Source: Phenylobacterium sp.
GTDB lineage: Bacteria; Pseudomonadota; Alphaproteobacteria; Caulobacterales; Caulobacteraceae
Assembly: GCF_030697925.1 (NCBI RefSeq)
Contig: NZ_JAUYOJ010000036.1
Location: 1 to 64,000, forward strand
DNA: 64,000 nt
Reading direction: 5' to 3'
In this document: positions 1 to 64,000 of the stretch, piece by piece
Layout of the letters: every line of letters begins with the position of its first letter
Position numbering within the stretch: the stretch's first letter is position 1
Made by a program: the position numbers and the translations under genes
The notes under the pieces: model-generated
Database searches by the model: none
Told to the model about the DNA's origin: nothing
What the model saw: only the letters and a program-made list of their open reading frames with translations

Positions 1-89
1 CACGAACCGAGCCACGCGATCCCGAAGATCCAGAGAATACGGCCGACCCATCCAAGCTGGCCTCCTGCCCAGCCTGGACCTTGAATCAT
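1..89 (-). CDS. Possible N-terminus of a small membrane protein, cut by the window edge
   Basis: A minus-strand frame starts with ATG at 89 and runs off the left edge without a stop. The visible 29 residues are glycine- and tryptophan-rich, ending in a hydrophobic stretch (RILWIFGIAWLGS). No strong ribosome binding site is seen. It is listed only as a possible gene start, because nothing downstream can be read. Confidence 0.25.
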   Translation of the reverse strand, partial: MIQGPGWAGGQLGWVGRILWIFGIAWLGS

Positions 90-136
90 GATCCGCAGAT
101 ATCCGGAATCCCGATTCAGCTAAGAGCGGTCACGCT

Positions 137-1249
137 CTAGATCCCCAGCCGCTCGGCGACCTCTTCGCCGATCGCCAGGGAAGATGTGAGGCCAGGGCTC
201 TCGATGCCGAACAGGGCGACCAGGCCGTCCAGTCCGTGGACCTGCGGCCCATCGATGCGGAAGTCCGGCTGCGGTTCGTCCGGGCCATGCAGCTTGGGCC
301 GTATGCCGGCATAGTCGGGCGCCAGCGCCCCGTCGGGCAGGCCCGGCCAGAACTTGCGGATATAGCGGTAGAATTCGGTCGCCCGCTCGGGGTCGACGCT
401 GTAGTCCAGCGTGTCGACGAACTGCAGGTCCGGTCCGAAGACCGCCTGGCCGCCCAGGTCGCGGCGATAGTGGGTGCCCAGCGCGCCGTGGATCGGCGGC
501 GGATAGATCAGCCGCGCAAACGGCGCCTTGCCGGTCAGCCGGAAGTAGACCCCCTTGCCGTAGTGCAGCGGCGGGATGGTCGCCTTGGGGAAACCCTGGA
601 TCGTCGCCGCCACCGCCTGGGCCGAGAGCCCCGGCGCGGTGACCAGCAGCCGGCAGGTGAGCGTGGTCGGCTCCTCGCCGCCGGCCTTCACCGAGAACCC
701 GCCGCCGTCCAGCGGGCTGGCGCCCTCGAACGGCGTCGAGGTCACCACCACCCCGCCGGCCGCCTCGATCTCACCCTGCAGGGCCAGCATGTAGCCGTGG
801 CTGTCGAACACACCGCTCTGCGGCGAGATCAGCGCGCCCTCGCAGGCCAGCTCGGGCTCCAGGGCCAGGACCTGGGCCTTGGTCATCCGCGCCATGCCCT
901 CGACGTCGTTGGCCTGGGCCTGCTCCAGGATCGAATCCAGCCGCCCGACCTCGTCGCTGGTCGTCGCCACCACCAGCTTGCCGCAGCGGTCGTGGGGCAC
1001 CTTGTGGCTGTCCAGGAAAGCATAGAGCGCGCGACGCCCCTGGACGCACAGCCGCGCCTTCAGCGAGCCGGTCGGATAGTAGAGCCCACCATGGATCACC
1101 TCGGAATTGCGCGCCGAGACCCCCTCGCCGATGATCGGCCCGGCCTCCAGCACCGCCACGACTAGGCCGCGCTTGGAGAGCGCATATCCGCAGGCCAGGC
1201 CCACCGCGCCCGCGCCCACCACCACCGCATCAAAATCGAAATCCGCCAT
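137..1249 (-). CDS. FAD-dependent oxidoreductase of the DAO/L-2-hydroxyglutarate oxidase type
   Basis: The 370-residue protein opens with a Rossmann FAD-binding motif (VVVGAGAVGLACGYAL, residues 9-24). It continues with the E-rich second strand (VLEAG) and the ARNSEVIHGGLYYP segment typical of LhgO-like members of the DAO superfamily. The C-terminus (GIESPGLTSSLAIGEEVAE) matches the end of that fold, so the protein is full length. Such enzymes oxidise 2-hydroxy acids or amines with FAD and pass electrons to oxygen or the quinone pool. No signal peptide is seen. It is divergent from the serine hydrolase at 1336. The exact substrate is inferred from resemblance; L-2-hydroxyglutarate is the best guess. 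Confidence 0.8.
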   Translation of the reverse strand: MADFDFDAVVVGAGAVGLACGYALSKRGLVVAVLEAGPIIGEGVSARNSEVIHGGLYYPTGSLKARLCVQGRRALYAFLDSHKVPHDRCGKLVVATTSDEVGRLDSILEQAQANDVEGMARMTKAQVLALEPELACEGALISPQSGVFDSHGYMLALQGEIEAAGGVVVTSTPFEGASPLDGGGFSVKAGGEEPTTLTCRLLVTAPGLSAQAVAATIQGFPKATIPPLHYGKGVYFRLTGKAPFARLIYPPPIHGALGTHYRRDLGGQAVFGPDLQFVDTLDYSVDPERATEFYRYIRKFWPGLPDGALAPDYAGIRPKLHGPDEPQPDFRIDGPQVHGLDGLVALFGIESPGLTSSLAIGEEVAERLGI

Positions 1250-1335
1250 GGGTCTGGGGTAGCCGAACCTGGCCCGTATGCAAACCGCCCCGCCCTCTCT
1301 AGCCTGATCGCAACAAGCAAGCCGGGAGCGGGACG

Positions 1336-2517
1336 ATGCGTGGGATGAGGTTGGCCCTGGCGGCCGTGGCGGCGGCCTTGGTTCCGGCGACGGCGCTGGC
1401 CCAGGCTTCGCCGCCCCCGGCGGGCGCCTCGATCCTGATGTGGAGTCCCGAGCAGCAGCAGGCGGGCTACAAGGCCATGGAGACGCTCGCCGCCCACCAG
1501 GTGGTCAAGCGCGGGGCCGAGGTCTTCCCGCTGCCCGCCGGGACACCTCTCGATCCGAAACTGAAGATCGCCGGGACGCCCCACGACATCGAGGGCTTCA
1601 TGGCGGCCTACCGGGTCTCGGGCCTGCTGGTGATCAAGGACGGCAAGGTGCTGCTGGAGCGCTACGGCCTGGACCGCAAGCCCACCGACCGCTGGACCTC
1701 GTTCTCGGTGGCCAAGTCGGTGACCTCGACCCTGGTGGGGGCGGCGATCCAGGACGGCTTCATCAAGAGCCTGGACGATCCGGTGACCGCCTACATCCCG
1801 GAACTCAGGGGCGGCGGCTATGAGGGCGTCACCGTGCGCCAGCTGATCACCATGACCTCCGGCGTGAAGTGGAACGAGGACTATACAAGCCTCGTGTCCG
1901 ACGTGGCCAAGGTGGGGCTCTCGGTGATCGAGCCGGGGGTCAATCCGGTGGTCAGCTACATGCGCCGTCTGCCGCGCGATGTACCGCCGGGCTCGAAGTT
2001 CCACTATTCCACCGGTGAGACCGACCTGGTGGGGATCTTGGTCTCCAAGGCGGTGGGCAAGCCGCTGGCGCAGTATCTGTCGGAGAAGATCTGGGCGCCG
2101 TTCGGCATGGAGCAGGACGCCATCTGGATCGAGGACGTGGCCGGCCACGAACGCGGCGGCTGCTGCATGTCCATGACCCTGCGCGACTACGGCCGGATCG
2201 GCATGTTCATCCTGGGCGGCGGCAAGGCTGGCGGGAAACAGGTGGTCCCCGAGGGCTGGACCGCCGACGCCACCCGCGCGCACGTGCAGGTCAGCCCGGC
2301 GCATCCGGAATATGGCGGCTACGGCTATTTCTGGTGGATCAATCCCGCCGTCGGCGCCTACGAGGCCCAGGGCATCTTCGGCCAGTCGATCACCACCTTC
2401 CCGAAGGACAAGCTGATCATCGTGGTCAATTCCGCCTGGCCCGCAGCCGACACGCCTGAGCTGAACGCCGCGCGCGACCGGCTGACCGCGGCGATCCGCG
2501 CGGCGGTGGCGCGCTAG
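1336..2517 (+). CDS. Secreted serine hydrolase of the beta-lactamase (class C/EstB) family
   Basis: The protein has 393 residues with a cleavable-looking signal peptide (MRGMRLALAAVAAALVPATALAQA), so it probably works in the periplasm. The SxxK nucleophile motif is S124-V-A-K127 in TSFSVAKSVTS. A tyrosine motif (HYSTGETDLVG) and the late GYGYFWW and GIFGQ segments fit the family of esterases and D-aminopeptidases related to class C beta-lactamases. The ATG at 1336 follows a GGGAGCGGG ribosome site. It converges on the TetR gene, overlapping it by 4 bases at the stop codons. A true beta-lactamase activity is not implied; the substrate is unknown. Confidence 0.85.
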   Translation: MRGMRLALAAVAAALVPATALAQASPPPAGASILMWSPEQQQAGYKAMETLAAHQVVKRGAEVFPLPAGTPLDPKLKIAGTPHDIEGFMAAYRVSGLLVIKDGKVLLERYGLDRKPTDRWTSFSVAKSVTSTLVGAAIQDGFIKSLDDPVTAYIPELRGGGYEGVTVRQLITMTSGVKWNEDYTSLVSDVAKVGLSVIEPGVNPVVSYMRRLPRDVPPGSKFHYSTGETDLVGILVSKAVGKPLAQYLSEKIWAPFGMEQDAIWIEDVAGHERGGCCMSMTLRDYGRIGMFILGGGKAGGKQVVPEGWTADATRAHVQVSPAHPEYGGYGYFWWINPAVGAYEAQGIFGQSITTFPKDKLIIVVNSAWPAADTPELNAARDRLTAAIRAAVAR

Positions 2518-3161
2518 CCGCCGAAGGTCAGCCGGATCTGGTCGCGATAGAGCAGCAGGTCCCGGGAGACCAGGCTGGGATCGCCCAAGGTTTTGGACAC
2601 GATGAGCGCCTGGGACGTGGTGCCGAAGACGCCGTCCGCCAGGCCGATCAGGTCCGTCGGGATCTTCGGGGGATAGGCTTCCGCGATCTCCTCCAGCCAG
2701 GTCAGGAAGGTCTTGCGCCACACTAGCACCCCCTCGGCGTTCATTCGCGTCACCTCGCGGTCGAAGGCCTGGTCCTGGAAGGTGATGGTCGCCACCAGGC
2801 AGCCGGGATGGTTCTGAATCATGTCCGACATCGCCTCGGCATAGAGCTTGATGAAGATCAGATAGGCGTGCAGCGGATCGGACGAGAGCTCCCGCGCCCG
2901 GGCGATCAGGGTCTGCTGGAAGACGTCGTTCTCGGCGTGGTAGCGCTCCAGGATCTGGCGGGCGAGATCGTTCTTGTCGCGGAAATGGTAGAAGAAGCCG
3001 CTCTTTGTGATGCCGGCCTCGGCCACCAGCTCCTCGATGGAGGTGGCGCTGAAGCCCTTACGGATGATCGCGTCATAGGCGATGTCGAGCAGGCGTTCGC
3101 GCGTGCGCGCGCCCTTCGACTGCACCGGCGGTGTGGTTTTCTCGGGTAGCTCGCTCGACAT
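2514..3161 (-). CDS. TetR/AcrR-family transcriptional regulator
   Basis: The 215-residue protein has an N-terminal TetR helix-turn-helix (RERLLDIAYDAIIRKGFSATS, then ITKSGFFYHFRDKNDLARQIL, residues about 20-70). Its C-terminal ligand domain contains GCLVATITFQDQ, common in TetR_C regulators of lipid or aromatic metabolism. It is divergent from the TPR protein at 3303; the 141-base gap between them contains a small inverted repeat (3196-3212) that could be an operator. Its target genes and ligand cannot be read from the sequence. Confidence 0.9.
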   Translation of the reverse strand: MSSELPEKTTPPVQSKGARTRERLLDIAYDAIIRKGFSATSIEELVAEAGITKSGFFYHFRDKNDLARQILERYHAENDVFQQTLIARARELSSDPLHAYLIFIKLYAEAMSDMIQNHPGCLVATITFQDQAFDREVTRMNAEGVLVWRKTFLTWLEEIAEAYPPKIPTDLIGLADGVFGTTSQALIVSKTLGDPSLVSRDLLLYRDQIRLTFGG

Positions 3162-3195
3162 CGGCTTAGCCCACCACGGGATGCTGACCCAAGTC

Positions 3196-3212
3196 TTTCG
3201 GATAACACGAAA
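3196..3212. promoter_or_regulatory. Possible TetR operator in the divergent promoter region
   Basis: TTTCG and CGAAA form a 5-bp inverted repeat with a 7-base spacer, lying 35 bases upstream of the TetR start. TetR proteins often bind such repeats in their own divergent promoters. The half-sites are short, so chance is possible. Confidence 0.25.
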
Positions 3213-3302
3213 ATCCCCGGTCAGCCAAAACCGACCGCGCGCTCGCTAGAGGCTGAGGGCGCAACGAAATACCTCTCCCCGCCCCGAGACGAGGAGAAGC
3301 AG

Positions 3303-4610
3303 ATGTCACAGAAAGACCAGGCCGGACTGGCCCTGACCGGCGCCAGTCCCAAGGCCGCCAAGGCCTATTGCGAGGCGCTCAGCCTCTATCACCGCATGGG
3401 CGGCGATCCCTTCACCCTGCTGGAGCAGGCTGTAGTCGACAGCCCCGGTTTCATCATGGCCCATGTGCTCAAGGCCAACCTCATGCTGGTCGGGACCAAT
3501 CCCGAGACCATGATGGGCGGGATCGCCGCCCTGGAGACGGCCAAGACCCTGACCGGCACCGACCGCGAACGCGGGCACGTGGCCGCCCTGGCCAGCATCG
3601 CCGCCGGCGAGATCCGCGACGCCGGGCGCATCCTGGAGGACCTGTCCATCGAATATCCGCGCGACCTGCAGGCCCTGCAGGCCGGCCAGCTGATGGACTT
3701 CCTGCTGGGCGACTCGCGCATGCTGCGTGACCGCATCGCCCGGGTCCTGCCGCACTGGTCGGACGCCATGCCCGACTATCACGCGGTGCTGGCCATGCTG
3801 GCCTTCGGTCTGGAGGAGAGCGGCTTCTACAGCCGCGCCGAGGCCGCGGGCCGTCGGGCCCTGGAGTTGCAGCCCCTCGACGCCTGGGCCCAGCACGCCG
3901 TCGCCCACGTTTTGGAAATGCAGGACCGTCGCGCCGATGGGATCGCCTTCATGCGGCGCGAGAGCACCGGCTGGCAGCAGGACAGCTATTTCGCGGTCCA
4001 CAACTGGTGGCACCTGGCGCTCTTCCATCTGGGCCTGGGCGAGACCGACGAAGTGCTGCGGCTCTATGACGGTCCGATCTACGGTGAGGCCTCGACCATG
4101 GACTTCGACAAGCTCGACGCGGCGGCCCTGCTGTGGCGGCTGAAGCTGCTGGGGGTCGATGTGGGCGACCGTTGGAGCCGGCTGGCCGACGTCTATGAGC
4201 AGGGCATCCTCGGCATGTCGGCCTTCACCGACGCCCATGCCATGATGGCCTTCGTCGGCGCCGGCCGCGCGGACGGCGTCAAGGCGGTGCTCACGGCGCA
4301 GGACCAGGCCCTAGCGGCGCCGGGCGATAACGCCGTCATGGTGCGCGATGTCGGCCTGCCGCTGATCCAGGCCATCGCCGCCTTCGACGCGGGCGCCTAC
4401 GCCGCGGCGGCCGACCGGCTGCGCGGCATCCGCAACCACTCCGGCCGGTTCGGCGGAAGCCATGCCCAGCGCGACCTGATCGACCTGACGCTGATCGCCG
4501 CGGCGCGGCGGGGCGGCGACGGGCGCCTGGAAAAGGCGCTGCTCGCCGAGCGCGCCAACGCCAAGCCGCTGTCGATCGGCGACGAGGCGCTGCTCAGCCG
4601 CGCCGCCTGA
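3303..4610 (+). CDS. TTC38-like tetratricopeptide repeat protein
   Basis: The 435-residue cytoplasmic protein is made of helical repeats. It carries the segment HAVAHVLEMQDR, then DSYFAVHNWWHLALFHLGLG, which is characteristic of the TTC38 family conserved from bacteria to mammals. No signal peptide or membrane segment is seen. The ATG at 3303 is preceded by GAGGAGAAGCAG. Its biochemical role is not established; TPR domains usually mediate protein contacts. The divergent TetR gene may control it, which is inference from position only. Confidence 0.75.
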   Translation: MSQKDQAGLALTGASPKAAKAYCEALSLYHRMGGDPFTLLEQAVVDSPGFIMAHVLKANLMLVGTNPETMMGGIAALETAKTLTGTDRERGHVAALASIAAGEIRDAGRILEDLSIEYPRDLQALQAGQLMDFLLGDSRMLRDRIARVLPHWSDAMPDYHAVLAMLAFGLEESGFYSRAEAAGRRALELQPLDAWAQHAVAHVLEMQDRRADGIAFMRRESTGWQQDSYFAVHNWWHLALFHLGLGETDEVLRLYDGPIYGEASTMDFDKLDAAALLWRLKLLGVDVGDRWSRLADVYEQGILGMSAFTDAHAMMAFVGAGRADGVKAVLTAQDQALAAPGDNAVMVRDVGLPLIQAIAAFDAGAYAAAADRLRGIRNHSGRFGGSHAQRDLIDLTLIAAARRGGDGRLEKALLAERANAKPLSIGDEALLSRAA

Positions 4611-4626
4611 GGACGAGGGCGGCGGT

Positions 4627-7600
4627 TTAGGCCGCCGCCTTCTCCCACTCGCGCCACAGCTTGGCCTCGTCGGCCTTGGCGATCTTCACCGAGGCGTCCT
4701 TGATGTGGCCATAGCCGCGGATCGCCTGCGGCACGGCGGCGATCTGGACCGCGGTCGGCAGGGTCTTGGCGGTCAAGCCCGCCAGAACCTTGTCGAGGCC
4801 AGCCTGGTAGTCGACGATCAGGCCCCGTTCCATCTTCCGTTCCTCGGTGTAGCCGAAGATGTCGAGGGCCGTACCGCGCAAGCCCTTCATCCTGGCCATC
4901 AGGGGGAAGGCCGCATCCAGCATCCAGCCACCGAACTGGATCTTCCTCGGCTTGCCGTCCGGGCCTTTGGGCGCGAGCAGCGGCGGAGAGAGCCAGATCG
5001 TGGTCTTACCCCCCTTGAAGGTCCCGTTCCGCTCGGCGGCGAACCGGCCGTCGGTATAGAGCCGCGCGACCTCGTACTCGTCCTTGTAGGCCATCAGCTT
5101 GAAGAGGTTGGTCGCCACGGTGCGGGTCAGGGCCTCGGAGCCGAAGATGGCTTCAGCCTTGGAAACCTGCTCGACCCGTTCCAGGTAACGCTTGGCATAG
5201 GCGGCGTTCTGGTAGGCGGTGAGCTCGCGACCGCGATGGGCGATGAGTTCGGCCAGCGGCATGGTCTCAGGCGTCGGGACGTCAGCCTCGGCCGGCCCCC
5301 GCGCCGCGGGATCGTGCGCCACCCGGCGGCCCAGTTCGAAGGCTTGCAGATTGGCCTCAGCCTGGACGCCGTTCAGGCGGATCGCGCGGTAGATGGCCCG
5401 CGAGGACAACGGGACCAGTCCCTTCTGCCAGGCGAAGCCCACCATGATCATGTTGGAAAAGATGGCGTCGCCGAAGGTGGTCTCAGCCAGATGGTGGGCC
5501 GGGCATTCGTCATAGGACTTGGTCGCCGCCTTGATCCGGCCCGACATGCTCTTGGAATCGAAGCGCACGTCGCGGTCGGTGACGAAATCGGCGGTGGGCG
5601 AGAAGTCCTCGTTACCGCAGGCCACGGTGCGGTCCTTGGCGTAGAGGGCCAGCGCGTCGGCGCCGGCCGCCGAGAGGATGTCGCAGGCGATCAGCACGTG
5701 GGCCGAAGCCGCCGGGACGCGCCCGCCGACCACGCTGTCCTCGGTCTCGCCGATCCGGACGTGGGAGAACACCGCCCCGCCCTTCTGGGCCAGGCCGGTC
5801 ATGTCCACCACCGACGAGGCGCGGCCGTCCACGTGGGCGGCCATGGCCAGGATCGAGGCGACGGTCGTCACGCCGGTGCCGCCAATGCCGGTGAAGACGA
5901 TGTTGCGCACCCCCTCCAGCGGCTCGAAGGACGGCAGCGGTGTGGAGTCGGCGGTTAGCGCCGGCATGGCCTTCGCCTGGGCGTTCTCACCGCCTTCGAT
6001 CGTGACGAAGGACGGGCAGAAGCCGTCGAGGCACGAATAGTCGGTGTTGCAGCTCGACTGGTTGATCCTCCGCTTGCGGCCGAACTCGGTGTTCAGCGGC
6101 TCGACGGAGACGCAGTTGGACGTCTTGGAACAGTCGCCGCAGCCCTCGCAGACCAGCGGATTGATGAACACGCGCTTCGTCGCGGTCTCCATCTTGCCGC
6201 GCTTGCGGCGCCGGCGCTTCTCGTTGGCGCAGACCTGGTCATAGAGCAGGACCGTGGCGCCGGGCGTGTCGCGCAGCATCTTCTGGACTTCGATCAGTTC
6301 CGACCGCGGGCGGACGTCCACGCCGGGGGCGAGATCCTTCACGTCGTCGTAGCGGCGGGGATCGTCGGCGACGATCACGGTCTTGGCTATGCCCTCGGCG
6401 GCGAGCTGGCGGGTGATCTGGGCCGGGGTGAAACCGCTCTCGGCCGCCTGGCCGCCGGTCATGGCCACAGCGTCGTTGAACAACAGCTTGTAGGTGACAT
6501 GGCTGTTGGCGGCGATCGACGCACGGATCGCCAGGGAGCCGGAGTGATTGTAGGTCCCGTCGCCCAGGTTCACGAACACATGCGGTTCGGTGGTGAAGGG
6601 GGCCGACCCCACCCAGGTCAGGCCCTCGCCGCCCATATGGCTGTTCAGGTCGGTCGACGGGTCTGAGAAGCTGGCCATATAGTGGCAGCCGATCCCGGCC
6701 AGGGCGCGGGAGCCCTCCGGCAGGCGGGTCGAGGAGTTGTGCGGGCAGCCCGAGCAGAAGAACGGCTTGCGCTGCTGTTCCGCCGCCAGGGTCACGGCGG
6801 CCATGGAGGCGGCCGAGACGCGGGAGAGGTAGTCGTGGACCCGCTCCATGTGCGGGCCGGGAGGCAGTCGGTCGGCGATGGCCAAGGCCACCTCCGCCAC
6901 CGAGAGGGCGCCGAGTTCCGAAAGCAAGGGGTGGCCCTGCTCGTCGGTCTTGCCGACGATCTTGGGCCGCGCGTGGGCGGGCAGGTCGTAGAGGGCGGCG
7001 CGCGCCTGGGTCTCGATCAGCGCGCGCTTGTGCTCGATGACCATCATGGTCTCGAGGCCGGCGGCGAAAGCGCGCAGGCCGGTCGGCTCCAGCGGCCAGG
7101 GCATGCCGACCTTGTAGATGGCGACGCCCAGGTCCGAGGCCTGCTGGCTGGTGATGCCCATGGCCGCGAAGGCCTCGATCACGTCCTTATAGGCCTGGCC
7201 CTGGCAGACGATGCCTAGCCGTGGCCGGCTCGAGCCCAGCATGACCCGGTCGATGCGGTTGGCGCGGGCGAAGGCGAGCGCCGCCGGGATCTTGAGCGTC
7301 CGCAGGCGGCGCTCCTTGTCCAGGGGCTGGTCCTTCAGCCGAATGCCGACCCCGCCGGCCGGGAACTTGAAGTTCGTGGGGACCACGATCTTGTGGCGGT
7401 CCAGCGAGATATCGATGGTGACGCCCGAGTCCATGGTGTCCGCCAGCGCGATCAGGCCCACCCACAGGCCGGAGAAGCGCGACATGGCGATGCCCATCAG
7501 GCCGTAGTCCAGCACCTCCTGCACGTCGGCCGGCGACAGCACCGGCATCTCGAAGTCCTGGAAGGCGAATTCCGACTGCGACGGCAGGGTGGAGGACTTG

Positions 7601-8049
7601 CAGGTGTGGTCGTCGCCGGCCACAGCCAGAACGCCGCCCTTTGGCCAGGTTCCGGCGAAGTTGGCGTGCTTGAAGGCGTCGCCCGTCCGGTCGACGCCGG
7701 GGGCCTTGCCGTACCACATGCCGGTGACGCCATCGAACTTGGCGCCGGGGAATAGGTTGGCCTGCTGGCTGCCCCAGACGGCGGTGGCCGCCAGGTCCTC
7801 GTTGAGGCCTTCCTTGAAGACCACCTGGGCTTCTTCGAGGAATTTCTTCGCCCGGCCGGCCTGTTGATCCAGGCCGCCAAGCGGGGAGCCACGATATCCC
7901 GAGACAAATCCGGCGGTGTTCAGGCCCGCGGCCAAATCCAGGCGCCGCTGGTCCATCATCACTCGCAGGAGCGCCTGGACCCCGGTGATGAAGACGCGAC
8001 CTTCTTTGAGCAGGAATTTGTCGTCGAGCGTCACATCTGCGTGGCGCAT
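4627..8049 (-). CDS. Indolepyruvate ferredoxin oxidoreductase, fused alpha/gamma form
   Basis: The single 1140-residue chain carries the whole enzyme. It has an N-terminal pyrimidine-binding region (FVSGYRGSPLGG near residue 50) and a thiamine diphosphate motif (GDGTYNHSG, 497-504). Fe-S cysteines lie at 634, 637, 640 and 646, with more at 667, 673 and 678. A gamma domain begins at about 718 (FTGIGGTGVTTVASIL), followed by a C-terminal extension. It oxidatively decarboxylates aryl-pyruvates from aromatic amino-acid transamination to aryl-acetyl-CoA, using ferredoxin. It is divergent from the Lrp regulator at 8191, the usual arrangement for this enzyme in alphaproteobacteria, suggesting Lrp control. 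Length and motifs are complete. Confidence 0.92.
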   Translation of the reverse strand: MRHADVTLDDKFLLKEGRVFITGVQALLRVMMDQRRLDLAAGLNTAGFVSGYRGSPLGGLDQQAGRAKKFLEEAQVVFKEGLNEDLAATAVWGSQQANLFPGAKFDGVTGMWYGKAPGVDRTGDAFKHANFAGTWPKGGVLAVAGDDHTCKSSTLPSQSEFAFQDFEMPVLSPADVQEVLDYGLMGIAMSRFSGLWVGLIALADTMDSGVTIDISLDRHKIVVPTNFKFPAGGVGIRLKDQPLDKERRLRTLKIPAALAFARANRIDRVMLGSSRPRLGIVCQGQAYKDVIEAFAAMGITSQQASDLGVAIYKVGMPWPLEPTGLRAFAAGLETMMVIEHKRALIETQARAALYDLPAHARPKIVGKTDEQGHPLLSELGALSVAEVALAIADRLPPGPHMERVHDYLSRVSAASMAAVTLAAEQQRKPFFCSGCPHNSSTRLPEGSRALAGIGCHYMASFSDPSTDLNSHMGGEGLTWVGSAPFTTEPHVFVNLGDGTYNHSGSLAIRASIAANSHVTYKLLFNDAVAMTGGQAAESGFTPAQITRQLAAEGIAKTVIVADDPRRYDDVKDLAPGVDVRPRSELIEVQKMLRDTPGATVLLYDQVCANEKRRRRKRGKMETATKRVFINPLVCEGCGDCSKTSNCVSVEPLNTEFGRKRRINQSSCNTDYSCLDGFCPSFVTIEGGENAQAKAMPALTADSTPLPSFEPLEGVRNIVFTGIGGTGVTTVASILAMAAHVDGRASSVVDMTGLAQKGGAVFSHVRIGETEDSVVGGRVPAASAHVLIACDILSAAGADALALYAKDRTVACGNEDFSPTADFVTDRDVRFDSKSMSGRIKAATKSYDECPAHHLAETTFGDAIFSNMIMVGFAWQKGLVPLSSRAIYRAIRLNGVQAEANLQAFELGRRVAHDPAARGPAEADVPTPETMPLAELIAHRGRELTAYQNAAYAKRYLERVEQVSKAEAIFGSEALTRTVATNLFKLMAYKDEYEVARLYTDGRFAAERNGTFKGGKTTIWLSPPLLAPKGPDGKPRKIQFGGWMLDAAFPLMARMKGLRGTALDIFGYTEERKMERGLIVDYQAGLDKVLAGLTAKTLPTAVQIAAVPQAIRGYGHIKDASVKIAKADEAKLWREWEKAAA

Positions 8050-8190
8050 AGCAATATCTTTCCTTTTCGGCTCCCTAGTGCCAATAGAAGATCATATAAG
8101 TACGATGCAATTGCTTGCTAAAGGCGTGCCCCCCGCCATGGGTTCCGGGGCAAGAATGACGCTCATATGCGCCGTATGAAGGAGGAAAAC

Positions 8191-8688
8191 TTGTCCGAGG
8201 CCCTCGACGCCGTCGATGCCAAGATTTTGGACCTGATCCAGCATGACGCCGGCCTTTCGGTCGCCGAGATCGCAGAACGGGTCGGATTGTCCTCCAGCCC
8301 GTGCTGGCGGCGCATCAAACGCCTGGAAGATTCAGGCGTCATCCAGCGTCGCGTGACCATCCTGGACCGCGAACTGCTGGGCTTGGGCTTCGAGGTCTAT
8401 TGCACCGTCAAGCTGTCGCTGCCGACCAAGGACAACCTGGACGCCTTCGAGACCGCCATCGGCAAGCTGCCGGAAGTGGTGCAGTGCGCCACCGTCACCG
8501 GCGCCGCCGACTACGAGCTGCGCATCGTCACCCGCGACATGCACGCCTTCGACGACTTCCTGCGCGAGAAGATCCTGTCGCTGGGCCTGGTCTCCAATAT
8601 CGAGAGCCGGATCGTCATCCGCTCAGTCAAGCACACCACCGCCGCGCCGCTCGGACTGATCAGCCCCTACGTCAGCAGCCACGGCTGA
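8191..8688 (+). CDS. Lrp/AsnC-family transcriptional regulator
   Basis: The protein has an N-terminal helix-turn-helix (LSVAEIAERVGLSSSPCWRRIKRLEDSGVI) and a C-terminal RAM/AsnC ligand domain (PEVVQCATVTGAADYELRIVT). I place the start at TTG 8191 because an AAGGAGG sequence ends five bases before it. Upstream in-frame ATGs at 8167 and 8176 give a longer protein, but the second overlaps that ribosome site. The TTG start gives 165 residues, normal for the family. It is divergent from the indolepyruvate oxidoreductase and probably senses an amino acid or aryl-pyruvate to control it; that link is inferred from gene order. Confidence 0.9.
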   Translation: MSEALDAVDAKILDLIQHDAGLSVAEIAERVGLSSSPCWRRIKRLEDSGVIQRRVTILDRELLGLGFEVYCTVKLSLPTKDNLDAFETAIGKLPEVVQCATVTGAADYELRIVTRDMHAFDDFLREKILSLGLVSNIESRIVIRSVKHTTAAPLGLISPYVSSHG

Positions 8689-8798
8689 CCGAGCGGCGGT
8701 CGTTCTGACCGCCCTCGGCCGCGTGCGCGCAAGCCCGCCTTCTCGGTCATGGCGAGAAAGGGCAGTATGGCGGCCGGACAGAACCCGGAGCCCCGACC

Positions 8799-9695
8799 AT
8801 GATCGACCTCGTCATCGACCAGCGGCGCAAGGACCTGGGCGGGTTCGAGGTCGGCCGGGTCCTGCCCTATCCCAGACGGCGGATGGTCGGGCCCTTCATC
8901 TTCTTCGACCACATGGGCCCAGCCCGGTTCGAGGCAGGCTTCCCGGCCAATGTGGACGTGCGACCGCATCCGCATATCGGGCTGTCGACCCTCTCCTACC
9001 TGTTCGAAGGCGAGATGACCCATCGCGACTCGGTGGGCGTCACCCAGCCGATCCGGCCGGGTGAGGTGAACTGGATGACCGCCGGCTCGGGCATCACCCA
9101 CTCCGAGCGCTTCGAGACCCTGCGCGCCCAGGGCGGCTCGATGAACGGCATCCAGGCCTGGATCGCCCTGCCGGTCGAGGACGAAGAGACCGCCCCCAGC
9201 TTCGACCACTACGCCCCCGAGGTCCTGCCGACTCATGAGGCGAACGGCATGTGGGCGCGGCTGATCGCCGGCCAGGCCTTTGGCGCGAGCTCGCCGGTCA
9301 AGACCCACTCGCCGATGTTCTACGTCCATTGGGCGCTGAAGCCCGGCGCCCAGGCGCAGCTGCCGGCGGAGTATCCCGAGCGCGCGGCCTATGTGGCCCT
9401 GGGCATGGTCGAGGTGGACGGACGCCAGTTCCATGAGGGCCAGATGCTGGTGTTCGAGCCCGGCCAGCCGGTGCTGTTCACCGCCGTGAACGACGCCATC
9501 GTCATGCTGCTGGGCGGCGAGCCGATTGGGGGCCGGTTCATCGACTGGAACTTCGTCTCATCGTCCAAGGACCGCATCGAGCAGGCCAAGGCCGACTGGC
9601 GGGCCGGGCGCATGAAGTTGCCCGACGCCGACCACGACGAGTTCATTCCCCTGCCCAACGAACCGCCGCCGGCCCAGGCGAACCCGATGTCGTGA
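8799..9695 (+). CDS. Pirin-family protein
   Basis: The 298-residue bicupin has the pirin metal-site region (VRPHPHIGLSTLSYLFEGEMTHRDS), where the histidines and glutamate bind iron. This is followed by the conserved INWMTAGSGI-like segment (EVNWMTAGSGITHSERF) and a C-terminal cupin (GGEPIGGRFIDWNFVSSSKDRIEQAKADW). Bacterial pirins include quercetinase-like dioxygenases and redox-responsive partners of enzymes; which applies here is unknown. It is a single gene between Lrp and the GST, in the same direction as both. Confidence 0.9.
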   Translation: MIDLVIDQRRKDLGGFEVGRVLPYPRRRMVGPFIFFDHMGPARFEAGFPANVDVRPHPHIGLSTLSYLFEGEMTHRDSVGVTQPIRPGEVNWMTAGSGITHSERFETLRAQGGSMNGIQAWIALPVEDEETAPSFDHYAPEVLPTHEANGMWARLIAGQAFGASSPVKTHSPMFYVHWALKPGAQAQLPAEYPERAAYVALGMVEVDGRQFHEGQMLVFEPGQPVLFTAVNDAIVMLLGGEPIGGRFIDWNFVSSSKDRIEQAKADWRAGRMKLPDADHDEFIPLPNEPPPAQANPMS

Positions 9696-9769
9696 GGCGG
9701 CCGAAAGGGCTTGAACGCCCTGGGGGAAGCTTGCTTTGAATGCCACCAACCAGATCCTGGGAGGACGGC

Positions 9770-10387
9770 ATGAAACTCTACTCTTCCATTGGCCCCAATC
9801 CGGCGGTCGTGAACATGTTCCTGGCCGAAAAGGGCGTCACCCTCGACACGGTCAAGGTCGACATCATGGCCGGCGAGAACCGCCAGGCCCCCTACATGGA
9901 AAAAAACCCGGCGGGCCAATCACCCTGCCTGGAGATGGACGGCGGCGGACATCTGTCCGAGATCATCCCGATCTGCGAATACCTGGAGGAAAAGTTCCCC
10001 AGCCCGCCGCTGATCGGCACGACGCCGGAAGAGCGCGCGGAGACCCGCATGTGGCTGCGTCGCATCGACCTCAATATCTGCGAACCGCTCGTCAACGGCT
10101 TCCGCTACGCCGAGGGCCTTCCCCTGTTCCAGAGCCGCATGCGGACCATCCCCCACGCCGCCGACGACCTGAAGGCCCTGACCCGGGAAAAGCTCGGCTG
10201 GTTGGACGGGCTGATGACCGGCAAGACCTGGGTGGCGGGCGAGCGCTTCACCCTGGCCGACATCCTGCTGTTCTGCTTCGTGCAGTTCGGCGGAACGGTG
10301 GGCCAGCCGCTGAACCCCGACAACAAGAACATCGTCGCCTGGATGGAACGGGTGAAGGCGCGGACGCCGGCCAAGGCGCCGGCCTAA
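9770..10387 (+). CDS. Glutathione S-transferase family protein
   Basis: The protein has a thioredoxin-like N-terminal GST domain (MKLYSSIGPNPAVVNMFLAEKG; NPAGQSPCLEMDGG with the cis-proline; SEIIPICEYLEEKF). An all-helical C-terminal domain follows, with FTLADILLFCFVQF. The ATG at 9770 is chosen over one at 9740 because TGGGAGGACGGC precedes it at the right distance and the fold begins there; this gives 205 residues. The substrate is unknown. A maleylacetoacetate isomerase, also a GST, is missing from the homogentisate operon at 56-60 kb, but this protein lacks a convincing isomerase signature. Confidence 0.88.
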   Translation: MKLYSSIGPNPAVVNMFLAEKGVTLDTVKVDIMAGENRQAPYMEKNPAGQSPCLEMDGGGHLSEIIPICEYLEEKFPSPPLIGTTPEERAETRMWLRRIDLNICEPLVNGFRYAEGLPLFQSRMRTIPHAADDLKALTREKLGWLDGLMTGKTWVAGERFTLADILLFCFVQFGGTVGQPLNPDNKNIVAWMERVKARTPAKAPA

Positions 10388-10393
10388 AGCTGC

Positions 10394-10430
10394 TTTCCTC
10401 CCCCGTTCCCGTTGGTCACGTGGGAGGAAA
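10394..10430. terminator. Bidirectional hairpin terminator between convergent genes
   Basis: TTTCCTCCC (10394-10402) pairs with GGGAGGAAA (10422-10430). Because the stem begins with T's and ends with A's, it can act as an intrinsic terminator on both strands. It lies exactly between the stop codons of the converging GST and pgsA genes. Confidence 0.65.
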
Positions 10431-10433
10431 AGG

Positions 10434-11060
10434 TCAGCCCTGCGCGCTCAACGCCTTGCGCGTCTGTTCCCAGTACTGAGCGCCGGTGATGAGGGTGACG
10501 ATCGTGGCCACCCACATCAGGGTGTGGGCAAGCAGCGTCACCGGGCTCTGGATGGCCGGATCGGCGGGCAGGTCGAACGCCGCCCAGGACGACGACAGCA
10601 TCTCGGCGGCGAGCGCGGTGAGCTGCAGCGTGGTTTTCCACTTTGCCAGCAGTGTGACCGGCAGCTTCACGCCCTTGCCGGCGCCGACCTCGCGCAGGGC
10701 GCTGACCGTGAACTCGCGGAACAGCATCAGGCCCGCCGGCAGCACCACCATCGGCTGGCCGCCCAGGGCCAGCAGGCCCAGGATCGCCCCACACACCAGC
10801 ACCTTGTCGCCGATGGGGTCGAGGATCGCGCCCCAGACGCTGACGGCGTCCAGCTTGCGCGCCAGCCAGCCGTCGAAGAAGTCGGTGACCGCCGCGATCA
10901 CGAACGACCAGAAGGCCCAACGCTGCAGGCCGAACTGCATCTCGGGCGTCAGCCGCTCGCTGACATAGGGCACCGCGCCCGCCGCCGCGGCCAGGGCCAG
11001 GAAGACGAACAGGGTCAGGACCAGCCGTAGCGAGGTCAGGAGGTTGGGAAGGGCTTTCAT
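10434..11060 (-). CDS. pgsA: CDP-diacylglycerol--glycerol-3-phosphate 3-phosphatidyltransferase
   Basis: The 208-residue integral membrane enzyme starts MKALPNLLTSLRLVLTLF, the usual PgsA opening. It carries the CDP-alcohol phosphotransferase motif in FFDGWLARKL and GAILDPIGDKVLV (DG..AR........G...D...D), residues about 63-87. It makes phosphatidylglycerophosphate, the first committed step of phosphatidylglycerol and cardiolipin synthesis in the inner membrane. Several hydrophobic segments follow the motif. It lies upstream of nothing on its strand and downstream of a small secreted protein gene and uvrC, a uvrC-pgsA neighbourhood seen in many proteobacteria. Confidence 0.92.
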   Translation of the reverse strand: MKALPNLLTSLRLVLTLFVFLALAAAAGAVPYVSERLTPEMQFGLQRWAFWSFVIAAVTDFFDGWLARKLDAVSVWGAILDPIGDKVLVCGAILGLLALGGQPMVVLPAGLMLFREFTVSALREVGAGKGVKLPVTLLAKWKTTLQLTALAAEMLSSSWAAFDLPADPAIQSPVTLLAHTLMWVATIVTLITGAQYWEQTRKALSAQG

Positions 11061-11083
11061 GTCGGTCCTAGCGCGCGCATGAC

Positions 11084-11362
11084 TCAGGTGGCCAGCGTCA
11101 GCTCGACCTTCTTAGACTGTTTTCCATAGATGCAGATTCGCTTGTCCGCGCCCTCTCGAAGCACGGCCACGCCATAGGTCTCCGTGCCCAGCGGGTGGAC
11201 GATGACCTCGGGCGTCTTCATGCCGGTCGCCTGGGCCGCGGCCAGACACCTGGCGGCGACGTCGGCGCGGAAGGCGATCCAGGCATCAGGGGAACTGGCC
11301 TGGCCGATGGCGGGCGCCAGACTGGCCAGGGCCGCGATGGCGAGGATGGCGCGAGCGGACAT
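11084..11362 (-). CDS. Small secreted hypothetical protein
   Basis: The 92-residue protein has a clear signal peptide (MSARAILAIAALASLAPAIGQA) and a mature part of about 70 residues with two cysteines. No recognised domain is seen. It sits between uvrC and pgsA on the same strand, with gaps of 65 and 23 bases, so it may be co-transcribed with them. Probably periplasmic; function unknown. Confidence 0.65.
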   Translation of the reverse strand: MSARAILAIAALASLAPAIGQASSPDAWIAFRADVAARCLAAAQATGMKTPEVIVHPLGTETYGVAVLREGADKRICIYGKQSKKVELTLAT

Positions 11363-11427
11363 GGGCGGTCTCCGGCGGAATTGAGCTTCAGCTTACCGCA
11401 GCGTCCGGGCGCGCCAAACGTTCCCGC

Positions 11428-13296
11428 TCAACCCTTGCGGAAGTAATCGAAAATCCGTTGGGCCAGGGGTTCGCTGACCCCCTCGACCTTGGCCAGGTCG
11501 TCCACCGAGGCCCGCGACACGCCGCGCGCGGAGCCGAAGGCATGCAGCAGGGCGCGCTTGCGGCCGGGACCGACCCCCTCGATCTCATCGAGCGGGTTCT
11601 TCTTGATGTCCATGGACCGGCGGGTGCGGTGGCTGCCATTGGCGAACCGGTGGGCCTCGTCGCGCAACCGCTGCAGATAGTAGAGGACCGGCGACTTGGG
11701 CTCCAACATGAAGGGCGGCTTGCCCTCGATGAAGAACCGCTCCAGCCCCGCATCGCGGTCGGGGCCCTTGGCGACCCCCACCACGGCGATGTCGTCGACG
11801 CCCAGATCGGCCATGACCTCGGTCACCGCGGCGAGCTGGCCCGCGCCGCCGTCCACCAACACCAGGTCGGGGCGGATCGCGCCCTCCCCGGCCTCCTCTT
11901 CCTTGACCAGGCGGGCGAAGCGGCGACGCATCACCTCCTTCATCATGCCGTAGTCGTCGCCGGGGGTGAGCTCGGTCCCCTTGATGTTGAACTTGCGGTA
12001 CTGGCTCTTCTGGAAGCCGTCGGGGCCCGCGACGATCATGCCGCCGACCGCGTTGGTCCCCATGATGTGGGCGTTGTCATAGACCTCGATGCGCTCGGGA
12101 TTGCCGTCCAGGCCGAAGGCTTCGCACACCCCGGCCAGCAGCTTCGACTGGGCTGAGCTCTCGGCCATCTTGCGGCCCAGGGCCTCGCGGGCGTTGGTGA
12201 GCGCGTGGTCGACCAGCTGGCGCTTCTCGCCCCGCTGCGGCCGATCGATGGTCACCTTGCGGCCGGCCTTCAGGCCGAAGGCCTCGCACAGCAGGTCGCG
12301 CTCGGCGGGTTCGATGCTGGTCAGGATCAGCCGCGGGATCGGCTTGTCGTCGTAGAATTGGCCCAGGAAGGCGCTCATCACGTCCGGGTCCTCGTCCGAC
12401 TTGTCGACCCGGGGGAAATAGGCGCGGTTGCCCCAGTTCTGGCCGGCCCGGAAGAAGAACACCTGGACGCAGGCCTGGCCGCCCTCGGCGTGCAGGGCGA
12501 AGACGTCGGCCTCCTCGATGGTCTCGGGATTGACCTGGGTCTCCTGGGCGACGGAGGCCAGGGCCCGGATCCGGTCGCGCAGGCGCGCGGCGCGCTCGAA
12601 CTCCATGTCGTCCGAAGCCGCCTGCATCTGGTCCGACAGGGTCTTCATCACCGCCCGGCTCTTGCCGCGCAGGAAGGCCTCGGCCTGGTCGACCAGGCCG
12701 CCATAGTCCTCCAGGCTGACCAGGCCCGTGCAGGGCGCGGCGCAGCGCTTGATCTGATGCAGCATGCACGGCCGGGTGCGGCTCTCATAGACGCTGTCCG
12801 AGCAGGATCGCAGCAGGAAGGCCTTCTGCAGGGTGTTCAGGGTCTTGGTGACCGAGTGGGCCGAGGCGAAGGGGCCGAAATAGTCACCCTTGATGGTGTG
12901 GGCGCCGCGATGCTTGCGCAACTGGGCGGCGGGATGTTCCCGCCGGATGACGATCTCGGGGAAGCTCTTGTCGTCGCGCAGCAGGACGTTGAAGCGCGGC
13001 TTCATCTGCTTGATCAGGTTGATCTCGAGCAGCAGGGCGTCGGTCTCGGTGCGGACCGTGACGAACTCCATCGACCGGGTCAGGTCGACCATCAGGGCGA
13101 TGCGCTGAGTGTGGAAGCGGCCCTGGGCGTACTGCAGCACACGCTTCTTCAGCGAGCGGGCCTTGCCAACATAGAGGACCTCGCCATCCTCGCCGATCAT
13201 CCGGTAGACGCCCGGAGCATCAGGCAGACGCCGGACCTCGTCCTTGATCAGGGCCGCGCCCTGCAGGGGCGCCGGGGTGGTGACGTCGATGGTCAT
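11428..13296 (-). CDS. uvrC: Excinuclease ABC subunit C
   Basis: The 622-residue protein has the N-terminal GIY-YIG nuclease ([28 protein letters not shown]), which makes the 3' incision. It also has a UVR motif region ([20 protein letters not shown]), a cysteine cluster ([13 protein letters not shown]), the RNase H-like C-terminal nuclease ([30 protein letters not shown]) and terminal helix-hairpin-helix motifs ([18 protein letters not shown]). With UvrAB it cuts on both sides of bulky DNA lesions in nucleotide excision repair. Length and domains are complete. Confidence 0.97.
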
Positions 13297-13339
13297 GGCG
13301 CAGATATAGGCGAGTCCGGCGTCGCGCGCAGGACGCGAT

Positions 13340-15127
13340 CTAGAGCTTCACCCCGCCGGCGGAGAGTTTCTCGAAGCCCGGCTTGGTCAGTTTGATGTAG
13401 CCCTTCACCGGGTCGCGCCAGAAGATCGCGCCCTTGATCTTGCCTGGATCGAAGCCGTCGGCCACCAGGTCCATCTTGCGGTGCTTGAACGTGCCGGTGG
13501 TCTCGATTGCCGGAAGGATGCGGACGAAGACCGGCTGGGCGTAGGGCGGCAGGTCGCGGGCCACCTGTTCCCCGAACTGCTTGATGTCGAAGCCCGACTC
13601 CACCACCAGGCCCGCCATGCCGGCGCGGCCGTCGGCGCCCTCGACCGTCACGCCATAGACATTGGCCTCGGCCACGCCGGGCACGGCGGCCAACCGTTCG
13701 GCCACCTCGTTGGTGGAGACGTTCTCGCCCTTCCAGCGGAAGGTGTCGCCGATCCGGTCGACGAAATAGAAGTAGCCGTCGGCGTCCATGCGCATCAGGT
13801 CGCCGGTGCGGAACCAGGCGTCGCCGCGTTCGAAGACGTCGCGCAGGATCTTCTTCTCGGAGGCGACCTTGTCGACATAGCCGGTATAGGCGGTTCGCGC
13901 GTCGCCGCCGATCGCGCCGATGCACTCGCCGACCTGGCCCGGCCCGCACTCGATGCACAGGCCGTTCAAGCCGCGCACCGGCTCCTCGGTCTCCACGTCG
14001 AACTGGACCAGCCGCACGCTGAACTTGTTGCGCAGCCACTTGGGCGCCCGGCCGATCGCGCCCACCTTGCCGTCGAAATTGAACAGCGAGACATTGCCCT
14101 CGGTAGAGCCGTAGAACTCCAGGATCTCCGGGATCCTGAACCGCGTCCTCATCTCGGCCCAGACGTCGCCGCGCAGGCCGTTGCCGAAGGCCAGGCGGAT
14201 CTTGTGGCCGTGCTCGTCCTCGACCTCGGGATGGTTGACCAGGTAGCGGCACAGCTCGCCGATATAGACGAACATCGTGCAGCGCTCGGCGACCACGTCG
14301 GACCAGAAGTGACTGGCGGAGAATTTCCTCTTCAACACCGCCGAGCCGCCGTTCAGCAGGGCCGCGCCCAGGCCGCAGAGACCGCCGGTGGCGTGGTAGA
14401 GCGGCAGGGCCACGTAGATCCGGTCCTTGGCCGTGGCCCCCGTGGCGCCGGCGAAGGCGCGCATATAGAGCTGGGCGCGGACGTGGGTGATCCGCGCGGC
14501 CTTCGGCAGGCCGGTGGTGCCGCTGGTGTAGATATAGAGCGCGGTGTCCTTGGCGGTCATGCCGTCGCGCACCGAGCGATCCGGCGGGAGCTGGCTGCAG
14601 CTCTTCAACGCCTGGACGAGGTCGCGCTGGTCGCCATGCGCCTGACCCAGGACCCATTGCTGCATGGGTCGGTCCAGCAGGGTCTTGGCCTGCTCGAACA
14701 CCGGCGAGGTCTCGCCGTCGACGATCACATGGGCCGCGCCCGAGATACTCAGGCAGTGGGCCAGGGGCAGGCCCGCGAGCTGGTTGTTGATCAGGGCGGT
14801 GACCACCCCGATCTTCGACAGCCCATACCAGATCGGGAAATATTCCAGCCGATTGGGCAGGAACAGCGCCACCACCTGGCCGCGCCGGATGTTCATCCCC
14901 TTGGCCCAGTGGGCGAAGCGGTTGGCGACGGCGTCCATCTCGCCATAGGTGAGGGTCTTGCCCTCGAAGGTCAGGGCGGGGTTGTCGCGCCAGGTCTCCA
15001 CCGCAACCTGCAGATCGTCGCAGATGAGGTTGGGCGAGGACGGCGCGATGGTCTTCACGCGCTTCAAGGTACGTTTGAGCCCGCGCATGAAGCGCCAGTC
15101 ACGTTCGAGCCGGGCCTTCAGTCGCAT
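13340..15127 (-). CDS. Long-chain acyl-CoA synthetase (FATP/very-long-chain type)
   Basis: This 595-residue AMP-forming ligase has the ATP/AMP motif [18 protein letters not shown], the [12 protein letters not shown] motif, and the late [22 protein letters not shown] and [13 protein letters not shown] motifs. The overall pattern matches bacterial long-chain-acyl-CoA synthetases related to the fatty-acid-transport-protein family. It activates fatty acids to acyl-CoA for breakdown or lipid synthesis. I start it at ATG 15127, which follows GGAGGGAATGC; an ATG 24 bases upstream lacks such a site. It lies just upstream of uvrC on the same strand. Confidence 0.92.
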
Positions 15128-15151
15128 GCATTCCCTCCGACGCGCGCTCAC

Positions 15152-15580
15152 CTTGGCGGGGGCCGTGAGCGCGGGTCAAGCTGAGCCATGGATGCGAAGC
15201 GTCGCACCCGTCTCAGGCGAACCCGACCGTGGCGGAAAGGACTCAGTGCTTGGTTAAGAAAACCGCGCCCAGGCCGATTGGCGAGAAGCGCCCAGGACCT
15301 CACTGGTCAAGGATACCCTCACGCGTCGGCAAGCTCGGCCGTCAATTGTGGCGCGGAGGCGGCGACAATCGCCAGACTATGGCGCAAAATTGGAAGTCTT
15401 TGTACGATCGTCGAAAATGAAACTTCACTGTTGGAAAAAACTTCTCGGTCAAAAAACAGTATAATTTCAGGAACTGCGGCCCTTAAGACACGGTTCGGAT
15501 CAAGCGTGACGTTGGAAATCACGGAACATGTGAACGCCCAGCTCGTTCTCATCTCCGACCAACGACCTGGGAGGTCTGAT
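15152..15580 (+). promoter_or_regulatory. Gene-free 430-base divergent region with an AT-rich stretch
   Basis: No supported gene lies between the acyl-CoA synthetase and the protein starting at 15581. The part from about 15,395 to 15,475 is much more AT-rich than its surroundings and includes TATAAT at 15460-15465, a possible -10 box. If transcription starts there, the following gene has a leader of roughly 110 bases. No known riboswitch was recognised. One frame stays open from 15188 into the downstream gene, but it lacks a ribosome site and protein-like composition. Confidence 0.4.
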
Positions 15581-16357
15581 ATGTCGACCGAATATAGCCC
15601 GTTTGCCCGCCCCAAGTTCACCGCCGAGGACTTCGCCCGCGAAGATTCGTCCACGACCTTCGACACCGCGCCCCGTGTGGCGCCGGAAGAGCGCACCTTC
15701 GCGTCGGATGATGCGCCGCGCGCCGCCTTCGTCGATCCCGACCTCGTCCGCGAGGACCAGGTGATGGACGACACCTCGGCGTTCGCCGCCGCGCCGCGCT
15801 ATGCGCAGAGCGCCAAGTCGACCGCAAAGTCATCGGGCCGCGCGATGGCGCCCATCGCCATGATCGCCATTCCCGCCGTCGCCCTGCTAGCCGGCGTCGC
15901 CTACTTCACCATGCAGCCGCGGGACGGCCTGATCGCCGAACAACCGGCCACCGTCGCCGTCGCCCCGACCCCGCCGGCCCCGCTTCCGGAGCCGACTGAA
16001 CTGGCCGCGGTGACGCCGACGCCCGCCCCGGTCGAGGCCACGCCCACGCCGGCCGCCCCCATCGCCAAGGCCGCCACGCCCCGCGTGACCGCCCGCGCCG
16101 CCGCGCCCACCCGGGTCGCCAGGGCTCGGCCGGCTCCCGCCGCCGCCCCTGGCGCGGAAGACGTGAGCGCCTGGTCGCGCGACGCCAGCGCCACCCTGCC
16201 GACCGCGCCGGTCCCCTATTCGGCCACCACCCAGACGCCCAGCGCCTCGCCCGCCCCGATCATCCTGCCGCCCATCGCGGCCGAACCGGTGGCCCCAGCC
16301 CCGAGCGAGACCCCGACGCCGCTGGTCCCGGACCCGACCATTCCGCCGACCCTCTAG
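15581..16357 (+). CDS. Single-pass membrane protein with a Pro/Ala-rich tail
   Basis: The ATG at 15581 follows GGGAGGTCTGAT, giving 258 residues. The first 85 residues are acidic and cytoplasmic-looking. One transmembrane helix follows (APIAMIAIPAVALLAGVAYF, about 90-110), then a long low-complexity tail of Pro, Ala, Thr and Val (PTPAPVEATPTPAAP and similar) that could span the periplasm, as in TonB-like or envelope-anchoring proteins. No catalytic domain is visible. A strong hairpin terminator follows at once, so it is probably transcribed alone. Confidence 0.7.
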   Translation: MSTEYSPFARPKFTAEDFAREDSSTTFDTAPRVAPEERTFASDDAPRAAFVDPDLVREDQVMDDTSAFAAAPRYAQSAKSTAKSSGRAMAPIAMIAIPAVALLAGVAYFTMQPRDGLIAEQPATVAVAPTPPAPLPEPTELAAVTPTPAPVEATPTPAAPIAKAATPRVTARAAAPTRVARARPAPAAAPGAEDVSAWSRDASATLPTAPVPYSATTQTPSASPAPIILPPIAAEPVAPAPSETPTPLVPDPTIPPTL

Positions 16358-16376
16358 GGACGGGTTAGCAAGAGCG

Positions 16377-16404
16377 CGGCGGCCCCCGGCGACGGGGGCC
16401 GCCG
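16377..16404 (+). terminator. GC-rich hairpin terminator
   Basis: CGGCGGCCCCC pairs perfectly with GGGGGCCGCCG around a GGCGAC loop, followed by TCGTCTTGTC. It sits 20 bases after the stop of the membrane protein and before the histidine kinase gene. Confidence 0.7.
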
Positions 16405-16510
16405 TCGTCTTGTCCCGTGCCCGGGGTCGCCTTCTAGGTGCGGCGGCGGAACGCTCCCTTAACTCCCCTGCGACATCCTGGTCGCAACGAGATCTGGGGT
16501 AGGGGCCCAA

Positions 16511-18553
<2,043 letters not shown>

Positions 18554-18649
18554 CAAACCGTCAATCGGCACGGCGACCCCATGCCACATTCCCAGGGGGC
18601 CGGTTCCCCGGCTAGGTCCCCGGCGCATCTGCCAATGCCGAGGGAAGAC

Positions 18650-18862
18650 ATGTTGAAGCTGCTGTTTTCGAGTTGGGGCGCCGAGTGGGGCACCGCGGCC
18701 CTGGTGTTCGCCGTCAGCGCCGCCGTGGGGCGGTTCGCCGCCGAGGGTATGAACACGCTTCAGTGGTGCGGCGCGATCACCGCTGTCCTGGCCTCGATCA
18801 CCGCCGCCGTCGCCGTTCGCGTCTGGAAGCCGGAAGCCGCCAAGGTCCGCGTCGAGGACTGA
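18650..18862 (+). CDS. Small two-helix membrane protein, unknown function
   Basis: The ATG at 18650 follows GAGGGAAGAC, giving a 70-residue protein with two hydrophobic helices (GTAALVFAVSAAVGRFAA and CGAITAVLASITAAVAV) and a short charged tail. An in-frame ATG at 18581 has no good ribosome site. It follows the histidine kinase by about 100 bases and directly abuts the convergent pentapeptide-repeat gene. Function not recognised. Confidence 0.55.
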   Translation: MLKLLFSSWGAEWGTAALVFAVSAAVGRFAAEGMNTLQWCGAITAVLASITAAVAVRVWKPEAAKVRVED

Positions 18863-19603
18863 TTATTCCGCGTGGACGTCCACGCCCATGGCGTTCAGCA
18901 GCCGGTACTGCTGGTCCACCGTCACCTTCAGGCCATCCCGGCTGGCGAGCTCCAGCAGGTTAAGGCCGCTGACCTCCGCGCCGCGCAGATCGGCGCGAGC
19001 GAGCTTGGCGCCGGCGGTGAGCGCCTGGAACAGGTCGCACTCGCGCAGGTCCGCTCCCTCCAGGTCGGCGTCGATCAGCAGGGCCTCGCGAAAGCTTGAG
19101 CGGTTGAGATCGCAGTCGGGCAGCCGCACCTCGGTGAGGTCGGCCAGTTCCAGGTTGCAGCCCTTCAGGGCCGCCGACCACCGGACGACACTGCGCCCGA
19201 AGGCCCGGCCGAAGTCCGCCTTGAGGAACACTGCGCCGCGCAGGTTGCAGGCCTCCATCTCGATCCCGTAGAGCGCCGAACGCTCGATCTTGGCGAAGGA
19301 AAGGTCGCAGCGCGCGAACCGCGCCTCCTCCAGCCGCGAGAAGGCGAACTGCGGGCCAACATGGCCCTGGTCATCGGCGCAGACGCAGTCCTCGAACACC
19401 GCCTCGCGCAGGTCGGCATGGGCGAAGCGGCAGCGGATCAGACGGCAGGCCTTGAAGCGGACGCCTTGCAGGCAGACCCCCTGGAACTGGACGTCGGCGA
19501 AGGCGCAGTCCTCGAACACCGCATCGGTGAGATCGGCGTCGGTGAAGTCGTGGCCGGAGAGGTCCAGCCCCACCAGCCGCGCCCCGGCCTCGATCTGCGC
19601 CAT
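18863..19603 (-). CDS. Pentapeptide-repeat protein
   Basis: About 245 residues are built of A(D/N)LxX-type pentapeptides (LSGHDFTDADLTDAVFEDCAF; ADLEGADLRECDLF; ADLRGAEVSGLNLLEL), which form a right-handed quadrilateral beta-helix. I start at ATG 19603, after GGAGGGCGGAAC; a GTG at 19621 is possible. Cysteines recur at repeat positions. Pentapeptide proteins include gyrase-protecting Qnr types, but nothing here identifies such a role. No signal peptide is seen, so it is probably cytoplasmic. Confidence 0.85.
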   Translation of the reverse strand: MAQIEAGARLVGLDLSGHDFTDADLTDAVFEDCAFADVQFQGVCLQGVRFKACRLIRCRFAHADLREAVFEDCVCADDQGHVGPQFAFSRLEEARFARCDLSFAKIERSALYGIEMEACNLRGAVFLKADFGRAFGRSVVRWSAALKGCNLELADLTEVRLPDCDLNRSSFREALLIDADLEGADLRECDLFQALTAGAKLARADLRGAEVSGLNLLELASRDGLKVTVDQQYRLLNAMGVDVHAE

Positions 19604-19676
19604 GTTCCGCCCTCCGCTCACCCGCCGGGGATCGACTGTCGGCGACGCCTGCGTCGCAAGCGGTCGTAGGCGACGC

Positions 19677-21701
<2,025 letters not shown>

Positions 21702-21739
21702 CTAAAACGGGGTCAAGCTTCGCGATCAGGAGACCCGCC

Positions 21740-22135
21740 ATGAAAGCCGTCCTCATCGTCTTCGCCGCGACCGCCCTGGTCGCCACCTCCGCCCCCGCCC
21801 AGCCCGCGGCCCCCTCGGCGCCCGGCGCCTCGCGCGACTGCTTCCGGATGAGCCAGCTTCGGGGTCACAAGCGGGTCGACGCCAAGACCCTGAACATCGA
21901 GGCCGGCGACGGCTCGATCTATCGCTGGGAAATGAGCGGGTCTTGCCTGTCCGGGTCGTCGTCCAGCGACCCGCTGGTGATGAGCCCCAGCAGCGGGTCG
22001 GACCTGATCTGCCGACCCATCGACCTGGACCTGAAGGTGAAGCACGGCCCGATCCTCAGCCCCTGCATCATCAAGAGCTTCACCAAGCTGACCCCGGCCG
22101 AAGTCGCGGCCCTGCCTCCGAAACACAGGCCCTAG
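21740..22135 (+). CDS. Secreted protein resembling the DUF6491 family
   Basis: The 131-residue protein has a signal peptide (MKAVLIVFAATALVATSAPAQ). Its mature part has four cysteines and the pattern RDCFRMSQLRGHKRVDAKTL, then SDLICRPIDLDLKV, then KSFTKLTPAEVAALPP, which I recognise from DUF6491 proteins of Caulobacterales and Xanthomonads. It is probably periplasmic; the family's function is unknown. ATG 21740 is preceded by CAGGAGACCCGCC. It is divergent from thiC. Confidence 0.75.
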   Translation: MKAVLIVFAATALVATSAPAQPAAPSAPGASRDCFRMSQLRGHKRVDAKTLNIEAGDGSIYRWEMSGSCLSGSSSSDPLVMSPSSGSDLICRPIDLDLKVKHGPILSPCIIKSFTKLTPAEVAALPPKHRP

Positions 22136-22200
22136 CCTAGCCCCGGCGGAGTCGCAACGCGCCTTGGCCGCATGCTAGTGACGCGGCCGAGGAGTTCCCC

Positions 22201-22329
22201 ATGCATCTCGCCCGCCTGCCCTGCGCCCGTTTCGCCCACCTCCCGACGCCGTTGGGGGCCCTGACCCGTTCGGGCGGCGCCCAGGGCGGGTTCGGCTATC
22301 AGGGCGAGATGCAGGGAGCGCTGGCATGA
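22201..22329 (+). pseudogene. Internally deleted remnant of D-cysteine desulfhydrase
   Basis: A 42-codon frame with a good GAGGAG ribosome site begins MHLARLPCARFAHLPTPLG. This matches the start of PLP-dependent D-cysteine desulfhydrase/ACC deaminase proteins. The rest (SGGAQGGFGYQGEMQGALA) resembles the last residues of the same family (HTGGAPALFGY). The roughly 280 residues between them, including the PLP lysine, are absent, so it cannot be an enzyme. Its TGA overlaps the ATG of the racemase gene (ATGA), so it may persist as a translated leader. The assignment rests on short matches. Confidence 0.6.
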
Positions 22330-23018
22330 GCTTGGTCCTGGGCGTGCTCGGCGGCATGGGCCCGGCCGCCACCCTCGATTTCCTGGCCAAGCTGCAGGCC
22401 CTGACCCCGGCCGAGCGGGACCAGGACCACATCCGCACCATCGTCGATATCAATCCCCAGGTGCCCGACCGCAACGACCCCTTCGCCAAACCCGGCCCGG
22501 TCCTGGCCGAGATGGCCGGCGCCCTGCACGGGGCCGGGGCCGACGTCCTGGCCATCGCCTGCAACACCGCCCACGCCCATGCGGATCTGATCTCGCGTTC
22601 CTCGGGCCTGCCGTTGATCGACATGATCGGCACGGCGGCGGCGGCGGCGCGCGACACCGGCGCCCATCGGGCCGGGGTGCTGGGGACGCGTCCAGCCATC
22701 AAGCTCTATCGCGAGTACCTGGCCGCCCAGGGGATGGGCCTGGTCACCCTGCCGCCCGAACGGCAGGAAGCCTTCATGGCCCTGCTCTACCAGATCAAGT
22801 CAGGCGACCGGTCGGCGCAAGTCGGCGCCGAAATGGCGCTCCTGGCCGCGGAGCTGATGGCCGACGGCGCAGAGGCGGTGATCGCCGGCTGCACCGAGGT
22901 TCCGCTGGTGCTAGGTCCCGCCGCCGTCCGCGCGCCGCTGATCGACGCGGCCGACGAGTTGGCTAGGCGCTGCGTCGCCGTGTGCCTCGGCCTGGAGCCC
23001 GTGCCGGAGCTGACCTAG
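22326..23018 (+). CDS. Aspartate/glutamate racemase family protein
   Basis: The 230-residue PLP-independent racemase has the GVLGGMGPAATLDFL opening. Its two catalytic cysteine motifs are IACNTAHAHAD and IAGCTEVPLVL, one on each side of the active site. It likely interconverts L- and D-forms of aspartate or a related amino acid. Its start codon overlaps the stop of the D-cysteine desulfhydrase remnant, so the pair was probably once a D-amino-acid operon. It converges on the zinc peptidase gene with a 4-base overlap. Confidence 0.9.
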   Translation: MSLVLGVLGGMGPAATLDFLAKLQALTPAERDQDHIRTIVDINPQVPDRNDPFAKPGPVLAEMAGALHGAGADVLAIACNTAHAHADLISRSSGLPLIDMIGTAAAAARDTGAHRAGVLGTRPAIKLYREYLAAQGMGLVTLPPERQEAFMALLYQIKSGDRSAQVGAEMALLAAELMADGAEAVIAGCTEVPLVLGPAAVRAPLIDAADELARRCVAVCLGLEPVPELT

Positions 23019-23866
23019 AGCCGCGCCGCCTTGAAGGTGTCGCAGGCGCCCGGATCGCCGGTCTGCACGCCCGTCCGGAACCAGCGCATGCGCTGCTCGC
23101 TCGTGCCGTGGGTGAAGGCGTCGGGCATGACCCGGCCCTGGGTCTGCCGCTGCAGGGTGTCGTCGCCCACCGCCGAGGCCGCGCGGATCCCGTCCTCGAT
23201 GTCCTTGGGATCCAGCGCCACCTGGCCGCCGGAGGCCTCGGCGGCGTGGGCGACCCAGACCCCCGCATAGCAGTCGGCCTGCAACTCCAGCCGGACCGCC
23301 GAACTGTCCTCGCCGCGCGAGCCGCGCTCGACGCGGTCGGTCTGGCCGGTGAGGTGCTGGACGTGATGGCCGATCTCGTGGGCCAGGACATAGGCGCGCG
23401 CCGCCTCGCCCTTCGCGCCGAACCTGGTCTCCAGCTCCTGCCAGAAGCTCAGGTCCAGATAGACCTTCCGGTCGGCCGGGCAATAGAATGGCCCCATGGC
23501 CGCCTGGCCGGTTCCGCAACCGGTGCCGGTGGCCTGGCTGTAGATCACGATCGCTGCGGGCGGCTGGTAGCTCTGGCGGTTCTGGGCGAAGATCGGGGTC
23601 CAGACGTCGGTGGTCGAGCCCTCGATCACGTCGACGAACTGTCCGGCCTCGTCGGTGGGCGCGCCGCGGACGCCCGCCTGCTCCTGCTGGGCCTGGCCGC
23701 CTACGCCTTCGACGACCGCCATGGTGGTCGAGGGGTCGATGCCGAACACGAAATAGCCGATGGCGGCCAGGATCACCCCGCCGACGCCGATGCCGCCGAC
23801 CCCCACCGGGCCCATGCCGCGACGATCCTCGACATTGCCGCCGCGGCGACCGCCCTGCCAGCGCAT
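23015..23866 (-). CDS. Neutral zinc metallopeptidase, YpfJ/KPN_02809 family
   Basis: The 283-residue protein starts MRWQGGRRGGNVEDRRG, then has a transmembrane helix (VGVGGIGVGGVILAAIGYFVF). The exported catalytic domain has the zinc motif HEIGHH in YVLAHEIGHHVQHLTG and the later ELQADCYAGVWVAHA segment that supplies the third ligand region. This is the classic pattern of the family, whose substrates are unknown. It is probably anchored in the inner membrane and facing the periplasm. Confidence 0.92.
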   Translation of the reverse strand: MRWQGGRRGGNVEDRRGMGPVGVGGIGVGGVILAAIGYFVFGIDPSTTMAVVEGVGGQAQQEQAGVRGAPTDEAGQFVDVIEGSTTDVWTPIFAQNRQSYQPPAAIVIYSQATGTGCGTGQAAMGPFYCPADRKVYLDLSFWQELETRFGAKGEAARAYVLAHEIGHHVQHLTGQTDRVERGSRGEDSSAVRLELQADCYAGVWVAHAAEASGGQVALDPKDIEDGIRAASAVGDDTLQRQTQGRVMPDAFTHGTSEQRMRWFRTGVQTGDPGACDTFKAARL

Positions 23867-23939
23867 GCGCGAAACTCCTGAACTGCGGATGGCTCAACGC
23901 GTGAGCCTGCCGGGAGGATGCGGCCTGTCAGCTTTCCTG

Positions 23940-24299
23940 TCAGCGCTTGTTTTGGCTGGCCTCGCGCACGCGCTTGTTGGACGCCGCCAAGGCCTCATCC
24001 GGGATGGAGGGGAACGGCCCCAGGTCCAGGGCCGCGCCGGACTTCGGGACATAGGGCGCCGAGATGGCCGGCCGCCGCGCCTGGTCGCGCAGTTCGCGCA
24101 ACCGCACCTCCGTGCCAAGCCGGGCGTCCAGGGCGTTCATCTGGTTCTCCAGCGCCACGGCGCGCTGGTTCAGCAGCTGCTGTTGGGCCCAAAGGTCGTT
24201 CTCGCGTGCGACCTGGGCAGGATCGGCCTGGGCCAGGACCGGCGAGGTCGAGGCCATGCTGATCGCGAGGGCGATGAGGAGCGGGCGCATGGGTTTCAA
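23940..24299 (-). CDS. Small secreted coiled-coil protein, unknown function
   Basis: The 119-residue protein has a signal peptide ending ASTSPVLAQA. It is followed by a helical, Gln- and Asn-rich segment (LWAQQQLLNQRAVALENQMNALDARL) likely to form a coiled coil, then a proline-containing tail. No family recognised. It is downstream of the secreted TPR gene (24-base gap), suggesting co-expression in the envelope. Confidence 0.7.
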   Translation of the reverse strand: MKPMRPLLIALAISMASTSPVLAQADPAQVARENDLWAQQQLLNQRAVALENQMNALDARLGTEVRLRELRDQARRPAISAPYVPKSGAALDLGPFPSIPDEALAASNKRVREASQNKR

Positions 24300-24323
24300 A
24301 CGCGCGCGTTCCCGTTGGGCTCC

Positions 24324-24881
24324 CTAGCGCCGGGAGACGCTGAAGCGGGTGAGCTGTTCGCGGGGGGCGGCCCACTCCGGATTGATCTCGACGGCCTTCT
24401 GGTAGTCGTAATAGGCCGACTTGGCGTCCTCCAGGCCCTCATAGGCCAGGGCGCGGTTGTAGTAGGCCTTGGCGGGTTCATCGACGCCGAGCTCCAGCCC
24501 GCGGTTGATGTCGGGCAGGCTGGCGGCGTAGTCGCGCTGGCCGATATAGGTCGCGCCGCGGTTCACATAGGCCTCGCCCAAGTCCGGCTTGATCTTGACC
24601 GCCTTGTCGAAGTCCTTGCGCGCGTCGGGATAGGCCGCCCGGCGCAACTTCAGGACCCCGCGGTTCACATAGGTGCCGGCCCGGTCGCGGGCGTTCAGGA
24701 ACTCCGTCTCGAGGGCCAGGGTGCAGAGGTCCTGGAACTTCACTTCCTTCTCGCCGCCGATCGCCGCCTGGGAGCAGGCCTCGGCGAGGCCGCCGCCGAT
24801 CACCGTCACCGCGGCCTGGGCCGAGCCCGCCGCGGCGAAGCCTATGGCCGCCAAACCCGCGACCGCAACTGCCTTGAACAT
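24324..24881 (-). CDS. Secreted tetratricopeptide repeat protein
   Basis: The 185-residue protein has a signal peptide (MFKAVAVAGLAAIGFAAAGSAQA). At least three TPR units follow (AGTYVNRGVLKLRRAAYPDARKDFDKAV; GEAYVNRGATYIGQRDYAASLPDI; AKAYYNRALAYEGLEDAKSAYYDYQKAV). It is probably a periplasmic scaffold. The small coiled-coil protein follows on the same strand. Confidence 0.85.
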   Translation of the reverse strand: MFKAVAVAGLAAIGFAAAGSAQAAVTVIGGGLAEACSQAAIGGEKEVKFQDLCTLALETEFLNARDRAGTYVNRGVLKLRRAAYPDARKDFDKAVKIKPDLGEAYVNRGATYIGQRDYAASLPDINRGLELGVDEPAKAYYNRALAYEGLEDAKSAYYDYQKAVEINPEWAAPREQLTRFSVSRR

Positions 24882-25043
24882 GGCGCTGTCTCCGTGAGGC
24901 CAGGCCTGCCCCGAGGGCGCGCGGCCCAGCTGTATGACACCAGAGTCTTCCCGTAACAGGGGTCTGTCAACGCGAGCTTTTCTCTAGGCCAGTGGGTTCA
25001 AGGTATTGTTTTCAGGCGAAATTCTCGCGTGACCATCGTCGTC

Positions 25044-25946
25044 TCAGCCGACCCGGAACCGGCGCGTCTCGCGAAACAGGATGTAGACGCCGCTGGCCGC
25101 CACCACGCAGGCGCCGGCCAGGGTGGCCGGGCGGGGCAGCTCGTTCCACACCAGGAATCCGATGACGCCGGCCCAGACCAGCTGGGTGTAGTCGAAGGGC
25201 GCCACCACCGCGACCGGGGCGCGGCGCAGGGCCTCGGTGAGGAAGAGCTGTCCCGTCCCGCCCAGCAGACCGGTGCAGACCAGCATGAGCAGGGTCGTCG
25301 TGTCGGGGATCACCCAGCCGCCGAACGGCAGGCTCGCCAAGCCCAGCAGCATGCCGGCCAGGGTGAAGTAGAAGACGATGGTCGGGCCGGGCTCGGTGCG
25401 GCCGATCTCGCGCACCGCGATCATGGCCCCGGCCGCGCCCAGCGCCCCAGCCAGGCCGAACACCGTGCCCAGGGTCGCCATATGGGTCGGATCGGGCCGG
25501 ATCATGATCAGCACGCCGACGAAGCCGACCATCACCGCGCCCCAGCGATGCGCGCCCACCCGCTCCTTGAGGATCGGGACCGACAGGGCGGTCATGAACA
25601 GGGGCGCGGCGAACGACAGCGCCGTCGCCTCCGTCAGCGGCAGCATGGAAAGCGCCGTGAAGCCGCAGACCATGCCGATCAGGCCGACGCTCGAGCGGGC
25701 GGCGTGGCCGAGCGGGCGCGTGGTCTTCAGCACCGAGAAGCCGCTGGTCTTCCAGACGTAGAGCAGCACCGGAACGAAGGCGAAGGCGTTGCGGAAGAAG
25801 ATGATCTCCAGCACCGGCGCGCCACGCTCGGCGCAGGCCTTCACCAGGGCGGCCAGGCCCGCCATGCAGACCATGGCGATCACCCGCAGGAGGATGCCCA
25901 GGCCGTTTCGCTGCAGAACGGCATGGACGGGGACTTCGGCGGGCAA
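25044..25946 (-). CDS. EamA/DMT-superfamily transporter
   Basis: About 300 residues contain roughly ten transmembrane helices in two EamA repeats (for example SLIGMVCGFTALSMLPLTEA-like and LGTVFGLAGALGAAGAMIAV). Such inner-membrane proteins export metabolites or amino acids. The start is set at TTG 25946 because AAGGAGACCGCC lies just before it; the frame is open further upstream but there it encodes Arg-rich sequence unlike a protein start. The substrate is unknown. Confidence 0.85.
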   Translation of the reverse strand: MPAEVPVHAVLQRNGLGILLRVIAMVCMAGLAALVKACAERGAPVLEIIFFRNAFAFVPVLLYVWKTSGFSVLKTTRPLGHAARSSVGLIGMVCGFTALSMLPLTEATALSFAAPLFMTALSVPILKERVGAHRWGAVMVGFVGVLIMIRPDPTHMATLGTVFGLAGALGAAGAMIAVREIGRTEPGPTIVFYFTLAGMLLGLASLPFGGWVIPDTTTLLMLVCTGLLGGTGQLFLTEALRRAPVAVVAPFDYTQLVWAGVIGFLVWNELPRPATLAGACVVAASGVYILFRETRRFRVG

Positions 25947-26017
25947 GGCGGTCTCCTTCGGCCAGGGGGGCTTAGTCCGCGTGGCCCGGTCGCGCCATCC
26001 CTCCCGTCGGCCCCCGC

Positions 26018-26452
26018 CTAGGATCGGCGCGGATAGAGGATGATCTGCGTGCAGCGGAAGGCGGCCATCAGCTTGCCGGTGGCCGCGTCCTCGACCCTGG
26101 CGTCCCAGACCTGGGTTGTGCGCCCGCCATGGAGCAAGGTGGCGGTGCAGACCGCCTCGCCCTCGCGGAGGGTGCCCATGAAGTTGGCCTTGACCTCGGC
26201 GGTCGTGAAGCCGTTCGCGCCCTCGGGCCAAGCGGTCGAGACCCCGTAGGCGCAGAGGATGTCAGCCACCGACAGCACGGCGCCCGCCAGCAGGTAGCCG
26301 GTGTGGGCCACCAGGTCCTCACGCACCGCCAGCCGCCCCACGACCTTGCCCTCCGCCACCTCGGTGATCTCCAGCCCCAGATGGCCGGGCAGCTTGCCGA
26401 CATTGGCGTCGTTCAGTTTTTCGACGCTGGTGTGGTTGGCGGTCGTGACCAT
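26018..26452 (-). CDS. PaaI-family hotdog thioesterase
   Basis: The 144-residue protein matches the hotdog fold of PaaI/YdiI-type acyl-CoA thioesterases: LPGHLGLEITEVAEGKVVGRL, then VAHTGYLLAGAVLSVADILCAYG, then EVKANFMGTLREGEAVC. The open frame extends far upstream, but ATG 26452 is where homology begins. It probably hydrolyses aryl- or acyl-CoA esters; the substrate is not known. It lies just upstream of the EamA transporter on the same strand. Confidence 0.85.
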   Translation of the reverse strand: MVTTANHTSVEKLNDANVGKLPGHLGLEITEVAEGKVVGRLAVREDLVAHTGYLLAGAVLSVADILCAYGVSTAWPEGANGFTTAEVKANFMGTLREGEAVCTATLLHGGRTTQVWDARVEDAATGKLMAAFRCTQIILYPRRS

Positions 26453-26605
26453 GGGCGCTCCTTCGGCGTCAAGGCTCCGCCGATTCCCGCGCATGTCGAA
26501 GCCTGGCTCGCGCGACCACGCCCAAGCTGGACCATGACTCTCGCCTGACGCCGCGTAACCCTGTTCACCTTCCCGCCGGTACAACCGAACGGGAGGCGGT
26601 GCGAC

Positions 26606-27001
26606 ATGACGATCGACCTGATGATGGCGGCCTGGACCCTGGTCCTGGCCTTTGTGCAAGTCCTGCTTTTCGATATCGCCAGGACCAGCCAGTACGGCCT
26701 GAAGTGGAACACCAGCCCCCGCGACGGCGAGATGCCGCCGCTGAGCACCCGCGCCGAGCGCCTGCGGCGGGCGCAGGACAACCTCTACGAGACCCTGCCG
26801 CTGTTCCTGGGCGCGGTGTTGATCGCCCACGTGGCGGACCGCGCCAATGCGATCACCGCCCTGGGCGCGCAGGTCTATTTCTGGGGCCGGGTGGTCTATG
26901 TGCCACTCTACGCCTTCGGGGTGCCGCAGGTCCGCTCGCTGGTCTGGCTGGTCAGCACGGCCGGCCTGATCATGGTCGCCTCGCAGATCCTGCTGCCGTA
27001 G
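26606..27001 (+). CDS. MAPEG-family membrane protein
   Basis: The 131-residue protein has four hydrophobic helices and the MAPEG signature region (RLRRAQDNLYETLPLFLGAVLIAHVA). MAPEG proteins include microsomal glutathione transferases, but most bacterial members are uncharacterised. ATG 26606 follows GGGAGGCGGTGCGAC. A large inverted repeat just after the stop may end its transcript. Confidence 0.85.
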   Translation: MTIDLMMAAWTLVLAFVQVLLFDIARTSQYGLKWNTSPRDGEMPPLSTRAERLRRAQDNLYETLPLFLGAVLIAHVADRANAITALGAQVYFWGRVVYVPLYAFGVPQVRSLVWLVSTAGLIMVASQILLP

Positions 27002-27025
27002 CCCTCCTTTTCCGCCCACGCTTAC

Positions 27026-27122
27026 GGGGGAGGGGGACCGCGAAGCGGTGGAGGGGGCGGCCTCAAGCTCAGAGCCCGGTCCCGCCCCCTCCACCACGCC
27101 TGCGGCGCGGTCCCCCTCCCCC
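27026..27122. repeat. Long imperfect inverted repeat between convergent genes
   Basis: The left arm (27026-27060, GGGGGAGGGGGACCGCGAAG...) is the near reverse complement of the right arm (27082-27122), allowing for a few extra bases in the right arm. They are separated by about 20 bases. It can fold into a very strong hairpin and lies between the ends of two convergent genes, so it may block read-through. I recall GGGGGAGGGGGACCGC repeats as common between genes in Caulobacterales genomes, suggesting a dispersed repeat family; that is from memory. Confidence 0.7.
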
Positions 27123-27178
27123 ATTCGCTTCGCGATGTGAGAGGAAAAAAGGCTGCCTGTTTCATCGAAACTAAGAGC

Positions 27179-27658
27179 TCAGTCCCCGACGAACTTCGCC
27201 ACGAGCGCCGGGTCGGCGTCATAGACCCAGCATTCGCTGAACTGGCCGTCGCGCACGGCGTAGACCAGCACGCGTTCCAGCTCCGCCACGGCCTCGCCCT
27301 TGCGGAAGGTCTCGCGCGCCACGATCGCCCCGCGCTCGGGGCCCGACAGCACCGCGACGATACCGCTGAGCTTTCGGCCCGTCCGTCGCGAGAACTCGGC
27401 CAAGGTGGCCAGGGAGGCGGCCTTGCCCACGTGGTCGCCGGACAGGGCGTGGGTCCCGCCGTAGTGCAGGGTGAAACTCTCGTGATAGAGGCCGGCGATG
27501 GCGGCCAGGTCGCCGGCGCGCCAGGCCTGGGCATAGCGCTCGACGGTGGTGCGGATCTCGGTCTCGCGGGCGTCCATGGGGCGGTCTCCGGCGACGGACG
27601 GTATGGCCACGGCGGCAAGGGCGACGGCCAGAAGGCCGCGGCGGGCGAGCGGCGTCAC
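27179..27658 (-). CDS. Exported NTF2/SnoaL-like protein
   Basis: The 159-residue protein has an N-terminal RRG-containing export signal (MTPLARRGLLAVALAAVAIPSVAG). A cone-fold domain follows (TEIRTTVERYAQAWRAGDLAAIAGLYHESFTLHYGG) typical of SnoaL/DUF4440-type proteins, which bind small molecules or act as isomerases. ATG 27658 overlaps the stop codon of the upstream DUF4345 gene by 4 bases, so the two are translationally coupled. Confidence 0.75.
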   Translation of the reverse strand: MTPLARRGLLAVALAAVAIPSVAGDRPMDARETEIRTTVERYAQAWRAGDLAAIAGLYHESFTLHYGGTHALSGDHVGKAASLATLAEFSRRTGRKLSGIVAVLSGPERGAIVARETFRKGEAVAELERVLVYAVRDGQFSECWVYDADPALVAKFVGD

Positions 27659-28032
27659 GCCGACTTCAGATAGGCCGAGCCGATCAGGGCCGCGGCCACC
27701 GCCAGCTCGATCAGCAGGAAGATCCCGGGCAATCGGCCCAGGCCCTGGTCGATTCCGGCCGAGACCAAGCGGCCCGCCACCATGCCGAGGCAGCCGGCCC
27801 CGACCACCAGAGCAACCGGATTGCGCAGCTCGGGCCGTAGCAGGCTGAGGAACAGCAGGCCCGACCAGACCAGCGGCAGTCCGCCATAGACGGCGCGGAT
27901 CTCGTTGAACCCGTCGGGCGTCGACACCTTGATCCCGTAGCCGCCCAGCAGGCCGCCGGGAAAGCGCAGGGCCATGACCCCCAGCCAGGCGAAGAAGCCC
28001 GCGCAGGGCGCGATCAGCAGGATCTTGAGCAT
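27655..28032 (-). CDS. DUF4345-like membrane protein
   Basis: The 125-residue protein has four transmembrane helices, with EIRAVYGGLPLVWSGLLFLSLLRPELRNP and GRLVSAGIDQGL, the pattern of DUF4345 proteins of unknown function. The start is ATG 28032; the frame stays open further upstream over the divergent AraC gene. It forms an operon with the exported SnoaL-like protein and is divergent from the AraC regulator, which may control it. Confidence 0.75.
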   Translation of the reverse strand: MLKILLIAPCAGFFAWLGVMALRFPGGLLGGYGIKVSTPDGFNEIRAVYGGLPLVWSGLLFLSLLRPELRNPVALVVGAGCLGMVAGRLVSAGIDQGLGRLPGIFLLIELAVAAALIGSAYLKSA

Positions 28033-28119
28033 GGGGTCTCCGAGGCGGGGCTGGCCGGATGCGGCGTCATGGGCCAAGCTTGCCGCGTCTTTCCCGGCTT
28101 CGGCTTTCGAGAAGTGGCT

Positions 28120-28878
28120 ATGGCGCCGAGCGCGCGACTCTATTCCTGGGGCGCCCGCGCGCTCTTCCTCGGCCAGGCGCTCGGTCTGACGCCGCACCGC
28201 AACGCCGTGGCCGTGCTGGCGCTCGGCCTGGAAGCGCCCTTCGACGTGGCGGTCGATCCCGCCGATCCGGCCGCCGGCCGCCGGCGCTGCCGCGCCGCGC
28301 TCATCCCACCCGGCACTTTGCATCACCTGTCGGCAACCACCGGGACGATGGCCTTCCTCTATGTGGACGCCCGCAGTCCCGATCTGGCGCGGCTCCAGGG
28401 GCTGGTCCGCGATCCCGGAGCCAGGGTCGGGTTCGACCTGGACGGTGAGGCCGAGCTGATCGAGAGCCTGGCCAGGCTGGCGCGGGGCGAGGCGGACTGG
28501 GCCGCCGCCCGCCCCGGCCTGGACGCCCTGCTGTCGGGTCCCGGCGCCCGGCCGAGAGACCCCCGTGTGCGCCAGGCGCTGGACCTGCTGCACGCCGATC
28601 CCTCCGCCCGGCTGTCGCTGGAAGCCCTGGCCCGTGAGACGGGCCTGTCGACCTCGCGGTTCATCCATCTGTTCAAGGCGACCACCGGCGTGCCGCTACG
28701 CCGCTACAAGCTGTGGATCGCCATGGGCGCGGCCATGCGGGCCATCGTCGCCGGCGAGAGCCTGACCGTCGCGGCCCTCGATGCGGGCTTCTCAAGCTCG
28801 GCCCATTTCAGCGCGGCCTTTCGCGAGATGTTCGGCATGGAACCCTCGCGGCTGTCCGGCGGCCGGCTCGCCGCGTAA
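28120..28878 (+). CDS. AraC-family transcriptional regulator
   Basis: About 252 residues. The C-terminal double helix-turn-helix is complete: ARLSLEALARETGLSTSRFIHLFKATTGVPLRRYKLWIAM and VAALDAGFSSSAHFSAAFREMFGMEPS. The N-terminal part looks like a cupin effector domain (AALIPPGTLHHLSATTG). I prefer ATG 28120, where the cupin begins; 28069 is an in-frame alternative. It is divergent from the DUF4345/SnoaL pair, which it may regulate. Confidence 0.88.
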   Translation: MAPSARLYSWGARALFLGQALGLTPHRNAVAVLALGLEAPFDVAVDPADPAAGRRRCRAALIPPGTLHHLSATTGTMAFLYVDARSPDLARLQGLVRDPGARVGFDLDGEAELIESLARLARGEADWAAARPGLDALLSGPGARPRDPRVRQALDLLHADPSARLSLEALARETGLSTSRFIHLFKATTGVPLRRYKLWIAMGAAMRAIVAGESLTVAALDAGFSSSAHFSAAFREMFGMEPSRLSGGRLAA

Positions 28879-28965
28879 TCCCGGAGGAACATTTGCGGCC
28901 AAGGCTTGATCCGCCGCCGCCGCCGGTCGAAAGGCGATTGTCGACCACCTTCGCGCGGAGTCTTC

Positions 28966-29451
28966 GTGAAGCCCAATCTGCTCGCAGGCCTCGCCGCGCT
29001 CACCGTCATGACCTACCTTGGCCAAGCCGCCTCCAGCGCCGTCGAGGAACCGGCCTATCCCGAGGGCTACCGCCGCTGGACCCACGTGCTGAGCGGCGTC
29101 TCGAACGCCAACTTCAACCGCTATGAAGGCCTGCACAACATCTACGCCAACTCGAAAGCCGTCGAGGGCTACAAGTCCTCGGGCGCCTTTCCGGACGGGT
29201 CTGTCATCGTCTTCGATCTCTTCGAGGTCGTGGACAAGGGCGGCGCGACCGTCGCCACCAGGCGCAAGTTCATCGACGTCATGGTCAAGGACAGCAAGCG
29301 CTACGCCGCCACCGGCGGCTGGGGCTACACCGAGTTCCTGGGCGAGAGCCGCACCGAGCGCGCCTTCGCCCAGGACAAGGCCCCGGGCTGCCACGGCTGC
29401 CACGAGGCCAAGGCGGGCCGCGACGCGGTCCTCACCCGCTTCAAGGATTGA
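28966..29451 (+). CDS. Cytochrome P460-family protein
   Basis: The 161-residue exported protein has the P460 pattern (YPEGYRRWTHVLSGVSN; HNIYANSKAVEGYKSSGAFPDGSVIVFDLFEV) and a C-terminal c-type heme motif C-H-G-C-H (CHGCHEAK). The start is GTG 28966 with GGAG six bases upstream, followed by a hydrophobic signal (LLAGLAALTVMTYLGQAASS). Family members oxidise hydroxylamine, but many with this short form have unknown roles. It is not surrounded by nitrification genes. Confidence 0.85.
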   Translation: MKPNLLAGLAALTVMTYLGQAASSAVEEPAYPEGYRRWTHVLSGVSNANFNRYEGLHNIYANSKAVEGYKSSGAFPDGSVIVFDLFEVVDKGGATVATRRKFIDVMVKDSKRYAATGGWGYTEFLGESRTERAFAQDKAPGCHGCHEAKAGRDAVLTRFKD

Positions 29452-30168
29452 TCAGCCGACCGGACCCAGAGTCTCGTCGAACAGGCCCCGCATGGCGCGC
29501 CAGGTCCGATGATCGGCGGCCTCGTCGTAGCGGAAACCCGGCAGGCCCATGGCGTCCACCTCGCGGTTCGTGAAGCTATGCCCCACCCCGCCCAGCAGCA
29601 TCATTTGCCAGTCGGCGCCCGCGGCGCTCATTTCGCCCACGAAGGTCTCGCGGTCGGCGGCGCTGATGATCGGGTCGTCGGCGCCCAGGCAGACCATGAC
29701 CTTGCCCTTGATCGCCCCCTTGGCCGCCGGGGCCGAGGTGCCGAGCCCGGAGTGGAAACCGATGACGCAGGGCACGTCGGCGCCGCTGCGCGCCAGCTCC
29801 AGCACCGTGGTGCCCCCGAAGCAGAAACCGATAGCCGCCGTCCGCACCGGGTCAACGTTCGGCTGGGCCCGCAGCACCTCAAGCGCCGCGCGCGCCCGGC
29901 CCTGCAGGGTCGGCAGGTCGCCCATCAGGCCGGTGATGGTGGCCATGGCCTGCTCCCGGCTCTCGATGGGATAGCCGAAGGTGTCCATGGCGAAGGCCAC
30001 ATAGCCCAGCTCGGCCAGCATCTCGGCGCGCTGCTTGGGATGGCCGGTCATGCCACCGCCCTCGTGGGCCACCAGCACCCCGGCCGTCGGCTTGCCGCGC
30101 GAACCGTCCGCCAGGTAGCCGGTGAAGCTCTTGCCGCCGAACTCGTAGGTGATCGCCTGCATGTCCAT
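29452..30168 (-). CDS. Dienelactone hydrolase family protein
   Basis: The 238-residue alpha/beta hydrolase has nucleophile cysteine in AAIGFCFGGTTVLELARSG, a catalytic aspartate region (CLGADDPIISAADRETF) and a histidine in GGVGHSFTN, the Cys-Asp-His triad of dienelactone hydrolases. The start at 30168 follows GGAGGGACGAC. It likely opens a lactone or cleaves another ester; no chlorocatechol pathway genes are nearby, so the substrate is open. It is divergent from the YCII gene. Confidence 0.88.
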   Translation of the reverse strand: MDMQAITYEFGGKSFTGYLADGSRGKPTAGVLVAHEGGGMTGHPKQRAEMLAELGYVAFAMDTFGYPIESREQAMATITGLMGDLPTLQGRARAALEVLRAQPNVDPVRTAAIGFCFGGTTVLELARSGADVPCVIGFHSGLGTSAPAAKGAIKGKVMVCLGADDPIISAADRETFVGEMSAAGADWQMMLLGGVGHSFTNREVDAMGLPGFRYDEAADHRTWRAMRGLFDETLGPVG

Positions 30169-30295
30169 GTCGTCCCTCCGTCGGTCCCAGCCGCCCGAAC
30201 TGCGCCGGACGGCGGCCTCGGCTGTCACGCTTGGGGTTGCATCCCGGCGCAAGGCCGGTTTCGTTAGCGCAACCCCAGACAGGAGCGCTCCCCCG

Positions 30296-30667
30296 ATGCT
30301 CTACGCCATCCTTTGCTACAACTCCGAACAGATGGTCGGCTCCTGGACCCAGGAACAGGACGACGCCGTCATGGCGCGCCTGCGAGTGGTCCATGACGCC
30401 CTCGATGGCAAGCTCGGCCCCGCCATCCGGCTGAACCCCACCAAGGCCGCCACCACCCTGATGAAGAACGAGGAGCCGCACTACGTGATCGACGGCCCCT
30501 ATGCCGAGACCAAGGAAGCCCTGCTGGGCTTCTACATCCTCGATGTGGCCGACAAGGACGAGGCGCTGGACGCCGCGCGCCAGCTGGCCGTCGCCAACCC
30601 CGGCGGGGCCTACGAGATCCGGCCCATCTCGCTCTACATTCCCGGAATGGCGCTGGCCGAAACCTGA
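30296..30667 (+). CDS. YCII-related (DGPF domain) protein
   Basis: The 123-residue ferredoxin-like protein has the family signature (YAILCYNSEQMVGSWTQEQDDAVM; VIDGPYAETKEALLGFYILDV). ATG 30296 follows AGGAGCGCTCCCCCG. YCII proteins are small ligand-binding or catalytic domains, often near ECF sigma factors; none is adjacent here. This is the last chromosomal gene before the interrupted tRNA-Leu. Confidence 0.9.
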   Translation: MLYAILCYNSEQMVGSWTQEQDDAVMARLRVVHDALDGKLGPAIRLNPTKAATTLMKNEEPHYVIDGPYAETKEALLGFYILDVADKDEALDAARQLAVANPGGAYEIRPISLYIPGMALAET

Positions 30668-30758
30668 GCCCGGCGTCAACTGGCCCCGGAGGCGGCCGGC
30701 GCGGTCTGGAACTCCGCGCCATCGCCTGCTAGACGGACCCTCGTCGCCGAAACGACGC

Positions 30759-30797
30759 GCGGGCGTGGTGGAACTGGTAGACGCGCCGGACTCAAAA
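30759..30797 (+). pseudogene. 5' half of the host tRNA-Leu(CAA), split by the island
   Basis: GCGGGCGTGGTGGAACTGG... through the anticodon loop matches tRNA-Leu, then the sequence leaves tRNA after ...CTCAAAA at 30797. The missing 3' half is at 50378-50423. The upstream bases (TCTGGAA-TCCGC and GCCTGCTAGACG) closely match those before the intact tRNA at 32628, so this was the original promoter and gene. Confidence 0.9.
30777..30797 (+). other. attL core (21-bp direct repeat)
   Basis: GTAGACGCGCCGGACTC followed by AAAA; identical to 50357-50377. It is flanked by tRNA 5' sequence on the left and element sequence (GCCAAAACG...) on the right. Confidence 0.9.
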
Positions 30798-30853
30798 GCC
30801 AAAACGTCCAGATTTTCCGCAATAAAATCAAATACTTAGCGCAAATGCAGCGC

Positions 30854-31023
30854 TTGCACAGCTGTTGCACAGTTGGTCGAATTGGCGATCCACGCGTCGT
30901 CGATTCCAAGGTCTAGCCGCGTTCTTTGTCCGAAATTCCGGAAAAAGTCCGGAAAACTAGAATCATGTCGCAACAATACATCATGTTTTCAATTTCTTAG
31001 CTCTTACACACCTTCTTCCACAT
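30854..31023 (+). repeat. Integrase-arm-like repeats beside attL
   Basis: Two tandem 11-mers TTGCACAGCTG/TTGCACAGTTG occupy 30854-30875, two TCCGGAAAA copies 11 bases apart lie at 30937-30956, and TTACACACCTTCTTCCACAT is at 31004-31023. The last matches 17 of 20 bases of the box found at both right-end modules (46588 and 50292). One-helical-turn spacing of repeats beside a core is typical of integrase or excisionase arm sites. The rest of 30,798-31,176 is AT-rich with no supported gene. Confidence 0.6.
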
Positions 31024-31176
31024 AAACGAAAATGCGGCTAGTAGGCCGAGCGTCATTGGTGTGCGATCCGTGGCGGCCGTGATCGCCTGATCTGGACCCT
31101 TGAGCCGCGGAATCCGATCGGCTAGGCTGCAACCTATAGGGGATGTTGGATTGGCTTAAGCGCTTGGGTCGCGAGC

Positions 31177-32496
31177 ATGCCTGATCAGAAACTCACCTTG
31201 ATGGATGGTCGACTGCACGTCTATCGGCGCGCCAACAGTCGCTTCTGGCAGTGCGCCGTCTTCATCGACGGGCGCAATTATCGGACCTCCACCCGCTCAG
31301 ACAATCTCGCCGTCGCCCAAGCCTTCGCCCGCGAGTGGTACCTGGATCGTCATGCCGAGCGCCGGCTGCGCCAGCGTGGCACGACTGATGAGAGCGTCTC
31401 ACCAGGCCTGCCTGACGCCAATCCGGCGCCTCCGAGGCGGCCCAAGGGACCAACCTTTCGCGAGGCGGCGGAGCACTTCCTGGCCGAGTATCATGTCATC
31501 ACGCTGGGCGAGCGGAACCTGGAACACGTCGCCTCCAAGGCTCGGCACCTGAAGACGCATCTCCTTCCATTCTTCGGCGAGCTGCCAGTCGCCAAGGTCA
31601 GCGCCGGACAGATCCAGGCCTATCGGGTTCACCGCGCCAGCCCGTCGGGTGAACCCGGCGCCAAGCGGCCGGCGCGCAGCACGCTGAACAAGGAGATCGT
31701 GACCCTTCGCCAGGTCCTGAAGACCGCCAACCGGCAGGGATGGATCGACGCCCTCCCCGACATGTCGGCGCCCTACAAGGGCTCCGGGAAGATCTCGCAC
31801 CGCGCCTGGCTCTCGCCCGACGAATATAAGCGCCTCTACGAAGCCACCCGGGACCGGGCCAAGGCGCCCAAGCGCGAGCGCTGGCGCGGCGAGTGCGAGC
31901 AGCTCCATGACTACGTGCTCTTCATGGTAAACACCGGGCTTCGACCCGACGAGGCCTCGCAGCTCCAGTACCGAGACATCGACACGGTCGTGGACGAGGC
32001 GACCGGCGAGCGGATCCTCGAGATCGAGGTCCGCGGCAAGCGTGGCGTCGGCTACTGCAAGAGCAGGCCGGGCGCGGTGCTGCCGATCCAGCGCATGCGC
32101 AAGCGCAACGACCCGCGGCCGACCGACCTGGTGTTCGGCAAGGTGCAGCGCGAGCTTCTCAACTCGGTTCTGGAAGAGGCCGGGCTGAAACGGGACCGGG
32201 ATGGGAATCTGCGGACCGCCTACAGCCTGCGCCACACCTACATCTGCATGCGGTTGATGGAAGGCGCCGACATCTACCAGATCGCCAAGAACTGCCGCAC
32301 CAGCGTCGAGATGATCGAGAAATTCTACGCGGCCCACATCAAGAACACCCTGGACGCCGGCGCCATCAACGTGCGCAAAGCGGCTATTCCGCGGAAGGGA
32401 CCTTCCGCGAAAAGGACCCCGGCGAACGCCAAGGGGTCCTCCGGGGCGAACGCCCCCATGGACCTGGATCACAAGGCCTTCGCCACGGCGCGCTGA
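31177..32496 (+). CDS. Tyrosine-type site-specific integrase
   Basis: The 439-residue protein has an N-terminal arm-binding-like part (SRFWQCAVFIDGRNYRTSTRSDNL), a core-binding SAM-like domain (about 95-190), and a catalytic domain with R256 (VNTGLRPDEASQLQ), R352-H353 (AYSLRHTYICMRL) and nucleophile Y384 (IEKFYAAH). The usual histidine before the second arginine is replaced by Tyr (AYSLRH), a tolerated variation. It starts 380 bases inside attL and reads inward, the standard place for the integrase of a tRNA-targeting element. It should recombine the 21-bp core. Confidence 0.93.
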   Translation: MPDQKLTLMDGRLHVYRRANSRFWQCAVFIDGRNYRTSTRSDNLAVAQAFAREWYLDRHAERRLRQRGTTDESVSPGLPDANPAPPRRPKGPTFREAAEHFLAEYHVITLGERNLEHVASKARHLKTHLLPFFGELPVAKVSAGQIQAYRVHRASPSGEPGAKRPARSTLNKEIVTLRQVLKTANRQGWIDALPDMSAPYKGSGKISHRAWLSPDEYKRLYEATRDRAKAPKRERWRGECEQLHDYVLFMVNTGLRPDEASQLQYRDIDTVVDEATGERILEIEVRGKRGVGYCKSRPGAVLPIQRMRKRNDPRPTDLVFGKVQRELLNSVLEEAGLKRDRDGNLRTAYSLRHTYICMRLMEGADIYQIAKNCRTSVEMIEKFYAAHIKNTLDAGAINVRKAAIPRKGPSAKRTPANAKGSSGANAPMDLDHKAFATAR

Positions 32497-32627
32497 TCCG
32501 ATGGCGACCGTAAAATGGACGGGGAAAGCGCCCTGCTCTTCCTCCTAGCCTCGACGAGAACGAGACCGCTTCATGGTCTGGAATTCCGCCTTCGCGCCTG
32601 CTAGACGACGCCGGTCTCCAGAGGCGC

Positions 32628-32712
32628 GCGGGCGTGGTGGAATTGGTAGACGCGCTGGATTCAAAATCCAGTTCCGAGAGGAGTGTCGGTTCGAGCCCGA
32701 CCGCCCGCACCA
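32628..32712 (+). tRNA. tRNA-Leu(CAA), intact copy carried by the island
   Basis: The 85-base gene has acceptor GCGGGCG/CGCCCGC, anticodon stem CTGGA/TCCAG, loop TTCAAAA (anticodon CAA at 32662-32664), a long variable arm, T-arm GGTTCGAGCC, and encoded CCA. It differs from the reconstructed host gene at five positions. Two of these are paired changes in the anticodon stem (CCGGA/TCCGG to CTGGA/TCCAG) and one is in the loop. Upstream it keeps the same promoter-like blocks as the host copy. It presumably replaces the function lost when the island split the host gene. Confidence 0.95.
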
Positions 32713-32749
32713 GCCGAACGCTACGTTCAGGCTCATCCGATTAGTCGCC

Positions 32750-33739
32750 TCACGCGACACCCTTCCCTATGAGCGCTTGACGATTTGATCGCAAGACGCG
32801 CGGCTTAGGCGGGCGACTAGGGTCACGCCAGGTGCCGCCATCTGGGTCCCAGGTCCCCCGGGCGCCTTCCGGCACGCCCAAGCCGGCGATGATCGGGCCG
32901 AAGAAATTGCGCAGCTCGGCCTGCAACTGTGGAAAGGGCGGCGGCTCCAGAGCCGGCGGGGTTCGGCGCAGGAAACCTGACCAAAGGTCACGCTCGGCGA
33001 TGGCGGCGAAAGCGTCCGTCAAGCCCAGTGGCATCTGTGTCGGAATAGCAGTCTCGCGGCGGCGAAGGGTTCCACCGACCGCCTCGACCACGCTCGCCAG
33101 GTCGAATCGGAAGGTGCGGGTGGTGACCCAGATATCGTGGAAGTCCTTGATTCGAGTGTTGGCCTCGCCGAGGGCGACCATCGCCTGGAACTTCTCCGCC
33201 ACTACGGTTTCCGGGGGATACATCAGGATGTTGGCGGCCGGCATATCCGGCAGGAGGCCGGGGAAGCTCTGGCGCTTGGGCGCCGGGTAGACGTGGTCGC
33301 CGAAGCCGATGTCGACTAGGACGCGGATCTTCGCGCCGGCCAGGGTGGCGTTCATCGCCAGACGGGCGCCTTGGTACTTGTCGGCCTCCCGCACCGGTTC
33401 GACCTTGAGCGATGCGGGGTCGAAGACGATGCCGTCGTCCTTGACCTCGACCTGCATGATGCGCGTGAAGAGTTCGGTCAGGGCGGCGGAATCCGGATTG
33501 CCTTCGCCGAGCAGGTCAAGGTCGCCGGTCGGCCGGAAGACGTGCTCGGGCCAGGTCACGAACAGCATGGCGCCCTTGAGCACGTAGCGCTCGGTCGCGT
33601 CGGTCAGGCTCAGGCGATAGAGCAGCCGCTCGATCGCATAGCGCGTCAGGATGCGGTTGTAGTCATCGCCATGCTGCCTAGCGTGGTTCAGGAGTCGCGC
33701 CCTGATCGACGCGGCGGGATCGGTGACGACCTTGGTCAT
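32750..33739 (-). CDS. AbiEii-type nucleotidyltransferase toxin
   Basis: The 329-residue protein carries the AbiEii motifs: VLKGAMLFVTW, TGDLDLLG (the DxD metal site), VDIGFGDHV, VVAEKFQAMVALGEA and TRIKDFHDIWV. Toxins of this type IV toxin-antitoxin family act as nucleotidyltransferases, some of which modify tRNA acceptor ends. The gene overlaps the antitoxin gene by 4 bases (ATGA), giving coupled translation. It ends only 37 bases from the island tRNA-Leu. It is probably involved in phage exclusion or in stabilising the island. Confidence 0.92.
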   Translation of the reverse strand: MTKVVTDPAASIRARLLNHARQHGDDYNRILTRYAIERLLYRLSLTDATERYVLKGAMLFVTWPEHVFRPTGDLDLLGEGNPDSAALTELFTRIMQVEVKDDGIVFDPASLKVEPVREADKYQGARLAMNATLAGAKIRVLVDIGFGDHVYPAPKRQSFPGLLPDMPAANILMYPPETVVAEKFQAMVALGEANTRIKDFHDIWVTTRTFRFDLASVVEAVGGTLRRRETAIPTQMPLGLTDAFAAIAERDLWSGFLRRTPPALEPPPFPQLQAELRNFFGPIIAGLGVPEGARGTWDPDGGTWRDPSRPPKPRVLRSNRQALIGKGVA

Positions 33740-34353
33740 GACTGCATGGCCTTGATGTAAGGTTCCATCCGGTCGGAGACACGGTCGATGGCCGCATAGA
33801 TCATCAGTTCGCTGGGGGTAGTCTTCCGCTGGCGTAGGGCGTCGCGTAGGGCCTCGACGGCGACGTCCTCGCCGACATGCCGGCGGTGTTTGAAGCAGTC
33901 GGCCACGGTTTTGGCTGCACCATAGATGGGGACCAGGACGCCCTCTACTTCGACATGTTCGATGCCGGCCGTCATGACCTCGCCGGTGGCGCGGACGATC
34001 TCGAGTTTGAGGCCTTGCACTTTCGGCGTCCGGGCCTTGTGCGGGATGGTCATCCAGACGGCGTGCGGCAGTTGGGTGGTTAGCTCGTGATGATGCAGGG
34101 CGCTGATCAGGCTGACGACGCCGCCGGGAACGAGCCGGGCTGCCTCCGCCAGGTCGTGGGCGGTGTGCTCGCCCACGTGTTCAGGTTCCTGGTAGAGGCC
34201 CCGGCTGAGGCGGACCAGCTGGCCGGTCTCGGTCAGGCGCTTCAGATAGACGAGGGGGATACCGGCGGCCTTGAAGTCTCGCGCGCGCGCAATTCCGCGA
34301 GCCCGGGTCAGGCTGAGGGCGCGTTCGCGATGAGTCATATGACGTTCGGCCAT
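33736..34353 (-). CDS. AbiEi-type antitoxin/transcriptional regulator
   Basis: About 205 residues with an N-terminal winged helix (RERALSLTRARGIARARDFKAAGIPLVYLKRLTETGQLVRLSRGLYQ) and the AbiEi C-terminal domain (SLISALHHHELTTQLPHAVWM; KTVADCFKHRRHVGEDVAVEALRDAL). AbiEi neutralises the toxin and represses the operon. ATG 34353 (MAERHMTH) or ATG 34338 (MTHRER) could be the start; neither has a clear ribosome site, so the mRNA may be nearly leaderless. Two TTGTCG repeats 20 bases apart (34365 and 34385) lie upstream. Confidence 0.88.
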   Translation of the reverse strand: MAERHMTHRERALSLTRARGIARARDFKAAGIPLVYLKRLTETGQLVRLSRGLYQEPEHVGEHTAHDLAEAARLVPGGVVSLISALHHHELTTQLPHAVWMTIPHKARTPKVQGLKLEIVRATGEVMTAGIEHVEVEGVLVPIYGAAKTVADCFKHRRHVGEDVAVEALRDALRQRKTTPSELMIYAAIDRVSDRMEPYIKAMQS

Positions 34354-34421
34354 GATGTTATCTATTGTCGGCAAAAATCCTAATTTGTCGACGAAAGGTA
34401 CGGGTTGGGAAATCTCAACTG

Positions 34422-34444
34422 ATGTCATATATTTCCTATGACAT
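34422..34444. promoter_or_regulatory. Perfect inverted repeat over the start of the XRE protein
   Basis: ATGTCATA (34422-34429) and TATGACAT (34437-34444) are exact reverse complements with a 7-base spacer. The right half overlaps the ATG at 34443. A dyad of this size suits an XRE-type repressor, so the protein may control its own expression. The related palindrome GTCATATGAC lies at 34334-34343, at the start of the divergent antitoxin gene. Confidence 0.6.
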
Positions 34445-37400
34445 GAGTAACGCAAGCGCACCTGCTGAACTGACCCCGAAGCATATACGCGCGGCGCGCG
34501 CCCTGCTGGCGTGGTCGCAACAGGACCTGGCCAAGGCCGCAAAGGTCGCGACCTCGACTGTAGCCGACTTCGAGCGCGGTTCGCGCACCCCGGTGGCAAA
34601 CAACGCCCAGGCCATCCGCGGAGCCCTGGAGGCGGCCGGCGTTCGCTTCCTGCCGACTGGGGCCGTGATAGGCCCGGCCGTGCCGATGATCACCCAAACC
34701 AGTCGTCCAGGGACGCCCGTCCGCTGGGTCGACGCCGACGATCTCGCCACCTGGGCCGGCCGAACGGACGGTCCGGTAAGCCTGCCGACCCTGCTCGCTT
34801 TCCTGATCCGGGCTACGCATGGCGCCGCCGTACACCTGCACTTCCCTTCGGACGGCGGCGTACGTCATTCCGGTTGGGATGGACTGACCACTGCGGACGG
34901 CGGCAGCGACTATGTCCCGCAGGGCCAGGCGGGCTGGGAGCTAAGCGCCCAGCGAAAGGGCGTCGCCCAGAAGATCGCCAACGACTACCGCAAGCGGACG
35001 GATGAGCCCGCGCCGCTTGATCCCGCTTCGTCGGCCTGCATTTACGTCACCCTGCACCATTGGCCGCAGAAGGACGAATGGGCTCAGGCGCAGACGGCCG
35101 CAGGGCCGTGGCGTGAAGTACGAGTCTACGACGCCGACGATCTCGTCCATTGGATCGAGCAGACTCCGGCCGTCGGCCTGTGGCTCGCCACCCGCCTGGG
35201 CAAGCGCCCCCCAGGGACGCGGGAGCTGGACGAGGTCTGGGAGGAGTGGTCGCTCGCCACCCAATGGCCGCTCACTGAGGACCTGGTGCTCAGCGACCGC
35301 GACCAGGATGCCGCTGAGGTACTGCGTTGGCTCCGCGGCGAGCCCTCGGTCCTGTCCCTGCAATCCACCACGGCCGAAGAGGTCGTGGCCTTCTTCCACG
35401 CGACGCTGAGCGAGCTACCCGACGACCTCGCCAACGCCTACCGCGCACGCTGCCTCGTTGCGACCTCGGCTGCGGCGGCGCGGGCCCTGGCCAACGCCCC
35501 GGCGCCCTTGATCCTGGTCCTGACCGAGCCGGACCCGGGTCTCGCCGGCACCCTCGCCGATCGGGGCCACTTCGTACTGCAGGCCTATGACGACGGCCTC
35601 ACATCGCGGGGTGAGGTGCGAACCCTTGAACGCCCGTCGCGCGAAGGTATCGCCAGCGCCCTGCAAGCTGCTGGCATCGCCGAGCCGCGCGCCAAGGCGC
35701 TCGCCCGCGACAGCGCCCGCAACCTCGCCGTCCTACGCCGTCTGATCCCGGGCGCGCCGGGACGCCTGCCGAAATGGGCGGAGGAGCCGCCGCCGCGCGC
35801 GCTGCTGGCGGCGCTACTCGCCGGCGGTTGGGATGACAATGCCGAAGCCGACCAAGCCCGCCTGTCGGAGCTGGCCGACGCCCCCTACGATCAGGTGATC
35901 GCCGCCCTGACCCCCTATGTCGGTCAATTCGACAGCCCGCTGCAGAAGATCGGCTCGACCTGGCGCGTGGCGTCGCCGTCCGACGCCTGGTTCCTGCTCG
36001 CCCACCATCTGACGGCTGTCGACATCAAGCGGTTCGAGGCGGCCGCCCATGCCGTTCTCGGCTCGGCAGATCCCCGCTTCGACATGGACCCCGACGAGCG
36101 CTGGATGGCGGCCATGAAGGGCGTCAACCGCGACTATTCGGGCATGTTCCGCCACGGGATCGGCCAGGTGCTGATCCTTCTGGCGCTGTGGGGCGATCGG
36201 GTGCGCACCGTGCCGGACGCCGGCCGACGCGCCGACGCCATCGTCGGCAAGCTGCTGGAGAAGGCCGATCAACGTCGGTGGTGGTCTCTGTCCAGGGACT
36301 TCCGTCTGCTGGCCGAGGCGTCGCCCGACGCTTTCCTGTCGGCGGTCGAAAATAGCCTCGACCAAAACGATCCGCCGATCTCCGCCCTGTTCGGACATGA
36401 CGACGGCGGCATCTTCGGCGCTGAGCACCTGTCGGATCTGATGTGGGCGCTGGAAGCCCTGGCTTGGTCGCCGGACTGGCTGCCGCGCGTGACGCTCGAT
36501 CTCGCCCGGCTCGACGCGATCGACGTCAAGCCGCGACGCTACGTCAACGGACCACTGAACAGCCTGCGCGAGATGCACCTGCTGTGGATGCCGCAGACGT
36601 TCGCCAGCCTCGACGAGCGGCTTCGCGCCATTGATCTCATCCGCAAGCGGGAGCCGGGGACCGCGTGGAAACTGATGCTCGGCGTTCTGCCCAGCGGCCA
36701 TGACAGCTCGTCGCCCTCACCAACGCCACGGTGGCGGGATTTCTCGGTTGATAAGGTTGAGACGGTGACTTGGCCGCTCATCGGCCGCGGGGCCGTGGCG
36801 CTCAGCCAACGCCTGCTGGAGGATGTTGGTCTCGACCCCCACCGCTGGGTCGAGCTCATTGACCGGACTTCCGATGTCGCCCCCGGACCTGACGTGGTGC
36901 TGGATGCGCTGGAAGCGGCGGAGCCGCGCATGACCGGCAAGGCGGACCGGAATGTGATGTGGGACAAACTGCGGCGCGCCCTGAACCACAACCGTCAGTC
37001 CCCCGACGCCGAGTGGCGGCTGCCGGACCCTATACTGGACAGGCTCGACGCCCTGTATGATCGGTTCGAACCTGCGGACCCGCTGGAACGGATCGCCTGG
37101 CTGTTTCAGAACGGTGTGGCGCTGCCGCGTCCGTCCGCCGAGGGGTGGCGGGCCAATGAGCGAGACGTCGCGGCTGCTCAGGTCGAGGCGGCCAGGGCGC
37201 TCTTCACCGAGCGTGGCATAGCCGGTGTTCTGGCGCTCGCCCGAATGACCGAGACGGCCGGTTATATCGGCAGAGCCATCTACGACGCCGGCTTCCCGGC
37301 GTCGGATATCGACGCCCTGATCGAGGCCGCGGTTCGCAGTGATGAACCGCAAGAGCGCGACGTCGCCCATGGCCTGATCATCTCGATGTTCCGTGATCGC

Positions 37401-38504
37401 AAGGAAGCCTGGGGCGCTGAGCTGATCGCCAAGGCCAGGACTCTGGCTTGGGGCGACACCGCCCTGATCTCCATCCTGCGAGCCCTGCCGACCGCGCGTT
37501 GGACCTGGGACCAGGTCGCGGCGATCGGCGGCGAGATCGAAACCACCTATTGGCGCCGCGCGCCGGTGTTCTGGATGAGCGAAGACAGCGAGGATGTCGG
37601 CTACGCGATCCGCCATCTGATCGACGTTGGGCGCGCGCGACATGCTCTGCCTCTGGCCGGTCGTGACGCGAAGGTTCGCCTGCCCACCGAACTGCTGGTC
37701 GAAGTGCTAACGGAGGCCGCTCGCCAGCCCTTCGAGAGCGAGGGCGACGGCAACGAAGCCACCATGTTCCAGCACTATGTCGCCGAGACGCTCGGCGTGC
37801 TCGACGAGCGTGACGACGTTGATCGCAACGCGCTGGTAACGCTGGAATGGAATTACCTGCGGCTCCTGGAGCATTCTCGTCGCCCGGCGAAGGTGCTGCT
37901 CCGCGCCCTGTCCGAAGAGCCACCGCTATTCATCCAAATGCTCAGCGCCGTTTTCCGGCCGCGTGAGGAGAGCGGCGTCGTCGAGCCTGAGCCCGCCGAT
38001 CCCGAACAGGCCCGAGCCGTCGCCAGCCAGGCCTATCGCCTGCTGTCGCTCTGGAACCGCCTGCCGGGAACGCGGGAGGACGGCACGATAGACGGCGGCG
38101 TGCTTGAAGCCTGGGTCAAGGATGCACGTTTGCTGGCTAAGGCGGCCGGCCGTGAGGATATCGCTGACAGCAAAATTGGCGAGATGCTGTCAGCTTCGCC
38201 GATCGGCGTGGATGGCGCCTGGCCGGCCGAGCCGGTGCGCGAGGTGCTCGATCTCTTTCACAGCAAGCCGATGCTCGATGGTTTTCAGGTCGGCAAGAGC
38301 AACCGGCGAGGCGTCACTAGCCGCATGCCGCGGGACGGCGGTGAGCAGGAACGTCAGCTTGCCGCCCAGTATCGAGCTTGGGCCAAGGTGATCGGCTTTG
38401 AGCATCCGCACACTGCAAAGGCGCTTGGCGGCCTCGCTGATCGCTATGACTGGGACGCCCAGCGCCACGACGAGGACGCCGAGCGCCTAGACTGGGAAGC
38501 CTAA
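34443..38504 (+). CDS. Giant XRE-nuclease-like-NTPase-like protein, putative defence effector
   Basis: A 1353-residue protein. Residues 11-68 form an XRE helix-turn-helix (HIRAARALLAWSQQDLAKAAKVATSTVADFERGSRTP). Residues about 110-250 contain GWDG (D146), VPQGQAGWEL (E166) and QKIANDYRKRT, followed by YVTLHHWPQKDEWAQ. This resembles a PD-(D/E)XK-like domain of large uncharacterised proteins. Around 300-360 the pattern looks like an NTPase (VLSLQSTTAEEVVAFFHA, then PLILVLTEPDPG) without a Walker A lysine. The remaining about 1000 residues are helical, Trp-rich and repeat-like. It is divergent from AbiE on a mobile element, fitting an antiphage role; that role is inference. Start alternatives are 34422 and 34443. 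Confidence 0.75.
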   Translation: MSNASAPAELTPKHIRAARALLAWSQQDLAKAAKVATSTVADFERGSRTPVANNAQAIRGALEAAGVRFLPTGAVIGPAVPMITQTSRPGTPVRWVDADDLATWAGRTDGPVSLPTLLAFLIRATHGAAVHLHFPSDGGVRHSGWDGLTTADGGSDYVPQGQAGWELSAQRKGVAQKIANDYRKRTDEPAPLDPASSACIYVTLHHWPQKDEWAQAQTAAGPWREVRVYDADDLVHWIEQTPAVGLWLATRLGKRPPGTRELDEVWEEWSLATQWPLTEDLVLSDRDQDAAEVLRWLRGEPSVLSLQSTTAEEVVAFFHATLSELPDDLANAYRARCLVATSAAAARALANAPAPLILVLTEPDPGLAGTLADRGHFVLQAYDDGLTSRGEVRTLERPSREGIASALQAAGIAEPRAKALARDSARNLAVLRRLIPGAPGRLPKWAEEPPPRALLAALLAGGWDDNAEADQARLSELADAPYDQVIAALTPYVGQFDSPLQKIGSTWRVASPSDAWFLLAHHLTAVDIKRFEAAAHAVLGSADPRFDMDPDERWMAAMKGVNRDYSGMFRHGIGQVLILLALWGDRVRTVPDAGRRADAIVGKLLEKADQRRWWSLSRDFRLLAEASPDAFLSAVENSLDQNDPPISALFGHDDGGIFGAEHLSDLMWALEALAWSPDWLPRVTLDLARLDAIDVKPRRYVNGPLNSLREMHLLWMPQTFASLDERLRAIDLIRKREPGTAWKLMLGVLPSGHDSSSPSPTPRWRDFSVDKVETVTWPLIGRGAVALSQRLLEDVGLDPHRWVELIDRTSDVAPGPDVVLDALEAAEPRMTGKADRNVMWDKLRRALNHNRQSPDAEWRLPDPILDRLDALYDRFEPADPLERIAWLFQNGVALPRPSAEGWRANERDVAAAQVEAARALFTERGIAGVLALARMTETAGYIGRAIYDAGFPASDIDALIEAAVRSDEPQERDVAHGLIISMFRDRKEAWGAELIAKARTLAWGDTALISILRALPTARWTWDQVAAIGGEIETTYWRRAPVFWMSEDSEDVGYAIRHLIDVGRARHALPLAGRDAKVRLPTELLVEVLTEAARQPFESEGDGNEATMFQHYVAETLGVLDERDDVDRNALVTLEWNYLRLLEHSRRPAKVLLRALSEEPPLFIQMLSAVFRPREESGVVEPEPADPEQARAVASQAYRLLSLWNRLPGTREDGTIDGGVLEAWVKDARLLAKAAGREDIADSKIGEMLSASPIGVDGAWPAEPVREVLDLFHSKPMLDGFQVGKSNRRGVTSRMPRDGGEQERQLAAQYRAWAKVIGFEHPHTAKALGGLADRYDWDAQRHDEDAERLDWEA

Positions 38505-38569
38505 GTCTCCGCAGACCATCGCGTAGCGCCCCACTGCTTTGACCTTGTGGATGTCCTTCCGCCAGCAGT

Positions 38570-39025
38570 CTACGACGTTCCGAGATAGTCCTTCTTGCCG
38601 ACCTCGACCCCGTTGCGCCGCAGGATCGCGTAGGCGGTCGTCAGGTGGAAATAGAAGTTCGGCATCGCCTGATCGAGCAGATAGGACTGGCCCATCACCA
38701 CGCTGGTCTGGCCGCGCCGAACCAGGGTGATTTCGCGCGCCTCGGAGCCATCGATCCGGTCGGCGCCAAAGGTCCCCACATAGGCCGCTGTCTTCTCCAC
38801 CCGGGTGATCAGGTCGCTGAAGCTGACTTCGTCGTCCGCCCACGCCGGCGGCTCCTCGCCGGCCAGCCGCGCGATCGCCCCCTTGGCGAAGTCGGTGCAG
38901 ATCTGCACCTGCCTGACGAGGGGGAACATGTCTGGATAGAGCCTCGCCTGCAGCAGGGCCGCCGGATCGAAGGCCTTCGCCTCGGCATGTGCGGCCGCCT
39001 TACTTAGCACCGTGCTCAAACCCTT
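38570..39025 (-). pseudogene. 5'-truncated DUF1993 gene
   Basis: The sequence from GLSTVLSKAAAHAEAK through DPAALLQARLYPDMFPLVRQVQICTDFAKGA and MPNFYFHLTTAYAILRRNGVEVGKKDYLG matches DUF1993 proteins, which are DinB-like helical bundles of unknown function. The first about 20 family residues are missing. At 39020-39027 homology stops and the opposite-strand TraA fragment begins, so the gene lost its start. The frame stays open further right, but there it only mirrors TraA. Confidence 0.75.
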
Positions 39026-39026
39026 G

Positions 39027-40856
39027 CGCGGGTCGGCCGAGATCGTTCGGCTGGGGCGCGACGGCAAGGGCCACGAGCGGTTCACCAGCCGCGAGATGCT
39101 CGGCGTCGAACAACGCCTGGAGAGCTCGGCACAGGCGCTCGCGGAACGTCGCGGACATGGCGTCTCGGAGCTTGCGCAGACGCGCGCGGATTGCTCGGCC
39201 CAGGCGCGCGGCCTCGACCTCTCGGAGCAGCAGCGCGACGCCTTCGGCCATGTGACCGGGCCCCGCGATCTCTCCATCGTCATCGGCTATGCCGGGACCG
39301 GCAAGAGCGCCATGCTGGGCGTCGCCAAGGACGCCTGGGAAGCCCAGGGCTACCAGGTCCGCGGGGCGGCGCTTTCGGGCATGGCGGCCGAGAACCTCGA
39401 GGGCGGATCGGCAATCGCCTCGCGCACATTGGCGAGCTGGGAGCACGCCTGGGCGCGGGGTCGCGACCGGCTGGGATCGCGCGACGTGCTGGTGATCGAC
39501 GAGGCGGGCCTGGTCGGGTCGCGGCAGATGGAGCGCATCCTTGGTAAGGCTGAGGCCGCCGGCGCCAAGGTGGTGCTGGTGGGCGACGCCGAGCAACTGC
39601 AGGCCATCGAAGCCGGGGCGGCGTTCCGGGCGCTGGCCGAGCGGCATGGGGCGGCGGAACTCACCGACATCCGCCGCCAGCAGGTCGGCTGGCAGCGCGA
39701 CGCCACGCGGCATCTGGCGACCGAGCGCACCGCCGAGGCGCTCGGGGCGTACAAGGTCGCGGGCCTGGTCCGCGATCACGCCACACCGGACGACGCCCGA
39801 CAGGCCGTGGTGGCCGGCTGGGACGCGGTGCGTCGCGAGGCGCCGGCGACCTCGCAGGTGATGCTCGCCTACACCCGCGACGACGTGGCGGCGCTGAACG
39901 GCCTGGCGCGGGCGCGGATGCGCGAGGCCGGCGCGCTTGGGCCTGAGCAGACCGTCGCGGCGGCGCGGGGCGAACGCGCCTTCGCCGCCGGCGACCGGGT
40001 GATGTTCCTACGCAACGAGCGCTCGCTCGGGGTGAAGAACGGCAGCCTCGGCGAGGTGTCAGGACTTCGGCCTGGTGCGATGAGCGTGCGGCTGGACGAC
40101 GGACGGCGGGTGGACGTCGACCTGAAGACCTATGCCGATCTCGACCACGGCTACGCCACGACGATCCACAAGTCCCAGGGCGTCACCGTCAACAGGACCC
40201 ACGTGCTGGCAAGTGCGCACATGGATCGGCACGCGACCTATGTGGCGATGTCGCGCCATCGCCAGGACGCGGTGCTGCACTACGACCGCGAGAGCTTTCC
40301 GACCGATCGGCGGCTCATCCAGAACTTGGGCCGCGAGCGGGTGAAGGACACCACGCTGGACTACGCGACGCAGTTCTCCGGTCGCCGCGGGATAGGGGTG
40401 GACCCGCATGCGCCTGCCGCGGATCGGCCAGGCATGTTCACGGGCTTCCGGCCAAGCGATCGCATGCCGCTCTCGGAGCCCGGCGTGAACCTGAGCGCGG
40501 CCGCCCAGGCCTATGGCCGGGCCTGGGCCGACGCTGATCGGATGTCGGACCTAGGACTGCCTGTGCTTGAACACCAGACGCAGGCGCTTGAGCGGGCCGC
40601 GCGGGCGCTCGACGCGGTGCGTCCTGGGCTGTCCGAGGCCATGGAACGCCGTCTCCGCGCTGAGCCTCACCTCGCCGATCAGGCGCGGCGCGGCGACGCG
40701 CGGGCGCTCCTGCGAGGCGCGGAGCAGGATCGGCTGAGCCTGGGAGGCGAGGGGAAGGCCGGGCTTCGTCAGGGGCCCGAGCGCGAGCTCTCCCTCGGCC
40801 AAGAGCGTCCGCCGCCCACCCGGGCGCGCGGCCTCGATCGGGGATGGGAGCGATGA
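39027..40856 (+). pseudogene. TraA-type conjugative relaxase, N-terminal relaxase domain missing
   Basis: The fragment starts at AEIVRLGRDGKGHERFTSREML, which normally lies deep inside Ti-plasmid-type TraA. It retains the helicase half: Walker A GYAGTGKSAML, DVLVIDEAGLVGSRQM, VVLVGDAEQLQAIEAG, and the later YATTIHKSQGVTVNRTHVL and ATYVAMSRHRQ motifs. The MobA/MobL relaxase domain that nicks oriT is gone, so it cannot start transfer. The 3' end is intact and overlaps the next gene by 4 bases (ATGA). The 5' junction coincides with the truncated DUF1993 gene. Confidence 0.85.
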
Positions 40857-41521
40857 GCGACGACCCGGCCACGGCGGCCTTCGATCACCTGCGCTCGGAG
40901 GTGACGCTCCTGCGGCGGGCTATCGAAGGGCTCTCAGCCCAACAGCCGGAGGCGCCGGCCGACTACGCGCCGACCTTGGCGAAGCTCAACAAGGCAGTCT
41001 CGCAGGTCGGCGAGCATCTTGATCAGATCTCGCTGAGCCCGGCGCTATCCCTCACGCCGGAGATCGTCGCCACGCAGCTTCGGAAGCACGCGTCGGACGC
41101 GCGATCTGAGGTCCATCGTGAACTGGCCCAGGCGGTCAGCGGTTTGTCCCAGGCGACCGGCGTGCTCACCAAATCGGCCGGCCTGATCCGGACGCGCGAC
41201 GCTCAACGGCGTTGGCTGGCCTATGCCGCGCTGGCGGGAGGCGCCTGCGCCCTCATCGCTTGGCTGGGCTTGTCCGGGCCAATTTCACGGGCGCTTCCGG
41301 CCGCTTGGCAGGTTCCAGAGCGGATGGCCGCAGCTGCGCTCGGTCAGGATCGGTGGGCGGCAGGGGCGCGGTTGATGCGAGGGGCAGAAGATGAAACCTG
41401 GCAACGCCTCCGCCTCGGCGAGGATCTGATGTTGCGGAATGCCGACGTGATCGACGCGTGCGCGAAGCGGGCGATCCGCCTCAAGCGGTCGGTCGCCTGC
41501 GAGGTTCGGATCGGCGGTTGA
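40853..41521 (+). CDS. DUF6118-like membrane protein linked to TraA
   Basis: The 222-residue protein has a helical N-terminus (AAFDHLRSEVTLLRRAIEGLSAQQ; TLAKLNKAVSQVGEHLDQI), one transmembrane helix (WLAYAALAGGACALIAWLGL, about 120-145) and a C-terminal basic part. It matches proteins annotated DUF6118 that follow TraA in alphaproteobacterial conjugative elements. It starts at ATG 40853, after GGGAG, and overlaps the TraA stop. It may assist the transfer machinery; function unproven. Confidence 0.75.
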   Translation: MSDDPATAAFDHLRSEVTLLRRAIEGLSAQQPEAPADYAPTLAKLNKAVSQVGEHLDQISLSPALSLTPEIVATQLRKHASDARSEVHRELAQAVSGLSQATGVLTKSAGLIRTRDAQRRWLAYAALAGGACALIAWLGLSGPISRALPAAWQVPERMAAAALGQDRWAAGARLMRGAEDETWQRLRLGEDLMLRNADVIDACAKRAIRLKRSVACEVRIGG

Positions 41522-41657
41522 TGGCTCTCGGCAGACAAGCGAAGCCTTGGCTTAGGGCCTGAGGCTTGAACGTCGGCTGCCTAGCGGGATGTCGTGGGTT
41601 CGAACCCTTCGCGCGGGTCGTGGGACTAAAGTTCGAAGCTGCGGCGTATATGTGACT

Positions 41658-42206
41658 ATGGGGCCGCTCGATCCACCGCCGATCCTCGATCATCTGGATG
41701 CGCTGCGGAGCTATGCGAGAACGCTGACGCTAGGGGGGCAGGAGGCCGACGATCTCGTCCATGACGCCCTGGTGCGCGCCTACGACAAGCGGCACACCTT
41801 CCGCGCCGACGGCGATCTTGGGCGCTGGTTGTTGTCGATCCTGCACAACACCTTCGTGAGCAACCTGCGGCGCGAGCGCGCCGAGGCGGCCAGGATCGAA
41901 AAGGCCTGGCGACCCGGCGCCGATCGCGTCGAGCCTGCGCAGGAGCACGCCGCCGAGGTGGCCCGCGTGCAGGCCGCCTTCGTCGACCTGCCGGCGGAAC
42001 AGCGCGCGGTGCTCCACCTCGTCGTCGGCGAGGGCCTTTCCTACCAGGACGTGGCGCAGGTGCTGAACCTGCCGCTCGGAACCGTCATGTCACGACTGGC
42101 CAGGGCGCGTTCCGCCCTGCGTCCGGCCGATCTGCGGGGCGAGGCGGCGTCCTCGGAAACGCCCCGCAGGAAGCTTCGTATCGTCGGAGGAACTGACGAT
42201 GACTAA
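41658..42206 (+). CDS. ECF-type sigma factor
   Basis: The 182-residue protein has region 2 (YARTLTLGGQEADDLVHDALVRAYDKRHTFRADGDLGRWLLSILHNTFVSNLRRER) and region 4 (LPAEQRAVLHLVVGEGLSYQDVAQVLNLPLGTVMSRLARARSAL) of group 4 sigma-70 factors. ATG 41658 is the likely start; the frame remains open upstream. It overlaps the anti-sigma gene by 8 bases and leads an operon with a redoxin/2OG-oxygenase fusion and a small membrane protein, suggesting a stress response. GGGAC-N18-CGT at 41622-41647 could be its own promoter, which is a weak match. Confidence 0.9.
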   Translation: MGPLDPPPILDHLDALRSYARTLTLGGQEADDLVHDALVRAYDKRHTFRADGDLGRWLLSILHNTFVSNLRRERAEAARIEKAWRPGADRVEPAQEHAAEVARVQAAFVDLPAEQRAVLHLVVGEGLSYQDVAQVLNLPLGTVMSRLARARSALRPADLRGEAASSETPRRKLRIVGGTDDD

Positions 42207-42960
42207 CGATCCGATCACCGATCTCGACCTGCAAGCCTATGTCGACGGCCGGTTGGGCGTCGACCGCTGTGGTGCGGTCGAAGAACACCTTGCGGCGCAT
42301 CCGGAGGCCGCCGCCCATGTCATGGCGGACATGGCGAGCGCCCGTGCTCTGCGGGCCCTTCTGGATGCGCCACTTTCGCCTGCGAGCCCTCGCGTCCTCC
42401 AGCGTGTCGACGCGCTGGCCGTTGGGCTGAGCCGGGGCCGGAAGTTCCGCAGGGCGGGGGTGGCGGCCTCGCTTGCGGTGGTCTTTCTCGGGGGCTGGGC
42501 GGTCGGGCAACTTGCCTCGGCCAGCCCGATGATCCCCGATTTCGTGGACGAAGCGGTCATGTCGCGTAGGACTGCGCTGCTGCGGGCGCGGATGGATTCC
42601 CAGCCGGAAGTCGTGCGCCTCGATCGGGCGGAGATTTCGGCGGCGACCCGGATTGTCCTGCCCATCCTGCCGTCCGACTGGCGCGTGACCGACGTGCAGG
42701 TGTTTCCCTCCGACGAAGGCCCCAGCGTCGGCATGGCGTTCCAGAGCCGCGAGCTCGGGCGTGTATCGCTATTCGCCGTTCGCACTCGGGACTCCTCGCA
42801 GATCTCGCCGACCACCATCCGGCGGGACGAGGGGGTGGTGGCCTATTGGCGTCACGGCGACATGGCCTACGCGCTCATGGCGTCGGCGGGGCAGGCGAAG
42901 GTCGCCAAGGTCGCGCGGCGGCTCGCGGCGAGCACGACAAGCGCCAGCGACCACTCCTGA
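42199..42960 (+). CDS. Membrane-bound anti-sigma factor
   Basis: The 253-residue protein has an N-terminal anti-sigma domain (DLDLQAYVDGRLGVDRCGAVEEHLAAHPEAAAHV) lacking the full HxxxCxxC zinc motif. One transmembrane helix follows (AGVAASLAVVFLGGWAVGQL, about 88-107), then a periplasmic domain (ILPSDWRVTDVQVFPSDEGPSVGMAFQSRELGRVSLFAVRT). It overlaps the sigma gene by 8 bases, the standard ECF pairing, and should hold the sigma factor at the membrane until a signal arrives. Confidence 0.9.
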   Translation: MTNDPITDLDLQAYVDGRLGVDRCGAVEEHLAAHPEAAAHVMADMASARALRALLDAPLSPASPRVLQRVDALAVGLSRGRKFRRAGVAASLAVVFLGGWAVGQLASASPMIPDFVDEAVMSRRTALLRARMDSQPEVVRLDRAEISAATRIVLPILPSDWRVTDVQVFPSDEGPSVGMAFQSRELGRVSLFAVRTRDSSQISPTTIRRDEGVVAYWRHGDMAYALMASAGQAKVAKVARRLAASTTSASDHS

Positions 42961-42980
42961 TTGACCGCGAGACACGATAG

Positions 42981-44051
42981 ATGCCCTTTGTCCAGCCGGG
43001 CCGCCCGGCGCCTTGGTTCGCCGCCCCGACCCACAGCAATCCCCAGTTCGCCTTCAGCAGCCTTGGCGGTCGCTTCCTGCTGCTGACCTTCCTGCCCCAG
43101 GACGAGGCCGCGGCGGCCGCCATTTGCGAGACGATCCGCGAGAACCGGGGCCGGTTCGGCATCGATCAGGTGATGGCCTTCAGCGTGGTGCGCACCGCGG
43201 CCTTGCATGCGCGTCAGCCCGAAGAGATCGCGCTGCGCTGGTTCCTCGATGAGGACGGCGCGCTCGGCCGGCTCTATGGCGCGGCGGACGAGGACGGCGA
43301 GAGCCCAGGCGGCTGGCTGATCATCGATCCGTCCCTGCGCGTCTGGTCGACCGGTCCGCTGTCGCAGCTCGACGGCGCGTTCCAGAGGATCGGCCTGCTG
43401 CCACGACCCGACGACCATGCCGGGACGCCAATCCATGCGCCCGTGCTGATCGTGCCCCGCATCCTGGAGCCCGCGATCTGTCGCCAGCTGATCGAGATCT
43501 ACGAGGCCGATGGCGGCTCGCCCTCGGGGGTGATGCAGCAGGTCGGCGGCAAGACCGTGGGCGTGCTGAGCGACTTCAAGAAACGGCGCGACGCCGACAT
43601 CACCGACGAGGCCCTGAAGGCCGCGCTTCGGCAGCGGCTCCATGCCCGGCTCCTTCCGGAGATCGAGAAGGCGTTCCAGTTCAAGGTGACGCGCATGGAG
43701 CGCTACATCGTGGCCGCCTATGACGCCAAGGAGGGCGGCTATTTCCGGCCGCACCGCGACAACACGACCACCGGCACGGCGCATCGCCAGTTCGCCTGTT
43801 CCATCAATCTCAACGCCGAAGACTTCGAAGGCGGCGATCTGCGGTTCCCCGAGTTCGGGACCCGGACCTATCGGCCGCCGACCGGCGGCGCGGTGATCTT
43901 CTCCTGCTCGCTGCTGCATGAGGCGACCCCAGTCACATCGGGCCGCAGGTATGCCTTCCTGCCCTTCTTCTATGACGACGCGGCGGCCGAGGTTCGCCAG
44001 GCCAACCTGGCGACCATCGTGCCCAAGGCGGCCGTGGCCGAAGAGGCCTGA
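42981..44051 (+). CDS. Redoxin-like/2OG-Fe(II) oxygenase fusion protein
   Basis: A 356-residue, two-domain protein. Residues 1-140 have a thioredoxin/AhpC-like fold (PGRPAPWFAAPTHSNPQFAFSSLGGRFLLLTFLPQD), but the peroxidatic T-x-x-C position is absent; C49 is the nearest cysteine. Residues about 150-330 form a prolyl-4-hydroxylase-type dioxygenase with Fe ligands H258 and D260 (YFRPHRDN) and H313 (LLHEATPV), and the 2-oxoglutarate arginine in SGRRYAFLPFF. It probably hydroxylates a protein or peptide side chain using O2 and 2-oxoglutarate. It is the third gene of the ECF operon. Confidence 0.88.
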   Translation: MPFVQPGRPAPWFAAPTHSNPQFAFSSLGGRFLLLTFLPQDEAAAAAICETIRENRGRFGIDQVMAFSVVRTAALHARQPEEIALRWFLDEDGALGRLYGAADEDGESPGGWLIIDPSLRVWSTGPLSQLDGAFQRIGLLPRPDDHAGTPIHAPVLIVPRILEPAICRQLIEIYEADGGSPSGVMQQVGGKTVGVLSDFKKRRDADITDEALKAALRQRLHARLLPEIEKAFQFKVTRMERYIVAAYDAKEGGYFRPHRDNTTTGTAHRQFACSINLNAEDFEGGDLRFPEFGTRTYRPPTGGAVIFSCSLLHEATPVTSGRRYAFLPFFYDDAAAEVRQANLATIVPKAAVAEEA

Positions 44052-44061
44052 GGTCGAGCCG

Positions 44062-44220
44062 GTGCAACTTCTCTCCAATCTGGGTTTTGGCCTCGCGATC
44101 CTGGGCCTCGCCAATGCGATCAAGCCCATGGCGGGCACGCCGTTCAACAGCCGAGGGCTGGGCCTCGGCGCCGCGGCCGCCGGCCTGGCGATCATCATCG
44201 TCGTGAACAATGTCGGCTGA
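44062..44220 (+). CDS. 52-residue hydrophobic protein at the end of the ECF operon
   Basis: GTG 44062, preceded by GAGGTCGAGCCG, opens a 52-residue frame with two hydrophobic stretches (LLSNLGFGLAILGLANAI and LGLGAAAAGLAIIIVVNNVG). It lies 10 bases after the oxygenase stop codon, so it is probably co-translated with the operon. No family recognised; it is likely a small inner-membrane protein. Confidence 0.5.
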   Translation: MQLLSNLGFGLAILGLANAIKPMAGTPFNSRGLGLGAAAAGLAIIIVVNNVG

Positions 44221-44365
44221 CGGGGCCACGGCGTCGGACACCCAAGTTGAGCTTTCGGCCTCGTTCGCCCGAACCTGGTCGAGTTGGCAATCGCGCGCGC
44301 CCGGCGTTCCCCCTAAGCTGCCGCCCGCGGCTCCGGGAGAGCCCCGCTTGGATTCCTAAGGTCAG

Positions 44366-45694
44366 ATGATCCTCCTCGCCTCGGCCGTCGTGCTCCTCCT
44401 GCTGGTGCTCAACGGTCTCTTCGCCATGTCCGAACTGGCCGTGGTGTCCTCCCGGCGCGCCAAGCTGCAGAGTCGCGCCGATCGCGGGGACAAGGGCGCC
44501 AAGGCCGCGCTCAAGCTCTCGGAGAACCCGACACGCTTCCTCGCCGCCGTGCAGGTAGGGATCACCTTGATCGGCATCCTGTCGGGCGCCTTTGGCCAGG
44601 CGACCATAGCGGGCGAACTCGACCTGATCCTGGAAGGCGTGCCGGCGGTGGCCGCCTATTCCGAGCCAATCGCCACAGGCGTCGTCGTCGTCGTCCTCAC
44701 CTACCTCTCCCTCATCGTCGGCGAGCTGGTGCCCAAACGCTTCGCCATGGCCTATCCGGAAACCATCGCCGCGGCCGTCTCCCGGCCGCTGTCGCTGCTG
44801 GCCAGGGCGCTCGGCCCCTTTGTCACCCTGCTGACCGTTTCGACGGTGGGCGTGCTTCGCCTGCTCGGCGTGCGCGACCAGAAGGGCGAGGAGATCACCC
44901 ACGAGGAAGTGGAGACCGTGCTCGCCGAGGGCGCGAACGCAGGGCTCATCGAGCCGGAGGAGCAGGCGATGATCAGCGAGGTCATGCGGCTCGGCGACCG
45001 TCAGGTCCGGGTGGCCATGACGCCGCGGCGCGACGTGCACTGGATTTCGCTGTCCGATCCCCTGGCCCAGCAGAAGGCCGATGTGCGGGCCTGCCCCTAT
45101 TCGCGCATCGTCGTGGCCCAGGGCGCCGACGTCGATGAACCCGTCGGCGTGGTCCACAAGAAGGACCTGCTCGACGCCCTGCTGGACGGGAGCGAGCTTT
45201 CGGTGACCGAGCTCATGGTGACGCCGCTCTATATCTCAGAGACGACCTCAGTCCTGAAGGCCTTTGGCCTCTTGAAACAGACCCCGCTGCACATGGCGCT
45301 GGTCGTCGACGAGTTCGGGGCCTTGGAGGGTGTGGTCACCGCCACCGATCTGCTGGAGATGATCGCCGGCGATTTCGACGAAGCCCACGACACCGACAGC
45401 CCGAGCGCGATCCTGCGGCGGGAAGACGGTTCGTTCCTCGTCGACGGCCGGGCCGATGTCGACGAACTGGCCCGCGCTCTCCACGCCGATTTCGGAGAGA
45501 CGGGCCAGTATCACACCGCCGCAGGCCTGGTCCTCCACGAGGTCGGCCGCCTGCCGACGGAGGGGGAGGTCTTCCAGATCGCCGGCTTCAGCGTCGAGGT
45601 GATCGACATGGATGACCGGCGGATCGACAAGCTGCTGTTCCGCAAGGCTCGCCGGGGAAGCGCAAGCACGGTCACAGATTCCATCTCCGCCTGA
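44366..45694 (+). CDS. CorC/HlyC-family membrane protein with CBS domains
   Basis: The 442-residue protein has an N-terminal CNNM/DUF21 membrane domain (LLASAVVLLLLVLNGLFAMSELAVVSSRRAKL). Two CBS domains follow (VAMTPRRDVHWISL..., PVGVVHKKDLLDALLDG..., HMALVVDEFGALEGVVTATDLLEMIAG) and then a C-terminal CorC/HlyC transporter-associated domain (FLVDGRADVDELARALHADF; AGLVLHEVGRLPTEGEVF). Such proteins take part in Mg2+ or other cation efflux. The protein is complete. A badly decayed piece of a relative lies at 47607-47925. Confidence 0.92.
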   Translation: MILLASAVVLLLLVLNGLFAMSELAVVSSRRAKLQSRADRGDKGAKAALKLSENPTRFLAAVQVGITLIGILSGAFGQATIAGELDLILEGVPAVAAYSEPIATGVVVVVLTYLSLIVGELVPKRFAMAYPETIAAAVSRPLSLLARALGPFVTLLTVSTVGVLRLLGVRDQKGEEITHEEVETVLAEGANAGLIEPEEQAMISEVMRLGDRQVRVAMTPRRDVHWISLSDPLAQQKADVRACPYSRIVVAQGADVDEPVGVVHKKDLLDALLDGSELSVTELMVTPLYISETTSVLKAFGLLKQTPLHMALVVDEFGALEGVVTATDLLEMIAGDFDEAHDTDSPSAILRREDGSFLVDGRADVDELARALHADFGETGQYHTAAGLVLHEVGRLPTEGEVFQIAGFSVEVIDMDDRRIDKLLFRKARRGSASTVTDSISA

Positions 45695-45736
45695 GATCGG
45701 CCGCGCCGAAGGGCGACAGCCCTGACCGGGATCGGA

Positions 45737-46045
45737 TCAGGCCCACCTGCGAAGCGCCTCGCGATCGGCGCGCACCCGTTGCTGTTTCCAGACGATCTGT
45801 CCCCATTCGGTGATCGCAAAGATCGCCCGACCACTCGCCTCGGGCCGCGCTTCAAGAACGCGCCATAGGAGCCCCCTGTCGCAAAGCGTGTCGAGGCGCG
45901 TTGCGCGACGCCGCTCGGGCAGGCTTGCGAGGCGCCGGTCGACGGTCAACCACCCCTGCCGAAGCGCTTGGTCGAGCACGTCGTGATCCAGAGGCTCCAG
46001 CTCATCCCAGCGAGACCCCAACCTTGAGGCCGGGTCCGAAGCCAT
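45737..46045 (-). CDS. Small hypothetical protein, winged-helix-like
   Basis: From ATG 46045 the frame gives 102 residues: LDHDVLDQALRQGWLTVDRRLASLPERRRATRLDTLCDRGLLWRVLEARPEASGRAIFAITEWGQIVW. The helix-rich centre followed by GRAIFAITEWGQ, like a beta-wing, resembles a small DNA-binding winged helix. No family recognised. The frame is open further upstream, but that part is unlike protein. It converges on the CorC gene. Confidence 0.5.
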   Translation of the reverse strand: MASDPASRLGSRWDELEPLDHDVLDQALRQGWLTVDRRLASLPERRRATRLDTLCDRGLLWRVLEARPEASGRAIFAITEWGQIVWKQQRVRADREALRRWA

Positions 46046-46587
46046 AGTCGGTTCGGACTTGGCGCGGTCGCGGCCGCCAGCTTGGCGACGCGGGTCGTCT
46101 ACGTCGTGAGGGATGCAGGCCGGGTGAGCGAGATCGCCAGCGACCTCCACGCGGTCTCGGCGGACGGACCGGAAGGCGGTCAGGTGGATGATCGGACTTG
46201 GGCCACACTTGTCGCTCATGTGGAATAGACGCGGCCAAGTCCGCTTTTAGTCCCTTCAACCTGACACAAGACGGGCGACCCCGCTACCGGGTCGCGCCGA
46301 TCTGGCGACCTGCACGAGCTGTGGACCCGAGGTCGCCCTCACATCGTTGGCTCATGCTTCCCGGGGTGATCTACAAGGCTCCGACAACTTCGGTGGTTTC
46401 CGAAAGAGCCTTGGGGGTGGCGCGACTGAGGCGCCGAGCAGTGCCAGGGCGAGAGCTCAGCGCGAAATGACTGGGAAAGTCCGCAAATGACCCATGCGCG
46501 GTTCCATGCGGAATTGCGCAGCGATTCGCCGGCTTTTCGTCGCGCGCGACGAAACGCGTCGGACTTGGCTTTCAGAGCCTTGCAAAC
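46046..46587. other. 540-base stretch without a supported gene
   Basis: No coding frame with a ribosome site and protein-like composition is seen between the small winged-helix-like gene and the internal attachment module. A short plus-strand frame (46198-46470) exists but has no recognisable features. It is island DNA leading into the AT-rich right-end module. Confidence 0.5.
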
Positions 46588-46669
46588 TTACACACTTTCT
46601 TACACACTTGATGAACTAGCAGAAAAAACATGAATATAATCAACTACTTATGGTAGACGCGCCGGACTC
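46588..46669 (+). other. Internal att module: arm box plus partial core
   Basis: The 20-base box TTACACACTTTCTTACACAC (46588-46607) is identical to the one at 50292-50311. From it to the core is exactly the same distance in both places (core begins at 46653 and 50357). The core matches 17 bases (GTAGACGCGCCGGACTC) and then diverges into SulP coding sequence (GATGTCC...). The intervening AT-rich DNA is similar in character, with many matching short blocks. Confidence 0.8.
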
Positions 46670-47588
46670 GATGTCCGCAACGTCGGCGACATGGGACAGA
46701 TGCCCTCGAGCCTGCCGATGTTCCACCTCCCGATGGTTCCCCTCACCTGGGAAACCCTGGCCATCATCGCGCCGATCACGGCGACGCTGGCGTTCGTCGG
46801 TCTCTTGGAGAGCCTGCTGACCGCCAACCTGCTGGACGACATCACCGACACGCCATCCGACAAGGATCGCGAGACCCGCGGCCAGGGTGTCGCCAACATC
46901 GCCTCTGGCCTCTTCGGCGGCATGGCGGGCTGCGCCATGATCGGCCAGTCGATCATCAACGTGTCCTCTGGCGCGCGGCCGGCTCTCGACGCTCTGGGCT
47001 GGGCTGTTTCTCCTGTTCCTGATCCTGGTGCTGCAGGACTGGGTGGCGCGAATCCCGATGGCCGCCCTGGTGGCCGTCATGATCATGGTCTCGGTCGGCG
47101 CCTTTGACTGGGGCTCGATGCTGCGCCTGCGCTCGACCCCATTTCAGTCGTCTATCGTCATGCTGGCCACGACAGCCACCGTGGTCGCCACGCATGACCT
47201 GTCGAAAGGCGTGGTGCTCGGCGTGATCCTCTCGGCGGTCTTCTTCATGCGCAAGGTCGGCAAGACCATGGCGGTGACGGAGATCGAAACTCCGGAGGAT
47301 GGCCTGCTCCGCTACAGGGTGACCGGCCAGTTGTTCTTCGCCTCCGCCGACCTCTTCGCCGCCAGCTTCGAGCATCACGGCCATCCGCGCCGGGTTGAGA
47401 TCGATATGACCGGCGCCCACCTCTGGGATCTCACCGGGGTCGCCGCCGTGGACAAGGTCGTATTCCGCTATCGCCGTCAGGGCGCGGAGGTGGAGGTGAT
47501 CGGCATGAACCAAACCGGTCAAACCCTGGTCGACCGTCTGGGCAAGCACGACAAGAACCACATGCCGTCGGGCGCCGCCGCCCACTGA
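46661..47588 (+). pseudogene. SulP-family anion transporter, truncated and frameshifted
   Basis: Reading from the att core, the frame gives [18 protein letters not shown], then [34 protein letters not shown], then [21 protein letters not shown]. This is the middle of a SulP bicarbonate/sulfate transporter. Around 46975-46985 it shifts frame and continues as [38 protein letters not shown] to a C-terminal STAS domain (RRVEIDMTGAHLWDLTGVAAVDKVV). The N-terminal about 220 residues are missing and replaced by the attachment module. Confidence 0.88.
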
Positions 47589-47606
47589 GCGAGAACCGTG
47601 CGCCTC

Positions 47607-47925
47607 TAGCGCGGCAGACGACCCTTCGGCGGCTCGCATTTGACCACGGCGAGCAAGGCCGCCGTGCAAAGCGCATCGCCGCCCCGGCCGAACGTCTCCG
47701 AGAGGTCGGTGGCCGTGACCGCGGCTTCCAAGGCGCAGAACTTACCGACGACCAGCGCCATTTGCTGCGGGGTCCGAAGGTCTGCAGGAACGAGTTCGTG
47801 TCGGAGATGGAAGGTCGGGTGACCATGAACTCGACCAGCGACTCTCGCCCCATCCAGCACGGAGTCGAGCATGTCCGTCTATTGACCACGCCGACGGGCG
47901 GAGAACGCAGCGGATGAGCGGAAGG
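47607..47925 (-). pseudogene. Decayed CBS-domain fragment of a CorC/HlyC-family gene
   Basis: Pieces in different minus-strand frames line up with residues about 255-340 of the intact CorC protein at 44366: VGVVNRR, then DSVLDGA, then LVEFMVTRPSISDTNSFLQTFG, then QQMALVVGKFCALEAAVTATDLSETF. The frame changes at least three times, so it is not translated as a protein. It is flanked by the SulP pseudogene and the promoter region of the beta-helix gene. Confidence 0.75.
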
Positions 47926-48105
47926 CGTCACCCAAGTGTCGAATCTAAATATTGGCCAACAACAATCGACAACTAGATGAATACAAGTTAACCAATCTGC
48001 TTAAGGACACCGTAAACGCGGGTACATACTTATCTCACCTAGCTGATCGTCGAGTATTTCTGACGGATTGCCCTCCTCAGAACTACGAGACCGGGGGGAG
48101 ATCAA

Positions 48106-50076
48106 ATGTCCACGATCACGGCGTCTACGACGACCCAACTGATACAGGCCCTGAAGGTCGCGCAGTCCGGGGACACGATTTTTCTCACGCCAGGCACCTA
48201 TTCGAACGTGACGCTGAGCTATCTGAAGATCGCCGGTGACGTGACGATCACCTCGGCCGATCCAAACCGTCAGGCGACCTTCACCGACCTGACCGTGCGC
48301 GACAGCAGCGGCCTGAACTTCAGCAACCTTGAGTTCGTGGTCGATCCGGCGATCTCCAACGGCTTCAAGGTGCTCAACAGCAGCGATATCCAGTTCGACA
48401 AGCTGAACGTCCACGGGACCCTCGACGGCGACCCGACCAACGACAGCTCGGCCATGCAGATCCGCGGCAGTTCCAGTGTGAGCGTCACCAACTCGGAGTT
48501 CCAGCAGCTCTCCAATGGGCTCTCCCACCTCGACAGCGAACACATCACCATCTCGGGCAACAAGTTCCACGACATCCAGATCGACGGCGTGCGCGGTGGC
48601 GGTTCGTCGTTCGTGACGATCAGCAACAACCACTTCACGGACTTCTATCGTGAGGACGGCAATCACCCCGACGCCATCCAGTTCTGGACCAGCAACACCA
48701 CGACGTCGGCGCATGACATCGTGATCGCCAACAATGTCATCGACCGCGGCGACGGCGGCCCGATGCAGGGCATCTTCCTGAAGGATGAGAGCGGCGGCAG
48801 GTTGCCCTACCACAACGTGACGATCACGGGGAACGTCATCGTCGGCTCGATGTGGAACGGCATCTCGGTCAACGGCGCCGACGGGCTGACCATCAGCAAC
48901 AACATCGTCGCTGGCTTCGCGGACATGAAGGCCCGCATCGCGCTGAAGGACACCGTCGACGTCACCCTGACCAATAACCAGGCCACCGACTATATCCGCG
49001 TGGACATCGTCCAGATGACCACCGACACCGGCAACATCCGCATCGCCGTTCCCACCGACGGCGGGATGGCCATCCTCAATCTCTGGATGGACAACCATCC
49101 CAGCAGCATTGCGGCCGAACTCTATGACACCAGCGTCTCGGCTCCTTCGGAAGACACCGCTACGACCACGCCCCCCCCGACGACCCCGACAATTGGATAC
49201 AAGTCCGGCAGCCCCGGCGCCGACACCCTGACAGACGCCGACGGCTCGACCACCATGGCCGGCGGCGCCGGCGACGACGTCTATGTGGTCGGCAAGGCGA
49301 CCACCGTCATCACCGAGCTCAGCGGCGCTGGCCAGGACCTGGTCAAGTCTTCTGTATCCTTCACCCTAGGGGCCAATGTCGAAGACCTGACTCTGACTGG
49401 AACCGGCAATATCAACGGCGTCGGCAATGAGCTGAATAATTACATCACCGGCAATGACGGCAGCAACCACCTGGTCGGCGGCGCGGGCGACGACACGCTC
49501 GAGAGCCGGGGCGGCACTGACCTGCTGGAAGGTGGCGCGGGTAACGATACCTACGTCGTCAACGCGAACGCGAGCGTGGTGGAAGCCGCCGGCGCCGGGA
49601 TCGACACCGTGAAATCGATGTACGGCATCACGATGAGCGCCAATGTCGAGAACGCGATCCTGATCAACAAGGGCGGGGCCGGCGTGGTCGGCAACGCGCT
49701 GAACAACGAGATCACCGGAAACGTCGGCACGAACCGACTGTCCGGCGGCGCAGGCGCCGACACGATCGACGGCGGCGCCGGGGCTGACGTCCTGCTTGGC
49801 GAAACCGGGAACGACGTCCTCACGGGCGGGGACGGCGCGGACCGGTTCATCTTCGGCCGCGGCAGCGGCAATGACGTCATTACCGACTTCGGCGTGAGCG
49901 GCGCGCGTGAATCGATCGACTATTCCGCCTACGCCAAGGCGGGTGTGAAGCTCACGATCATCGACCTCGGCGCCGACACCCTGATCCAGTTCGACACCGG
50001 CAACTCGATCCGCCTGACCGGCGTCGACCCGCACGAACTGCAGTCGACCGGCACCAACTTCGTCATCAACGGCTAG
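48106..50076 (+). CDS. Secreted right-handed beta-helix protein with RTX calcium repeats
   Basis: A 656-residue protein. Residues 1-330 show parallel beta-helix repeats (TQLIQALKVAQSGDTIFLTPGTYSNVTLS; HITISGNKFHDIQIDGV; DGLTISNNIVAGF), the fold of pectate lyases and mannuronan epimerases. Residues about 360-580 hold GGxGxDxxx-type RTX repeats (GGAGDDTLESRGG, GGAGADTIDGGAGAD, GETGNDVLTGGDGADRF). The C-terminus resembles serralysin ends (GSGNDVITDF; SIRLTGVD). There is no N-terminal signal; RTX proteins use type I secretion. It probably binds or cleaves a polysaccharide outside the cell. An AT-rich promoter region (47930-48090) and GGGGAG site precede it. Confidence 0.85.
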   Translation: MSTITASTTTQLIQALKVAQSGDTIFLTPGTYSNVTLSYLKIAGDVTITSADPNRQATFTDLTVRDSSGLNFSNLEFVVDPAISNGFKVLNSSDIQFDKLNVHGTLDGDPTNDSSAMQIRGSSSVSVTNSEFQQLSNGLSHLDSEHITISGNKFHDIQIDGVRGGGSSFVTISNNHFTDFYREDGNHPDAIQFWTSNTTTSAHDIVIANNVIDRGDGGPMQGIFLKDESGGRLPYHNVTITGNVIVGSMWNGISVNGADGLTISNNIVAGFADMKARIALKDTVDVTLTNNQATDYIRVDIVQMTTDTGNIRIAVPTDGGMAILNLWMDNHPSSIAAELYDTSVSAPSEDTATTTPPPTTPTIGYKSGSPGADTLTDADGSTTMAGGAGDDVYVVGKATTVITELSGAGQDLVKSSVSFTLGANVEDLTLTGTGNINGVGNELNNYITGNDGSNHLVGGAGDDTLESRGGTDLLEGGAGNDTYVVNANASVVEAAGAGIDTVKSMYGITMSANVENAILINKGGAGVVGNALNNEITGNVGTNRLSGGAGADTIDGGAGADVLLGETGNDVLTGGDGADRFIFGRGSGNDVITDFGVSGARESIDYSAYAKAGVKLTIIDLGADTLIQFDTGNSIRLTGVDPHELQSTGTNFVING

Positions 50077-50291
50077 GGCCCCCGGCGCCGGAGACTGCGG
50101 ACTATCTGCGTCGTTCGAAAGGCCAAGCCTGTGAACGAAGTGACATCCATTCCGCCGCCGATCCATCCAACCGGCACGCCGATCTGCCATCAGCTGAATG
50201 TGCAGCCCAGGGCGCTACGGGATCAACGTGATCGGAGATGCGGTGCCGGGGCCAGGCACCGCCTGCGCCGGCCCCTGTGCGGACGCGAAAG

Positions 50292-50377
50292 TTACACACT
50301 TTCTTACACACCCTGGCATTCAACAATAAAAACATCAATTATATCAATAAGTTACTGTAGACGCGCCGGACTCAAAA
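50292..50377 (+). other. attR module: arm box plus 21-bp core
   Basis: TTACACACTTTCTTACACAC (50292-50311) is followed by AT-rich DNA and the core at 50357-50377, which continues directly into host tRNA 3' sequence. The spacing is identical to the internal module at 46588. The preceding 215 bases (50,077-50,291) hold no supported gene. Confidence 0.88.
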
Positions 50378-50423
50378 TCCGGTTCCGAAAGGAGTGTCGG
50401 TTCGAGCCCGACCGCCCGCACCA
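50357..50423 (+). pseudogene. 3' half of the host tRNA-Leu(CAA)
   Basis: From the core through TCCGGTTCCGAAAGG, the variable arm, GGTTCGAGCC, CGCCCGC, A and CCA, this is the 3' part of the tRNA whose 5' half lies at 30759. Joined at the core they rebuild an 85-base tRNA-Leu with a fully paired CCGGA/TCCGG anticodon stem. It has no 5' half here, so it cannot make a tRNA. Confidence 0.9.
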
Positions 50424-50538
50424 TCAGCAGCGGCCAAGGCGACCCTGCCCTGGCGTGAACCTTGTGGCCGCCGCCCCGAGCGCTAGGGTGGACCGCGAAC
50501 GCAGCCGACCTGGCTGCCGCACGATCAAGGGGACCGAC

Positions 50539-51744
50539 ATGGCGGATTTCGGAGGCGAGCCGAACCTTGAGGCCTTCCGCGCCGAGGCCCGAGCTTGGCT
50601 GGAAGCCAATTTCCCACCCGCCCTCGCAGGCAAGGGCGCCCTGGCCTCGGCCGAGATCTCGACGCCCAATCCCGACCTCGCGGCCTGGCGCAAGGCCGTC
50701 GGGGCCAAGGGCTGGGGCACGCCCACCTGGCCGGCCCAGTACGGCGGCGGCGGGCTCTCGCCCCAGGAGGCCAAGGTGCTGGCCCAGGAGATGGCCAAGC
50801 TCGGCGCCTTCAACCCGCTGATGTTCGGCATGGGCGTGACCATGATCGGCCCGACCATCCTGGACTACGGCACCGAGGCCCAGAAGGCCCAGCACATCCC
50901 GCCCATCGTCCGCGGCGAGGTGCACTGGTGTGTCGGCTATTCGGAACCCAACGCTGGCTCGGACCTCGCCTCCCTGCAGATGCGGTGCGAGGACGCCGGC
51001 GACCACTATGTGATCACTGGCCAAAAGACGTGGACGTCCGGGGCCCAGTACTCCGACTGGTGCGGGGCCCTGGTGCGCACCGACTTCGCGGCCAAGAAGC
51101 ATGACGGCATCAGCTTCATGCTGATCGACATGCATCAGCCGGCCATCGACCCGCGCCCGATCGCCCTGATCGCCGGGGCTTCGCCGTTCTGCGAAACCTT
51201 CTTCACCGAGGCCCGGGCGGAGAAGGACGGCCTGCTGGGCGAGCTGAACCACGGCTGGACCGTCGGCAAGCGGCTGCTGCAGCACGAGCGCGCCAGCCAG
51301 ACCGGCGCCTCCGGCGGCGGGCGGGTGATCCCCTTGCAGGACATCGCCAAGCGCTATGTCGGGGTCGATGAACAGGGCCGGCTGGCCGACAGCGACCTGC
51401 GCACCCGGCTGACCCAGCACCTAATGGACGCCAAGGTGCACGGCCTGACCCTGGCCCGCATCGTCGCCGAGTCGAAAGGGGCCTCGGGCGCCAACACCAC
51501 GGCCTCGATCCTGAAGAACTCCGCCACCAATGTCGCCCAGACCCGGGCCGAGCTCAGCCTGGAGATCTTCGGCCATCAGGGCCTGGGCTGGGAGGGCGAG
51601 GCCTTCAGCCAGGACGAGATCGAGACCGTGCGCGGCTGGCTGGGCGGCAAGGCCATGTCGATCTATGGCGGCTCGTTCGAGATCCAGAACAACATCATCT
51701 CCAAGCGCATCCTGGGCCTGCCGGACAACACCCAGTCGAGCTGA
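50539..51744 (+). CDS. Acyl-CoA dehydrogenase
   Basis: The 401-residue flavoenzyme has the family motifs CVGYSEPNAGSDLASLQMRCED and ITGQKTWTSGAQYSDWCGALVRT for FAD and substrate binding, and the C-terminal MSIYGGSFEIQNNIISKRILGLP. It introduces a trans-2 double bond in an acyl-CoA, passing electrons to ETF. The ATG at 50539 follows AAGGGGACCGAC. It is the first host gene right of the island. Confidence 0.93.
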   Translation: MADFGGEPNLEAFRAEARAWLEANFPPALAGKGALASAEISTPNPDLAAWRKAVGAKGWGTPTWPAQYGGGGLSPQEAKVLAQEMAKLGAFNPLMFGMGVTMIGPTILDYGTEAQKAQHIPPIVRGEVHWCVGYSEPNAGSDLASLQMRCEDAGDHYVITGQKTWTSGAQYSDWCGALVRTDFAAKKHDGISFMLIDMHQPAIDPRPIALIAGASPFCETFFTEARAEKDGLLGELNHGWTVGKRLLQHERASQTGASGGGRVIPLQDIAKRYVGVDEQGRLADSDLRTRLTQHLMDAKVHGLTLARIVAESKGASGANTTASILKNSATNVAQTRAELSLEIFGHQGLGWEGEAFSQDEIETVRGWLGGKAMSIYGGSFEIQNNIISKRILGLPDNTQSS

Positions 51745-51810
51745 CCTCCCGAACCTGGACCATAGGCCGCAAGCCTCTTCTACCGTGGAGGCTCGACGGC
51801 GTGCGTCGTG

Positions 51811-51830
51811 AATGATAATCGTTCGCAATT
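51811..51830. promoter_or_regulatory. Fur-box-like operator upstream of feoAB
   Basis: AATGATAATCGTTCGCAATT, read on the other strand as AATTGCGAACGATTATCATT, resembles alphaproteobacterial Fur boxes. It ends 21 bases before feoA, a position where iron-loaded Fur would block transcription. Confidence 0.65.
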
Positions 51831-51851
51831 GAGGCGCGTAAGGACCTCGCG

Positions 51852-52178
51852 ATGAACGATCTATCGGTGCAACACGATCTGGACGCGGTTCCCGCCGAGG
51901 GCCTGGTCGTGCGCCTGAGTTCGGCCCAGGTCGGGGCGAGCGGGGTCATCGTCGATGTCCGCGCCGAGAGCGCGCCGTTGGCCCACGGGGTGGACGTTCA
52001 CGAGCTGCAGCGCCGCCTGCTGGAGTTCGGCTTCGTGGAGGGCGCCCGCATCGAGGTGCTGCACGAGGGCGCCATCCGCCACGATCCCATCGCCGTGCGG
52101 GTGGACGACACCCGCGTGGCCCTGCGTCGCCGCGACGCCGAGGACGTGTTCATCCTGCTCGACACGCCGCGGCAATGA
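51852..52178 (+). CDS. feoA: FeoA ferrous iron transport protein A
   Basis: The 108-residue SH3-like protein includes the FeoA pattern LQRRLLEFGFVEGARIEVLHEGAIRHDPIAVRVDDTRVALRRRDAEDVFI. FeoA is a small cytoplasmic partner needed for FeoB function. An N-terminal extension of about 45 residues is longer than in the E. coli protein. Its stop codon overlaps the feoB start (ATGA), so the two are co-translated. Confidence 0.92.
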   Translation: MNDLSVQHDLDAVPAEGLVVRLSSAQVGASGVIVDVRAESAPLAHGVDVHELQRRLLEFGFVEGARIEVLHEGAIRHDPIAVRVDDTRVALRRRDAEDVFILLDTPRQ

Positions 52179-54052
52179 GCCAGGCCGCCGCGCTCGCGTC
52201 CGCCAGGGTCGCCCTGGTCGGCAATCCCAATTCCGGCAAGACGGCGCTGTTCAACGCGCTCACCGGCGCGCGCCAGAAGGTCGCCAACTACGCCGGGGTC
52301 ACCGTGGAGCGGAAGGAAGGCGTGGTCACCACGCCCGCCGGCCGCAGCCTCCACATCCTGGACCTGCCCGGCACCTATTCCCTACGCGCCCGCAGCCCCG
52401 ACGAGGTGGTCACCCGCGACGCGGTCCTGGGCCGGCTGGAGGGCGAGGTCCCGCCCGACGTGGTGGTCTGCGTGGCCGACGCCACCAACCTGCGCCTGGT
52501 GCTGCGCCTGGCCCTGGAGCTGAAGGCCGTCGGCCGGCCGATGGTGCTGGCGCTCAACATGTATGACATCGCCCAGCGCCAGGGCCTGCGGATCGACCTG
52601 GAGGGCCTGTCGCGCGAGATCGGCGCCCCCATCGTCACCACTGTGGCCACCCGCAAGCGCGGCATCGAGGATCTGGTCGCCCAGGTCGATGCGCTGGCCG
52701 CCAGCGGGGCCCTGCCCGGCCAGAACACCTGGCGCGAACCCGACGCCGCCGAGATCCGCCGCGCCCATGCCGAGGCCCAGCGGATCGTGCGCACCTATGT
52801 CCGTCCGCCCGAGCACCCCGACACCTGGACCGGCCGCGTGGACGCGGTGCTGCTGCACCCGGTCTTGGGCCTGGCGATCCTGTTTTCCCTGCTGTTCCTG
52901 ATGTTCCAGGCGGTGTTCACCTGGGCCACTCCGGCCATGGACGGCATCGAGGCCGCCTTTGGCTGGCTGGGCGGCCTGGTGGGCCAGTTCGTCACCAACG
53001 ACCTGGCCCGCAGCCTGATCGCCGACGGGGTCATAGCGGGAGTCGGCAGCGTGCTGGTCTTCCTGCCGCAGATCCTCATCCTGTTCCTGTTCATCCTCCT
53101 GCTGGAGGACTTCGGTTACATGGCCCGGGCGGCCTTCCTGATGGACCGGATCATGGGTGGGGCCGGGCTGCACGGGCGTGCATTCATCCCCCTGCTCTCC
53201 TCCTTCGCCTGCGCCATCCCCGGGATCATGTCGACGCGGGTGATCGATTCCAAGCACGACCGGCTGACCACCATACTGGTGGCCCCGCTGATGACCTGCT
53301 CGGCGCGGATCCCGGTCTACACCCTGATCATCGCGGCCTTCATCCCCAACACCCAGGTGTGGGGCTTCATGAGCCTGCAGGGCCTGGTGATGTTCGGCCT
53401 TTACGCCGCGGGCATCCTCAGCGCGCTCGCCGTCTCCTTCGTGACCCGGCGGCTGTTCTGGCGCGGGGCGGTAGAGCCGTTCCTGATGGAGCTGCCCACC
53501 TACAAGCTGCCCGACCCGGCCAACGTGGCGCGCAACCTGTTCCTCCGCGCCCAGATCTTCATCGAGCGGGCGGGCCGCATCATCCTGCCGTTGATGATCC
53601 TCATCTGGGTGCTCTCGACCTTCCCCTACGCCCCGGCGGGCGCCCCGGGGCCGGCCATCGACTACAGCTTCGCCGGCATGATCGGCCACGCCATCCAGCC
53701 CCTGCTGGCCCCCATCGGCTTCAATTGGCAGATGTCGATCGCGCTCGTGCCCGGCATGGCCGCCCGCGAGGTGGCCGTCGCCGCGCTCGGCACCGTCTAT
53801 GCGGTGGGCGACGCGGAGAACAACACCGGGACCCTGGCCTCGACGCTCAAGGGCCACTGGTCGGTGGCCACGGGCCTGTCGTTCCTCGCCTGGTACATCT
53901 TCGCGCCGCAGTGCGCCGCGACCCTGGGCGTGGTGAAGCGCGAGACCAACAGCTGGCGCTGGCCGATCATCATGTTCGTCTACATGACCGCCCTGGCCTA
54001 TCTGGCGGCCTTCATCGTCTACCGCACGGCGGTCGCCCTGGGCGGGGGATGA
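52175..54052 (+). CDS. feoB: FeoB ferrous iron permease
   Basis: The 625-residue protein has an N-terminal G domain (VGNPNSGKTALFNALTG; DLPGTYSLRARSPDE; NMYD). Its membrane domain carries two Gate motifs (LLEDFGYMARAAFLMDRIMGGAGLHGRAFIPLLSSFACAIPGIMSTR; GMAAREVAVAALGTVYAVGD) and many helices. It imports Fe2+ across the inner membrane, controlled by its GTPase-like domain. No feoC follows. It should be induced when iron is low, through the Fur-box-like site. Confidence 0.96.
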   Translation: MSQAAALASARVALVGNPNSGKTALFNALTGARQKVANYAGVTVERKEGVVTTPAGRSLHILDLPGTYSLRARSPDEVVTRDAVLGRLEGEVPPDVVVCVADATNLRLVLRLALELKAVGRPMVLALNMYDIAQRQGLRIDLEGLSREIGAPIVTTVATRKRGIEDLVAQVDALAASGALPGQNTWREPDAAEIRRAHAEAQRIVRTYVRPPEHPDTWTGRVDAVLLHPVLGLAILFSLLFLMFQAVFTWATPAMDGIEAAFGWLGGLVGQFVTNDLARSLIADGVIAGVGSVLVFLPQILILFLFILLLEDFGYMARAAFLMDRIMGGAGLHGRAFIPLLSSFACAIPGIMSTRVIDSKHDRLTTILVAPLMTCSARIPVYTLIIAAFIPNTQVWGFMSLQGLVMFGLYAAGILSALAVSFVTRRLFWRGAVEPFLMELPTYKLPDPANVARNLFLRAQIFIERAGRIILPLMILIWVLSTFPYAPAGAPGPAIDYSFAGMIGHAIQPLLAPIGFNWQMSIALVPGMAAREVAVAALGTVYAVGDAENNTGTLASTLKGHWSVATGLSFLAWYIFAPQCAATLGVVKRETNSWRWPIIMFVYMTALAYLAAFIVYRTAVALGGG

Positions 54053-54150
54053 AGCTTCACCATAAACAACTTTTAGGGGAAATTAATTGCGCGCTTTAAG
54101 GGATCGCTAAAACTAACCGCCATAGCGTTTCCTGATCGGGGAGCGACAGG

Positions 54151-54471
54151 ATGCAAGTAACCACCCAAAAACGCCGCAGAGCGGCGGCCAAGCCCGCCGC
54201 GAAGCCGGCGAGCGACCATCTGGTCGAGCGTATTCGAGAGACCCTGCTGCTGTTCGGCGGCGAAGCCCACCGCCGTGACGTGATCGCCAATGTGGCGCGC
54301 GAGACGGGTCTGGACGTCAAGAACATCCCCCAGGATTTCGAGGCCGCCGTCATCCTCTCCTTCGAGGAAACCGTGCGCGATGAAGTCCGCCGCGCCGCCC
54401 ATGGCTTCTATCTGAAGTTCGGCGAGGGCTCGCACCGCTGGAGCGTCAAGCTCCCGGAGACGGCGCACTAA
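54151..54471 (+). CDS. Small conserved basic protein, unknown function
   Basis: The 106-residue protein begins with an Ala/Lys/Arg-rich tail (TTQKRRRAAAKPAAKPA), often seen in DNA- or RNA-contacting proteins. A helical domain follows (DHLVERIRETLLLFGGEAHRRDVIANVARETGLD), then FYLKFGEGSHRWSVKL. It looks like a small winged-helix fold. No family recognised. The 98 bases upstream are AT-rich and likely hold its own promoter. GGGGAGCGACAGG precedes the ATG. Confidence 0.65.
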   Translation: MQVTTQKRRRAAAKPAAKPASDHLVERIRETLLLFGGEAHRRDVIANVARETGLDVKNIPQDFEAAVILSFEETVRDEVRRAAHGFYLKFGEGSHRWSVKLPETAH

Positions 54472-54553
54472 GAATTCGCGATACTTCGACCGAGATCGAA
54501 GCACCCTCAGCGGCAAACGGTCGATCCTGGCGATCCCAGCCAGGAGTAGCTCG

Positions 54554-55519
54554 ATGACGAAGACTATAGTTGCGTGCGCCGCGATCCTCGGCGCGCTGGG
54601 GGTCCCTGCGACTGCAGCGGAAACGATCCGACTGCCGGGCGCGGTCGGCGAGCCCACCCTTGCAATCAGTCACGAACCCGGACCCGGGCCTAGCGTGCTC
54701 TTTGTGCACGGCGCGACCTTTCCCCAGGCGCTATCGATTGGCTACCGGCTGGCGGGTCGTTCCTGGATGGACGACCTACGCGCCCGCGGCTTCGACGTGT
54801 GGGCCTTCGATTTCGCCGGCTACGGCGACTCGGACCGCCCTGCGGCCATGACCGGGACCGCTCCCGTGGGTCGCATGGCGGAGGCCGTCGACCAGATCTC
54901 CCGCGTCACGCACCACATCCGCGCAGTCTCGAAGAAGGATCGGGTCTCGGTGCTCGCCCATTCTTGGGGAACCTTGCCGGCCGGTGCGTTCGCCGCCCAA
55001 TACCCCGAGTGGATCGAGCGCCTAGTTCTCTTCGGTCCGCCCGCCCTACGCGAGGCCACGCCGCCCGCCGCCGCGCCAGCCACGGGCGCGTCCCTGGTGA
55101 GCGCTGAGGATCAATGGACGAGCTTTCAGTCGGGCGTGCCCGCGGGCGAGCCGTCGCCCATCGACCGGGACCTGTTCGTCCCCTGGGCCGAGGCATATCT
55201 CGCCAGCGACGCCGCCAGCGGCACGCGCAATCCGCCGGCCGTGCTCGTGCCAACAGGACCTCAGGTGGATTTGGGGGAGGTCTGGTCCGGCCGATTCCCG
55301 TACGACCCGGGCAAGATCCGAGCTTCGACCCTTGTCGTCTACGGCGAGTGGGACCCTATCACGCGCGACGCCGACGCGGGCTGGTTGAAGGAGGCCCTGG
55401 CCAATGCCGCAGGGGGCGTCCGGGTCGCCAAACTGCCTCGCGGCGCGCACCGCATGCATCTTGAAACAAACCGTCAGGTCCTCTTCGACGCAGTCGGCGC
55501 CTTTCTGGCGGAGGACTGA
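54554..55519 (+). CDS. Exported alpha/beta hydrolase
   Basis: The 321-residue protein has a signal peptide (MTKTIVACAAILGALGVPATAA). The fold is shown by SVLFVHGATFPQAL and the nucleophile elbow SVLAHSWGTLPAGAFAAQYP (Ser). The acid is in VVYGEWDPITRDAD and the histidine in LPRGAHRMHLETN. It is probably a periplasmic esterase or related hydrolase; the substrate is unknown. It converges on the MarR gene, with only 2 bases between stop codons. Confidence 0.88.
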   Translation: MTKTIVACAAILGALGVPATAAETIRLPGAVGEPTLAISHEPGPGPSVLFVHGATFPQALSIGYRLAGRSWMDDLRARGFDVWAFDFAGYGDSDRPAAMTGTAPVGRMAEAVDQISRVTHHIRAVSKKDRVSVLAHSWGTLPAGAFAAQYPEWIERLVLFGPPALREATPPAAAPATGASLVSAEDQWTSFQSGVPAGEPSPIDRDLFVPWAEAYLASDAASGTRNPPAVLVPTGPQVDLGEVWSGRFPYDPGKIRASTLVVYGEWDPITRDADAGWLKEALANAAGGVRVAKLPRGAHRMHLETNRQVLFDAVGAFLAED

Positions 55520-55521
55520 CG

Positions 55522-56007
55522 CTACGCCTTGCCACCCGACAACGCATCGGCCGCGCCCTGCAGGCGCCCCAACAAGCGCTTCAACAGCGCCACCTCGTCC
55601 GGCGACAGGCCCGAGATCAGCGCCGCCTCATAAGCCAGGGCCAGGGGGGCGACCTCCGCATGCAGCTGCGCACCCTGGACGGTCAGGGCCAGGACGTGGG
55701 AGCGGCCGTCGGCGTGGTGGTCGCTGCGGGCGATCAGCCGCCGGTTGCTGAGGCCCTGGGCGGCGCGGCTGACCGTCACCTTGTCCATGCCGGTGCGCGC
55801 GACGATGGCGCCCTGGGTCAGGCCGCCATCCTCGGCCAGGACGCAGATCAGCCGCCATTGCGGGATGTTGAGGCCGAAGCGATCCTCGTAGGCGCGCGCG
55901 ATCAGCTGGCTGACGGCGTTGGAGGCGACCGACAGGCGATAGGGCAGATAGGCGTCCAGCTTCAACTCGCCCGCGGGCGGATCGGAAAGCTGGCGCTGCA
56001 CGCTCAT
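55522..56007 (-). CDS. MarR-family regulator of the tyrosine-catabolism operon
   Basis: The 161-residue protein has a MarR winged helix (IPQWRLICVLAEDGGLTQGAIVARTGMDKVTVSRAAQGLSNRRLIARSDHHADGRSHVLALTVQG). It is the last gene of the minus-strand hppD-hmgA-FAH operon, overlapping the FAH-family gene by 4 bases. The location suggests it senses a pathway intermediate and represses the operon, possibly by binding the palindrome at 60559-60576; this is inference. Confidence 0.9.
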   Translation of the reverse strand: MSVQRQLSDPPAGELKLDAYLPYRLSVASNAVSQLIARAYEDRFGLNIPQWRLICVLAEDGGLTQGAIVARTGMDKVTVSRAAQGLSNRRLIARSDHHADGRSHVLALTVQGAQLHAEVAPLALAYEAALISGLSPDEVALLKRLLGRLQGAADALSGGKA

Positions 56008-57011
56008 GACCCTTGGACCTCCTGCTCGATGGCGCCGAAGATGGTGTGACGGCGAGCGTCGCGCATCTCAATCCGCACCCGGTCGCCAGGCTTGAGGAAC
56101 GGCGTCTTGGGCGCGCCGTGGGCAAGGGTCTCGACGGTTCGCAACTCTGCGAGGCAGGAATAGCCGACACCACCTTCGGCGACCGGTTTTCCTGGACCGC
56201 CGTCGGGACCGCGATTCGACACCGTACCGGAACCCACAATGGTCCCGGCCGAGAGGGCCCGGGTCTTAGCGGCGTGGGCGATCAGGGTTCCGAAGTCGAA
56301 GGTCATATCGACCCCGGCGTCCGCCTCGCCCAGGGGCTTGCCGTTCAGCTCGACCTCGAGCGCCCCGTGCAGCTTGCCGTCCTTCCAGCTCTCGCCCAGG
56401 GCGTCGGGCGTCACCGCCACCGGCGAGAAGGCGGAGGCCGGCTTGGACTGGAAGAAGCCGAAGTTCTTGGACAGTTCGCCGGGGATCAGGTTGCGCAGGC
56501 TGACATCGTTGACCAGCAGGACCAGCCGCACGGTGGCCAAGGCCTCCTCCCTGCTGGCGCCCATCGGCACGTCGCCGGTGATCACCGCCACCTCGCCCTC
56601 CAGGTCGCAGCCCCAGGCCTCGTCGGCCAGCGGGATCGGGTCGCGCGGGGCCAGGAAGCCGTCGGAGCCGCCCTGGTACATCAGCGGATCGGTCCAGAAA
56701 CTGTCGGGCATGTCGGCCGAGCGGGCCTTCCGCACAAGGGCCACGTGGTTCACATAGGCTGAGCCATCGGCCCACTGGTAGGCGCGCGGCAGGGGGCTCT
56801 CGGCGTCCTTCTCGTGGAAGCGGACCCGCGGGATCGAGCCGGTCTCCAGCCCCTCGGCCAGGCCGCGCAGCAGGGGTTCGCAGCGCTCCCAGTCGTCGAG
56901 GGCGGCCTGCAGGGTCGGCGCGACATTGGTCGCCTCGACACACCAGGCGAGATCGTTGGAGACGACAATAAGGCGGCCGTCACGACCCCACTTGAGTGAA
57001 GCGAGCTTCAT
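56004..57011 (-). CDS. Fumarylacetoacetate hydrolase family protein
   Basis: The 335-residue protein has the FAH fold: RAYQWADGSAYVNHVALVRKAR, CDLEGEVAVITGDVPMGASREEALATVRLVLLVNDVSLRNL, and IVGSGTVSNRGPDGGPGKPVAEGGVGYSCLAELRTVETL, with Asp/Glu metal ligands. In this operon it should split fumarylacetoacetate into fumarate and acetoacetate, the last step of tyrosine degradation. It starts at ATG 57011, after GGAGGAAAACTAGT. Confidence 0.9.
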   Translation of the reverse strand: MKLASLKWGRDGRLIVVSNDLAWCVEATNVAPTLQAALDDWERCEPLLRGLAEGLETGSIPRVRFHEKDAESPLPRAYQWADGSAYVNHVALVRKARSADMPDSFWTDPLMYQGGSDGFLAPRDPIPLADEAWGCDLEGEVAVITGDVPMGASREEALATVRLVLLVNDVSLRNLIPGELSKNFGFFQSKPASAFSPVAVTPDALGESWKDGKLHGALEVELNGKPLGEADAGVDMTFDFGTLIAHAAKTRALSAGTIVGSGTVSNRGPDGGPGKPVAEGGVGYSCLAELRTVETLAHGAPKTPFLKPGDRVRIEMRDARRHTIFGAIEQEVQGS

Positions 57012-57012
57012 A

Positions 57013-57291
57013 CTAGTTTTCCTCCCGGCGGACGGTGCGTGTCAGGCGCACGCCTTGTTCGTAGGCCTGGGGCAAATAGACCACGACCTCGACGCAGATG
57101 TCGCCGCCCGCCTCGTCGACCCACAGGTAATTGCGCTCGAAACAGACGTCGCGGCCGGCCGGGGTGTAACCCTCATAGGTGTCGCCCCAGGGGGTGCAGG
57201 CGGCCATGTCACGGCGCGGAAGCGAGCAGGCGCGTTCCAGCTCCTCCTGCGCGGCTTCAGTGAGATCGGACTCGAGATCGGCTTGCGCCAT
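57013..57291 (-). CDS. Small conserved protein in the homogentisate operon
   Basis: The 92-residue protein (QADLESDLTEAAQEELERACSL ... EGYTPAGRDVCFERNYLWVDEAGGDICVEVVVYLPQAYEQGVRLTR) is acidic, with several cysteines and no signal peptide. It lies 14 bases after hmgA and 1 base before the FAH-family gene, so it is surely co-transcribed. No family recognised; a role linked to the pathway is inferred from position. Confidence 0.75.
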   Translation of the reverse strand: MAQADLESDLTEAAQEELERACSLPRRDMAACTPWGDTYEGYTPAGRDVCFERNYLWVDEAGGDICVEVVVYLPQAYEQGVRLTRTVRREEN

Positions 57292-57305
57292 CGGCTAGCT
57301 TGCCT

Positions 57306-58439
57306 TCAAGCCGGCGTCCGCCAGCTATTGACGTAGTCCGGGTTCTCCACCGTAGAGGCCGCCTCGCCCACGTCCAGGGGATCGCGGGTGTCGATCATTA
57401 CGGCGTATTCGTCGGTGGCGGCCTTGGGCTGGCTCAGCATGTTCTTCAGGGCCTTGGGGTGCGGCCCATGGGTGAAGCCGGAGGGATGGAAGGTCATCAT
57501 CCCGGCCTCGATGTGGTCGCGGCTGAAGAAGTCGCCGGCGTGGTAGAACAGCACCTCGTCGAAGTCGTCGTTGTTGTGGAAGAACGGCACCTTCAGCGCG
57601 CCCGGATCGGTCTCGAAGGGCCTGGGCGCGAAGGTGCAGACCACGAACCGGTCGGACACGAAGGTGGTGTGGACGCTGGGCGGCAGGTGGTAGCGGTGGC
57701 TCACCACCGGCCGGATGTGGCGCACGTTCAGCCGCACCGGCGCCAGCTCCCCGTGCCAGCCCACCGCGTCCAGCGGATTGTATGGATAGGTCACGGTGGA
57801 GACCTCGCCGCGCTTCTTCACCGCCACCGTGGTCTTGCCGTCCTGGGCCTGGTGGGCCTTGAAGGCTTCGTTGAGCTCCGGCGTGTCCAGCATGGCCGGA
57901 TCGAACAGGGCATGGCCACCCAGCAAGCCCTTGTCGGGCAAGGTGAAGTGGCTGTTGGTCGCCTGGATCATCAAGACCGCGGTCGGCTCGGCAGGCGCCA
58001 GCCGCCACATGGTGCCGCGCGGGAGGTAGAGATAGTCCCCGGCCTCATAGGCGATGTGGCCGTAGTCGCAGAAAAGGTCGCCCTGCCCCTGGTGGACGAA
58101 CAGCAGCTGGTCGCCGTCGGCGTTGCGGGCCAAGCCCGGCATGGCCTCGGCCAGCTTCCAGAAACGCATCTCGGTGGCGGCGTTCTTCAGGATCACCGGG
58201 GCGTTCCAGGGCGAACCCTGGGCCTCGTTCAGCCGGGCCAGGTCGAAGGCGCGGGGCCGCAGCGGGCCCTCGAAATTGCTCCAGCCGGTGGGTGGGCGCG
58301 GGTGATGGATGAAGGCGGCCGGGCCGAAGAACCCCTCCTTGGAGATCTCCCGCTCATAGGTGCCGGCGGGCATGTCGGCGTGGGCCTGGCGCGAATGGGC
58401 GCCTTGGGCGGCGCGGACCGGGATCCAGTTGCGGGCCAT
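57306..58439 (-). CDS. hmgA: Homogentisate 1,2-dioxygenase
   Basis: The 377-residue cupin-fold iron dioxygenase includes LLFVHQGQGDLFCDYGHIAYEAGDYLYLPRGTMWRL, PPSVHTTFVSDRFVVCTFAPRPFETDPGALKVPFFHNNDDFDEVLFYHAGDF, and MMTFHPSGFTHGPHPKAL, which supply the His/Glu iron ligands. It opens the ring of homogentisate to maleylacetoacetate. The chain is shorter than the about 430 residues of the Pseudomonas enzyme; this short form is common in alphaproteobacteria. Third in the hppD operon. Confidence 0.92.
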   Translation of the reverse strand: MARNWIPVRAAQGAHSRQAHADMPAGTYEREISKEGFFGPAAFIHHPRPPTGWSNFEGPLRPRAFDLARLNEAQGSPWNAPVILKNAATEMRFWKLAEAMPGLARNADGDQLLFVHQGQGDLFCDYGHIAYEAGDYLYLPRGTMWRLAPAEPTAVLMIQATNSHFTLPDKGLLGGHALFDPAMLDTPELNEAFKAHQAQDGKTTVAVKKRGEVSTVTYPYNPLDAVGWHGELAPVRLNVRHIRPVVSHRYHLPPSVHTTFVSDRFVVCTFAPRPFETDPGALKVPFFHNNDDFDEVLFYHAGDFFSRDHIEAGMMTFHPSGFTHGPHPKALKNMLSQPKAATDEYAVMIDTRDPLDVGEAASTVENPDYVNSWRTPA

Positions 58440-58440
58440 T

Positions 58441-59424
58441 TCAGGGTTCGTCCTTGTAGATGCCCACCACGAGCGGCCGGTTTGCGGCCAGGCTCGCGCG
58501 GTACATGCCCGAGGTGTTGTAGCTCCAGGCGACCTGGCCGTCAGGCGCCACGGCGATGATCCCCCCGTCGCCGCCCAGCGCCGTGAGCTTGTCCTGGATC
58601 ACGATGTCGGCCGCGGCCTGGAGGCTGAGGCCCTTGTGCTCGACCAGGGCGGCGATCTCGTGGGCGACGCCCAGGCGAATGAAATACTCGCCGGTCCCGG
58701 TGGCCGACACCGCGCAGGCGGCGTTCGACGCATAGGTCCCTGCCCCGATCACCGGCGAGTCGCCCACCCGGCCCCACTGCTTGCCGGTGGTGCCGCCAGT
58801 CGAGGTCCCCGCCGCCACATTGCCCGAGATGTCGAGGGCGACCACACCCACCGTGCCGTACTTGCCCTCGTCGTGGGCCAAGGCATGGACCGGATCGGGC
58901 CTGTGATCGCCGGCCGGCCGGGGCGGGACCGGCAGGTCGTGGGCCTTGGCGAAGTTCTCGAGGCTGCGCCAGCGGCGCTCGGTGAAGAAGTAGGAGGGAT
59001 CGGCCTGCTCCACGCCATTGGCCTTGGAGAAGGCGTCGGCCCCGGCCCCGACCAGCAGGACGTGGGAGGACCGTTCCATGACCGCGCGGGCCAGCGAGAT
59101 CGGATGGCGCGTGCGGGTGACACCTGCCACCGCCCCGGCCGCCAAGGTCGCGCCGTCCATGATCGAGGCGTCCAGCTCGTTGGCCCCGCGGGCGGTGAAC
59201 ACCGCGCCGCGCCCTGCGTTGAACAGCGGGTCGTCCTCCAGCAGGTGGATGGCCGCCTCGATGGCGTCGAGCGCCGAGCCGCCGGCCCGCAGGACCACGC
59301 CACCGGCCTCGGCGACCCGCCCAAGGGCGGCGCGATAGGCGGCCTCCTGCTCAGGCCTCAGATGCCGGCGCTCGATCGTCCCCGCGCCGCCGTGGACGGC
59401 GATGGCCCAGTGCGACGTCGACAA
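58441..59424 (-). CDS. Isoaspartyl peptidase/L-asparaginase (Ntn hydrolase)
   Basis: The 327-residue protein starts WAIAVHGGAGTI, typical of plant-type asparaginases. The precursor self-cleaves before T191 in KYGTVGVVALDISGNVAAGTSTGGTTGKQWGRVGDSPVIGAGTYASN, releasing the N-terminal nucleophile threonine. It removes beta-aspartyl residues from dipeptides or hydrolyses asparagine. Its place between hppD and hmgA, with gaps of 3 and 1 bases, is unexpected for tyrosine breakdown, but the operon structure is unambiguous. Confidence 0.93.
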   Translation of the reverse strand: MSTSHWAIAVHGGAGTIERRHLRPEQEAAYRAALGRVAEAGGVVLRAGGSALDAIEAAIHLLEDDPLFNAGRGAVFTARGANELDASIMDGATLAAGAVAGVTRTRHPISLARAVMERSSHVLLVGAGADAFSKANGVEQADPSYFFTERRWRSLENFAKAHDLPVPPRPAGDHRPDPVHALAHDEGKYGTVGVVALDISGNVAAGTSTGGTTGKQWGRVGDSPVIGAGTYASNAACAVSATGTGEYFIRLGVAHEIAALVEHKGLSLQAAADIVIQDKLTALGGDGGIIAVAPDGQVAWSYNTSGMYRASLAANRPLVVGIYKDEP

Positions 59425-59427
59425 GCC

Positions 59428-60537
59428 TCAGCCCTCCTTGGCGGGCAGGACCCCACGACGGATCTGGTCCAGCTCGATGGACTCGAACAGGGCCTTGAAG
59501 TTGCCCTCGCCGAAGCCCTCGTTGCCCTTGCGCTGGATCACCTCGAAGAAGATCGGGCCGATCATGTTCTCGGTGAAGATCTGCAGCAGGATGCCCTGGC
59601 CCTCGGTGGGGGCGCCGTCCAGCAGGATCTTGTCGGCCCGCAGGCGGTTGACGTTCTCGCCGTGGCCCGGAACCCGGGCGTCGATGCCGTCGAAATAGGT
59701 GTCGATGGTGTCCTGGAACTTCACGCCCCGGTCTCGCATGGTCTCGACGGTCTCGAAGATGTCGTCCGTCCCGAGCGCCACGTGCTGGATGCCTTCGCCG
59801 CCGTAGTCCTTGAGGAACTCCTCGATCTGCGAGTGGTCGTCCTGGCTCTCGTTCAGCGGGATGCGGATCTTGCCGCAGGGGCTGGTCATGGCCTTGGAGA
59901 ACAGGCCGGTCTGCGAACCCTCGATGTCGAAATAGCGGATCTCGCGGAAATTGAAGATCCGCTCGTAGAACTCCGCCCACTTGGCCATGCCGCCGCGCAC
60001 TACGTTGTGGGTCAGGTGGTCGAGATAGGTCAGGCCGACGCTGTTCTTCGCCATCTGCTCCGTCGCGCCCTCGATGGGCAGGAAGTCGACGTCGTAGATC
60101 TCCTGGGCCCCGTAGCGGTCGACCAGATAGAGGTTCGAGCCGCCGATCCCCTCAATGGCCGGGATATTCAGCTCCATGGGGCCGACCGGGCCTTGCACCG
60201 CCTTGGCGCCGCGCTCGACGGCGAGCTTCAGCGCCTTGGCGGCGTCCTTGACGCGGAAGGCCATGGCGTTAGCCGAGGGGCCGTGGACCGCGCGGAAGGC
60301 CGCGGCCTGGCCAGCCGGCTCCATGTTGAGGATGAAGTTGATGTCGCCCTGGCGGAAGCGCAGCACGTTCTTCGAGCGGTGCTTCGACACTGCCGTGAAG
60401 CCCATCATCTCGAACAGGCCCTTCAGCCGTTCGGGCTCGGGGGAGGTGAACTCCACGAACTCGAAGCCGTCGGTGCCGAGCGGGTTCTCGAACAGGTCGC
60501 CGGACTTTGCGGTCTCGGACTTCACTTGGGTCGTCAT
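59428..60537 (-). CDS. hppD: 4-hydroxyphenylpyruvate dioxygenase
   Basis: A 369-residue enzyme with two vicinal-oxygen-chelate domains. The metal ligands lie in LTYLDHLTHNVVRGGMAKWAEFYE, YGGEGIQHVALGTDDIFE and NMIGPIFFEVIQRKGNEGFGEGNFKALFESIE (two His and one Glu). It converts 4-hydroxyphenylpyruvate to homogentisate. It is the first gene of a six-gene operon; a MarR-operator-like palindrome precedes it. The product is used by hmgA two genes downstream. Confidence 0.96.
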   Translation of the reverse strand: MTTQVKSETAKSGDLFENPLGTDGFEFVEFTSPEPERLKGLFEMMGFTAVSKHRSKNVLRFRQGDINFILNMEPAGQAAAFRAVHGPSANAMAFRVKDAAKALKLAVERGAKAVQGPVGPMELNIPAIEGIGGSNLYLVDRYGAQEIYDVDFLPIEGATEQMAKNSVGLTYLDHLTHNVVRGGMAKWAEFYERIFNFREIRYFDIEGSQTGLFSKAMTSPCGKIRIPLNESQDDHSQIEEFLKDYGGEGIQHVALGTDDIFETVETMRDRGVKFQDTIDTYFDGIDARVPGHGENVNRLRADKILLDGAPTEGQGILLQIFTENMIGPIFFEVIQRKGNEGFGEGNFKALFESIELDQIRRGVLPAKEG

Positions 60538-60558
60538 GGCGGCGGCTCTCCCGAGATA

Positions 60559-60576
60559 TAGTATCAGATGAAACTA
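60559..60576. promoter_or_regulatory. Palindrome upstream of the hppD operon, likely MarR operator
   Basis: TAGTATCA-GA-TGAAACTA: the two 8-base arms match at 7 of 8 positions as an inverted repeat. It is 22 bases upstream of hppD in the divergent gap with the YqaA-like gene. MarR proteins bind such dyads, and the operon ends with a MarR gene. Confidence 0.55.
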
Positions 60577-60651
60577 AGTGCCTGAAGCCGAGGTGGGAGA
60601 CAAGCCCCTCCTCGACTGGTAGCAAACGTTTGAACGCCCCTTCGGATCGAC

Positions 60652-61227
60652 ATGCTTCGCAAAACCTACGACTGGGTCATGGGCCTGGCCGCCTCGCGCC
60701 ACGCCCCGGCCAGCCTGGCGGCCGTTTCGTTCGCCGAGAGCTCGTTCTTCCCCATCCCGCCCGACGTGATGCTGGCGCCCATGGTGCTGGCCAGGCCCGA
60801 TCGCGCCTATGTCTACGCCACGATCTGCACCGTGGCCTCGGTGCTGGGCGGCATGCTGGGCTACACGATCGGCCATTTCCTGGGTCCGGTCGGCGAGTGG
60901 CTGCTGATGGTCACCGGCAATGCCGGCGGACAGGCGGCCTTCGAGGCCTGGTTCGCGGAGTGGGGCCTGTGGGTGATCCTCATCAAGGGCCTGACCCCGA
61001 TCCCCTATAAGCTGGTGACGATCTCCGCCGGCCTGGCCGAATTCTCGTTCTTCACCTTCGTCTGGGCCTCCGTCGTGACCCGGGGCGCGCGGTTCTTCCT
61101 GGCCGCCACCCTGATCAAGTATTTCGGACCCGCGGTGCGCGAGGAGGTGGAGAAGCGCCTGACCCTCTACACCGTGCTCGGCCTGGTCGTGCTGGTGGGC
61201 GGCTTCATCGCGCTCAAGCTCCTCTAG
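60652..61227 (+). CDS. YqaA/DedA-related inner-membrane protein
   Basis: The 191-residue protein has several membrane helices and the pattern FAESSFFPIPPDVMLAPMVLARPDRAYVYATICTVASVLGGMLGYTIGHFLG, then ILIKGLTPIPYKLVTISAGLA, seen in YqaA-family members of the DedA superfamily. Members help move lipids or keep the membrane potential; the exact task is unknown. It is divergent from hppD and heads a plus-strand gene chain. Confidence 0.88.
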   Translation: MLRKTYDWVMGLAASRHAPASLAAVSFAESSFFPIPPDVMLAPMVLARPDRAYVYATICTVASVLGGMLGYTIGHFLGPVGEWLLMVTGNAGGQAAFEAWFAEWGLWVILIKGLTPIPYKLVTISAGLAEFSFFTFVWASVVTRGARFFLAATLIKYFGPAVREEVEKRLTLYTVLGLVVLVGGFIALKLL

Positions 61228-61261
61228 AGCCCGGCGGCGTTTTAGGATCATATCGGCGGCG

Positions 61262-61777
61262 ATGAGCGGTCTCATAACCCCCTTCCTCGAGCGCTGGCGC
61301 CTGACGGCGTTCGTCTCGTCGCTGTTGATGCTGGCCATCGCCCACGCCTTCGAGACCTTCGGCGGCCTCGCCCCCTGCACCCTCTGCCTGCGCGCCCGCG
61401 AGGTCTATTGGGTCGCCGCGGCCGTGGCGCTGGCGGGCATGCTGGTGGTCCGGACGGCGAATGGCGCGCGCTTCAAAGTCGTTTTCGACGCCCTGCTGGC
61501 CCTGATCTTCGCCGCCAGCGTGGGGCTGGCGGTCTATCACGCCGGGGCGGAGTGGAAGTTCTGGCCGGGCCCGACCGCCTGCGCCAGCACCGGCGCCTCG
61601 GTCAGCGCCGGCGACATGGCCGCCCTGCTGAACGGCGCCAAGCTCAAGCCGCCGGCCTGCGACGAGGCGGCTTGGGTGTTCCTCGGCCTGTCCATGGCCG
61701 GATGGAACGCCCTGGTCTCGCTGAAGCTGACCATCTTCAGCCTGCTGGCCGTTCGCCACGAACGGGCCCGGCGATGA
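61262..61777 (+). CDS. DsbB-like disulfide bond formation protein
   Basis: The 171-residue membrane protein has four helices and the active pair C-T-L-C in GLAPCTLCLRAREVYW. A second periplasmic pair is split between GPTACAST and KPPACDEA, as in DsbB. It would reoxidise a DsbA-type protein and pass electrons to ubiquinone. The coq7 ubiquinone gene follows immediately with a 4-base overlap. Confidence 0.9.
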   Translation: MSGLITPFLERWRLTAFVSSLLMLAIAHAFETFGGLAPCTLCLRAREVYWVAAAVALAGMLVVRTANGARFKVVFDALLALIFAASVGLAVYHAGAEWKFWPGPTACASTGASVSAGDMAALLNGAKLKPPACDEAAWVFLGLSMAGWNALVSLKLTIFSLLAVRHERARR

Positions 61778-62337
61778 ACGCCAAGCCGATCCCGCCGCGC
61801 CCTGGCGCCGGCGCCATGAGCTCCCGGCTGGCCGAAATCCTGCGGGTCGATCATGCCGGCGAGCTGGGGGCGGTGCATATCTATCGCGGCCAGCGCGCGG
61901 TGCTCTCCCAGGCGACAGGCCACGAGCGGATCGCCGGCCAGCTGGAGGAGATGGAGGGCCACGAGGCCGTCCACCTGGCGCGGTTCGACAAGCTGCTGAC
62001 CGAGCGCGGCGTGCGGCCCACGGTCATGACGCCGCTCTGGCGGGTGGCGGGCTTCGCGCTGGGCGCCGGCACGGCGCTGCTGGGCGACAAGGCCGCCCAC
62101 GCCTGCACCGAGGCCGTGGAGACCGTGATCGAGGAGCACTATGCCGGCCAGATCGCCGAGCTGGAGCGCCGCGAGCCGGAGCTGGCCGCCGAGCTTTCCA
62201 AGTTCCGCGACGAGGAGCTGGCCCATCGCGACCAGGCCCTGGCGGAGGGCGCTAAGGAGGCGCCAGGCTACGCCGTACTGTCGGCGGTGATCCGCGCCGG
62301 CTGCCGGGCAGCTATCAAGATCAGCGAGAAGCTATGA
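61774..62337 (+). CDS. coq7: Demethoxyubiquinone hydroxylase Coq7
   Basis: The 187-residue di-iron protein has ligands in EILRVDHAGELGAVHIYRGQ, EMEGHEAVHLARFD, TVIEEHYAGQIAEL and FRDEELAHRDQAL, the carboxylate-bridged pattern of Coq7. It hydroxylates demethoxyubiquinone in ubiquinone synthesis at the inner membrane. ATG 61774 overlaps the DsbB stop, and its own stop overlaps the next start, so this chain is translationally coupled. Confidence 0.94.
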   Translation: MNAKPIPPRPGAGAMSSRLAEILRVDHAGELGAVHIYRGQRAVLSQATGHERIAGQLEEMEGHEAVHLARFDKLLTERGVRPTVMTPLWRVAGFALGAGTALLGDKAAHACTEAVETVIEEHYAGQIAELERREPELAAELSKFRDEELAHRDQALAEGAKEAPGYAVLSAVIRAGCRAAIKISEKL

Positions 62338-62969
62338 CCGAGGCCGAGATCATCGCCCTGCGCCGCGGCTCGGAGACGCCGGTCCGGGCGAGGGCCGCCG
62401 ATCTCCAGGGCGTGGCGGAGGACCTCTCCGCGGCCTTCGCCACCGACCCGATGTTCGACTGGTTCATGCGCGACGACGCAAAGCGCGACGCCGCGCGCCT
62501 GCGGCTGTTCAAGCGGCTGGTCGGCATGGCGCTCGCCGACGGCGAGGTGCTGCAGCCGGCCAGCGGCGGGGCGGCCTCGATCTGGCTGCCATCGGAAAGC
62601 CTGGGCCCCTCGTCGCTGCTTGAGGAGCTGCGGGTCATGCCGACGGTCCTCGCCGCCACCGGGTTCTCGCGGCTGTCGCGGATGTCGGCCATGCGCGCGG
62701 CCATGGACAAGCACCATCCCATGGAGCGGCCGCACGTCTATCTGTGGTTCGTGGGCGTTCGGCCCGAAGCCCAGGGCCTTGGCGTCGGAAGCCGCCTGAT
62801 CGCCGCCGGCCTGGAGCGCGTCGACGCGTTGGGTCTGCCGGCCTATCTGGAGAGCTCCAGCCCCGCCAATGTGCCGCTGTACCGCCGCCACGGCTTCGAG
62901 GTGACCCGGGAGATCCAGCCCCGGCCGGACTCGCCGATCATGTGGGCCATGTGGCGCGAGCCGCGTTGA
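62334..62969 (+). CDS. GNAT-family N-acetyltransferase
   Basis: The 211-residue protein has the acetyl-CoA-binding signature in VGVRPEAQGLGVGSRLIAAGLERVDALG and the C-terminal SSSPANVPLYRRHGFEVTREI. ATG 62334 overlaps coq7 by 4 bases. The substrate, amine or peptide, cannot be read from sequence. Confidence 0.9.
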   Translation: MTEAEIIALRRGSETPVRARAADLQGVAEDLSAAFATDPMFDWFMRDDAKRDAARLRLFKRLVGMALADGEVLQPASGGAASIWLPSESLGPSSLLEELRVMPTVLAATGFSRLSRMSAMRAAMDKHHPMERPHVYLWFVGVRPEAQGLGVGSRLIAAGLERVDALGLPAYLESSSPANVPLYRRHGFEVTREIQPRPDSPIMWAMWREPR

Positions 62970-63232
62970 TCCTGCTCTACCTCGCCGCGGTCAACCTCGC
63001 GGCCTTCGCGGCCATGGGCTGGGACAAGGCGCGCGCCGAGCGCGGCGAACGGCGCATCCCCGAACGCATTCTGCTGATGCTGGCCGCCATCGGCGGAAGC
63101 CTCGGCGCCGTCGCCGCCCAGCAGGCCTTCCGCCATAAGACCCGCAAGCAACCGTTCGGGGCGATCCTGCTCGTCATTCTGGCGGCACAGGTCCTGGCCG
63201 GGGCGGCGTGGCTGGTTCTGGCGCCTGCCTAG
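62951..63232 (+). CDS. DUF1294 membrane protein
   Basis: A 93-residue protein. Two hydrophobic helices flank the DUF1294 signature MGWDKARAERGERRIPERILLMLAAIGGSLGAVAAQQAFRHKTRKQPF. The likely start is GTG 62951 inside the end of the GNAT gene (19-base overlap); TTG 62967 is a shorter alternative. Function unknown. Confidence 0.82.
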   Translation: MARAALILLYLAAVNLAAFAAMGWDKARAERGERRIPERILLMLAAIGGSLGAVAAQQAFRHKTRKQPFGAILLVILAAQVLAGAAWLVLAPA

Positions 63233-63789
63233 GCCTCGAGCTCGATGTCCCAGTAGAGATAGTCGAGCCAGCTCTGGTGCAGATGGTGCGGCGGGAACTT
63301 ACGGCCACGGTCCTGCAGTTCGTGGGCGGTGGGCCGCCGGGGTTTGTGGAAAGGATGCATGTGGGCTTCGTGCGGCGTGCGCCCGCCCTTGTGCAGGTTG
63401 CAGCGGGCGCAGGCGGTGACGATGTTCTCCCAGGTCGTCCGCCCGCCGCGCGAGCGCGGCACCACATGGTCGAAGGTCAGGTCCTCGCCCACCCGGCAGT
63501 ACTGGCAGGTGAAAGCGTCGCGCAGGAACAGGTTGAAGCGGGTGAAGGCCGGAGGCCGGTCCTGCGGCACATAGTGCTTCAGCGAGACGACGCTGGGCAG
63601 GCGCATGGCGAAGGACGGGGAATGGACCTCGTGGTCGTAGGTCGAGACCACGTCGACCCGGTCGAGGAACACCGCCTTGATCACCTCCTGCCAGGGCCAG
63701 AGGGACAGCGGATAGTAGCTGAGGGGCCGGAAGTCGGCGTTCAGCACGAGACAGGGCCAGCCGGACGGCGGGTGGCTAAGCACCTGCAT
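63229..63789 (-). CDS. HNH endonuclease family protein
   Basis: The 186-residue protein has a zinc-binding HNH domain: FTCQYCRVGEDLTFDHVVPRSRGGRTTWENIVTACARCNLHKGG, with four cysteines and the DHV histidine. It is followed by a conserved C-terminal part (LQDRGRKFPPHHLHQSWLDYLYWDIELEA). Its N-terminus (VLNADFRPLSYYPLSLWPWQEVIKAVFLDRV) is conserved in proteins of this type across many bacteria, where it is core rather than mobile. Its DNA target and role are unknown. It overlaps the DUF1294 gene by 4 bases tail to tail. Confidence 0.92.
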   Translation of the reverse strand: MQVLSHPPSGWPCLVLNADFRPLSYYPLSLWPWQEVIKAVFLDRVDVVSTYDHEVHSPSFAMRLPSVVSLKHYVPQDRPPAFTRFNLFLRDAFTCQYCRVGEDLTFDHVVPRSRGGRTTWENIVTACARCNLHKGGRTPHEAHMHPFHKPRRPTAHELQDRGRKFPPHHLHQSWLDYLYWDIELEA

Positions 63790-64000
63790 GGCTGGACCTC
63801 CGTCGGCGCGGACCCGCGCCTATGGCGTACGCGTAGAGACTGAAGACAGGCCCCCTTTCGCGATCTGGTCGTCCTCGAATCTCCGGACGGCGATTCTCAT
63901 GACCAACGAACTATAAGGCAGTTTTCAAGACAGCTCCATGACCTGGAGCGCATCACCCCGTCTCACGGTTCGGGAGGATCAGACCGTGGACGGGGCGGGA

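Follow-up and report, generated by a model that had tools for sequence, protein, structure and literature searches.

An element that splits tRNA-Leu(CAA) in Phenylobacterium and probably supplies its replacement, and its relatives in Alphaproteobacteria

In Phenylobacterium sp. a mobile element of about 19.6 kb interrupts the tRNA-Leu(CAA) gene of its host at the anticodon loop, and an intact tRNA-Leu(CAA) gene is located inside the element, next to its integrase. The split gene, the intact copy, the matching of isoacceptors between target and copy across relatives and a crossover region that includes the anticodon loop were observed directly; they are very probably explained by tRNA-dependent integration, in which the element splits tRNA-Leu(CAA) and supplies a replacement that would be expressed and needed by the host and may be spared by the integrase. 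It can be proposed that the tyrosine integrase of the element recombines a short core, formed by the 7-base anticodon loop and neighbouring bases, inside the tRNA-Leu(CAA) gene. As the attachment site does not hold enough tRNA to rebuild the gene, integration would destroy it, and the element-borne tRNA-Leu(CAA) would keep the host supplied; given this replacement, losing the element in any way but exact excision would be harmful. The element's own tRNA gene may be spared because its stem or loop is altered (CAA) or because a group I intron occupies the crossover point (UAA).

The element and the tRNA-Leu genes of its host

The window, i.e. the whole stretch of 64,000 nucleotides that was analysed (contig C229 of a 4.8 Mb assembly in 251 contigs with 90.4% completeness), contains the following features:

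30703-30735 (+): promoter-like block of the split native tRNA-Leu(CAA), 82% alike to 32575-32607 over 33 bp; putative promoter
30759-30797 (+): attL, 5' half of native tRNA-Leu(CAA) and left element end; core at 30777-30797 (21 bp, common with attR)
31000-31023 (+): putative arm-type integrase site, 75% alike to the repeat at 46584
31177-32496 (+): tyrosine-recombinase integrase, 439 aa; PHROG integrase, 3e-33
32575-32607 (+): promoter-like block 5' of the replacement tRNA, 82% alike to 30703-30735; putative promoter
32628-32712 (+): intact replacement tRNA-Leu(CAA), stem pair 28:42 and loop base 32 changed; ARAGORN, Rfam
32750-33739 (-): cargo, AbiEii-like toxin gene; Pfam PF08843, 1.9e-38
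33736-34599 (-): cargo, AbiEi-like antitoxin gene; Pfam PF13338, 2.7e-10
39012-40856 (+): cargo, TraI-like helicase; Pfam AAA_30, 5.3e-55, and TraI_hel_assoc_N, 9.7e-7
46584-46607 (+): putative arm-type repeat adjoining the internal core-like site
46651-46675 (+): internal core-like site, TGGTAGACGCGCCGGACTC then divergent; sequence comparison and pattern search
50288-50311 (+): putative arm-type repeat at the right element end, 96% alike to 46584-46607
50357-50423 (+): attR, 21-bp core (50357-50377), then 3' half of native tRNA-Leu(CAA); stem 5/5 paired with the left half

Both ends of the element (about 30798-50377) are tRNA halves. The 5' half comprises the first 39 bases of the gene, the tRNA sequence ending with the anticodon loop and being followed by element DNA, and its stem strand CCGGA pairs at 5/5 positions with TCCGG of the attR half. 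No tRNA-Leu was called by ARAGORN at either element end; that is, neither carries the regenerated intact tRNA found at one end of conventional islands. The intact gene follows the integrase stop codon after a gap of 131 bp; it was called by ARAGORN as tRNA-Leu(CAA) on the plus strand (32628-32712) and scored 55.5 bits with the Rfam tRNA model over 32628-32709, and the split halves align to it with 94% identity over 67 nt and 91% over 46 nt. The first-pass annotation of this DNA had described an intact and a split copy with similar upstream blocks, and a paired stem change from CCGGA/TCCGG to CTGGA/TCCAG together with a C to T change of the first anticodon-loop base. All of this was borne out: pair 28:42 is C-G in the split gene and T-A in the intact copy, loop base 32 changes from C to T, and one D-loop base and one variable-arm base differ in addition (by eye).

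Alternatively, the intact copy could be a regenerated attR end of the kind that conventional islands produce, a reading favoured by its distance from the integrase in some relatives (6-12 kb in G418, G444, G464, G439 and G407, about 20 kb in G438). Yet those same relatives, the window and others possess a separate right-end half, at 50357-50423 in the window, and many relatives have an intact copy whose acceptor stem is incompatible with the split 5' half; this reading is hardly credible and was rejected.

The integrase belongs to the tyrosine family, like those of tRNA-dependent lysogeny, according to its PHROG match and a fold search. Its match to Pfam PF00589 (2.6e-4) is under the cut-off, a relative (B) being above it, and no relative was found by sequence in the PDB. 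The fold of its predicted model (pLDDT 76) matches XerH, XerA, Tn1549 Int, lambda Int and Cre, with E values of 1e-7 to 1e-5 and TM-scores to the query of 0.3-0.4. Among 10 window ORFs scanned with Pfam, integrase included, no phage structural gene was detected. The toxin and antitoxin genes form an AbiEi/AbiEii-type pair (32750-34599, minus strand) directly 3' of the replacement tRNA.

A third core-like site (46584-46675), with a left arm 78% like that of attR, looks like the junction of another or an off-target integration, and 46676-50357 may be a separate piece without integrase. The sequence directly 3' of this site presumably corresponds to the middle of a sulfate-permease gene, and a STAS domain was detected downstream, at 47028-47588 (Pfam). 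Elsewhere in the window a TPP riboswitch is located at 21548-21656 (-) (Rfam, 70.4 bits). An ARAGORN call of tRNA-Pro(CGG) at 50540-50622 (-) was taken as spurious; it lies inside the start of an ORF that we take, from its sequence, to be acyl-CoA dehydrogenase-like.

The first-pass annotation had suggested a search for another tRNA-Leu(CAA) in the genome. A pattern search allowing up to 3 mismatches gave 15 hits, and ARAGORN, run on all 15 loci, called no other tRNA-Leu(CAA) there; the other loci were the two CAA halves, the halves of a tRNA-Leu(UAA), its intron copy, tRNA-Leu(CAG) and non-tRNA sites. The search covers genes within 3 mismatches of the pattern in a draft of 251 contigs at 90.4% completeness, and for this reason absence of a second copy is not proof; the gene at 32628-32712 is apparently the host's only intact tRNA-Leu(CAA). 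The leucine tRNAs UAG, CAG and GAG of the host are intact. A decayed 5' tRNA-Leu-like half ending in GATTCAAAA was noticed in the same genome (L012 1501-1523; G000:C206:80102); ARAGORN called no tRNA at that position, which is maybe a relic of a third element.

The exact CAA pattern was present in 184 of 200 genomes of the host's order, once in 176 and twice in 8. Seven of these eight genomes (the window genome, G022, G033, G054, G113, G133 and G181) contain the integrase, and the eighth (G192) has its copies on two contigs without an integrase match. In the host's genus (80 genomes) the pattern was found in 64 genomes, with two matches in 18, which in 15 of the 18 were a target half and an element copy. 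In this set G412 shows a tandem duplicate of the intact native tRNA-Leu(CAA) (L195 3276-4707, 1.35 kb apart) without integrase, G447 holds two intact tRNA-Leu(CAA) plus a further 3' half and shows no integrase in the stretches retrieved, and of the two matches in G414 one is not tRNA-like.

A second element was detected in the same genome. Contig C192 (minus strand) carries the 5' half of a split tRNA-Leu(UAA) and an integrase 61% identical to that of the window, followed after 53 bp by a tRNA-Leu(UAA) that contains an insert of 220 nt; contig C209 has the 3' half of the split gene at its start. The insert matches the Rfam group I introns with 44.9 bits (E 3.2e-10 for 601 bases; curated score 50). 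Since the CAA and UAA copies both sit on elements, no intact tRNA for UUA or UUG was found in the host outside mobile elements, and translation seems to depend on mobile DNA. As tRNA-Leu(UAA) can also read UUG, a cell that lost just tRNA-Leu(CAA) might survive.

Integrase relatives, isoacceptor matching and the crossover site

The integrase was found in 37 of 398 genomes of the host's order (E ≤ 1e-30); 44 integrase loci came from the species collection and one from IMG/VR. No match to the window integrase was obtained in 50,697 phage records at E 1e-30, and four plasmid relatives (E 1e-60) had no tRNA in their 3-kb flanks. After dropping near-duplicates (alike over residues 80-280) and rows shorter than 300 aa, 73 integrase rows were compared. 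Replacement genes were searched within 15 kb downstream of the integrase, on its strand, accepting only ARAGORN calls of CAA, UAA, AGA and AAA; in an unfiltered view of up to 3 kb downstream the only other tRNAs were a Lys on the minus strand in L091 and, in L104, an overlapping Cys call taken as spurious. Two calls, Phe(aaa) for L046 and Ser(aga) for L097, were discarded as out-of-register readings of intron-bearing tRNA-Leu(UAA).

In 47 of the 73 rows the integrase is preceded by a split Leu half and followed by an intact copy, and in all 47 the isoacceptor of the copy was that of the split gene (28 CAA, 19 UAA). The first-pass annotation had suggested that related integrases be inspected for an accompanying core-altered tRNA-Leu. 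The 28 CAA copies have no intron, and 19/19 UAA copies have one at the crossover point. On the best integrase tree the target changed between CAA and UAA at least 9 times, and in phylogenetically independent pairs on well-supported branches the replacement followed the target in 7/7 (sign test, p=0.016). In 38/47 rows no more than 140 bp separate the copy from the matched integrase; the distance is 1.2-12.3 kb in L153, L148, L154, L160, L147, G418, G464, G439 and G407, and about 20 kb in G438.

Mobile elements can carry tRNAs for reasons unrelated to an attachment site (PMC10865867, as far as its accessible sections go), and the intact tRNA could be a translation helper or an anti-defence tRNA as in phages. 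This is very unlikely, and was rejected, in view of the 47/47 isoacceptor matches, the 7/7 independent switches and the closeness of most copies to the integrase. The same matches and switches, in a gene that is usually single-copy, lend good support at the sequence level to the earlier claim that the copy would compensate for the destroyed gene.

Five rows have a split Leu half and no replacement: L051 and L071 are contig ends, in L086 an intron tRNA is cut at a contig end, in L210 the copy is outside the stretch, and L092 is a real miss, with no replacement in roughly 10 kb downstream. Conversely, L042, L148 and L149 have a copy and no half counted. Another 14 of the 73 rows are conventional, with an intact or regenerated tRNA at the integrase end and no downstream tRNA in the stretch (four of them, L048, L049, L059 and L158, assigned by eye). 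Other tRNAs are targeted as well: in L102 a tRNA-Ser(CGA) gene is split, and the tRNA-Ser(CGA) carried by the element, of which the contig end cuts off the last bases, has a different stem. In a scan of the host's class, where the integrase was found in 12 of 385 genomes at E ≤ 1e-60, G579 has a split tRNA-Leu(UAG), with halves on two contigs, and an intact copy with stem GCAGG/CCTGC vs CTGGA/TCCAG; an intron-bearing tRNA-Leu(UAA) behind a broken integrase was also seen in this genome (L272, L274, L276; G579:C26). The scan added further UAA elements with intron (L255, L256, L257) and a cut one (L262), as well as loci in which a tRNA-Arg or tRNA-Met is intact upstream of the integrase and the downstream side lacks a tRNA (L258, L259, L263, L264, L265; L268 is in the same genome as L263). 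In L267 (G474) an intact tRNA-Met(CAT) upstream of the integrase (1092-1168) is accompanied by a second, different tRNA-Met(CAT) 256 bp downstream (2734-2810), both in match orientation; either the locus is conventional and has an additional tRNA, or it represents a transitional state.

Two successive integrases were seen between attL and the replacement tRNA in L148 and L149 (G022, G196). G181 has two more integrases of the family (L146 17495-18754, L147 3510-4757) with no adjacent tRNA half seen; their gene surroundings are similar.

Right-end halves were located in 15/20 CAA and 9/14 UAA carriers searched, and where one contig holds both ends, element length is between about 11 kb (L097) and 153 kb (G431). 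In the comparison of 22 of the 26 end pairs then known (G444, G407, G438 and L097 were left out), the common core contained the 7-base anticodon loop in 22/22; it measured 7-23 bp (21 bp in the window) and in G022 was exactly CTCAAAA. The left and right half stems pair at 108/110 positions. As the core always holds the loop and the stems are paired, strand exchange would occur in or next to the anticodon loop, leaving too little tRNA in the core to rebuild the gene; a short core that does not rebuild the tRNA, at an attB inside a host tRNA gene, is also what characterizes tRNA-dependent lysogeny.

In 12/14 carriers tested the left flank resembles the sequence upstream of native tRNA-Leu(CAA) loci; that of the window does not, and that of G407 does so over 48 bp only. 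Right flanks of attR match native loci in 1/12 carriers (G459, at L163); the native loci themselves differ downstream. The 50 intact loci of this comparison include a few element copies (carrier loci such as L174, L176, L178, L181, L186 and L187), and L161 and L173 are one locus. Against native tRNA-Leu(CAA) loci the window flanks gave 0 hits on each side, and no syntenic tRNA-Leu locus emerged when flank DNA and proteins were used to look for an empty site of the window element. Compared by eye, the two halves of G464 are identical at every base to the native gene of G312 (L192).

Altered cores and introns in the replacement genes

The first-pass annotation had also proposed that the changed core lets the element avoid its own copy. 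Twenty intron-free CAA lineages, grouped by hand and including L104 (outside the 47 rows), were compared with 134 native copies among the matches listed, whose hand-tallied cores at positions 30-32 were GAC in 72, GAT in 58, CAC in 3 and GTC in 1. With these natives among the matches listed as reference, the replacement was identical to its target at positions 28-32 in 0/20 lineages (3.7 expected, P=0.014) and at 30-32 in 2/20 (10.0 expected, P=1.5e-4); by row, the figures were 0/28 and 2/28. Since lineages share replacement cores, they were collapsed to 10 distinct cores, which gave 2 identical vs 4.6 expected (P=0.07). Avoidance is consistent with the lineage counts, and the signal weakens on collapsing. 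Base 32 is the only core difference from the target in G022, G438 and L104, stem pair 28:42 the only one in G464, and the 5' half of L056 differs at one stem position.

The altered core could also be the outcome of drift, the tRNA having been captured from another species with a differing stem and without selection against self-targeting. Replacements are indeed often foreign, the same copy being found beside different split halves (L076/L078; L080/L081), and native cores vary widely at 30-32 (134 copies among the matches listed), to which the value after collapsing can be added; on the other side stand the lineage and row counts and the minimal changes of G022, G438, L104 and L056. Drift is a serious possibility that stops short of being probable. 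The reading in which an altered stem or loop (CAA) or an intron (UAA) stops the integrase from targeting the element's own tRNA is consistent with the sequences compared. Against it stands L070 (5150-5260), whose integrase has no split half upstream and whose replacement tRNA is itself broken just after the anticodon loop; this replacement may be usable by another integrase.

The insert of the UAA replacements is, judging from its sequence, probably a group I intron of the self-splicing type. RF00028 matched in 17/17 intron loci scanned (E ≤ 4.7e-5), 13 of them distinct (11 elements plus G017 and G057), and 5/17 (3 distinct) reached the curated score. The 23 introns aligned are homologous, with a median pairwise identity of 79%; all end in G and have, close to their start, TGAGTGC, a motif able to pair with exon ACUU (by eye), placing a U.G pair at the 5' splice site. 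Intron-free intact tRNA-Leu(UAA) was found in 89 of 200 genomes and in 0/10 genomes with an intron copy, 101 genomes matching neither pattern; the intron pattern misses copies whose intron starts differently (G181). Native UAA genes have GAC at 30-32 in 87/89 (exceptions G157 and G061) and CAA natives vary, and it can be hypothesized that recoding is used where the anticodon arm is variable and the intron where the arm is invariant.

On this view, the elements would be a vehicle through which introns of tRNA-Leu(UAA) spread and reach fixation; this joint reading is held tentatively, at somewhat under even confidence. Shielding of the site by the intron, if it occurs, would add a new function to those of self-splicing introns. 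Quite conceivable too, without reaching probability, is that the intron is a passenger, i.e. that a single entry of a group I intron into the tRNA was followed by inheritance, site protection playing no part. The homology of the 23 introns (79%), located in the anticodon of tRNA-Leu(UAA), a known group I site (PMC4033280, in the part available), would agree with a passenger, as would the intron tRNAs of G017 and G057, which have no integrase in the 16 kb fetched, and the exon stem, which also differs from the target in 17/19 UAA rows. Against this, the intron is present in 19/19 UAA replacements, the 89 intron-free natives include none of the 10 intron genomes (101 of the 200 matching neither pattern), and in L046, L097, L149 and L256 the 5' exon stem is that of the target, the intron being the sole difference seen in the 5' core.

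Relation to known systems and evolution of the family

Replacement of a disrupted tRNA is already known and was published, according to the sections covered, as tRNA-dependent lysogeny in actinobacteriophages, in which a tyrosine integrase uses an attB inside an essential tRNA gene with a core of 8-17 bp that cannot rebuild it (PMC10865867). Phage Gaia targets tRNA-Leu-CAA with an 8-bp core and has its own tRNA downstream of int; in those sections the cases are temperate phages, mainly of Actinobacteria, with a Lactobacillus prophage cited, and the evolutionary relation to tRNA-restoring systems is called unclear (PMC10865867). The elements described here share with them the tyrosine integrase, the split host tRNA, the short core and the element-borne replacement; the integrase of the window element had no match among 50,697 phage records, and its ORFs among the 10 scanned in the window included no phage structural gene, one relative being in IMG/VR. 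The same sections do not mention recoded cores or self-avoidance, and 'intron' appears there once, in the title of a reference (PMC10865867).

Two strains of Sinorhizobium meliloti were reported to have prophages that inactivate tRNA-Leu(UAG) mid-gene and replace it with a foreign prophage tRNA-Leu(UAG); this case differs in involving prophages and, in the parts available, includes no intron and no such CAA or UAA case (PMC11476347). A mobile element of Vibrio cholerae disrupts the important gene recA and carries a divergent working copy; as far as the source was available, it differs in using a protein gene and no tRNA, in its inverted repeats and in inserting in both orientations (PMC4405046). 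Conventional tRNA-targeted islands (Islander) also use a tyrosine integrase, and crossover at the anticodon loop is a recognised class among them, but they restore the tRNA from an attP fragment and the elements studied here do not (PMC4383910, in part). In cyanobacteria and plastids, a group I intron is located in tRNA-Leu(UAA) as it is here, whereas in the present elements it is tied to integration and sits at the crossover point (PMC4033280, same part). In the literature searched, which mostly excluded subscription papers and was available in part, no published report of an intron-bearing replacement tRNA was found.

New are, firstly, this family of integrases and elements across Alphaproteobacteria, absent from the phage records searched, and secondly, the repeated co-switching of isoacceptor between target and replacement together with the intron-bearing replacements. 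tRNA-dependent integration is then not peculiar to actinobacteriophages and appears as a habit of an integrase family spread over Alphaproteobacteria.

The family holds both tRNA-restoring and tRNA-replacing kinds, and two relatives, L055 and L257, make the order of events testable. Both have an intron-bearing replacement together with a vestigial tRNA 3' half in attL; in L055, the one case among 52 attL examined apart from L257, the acceptor stem of this half does not fit the host 5' half. This points to acquisition of the replacement before decay of the rebuilding end.

Intron-bearing tRNA-Leu(UAA) is the sole copy found in G017 (L150 10227-10545) and G057 (L151 6845-7148), with no integrase in the 16 kb fetched. 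In G420 the only tRNA-Leu(CAA) found (L199 7374-7458) is of the element type (ACGGCA/TGCCG), with neither halves nor integrase in 12 kb. These three genomes are likely relics in which the replacement was kept, and the tRNA of G420 is possibly a domesticated replacement.
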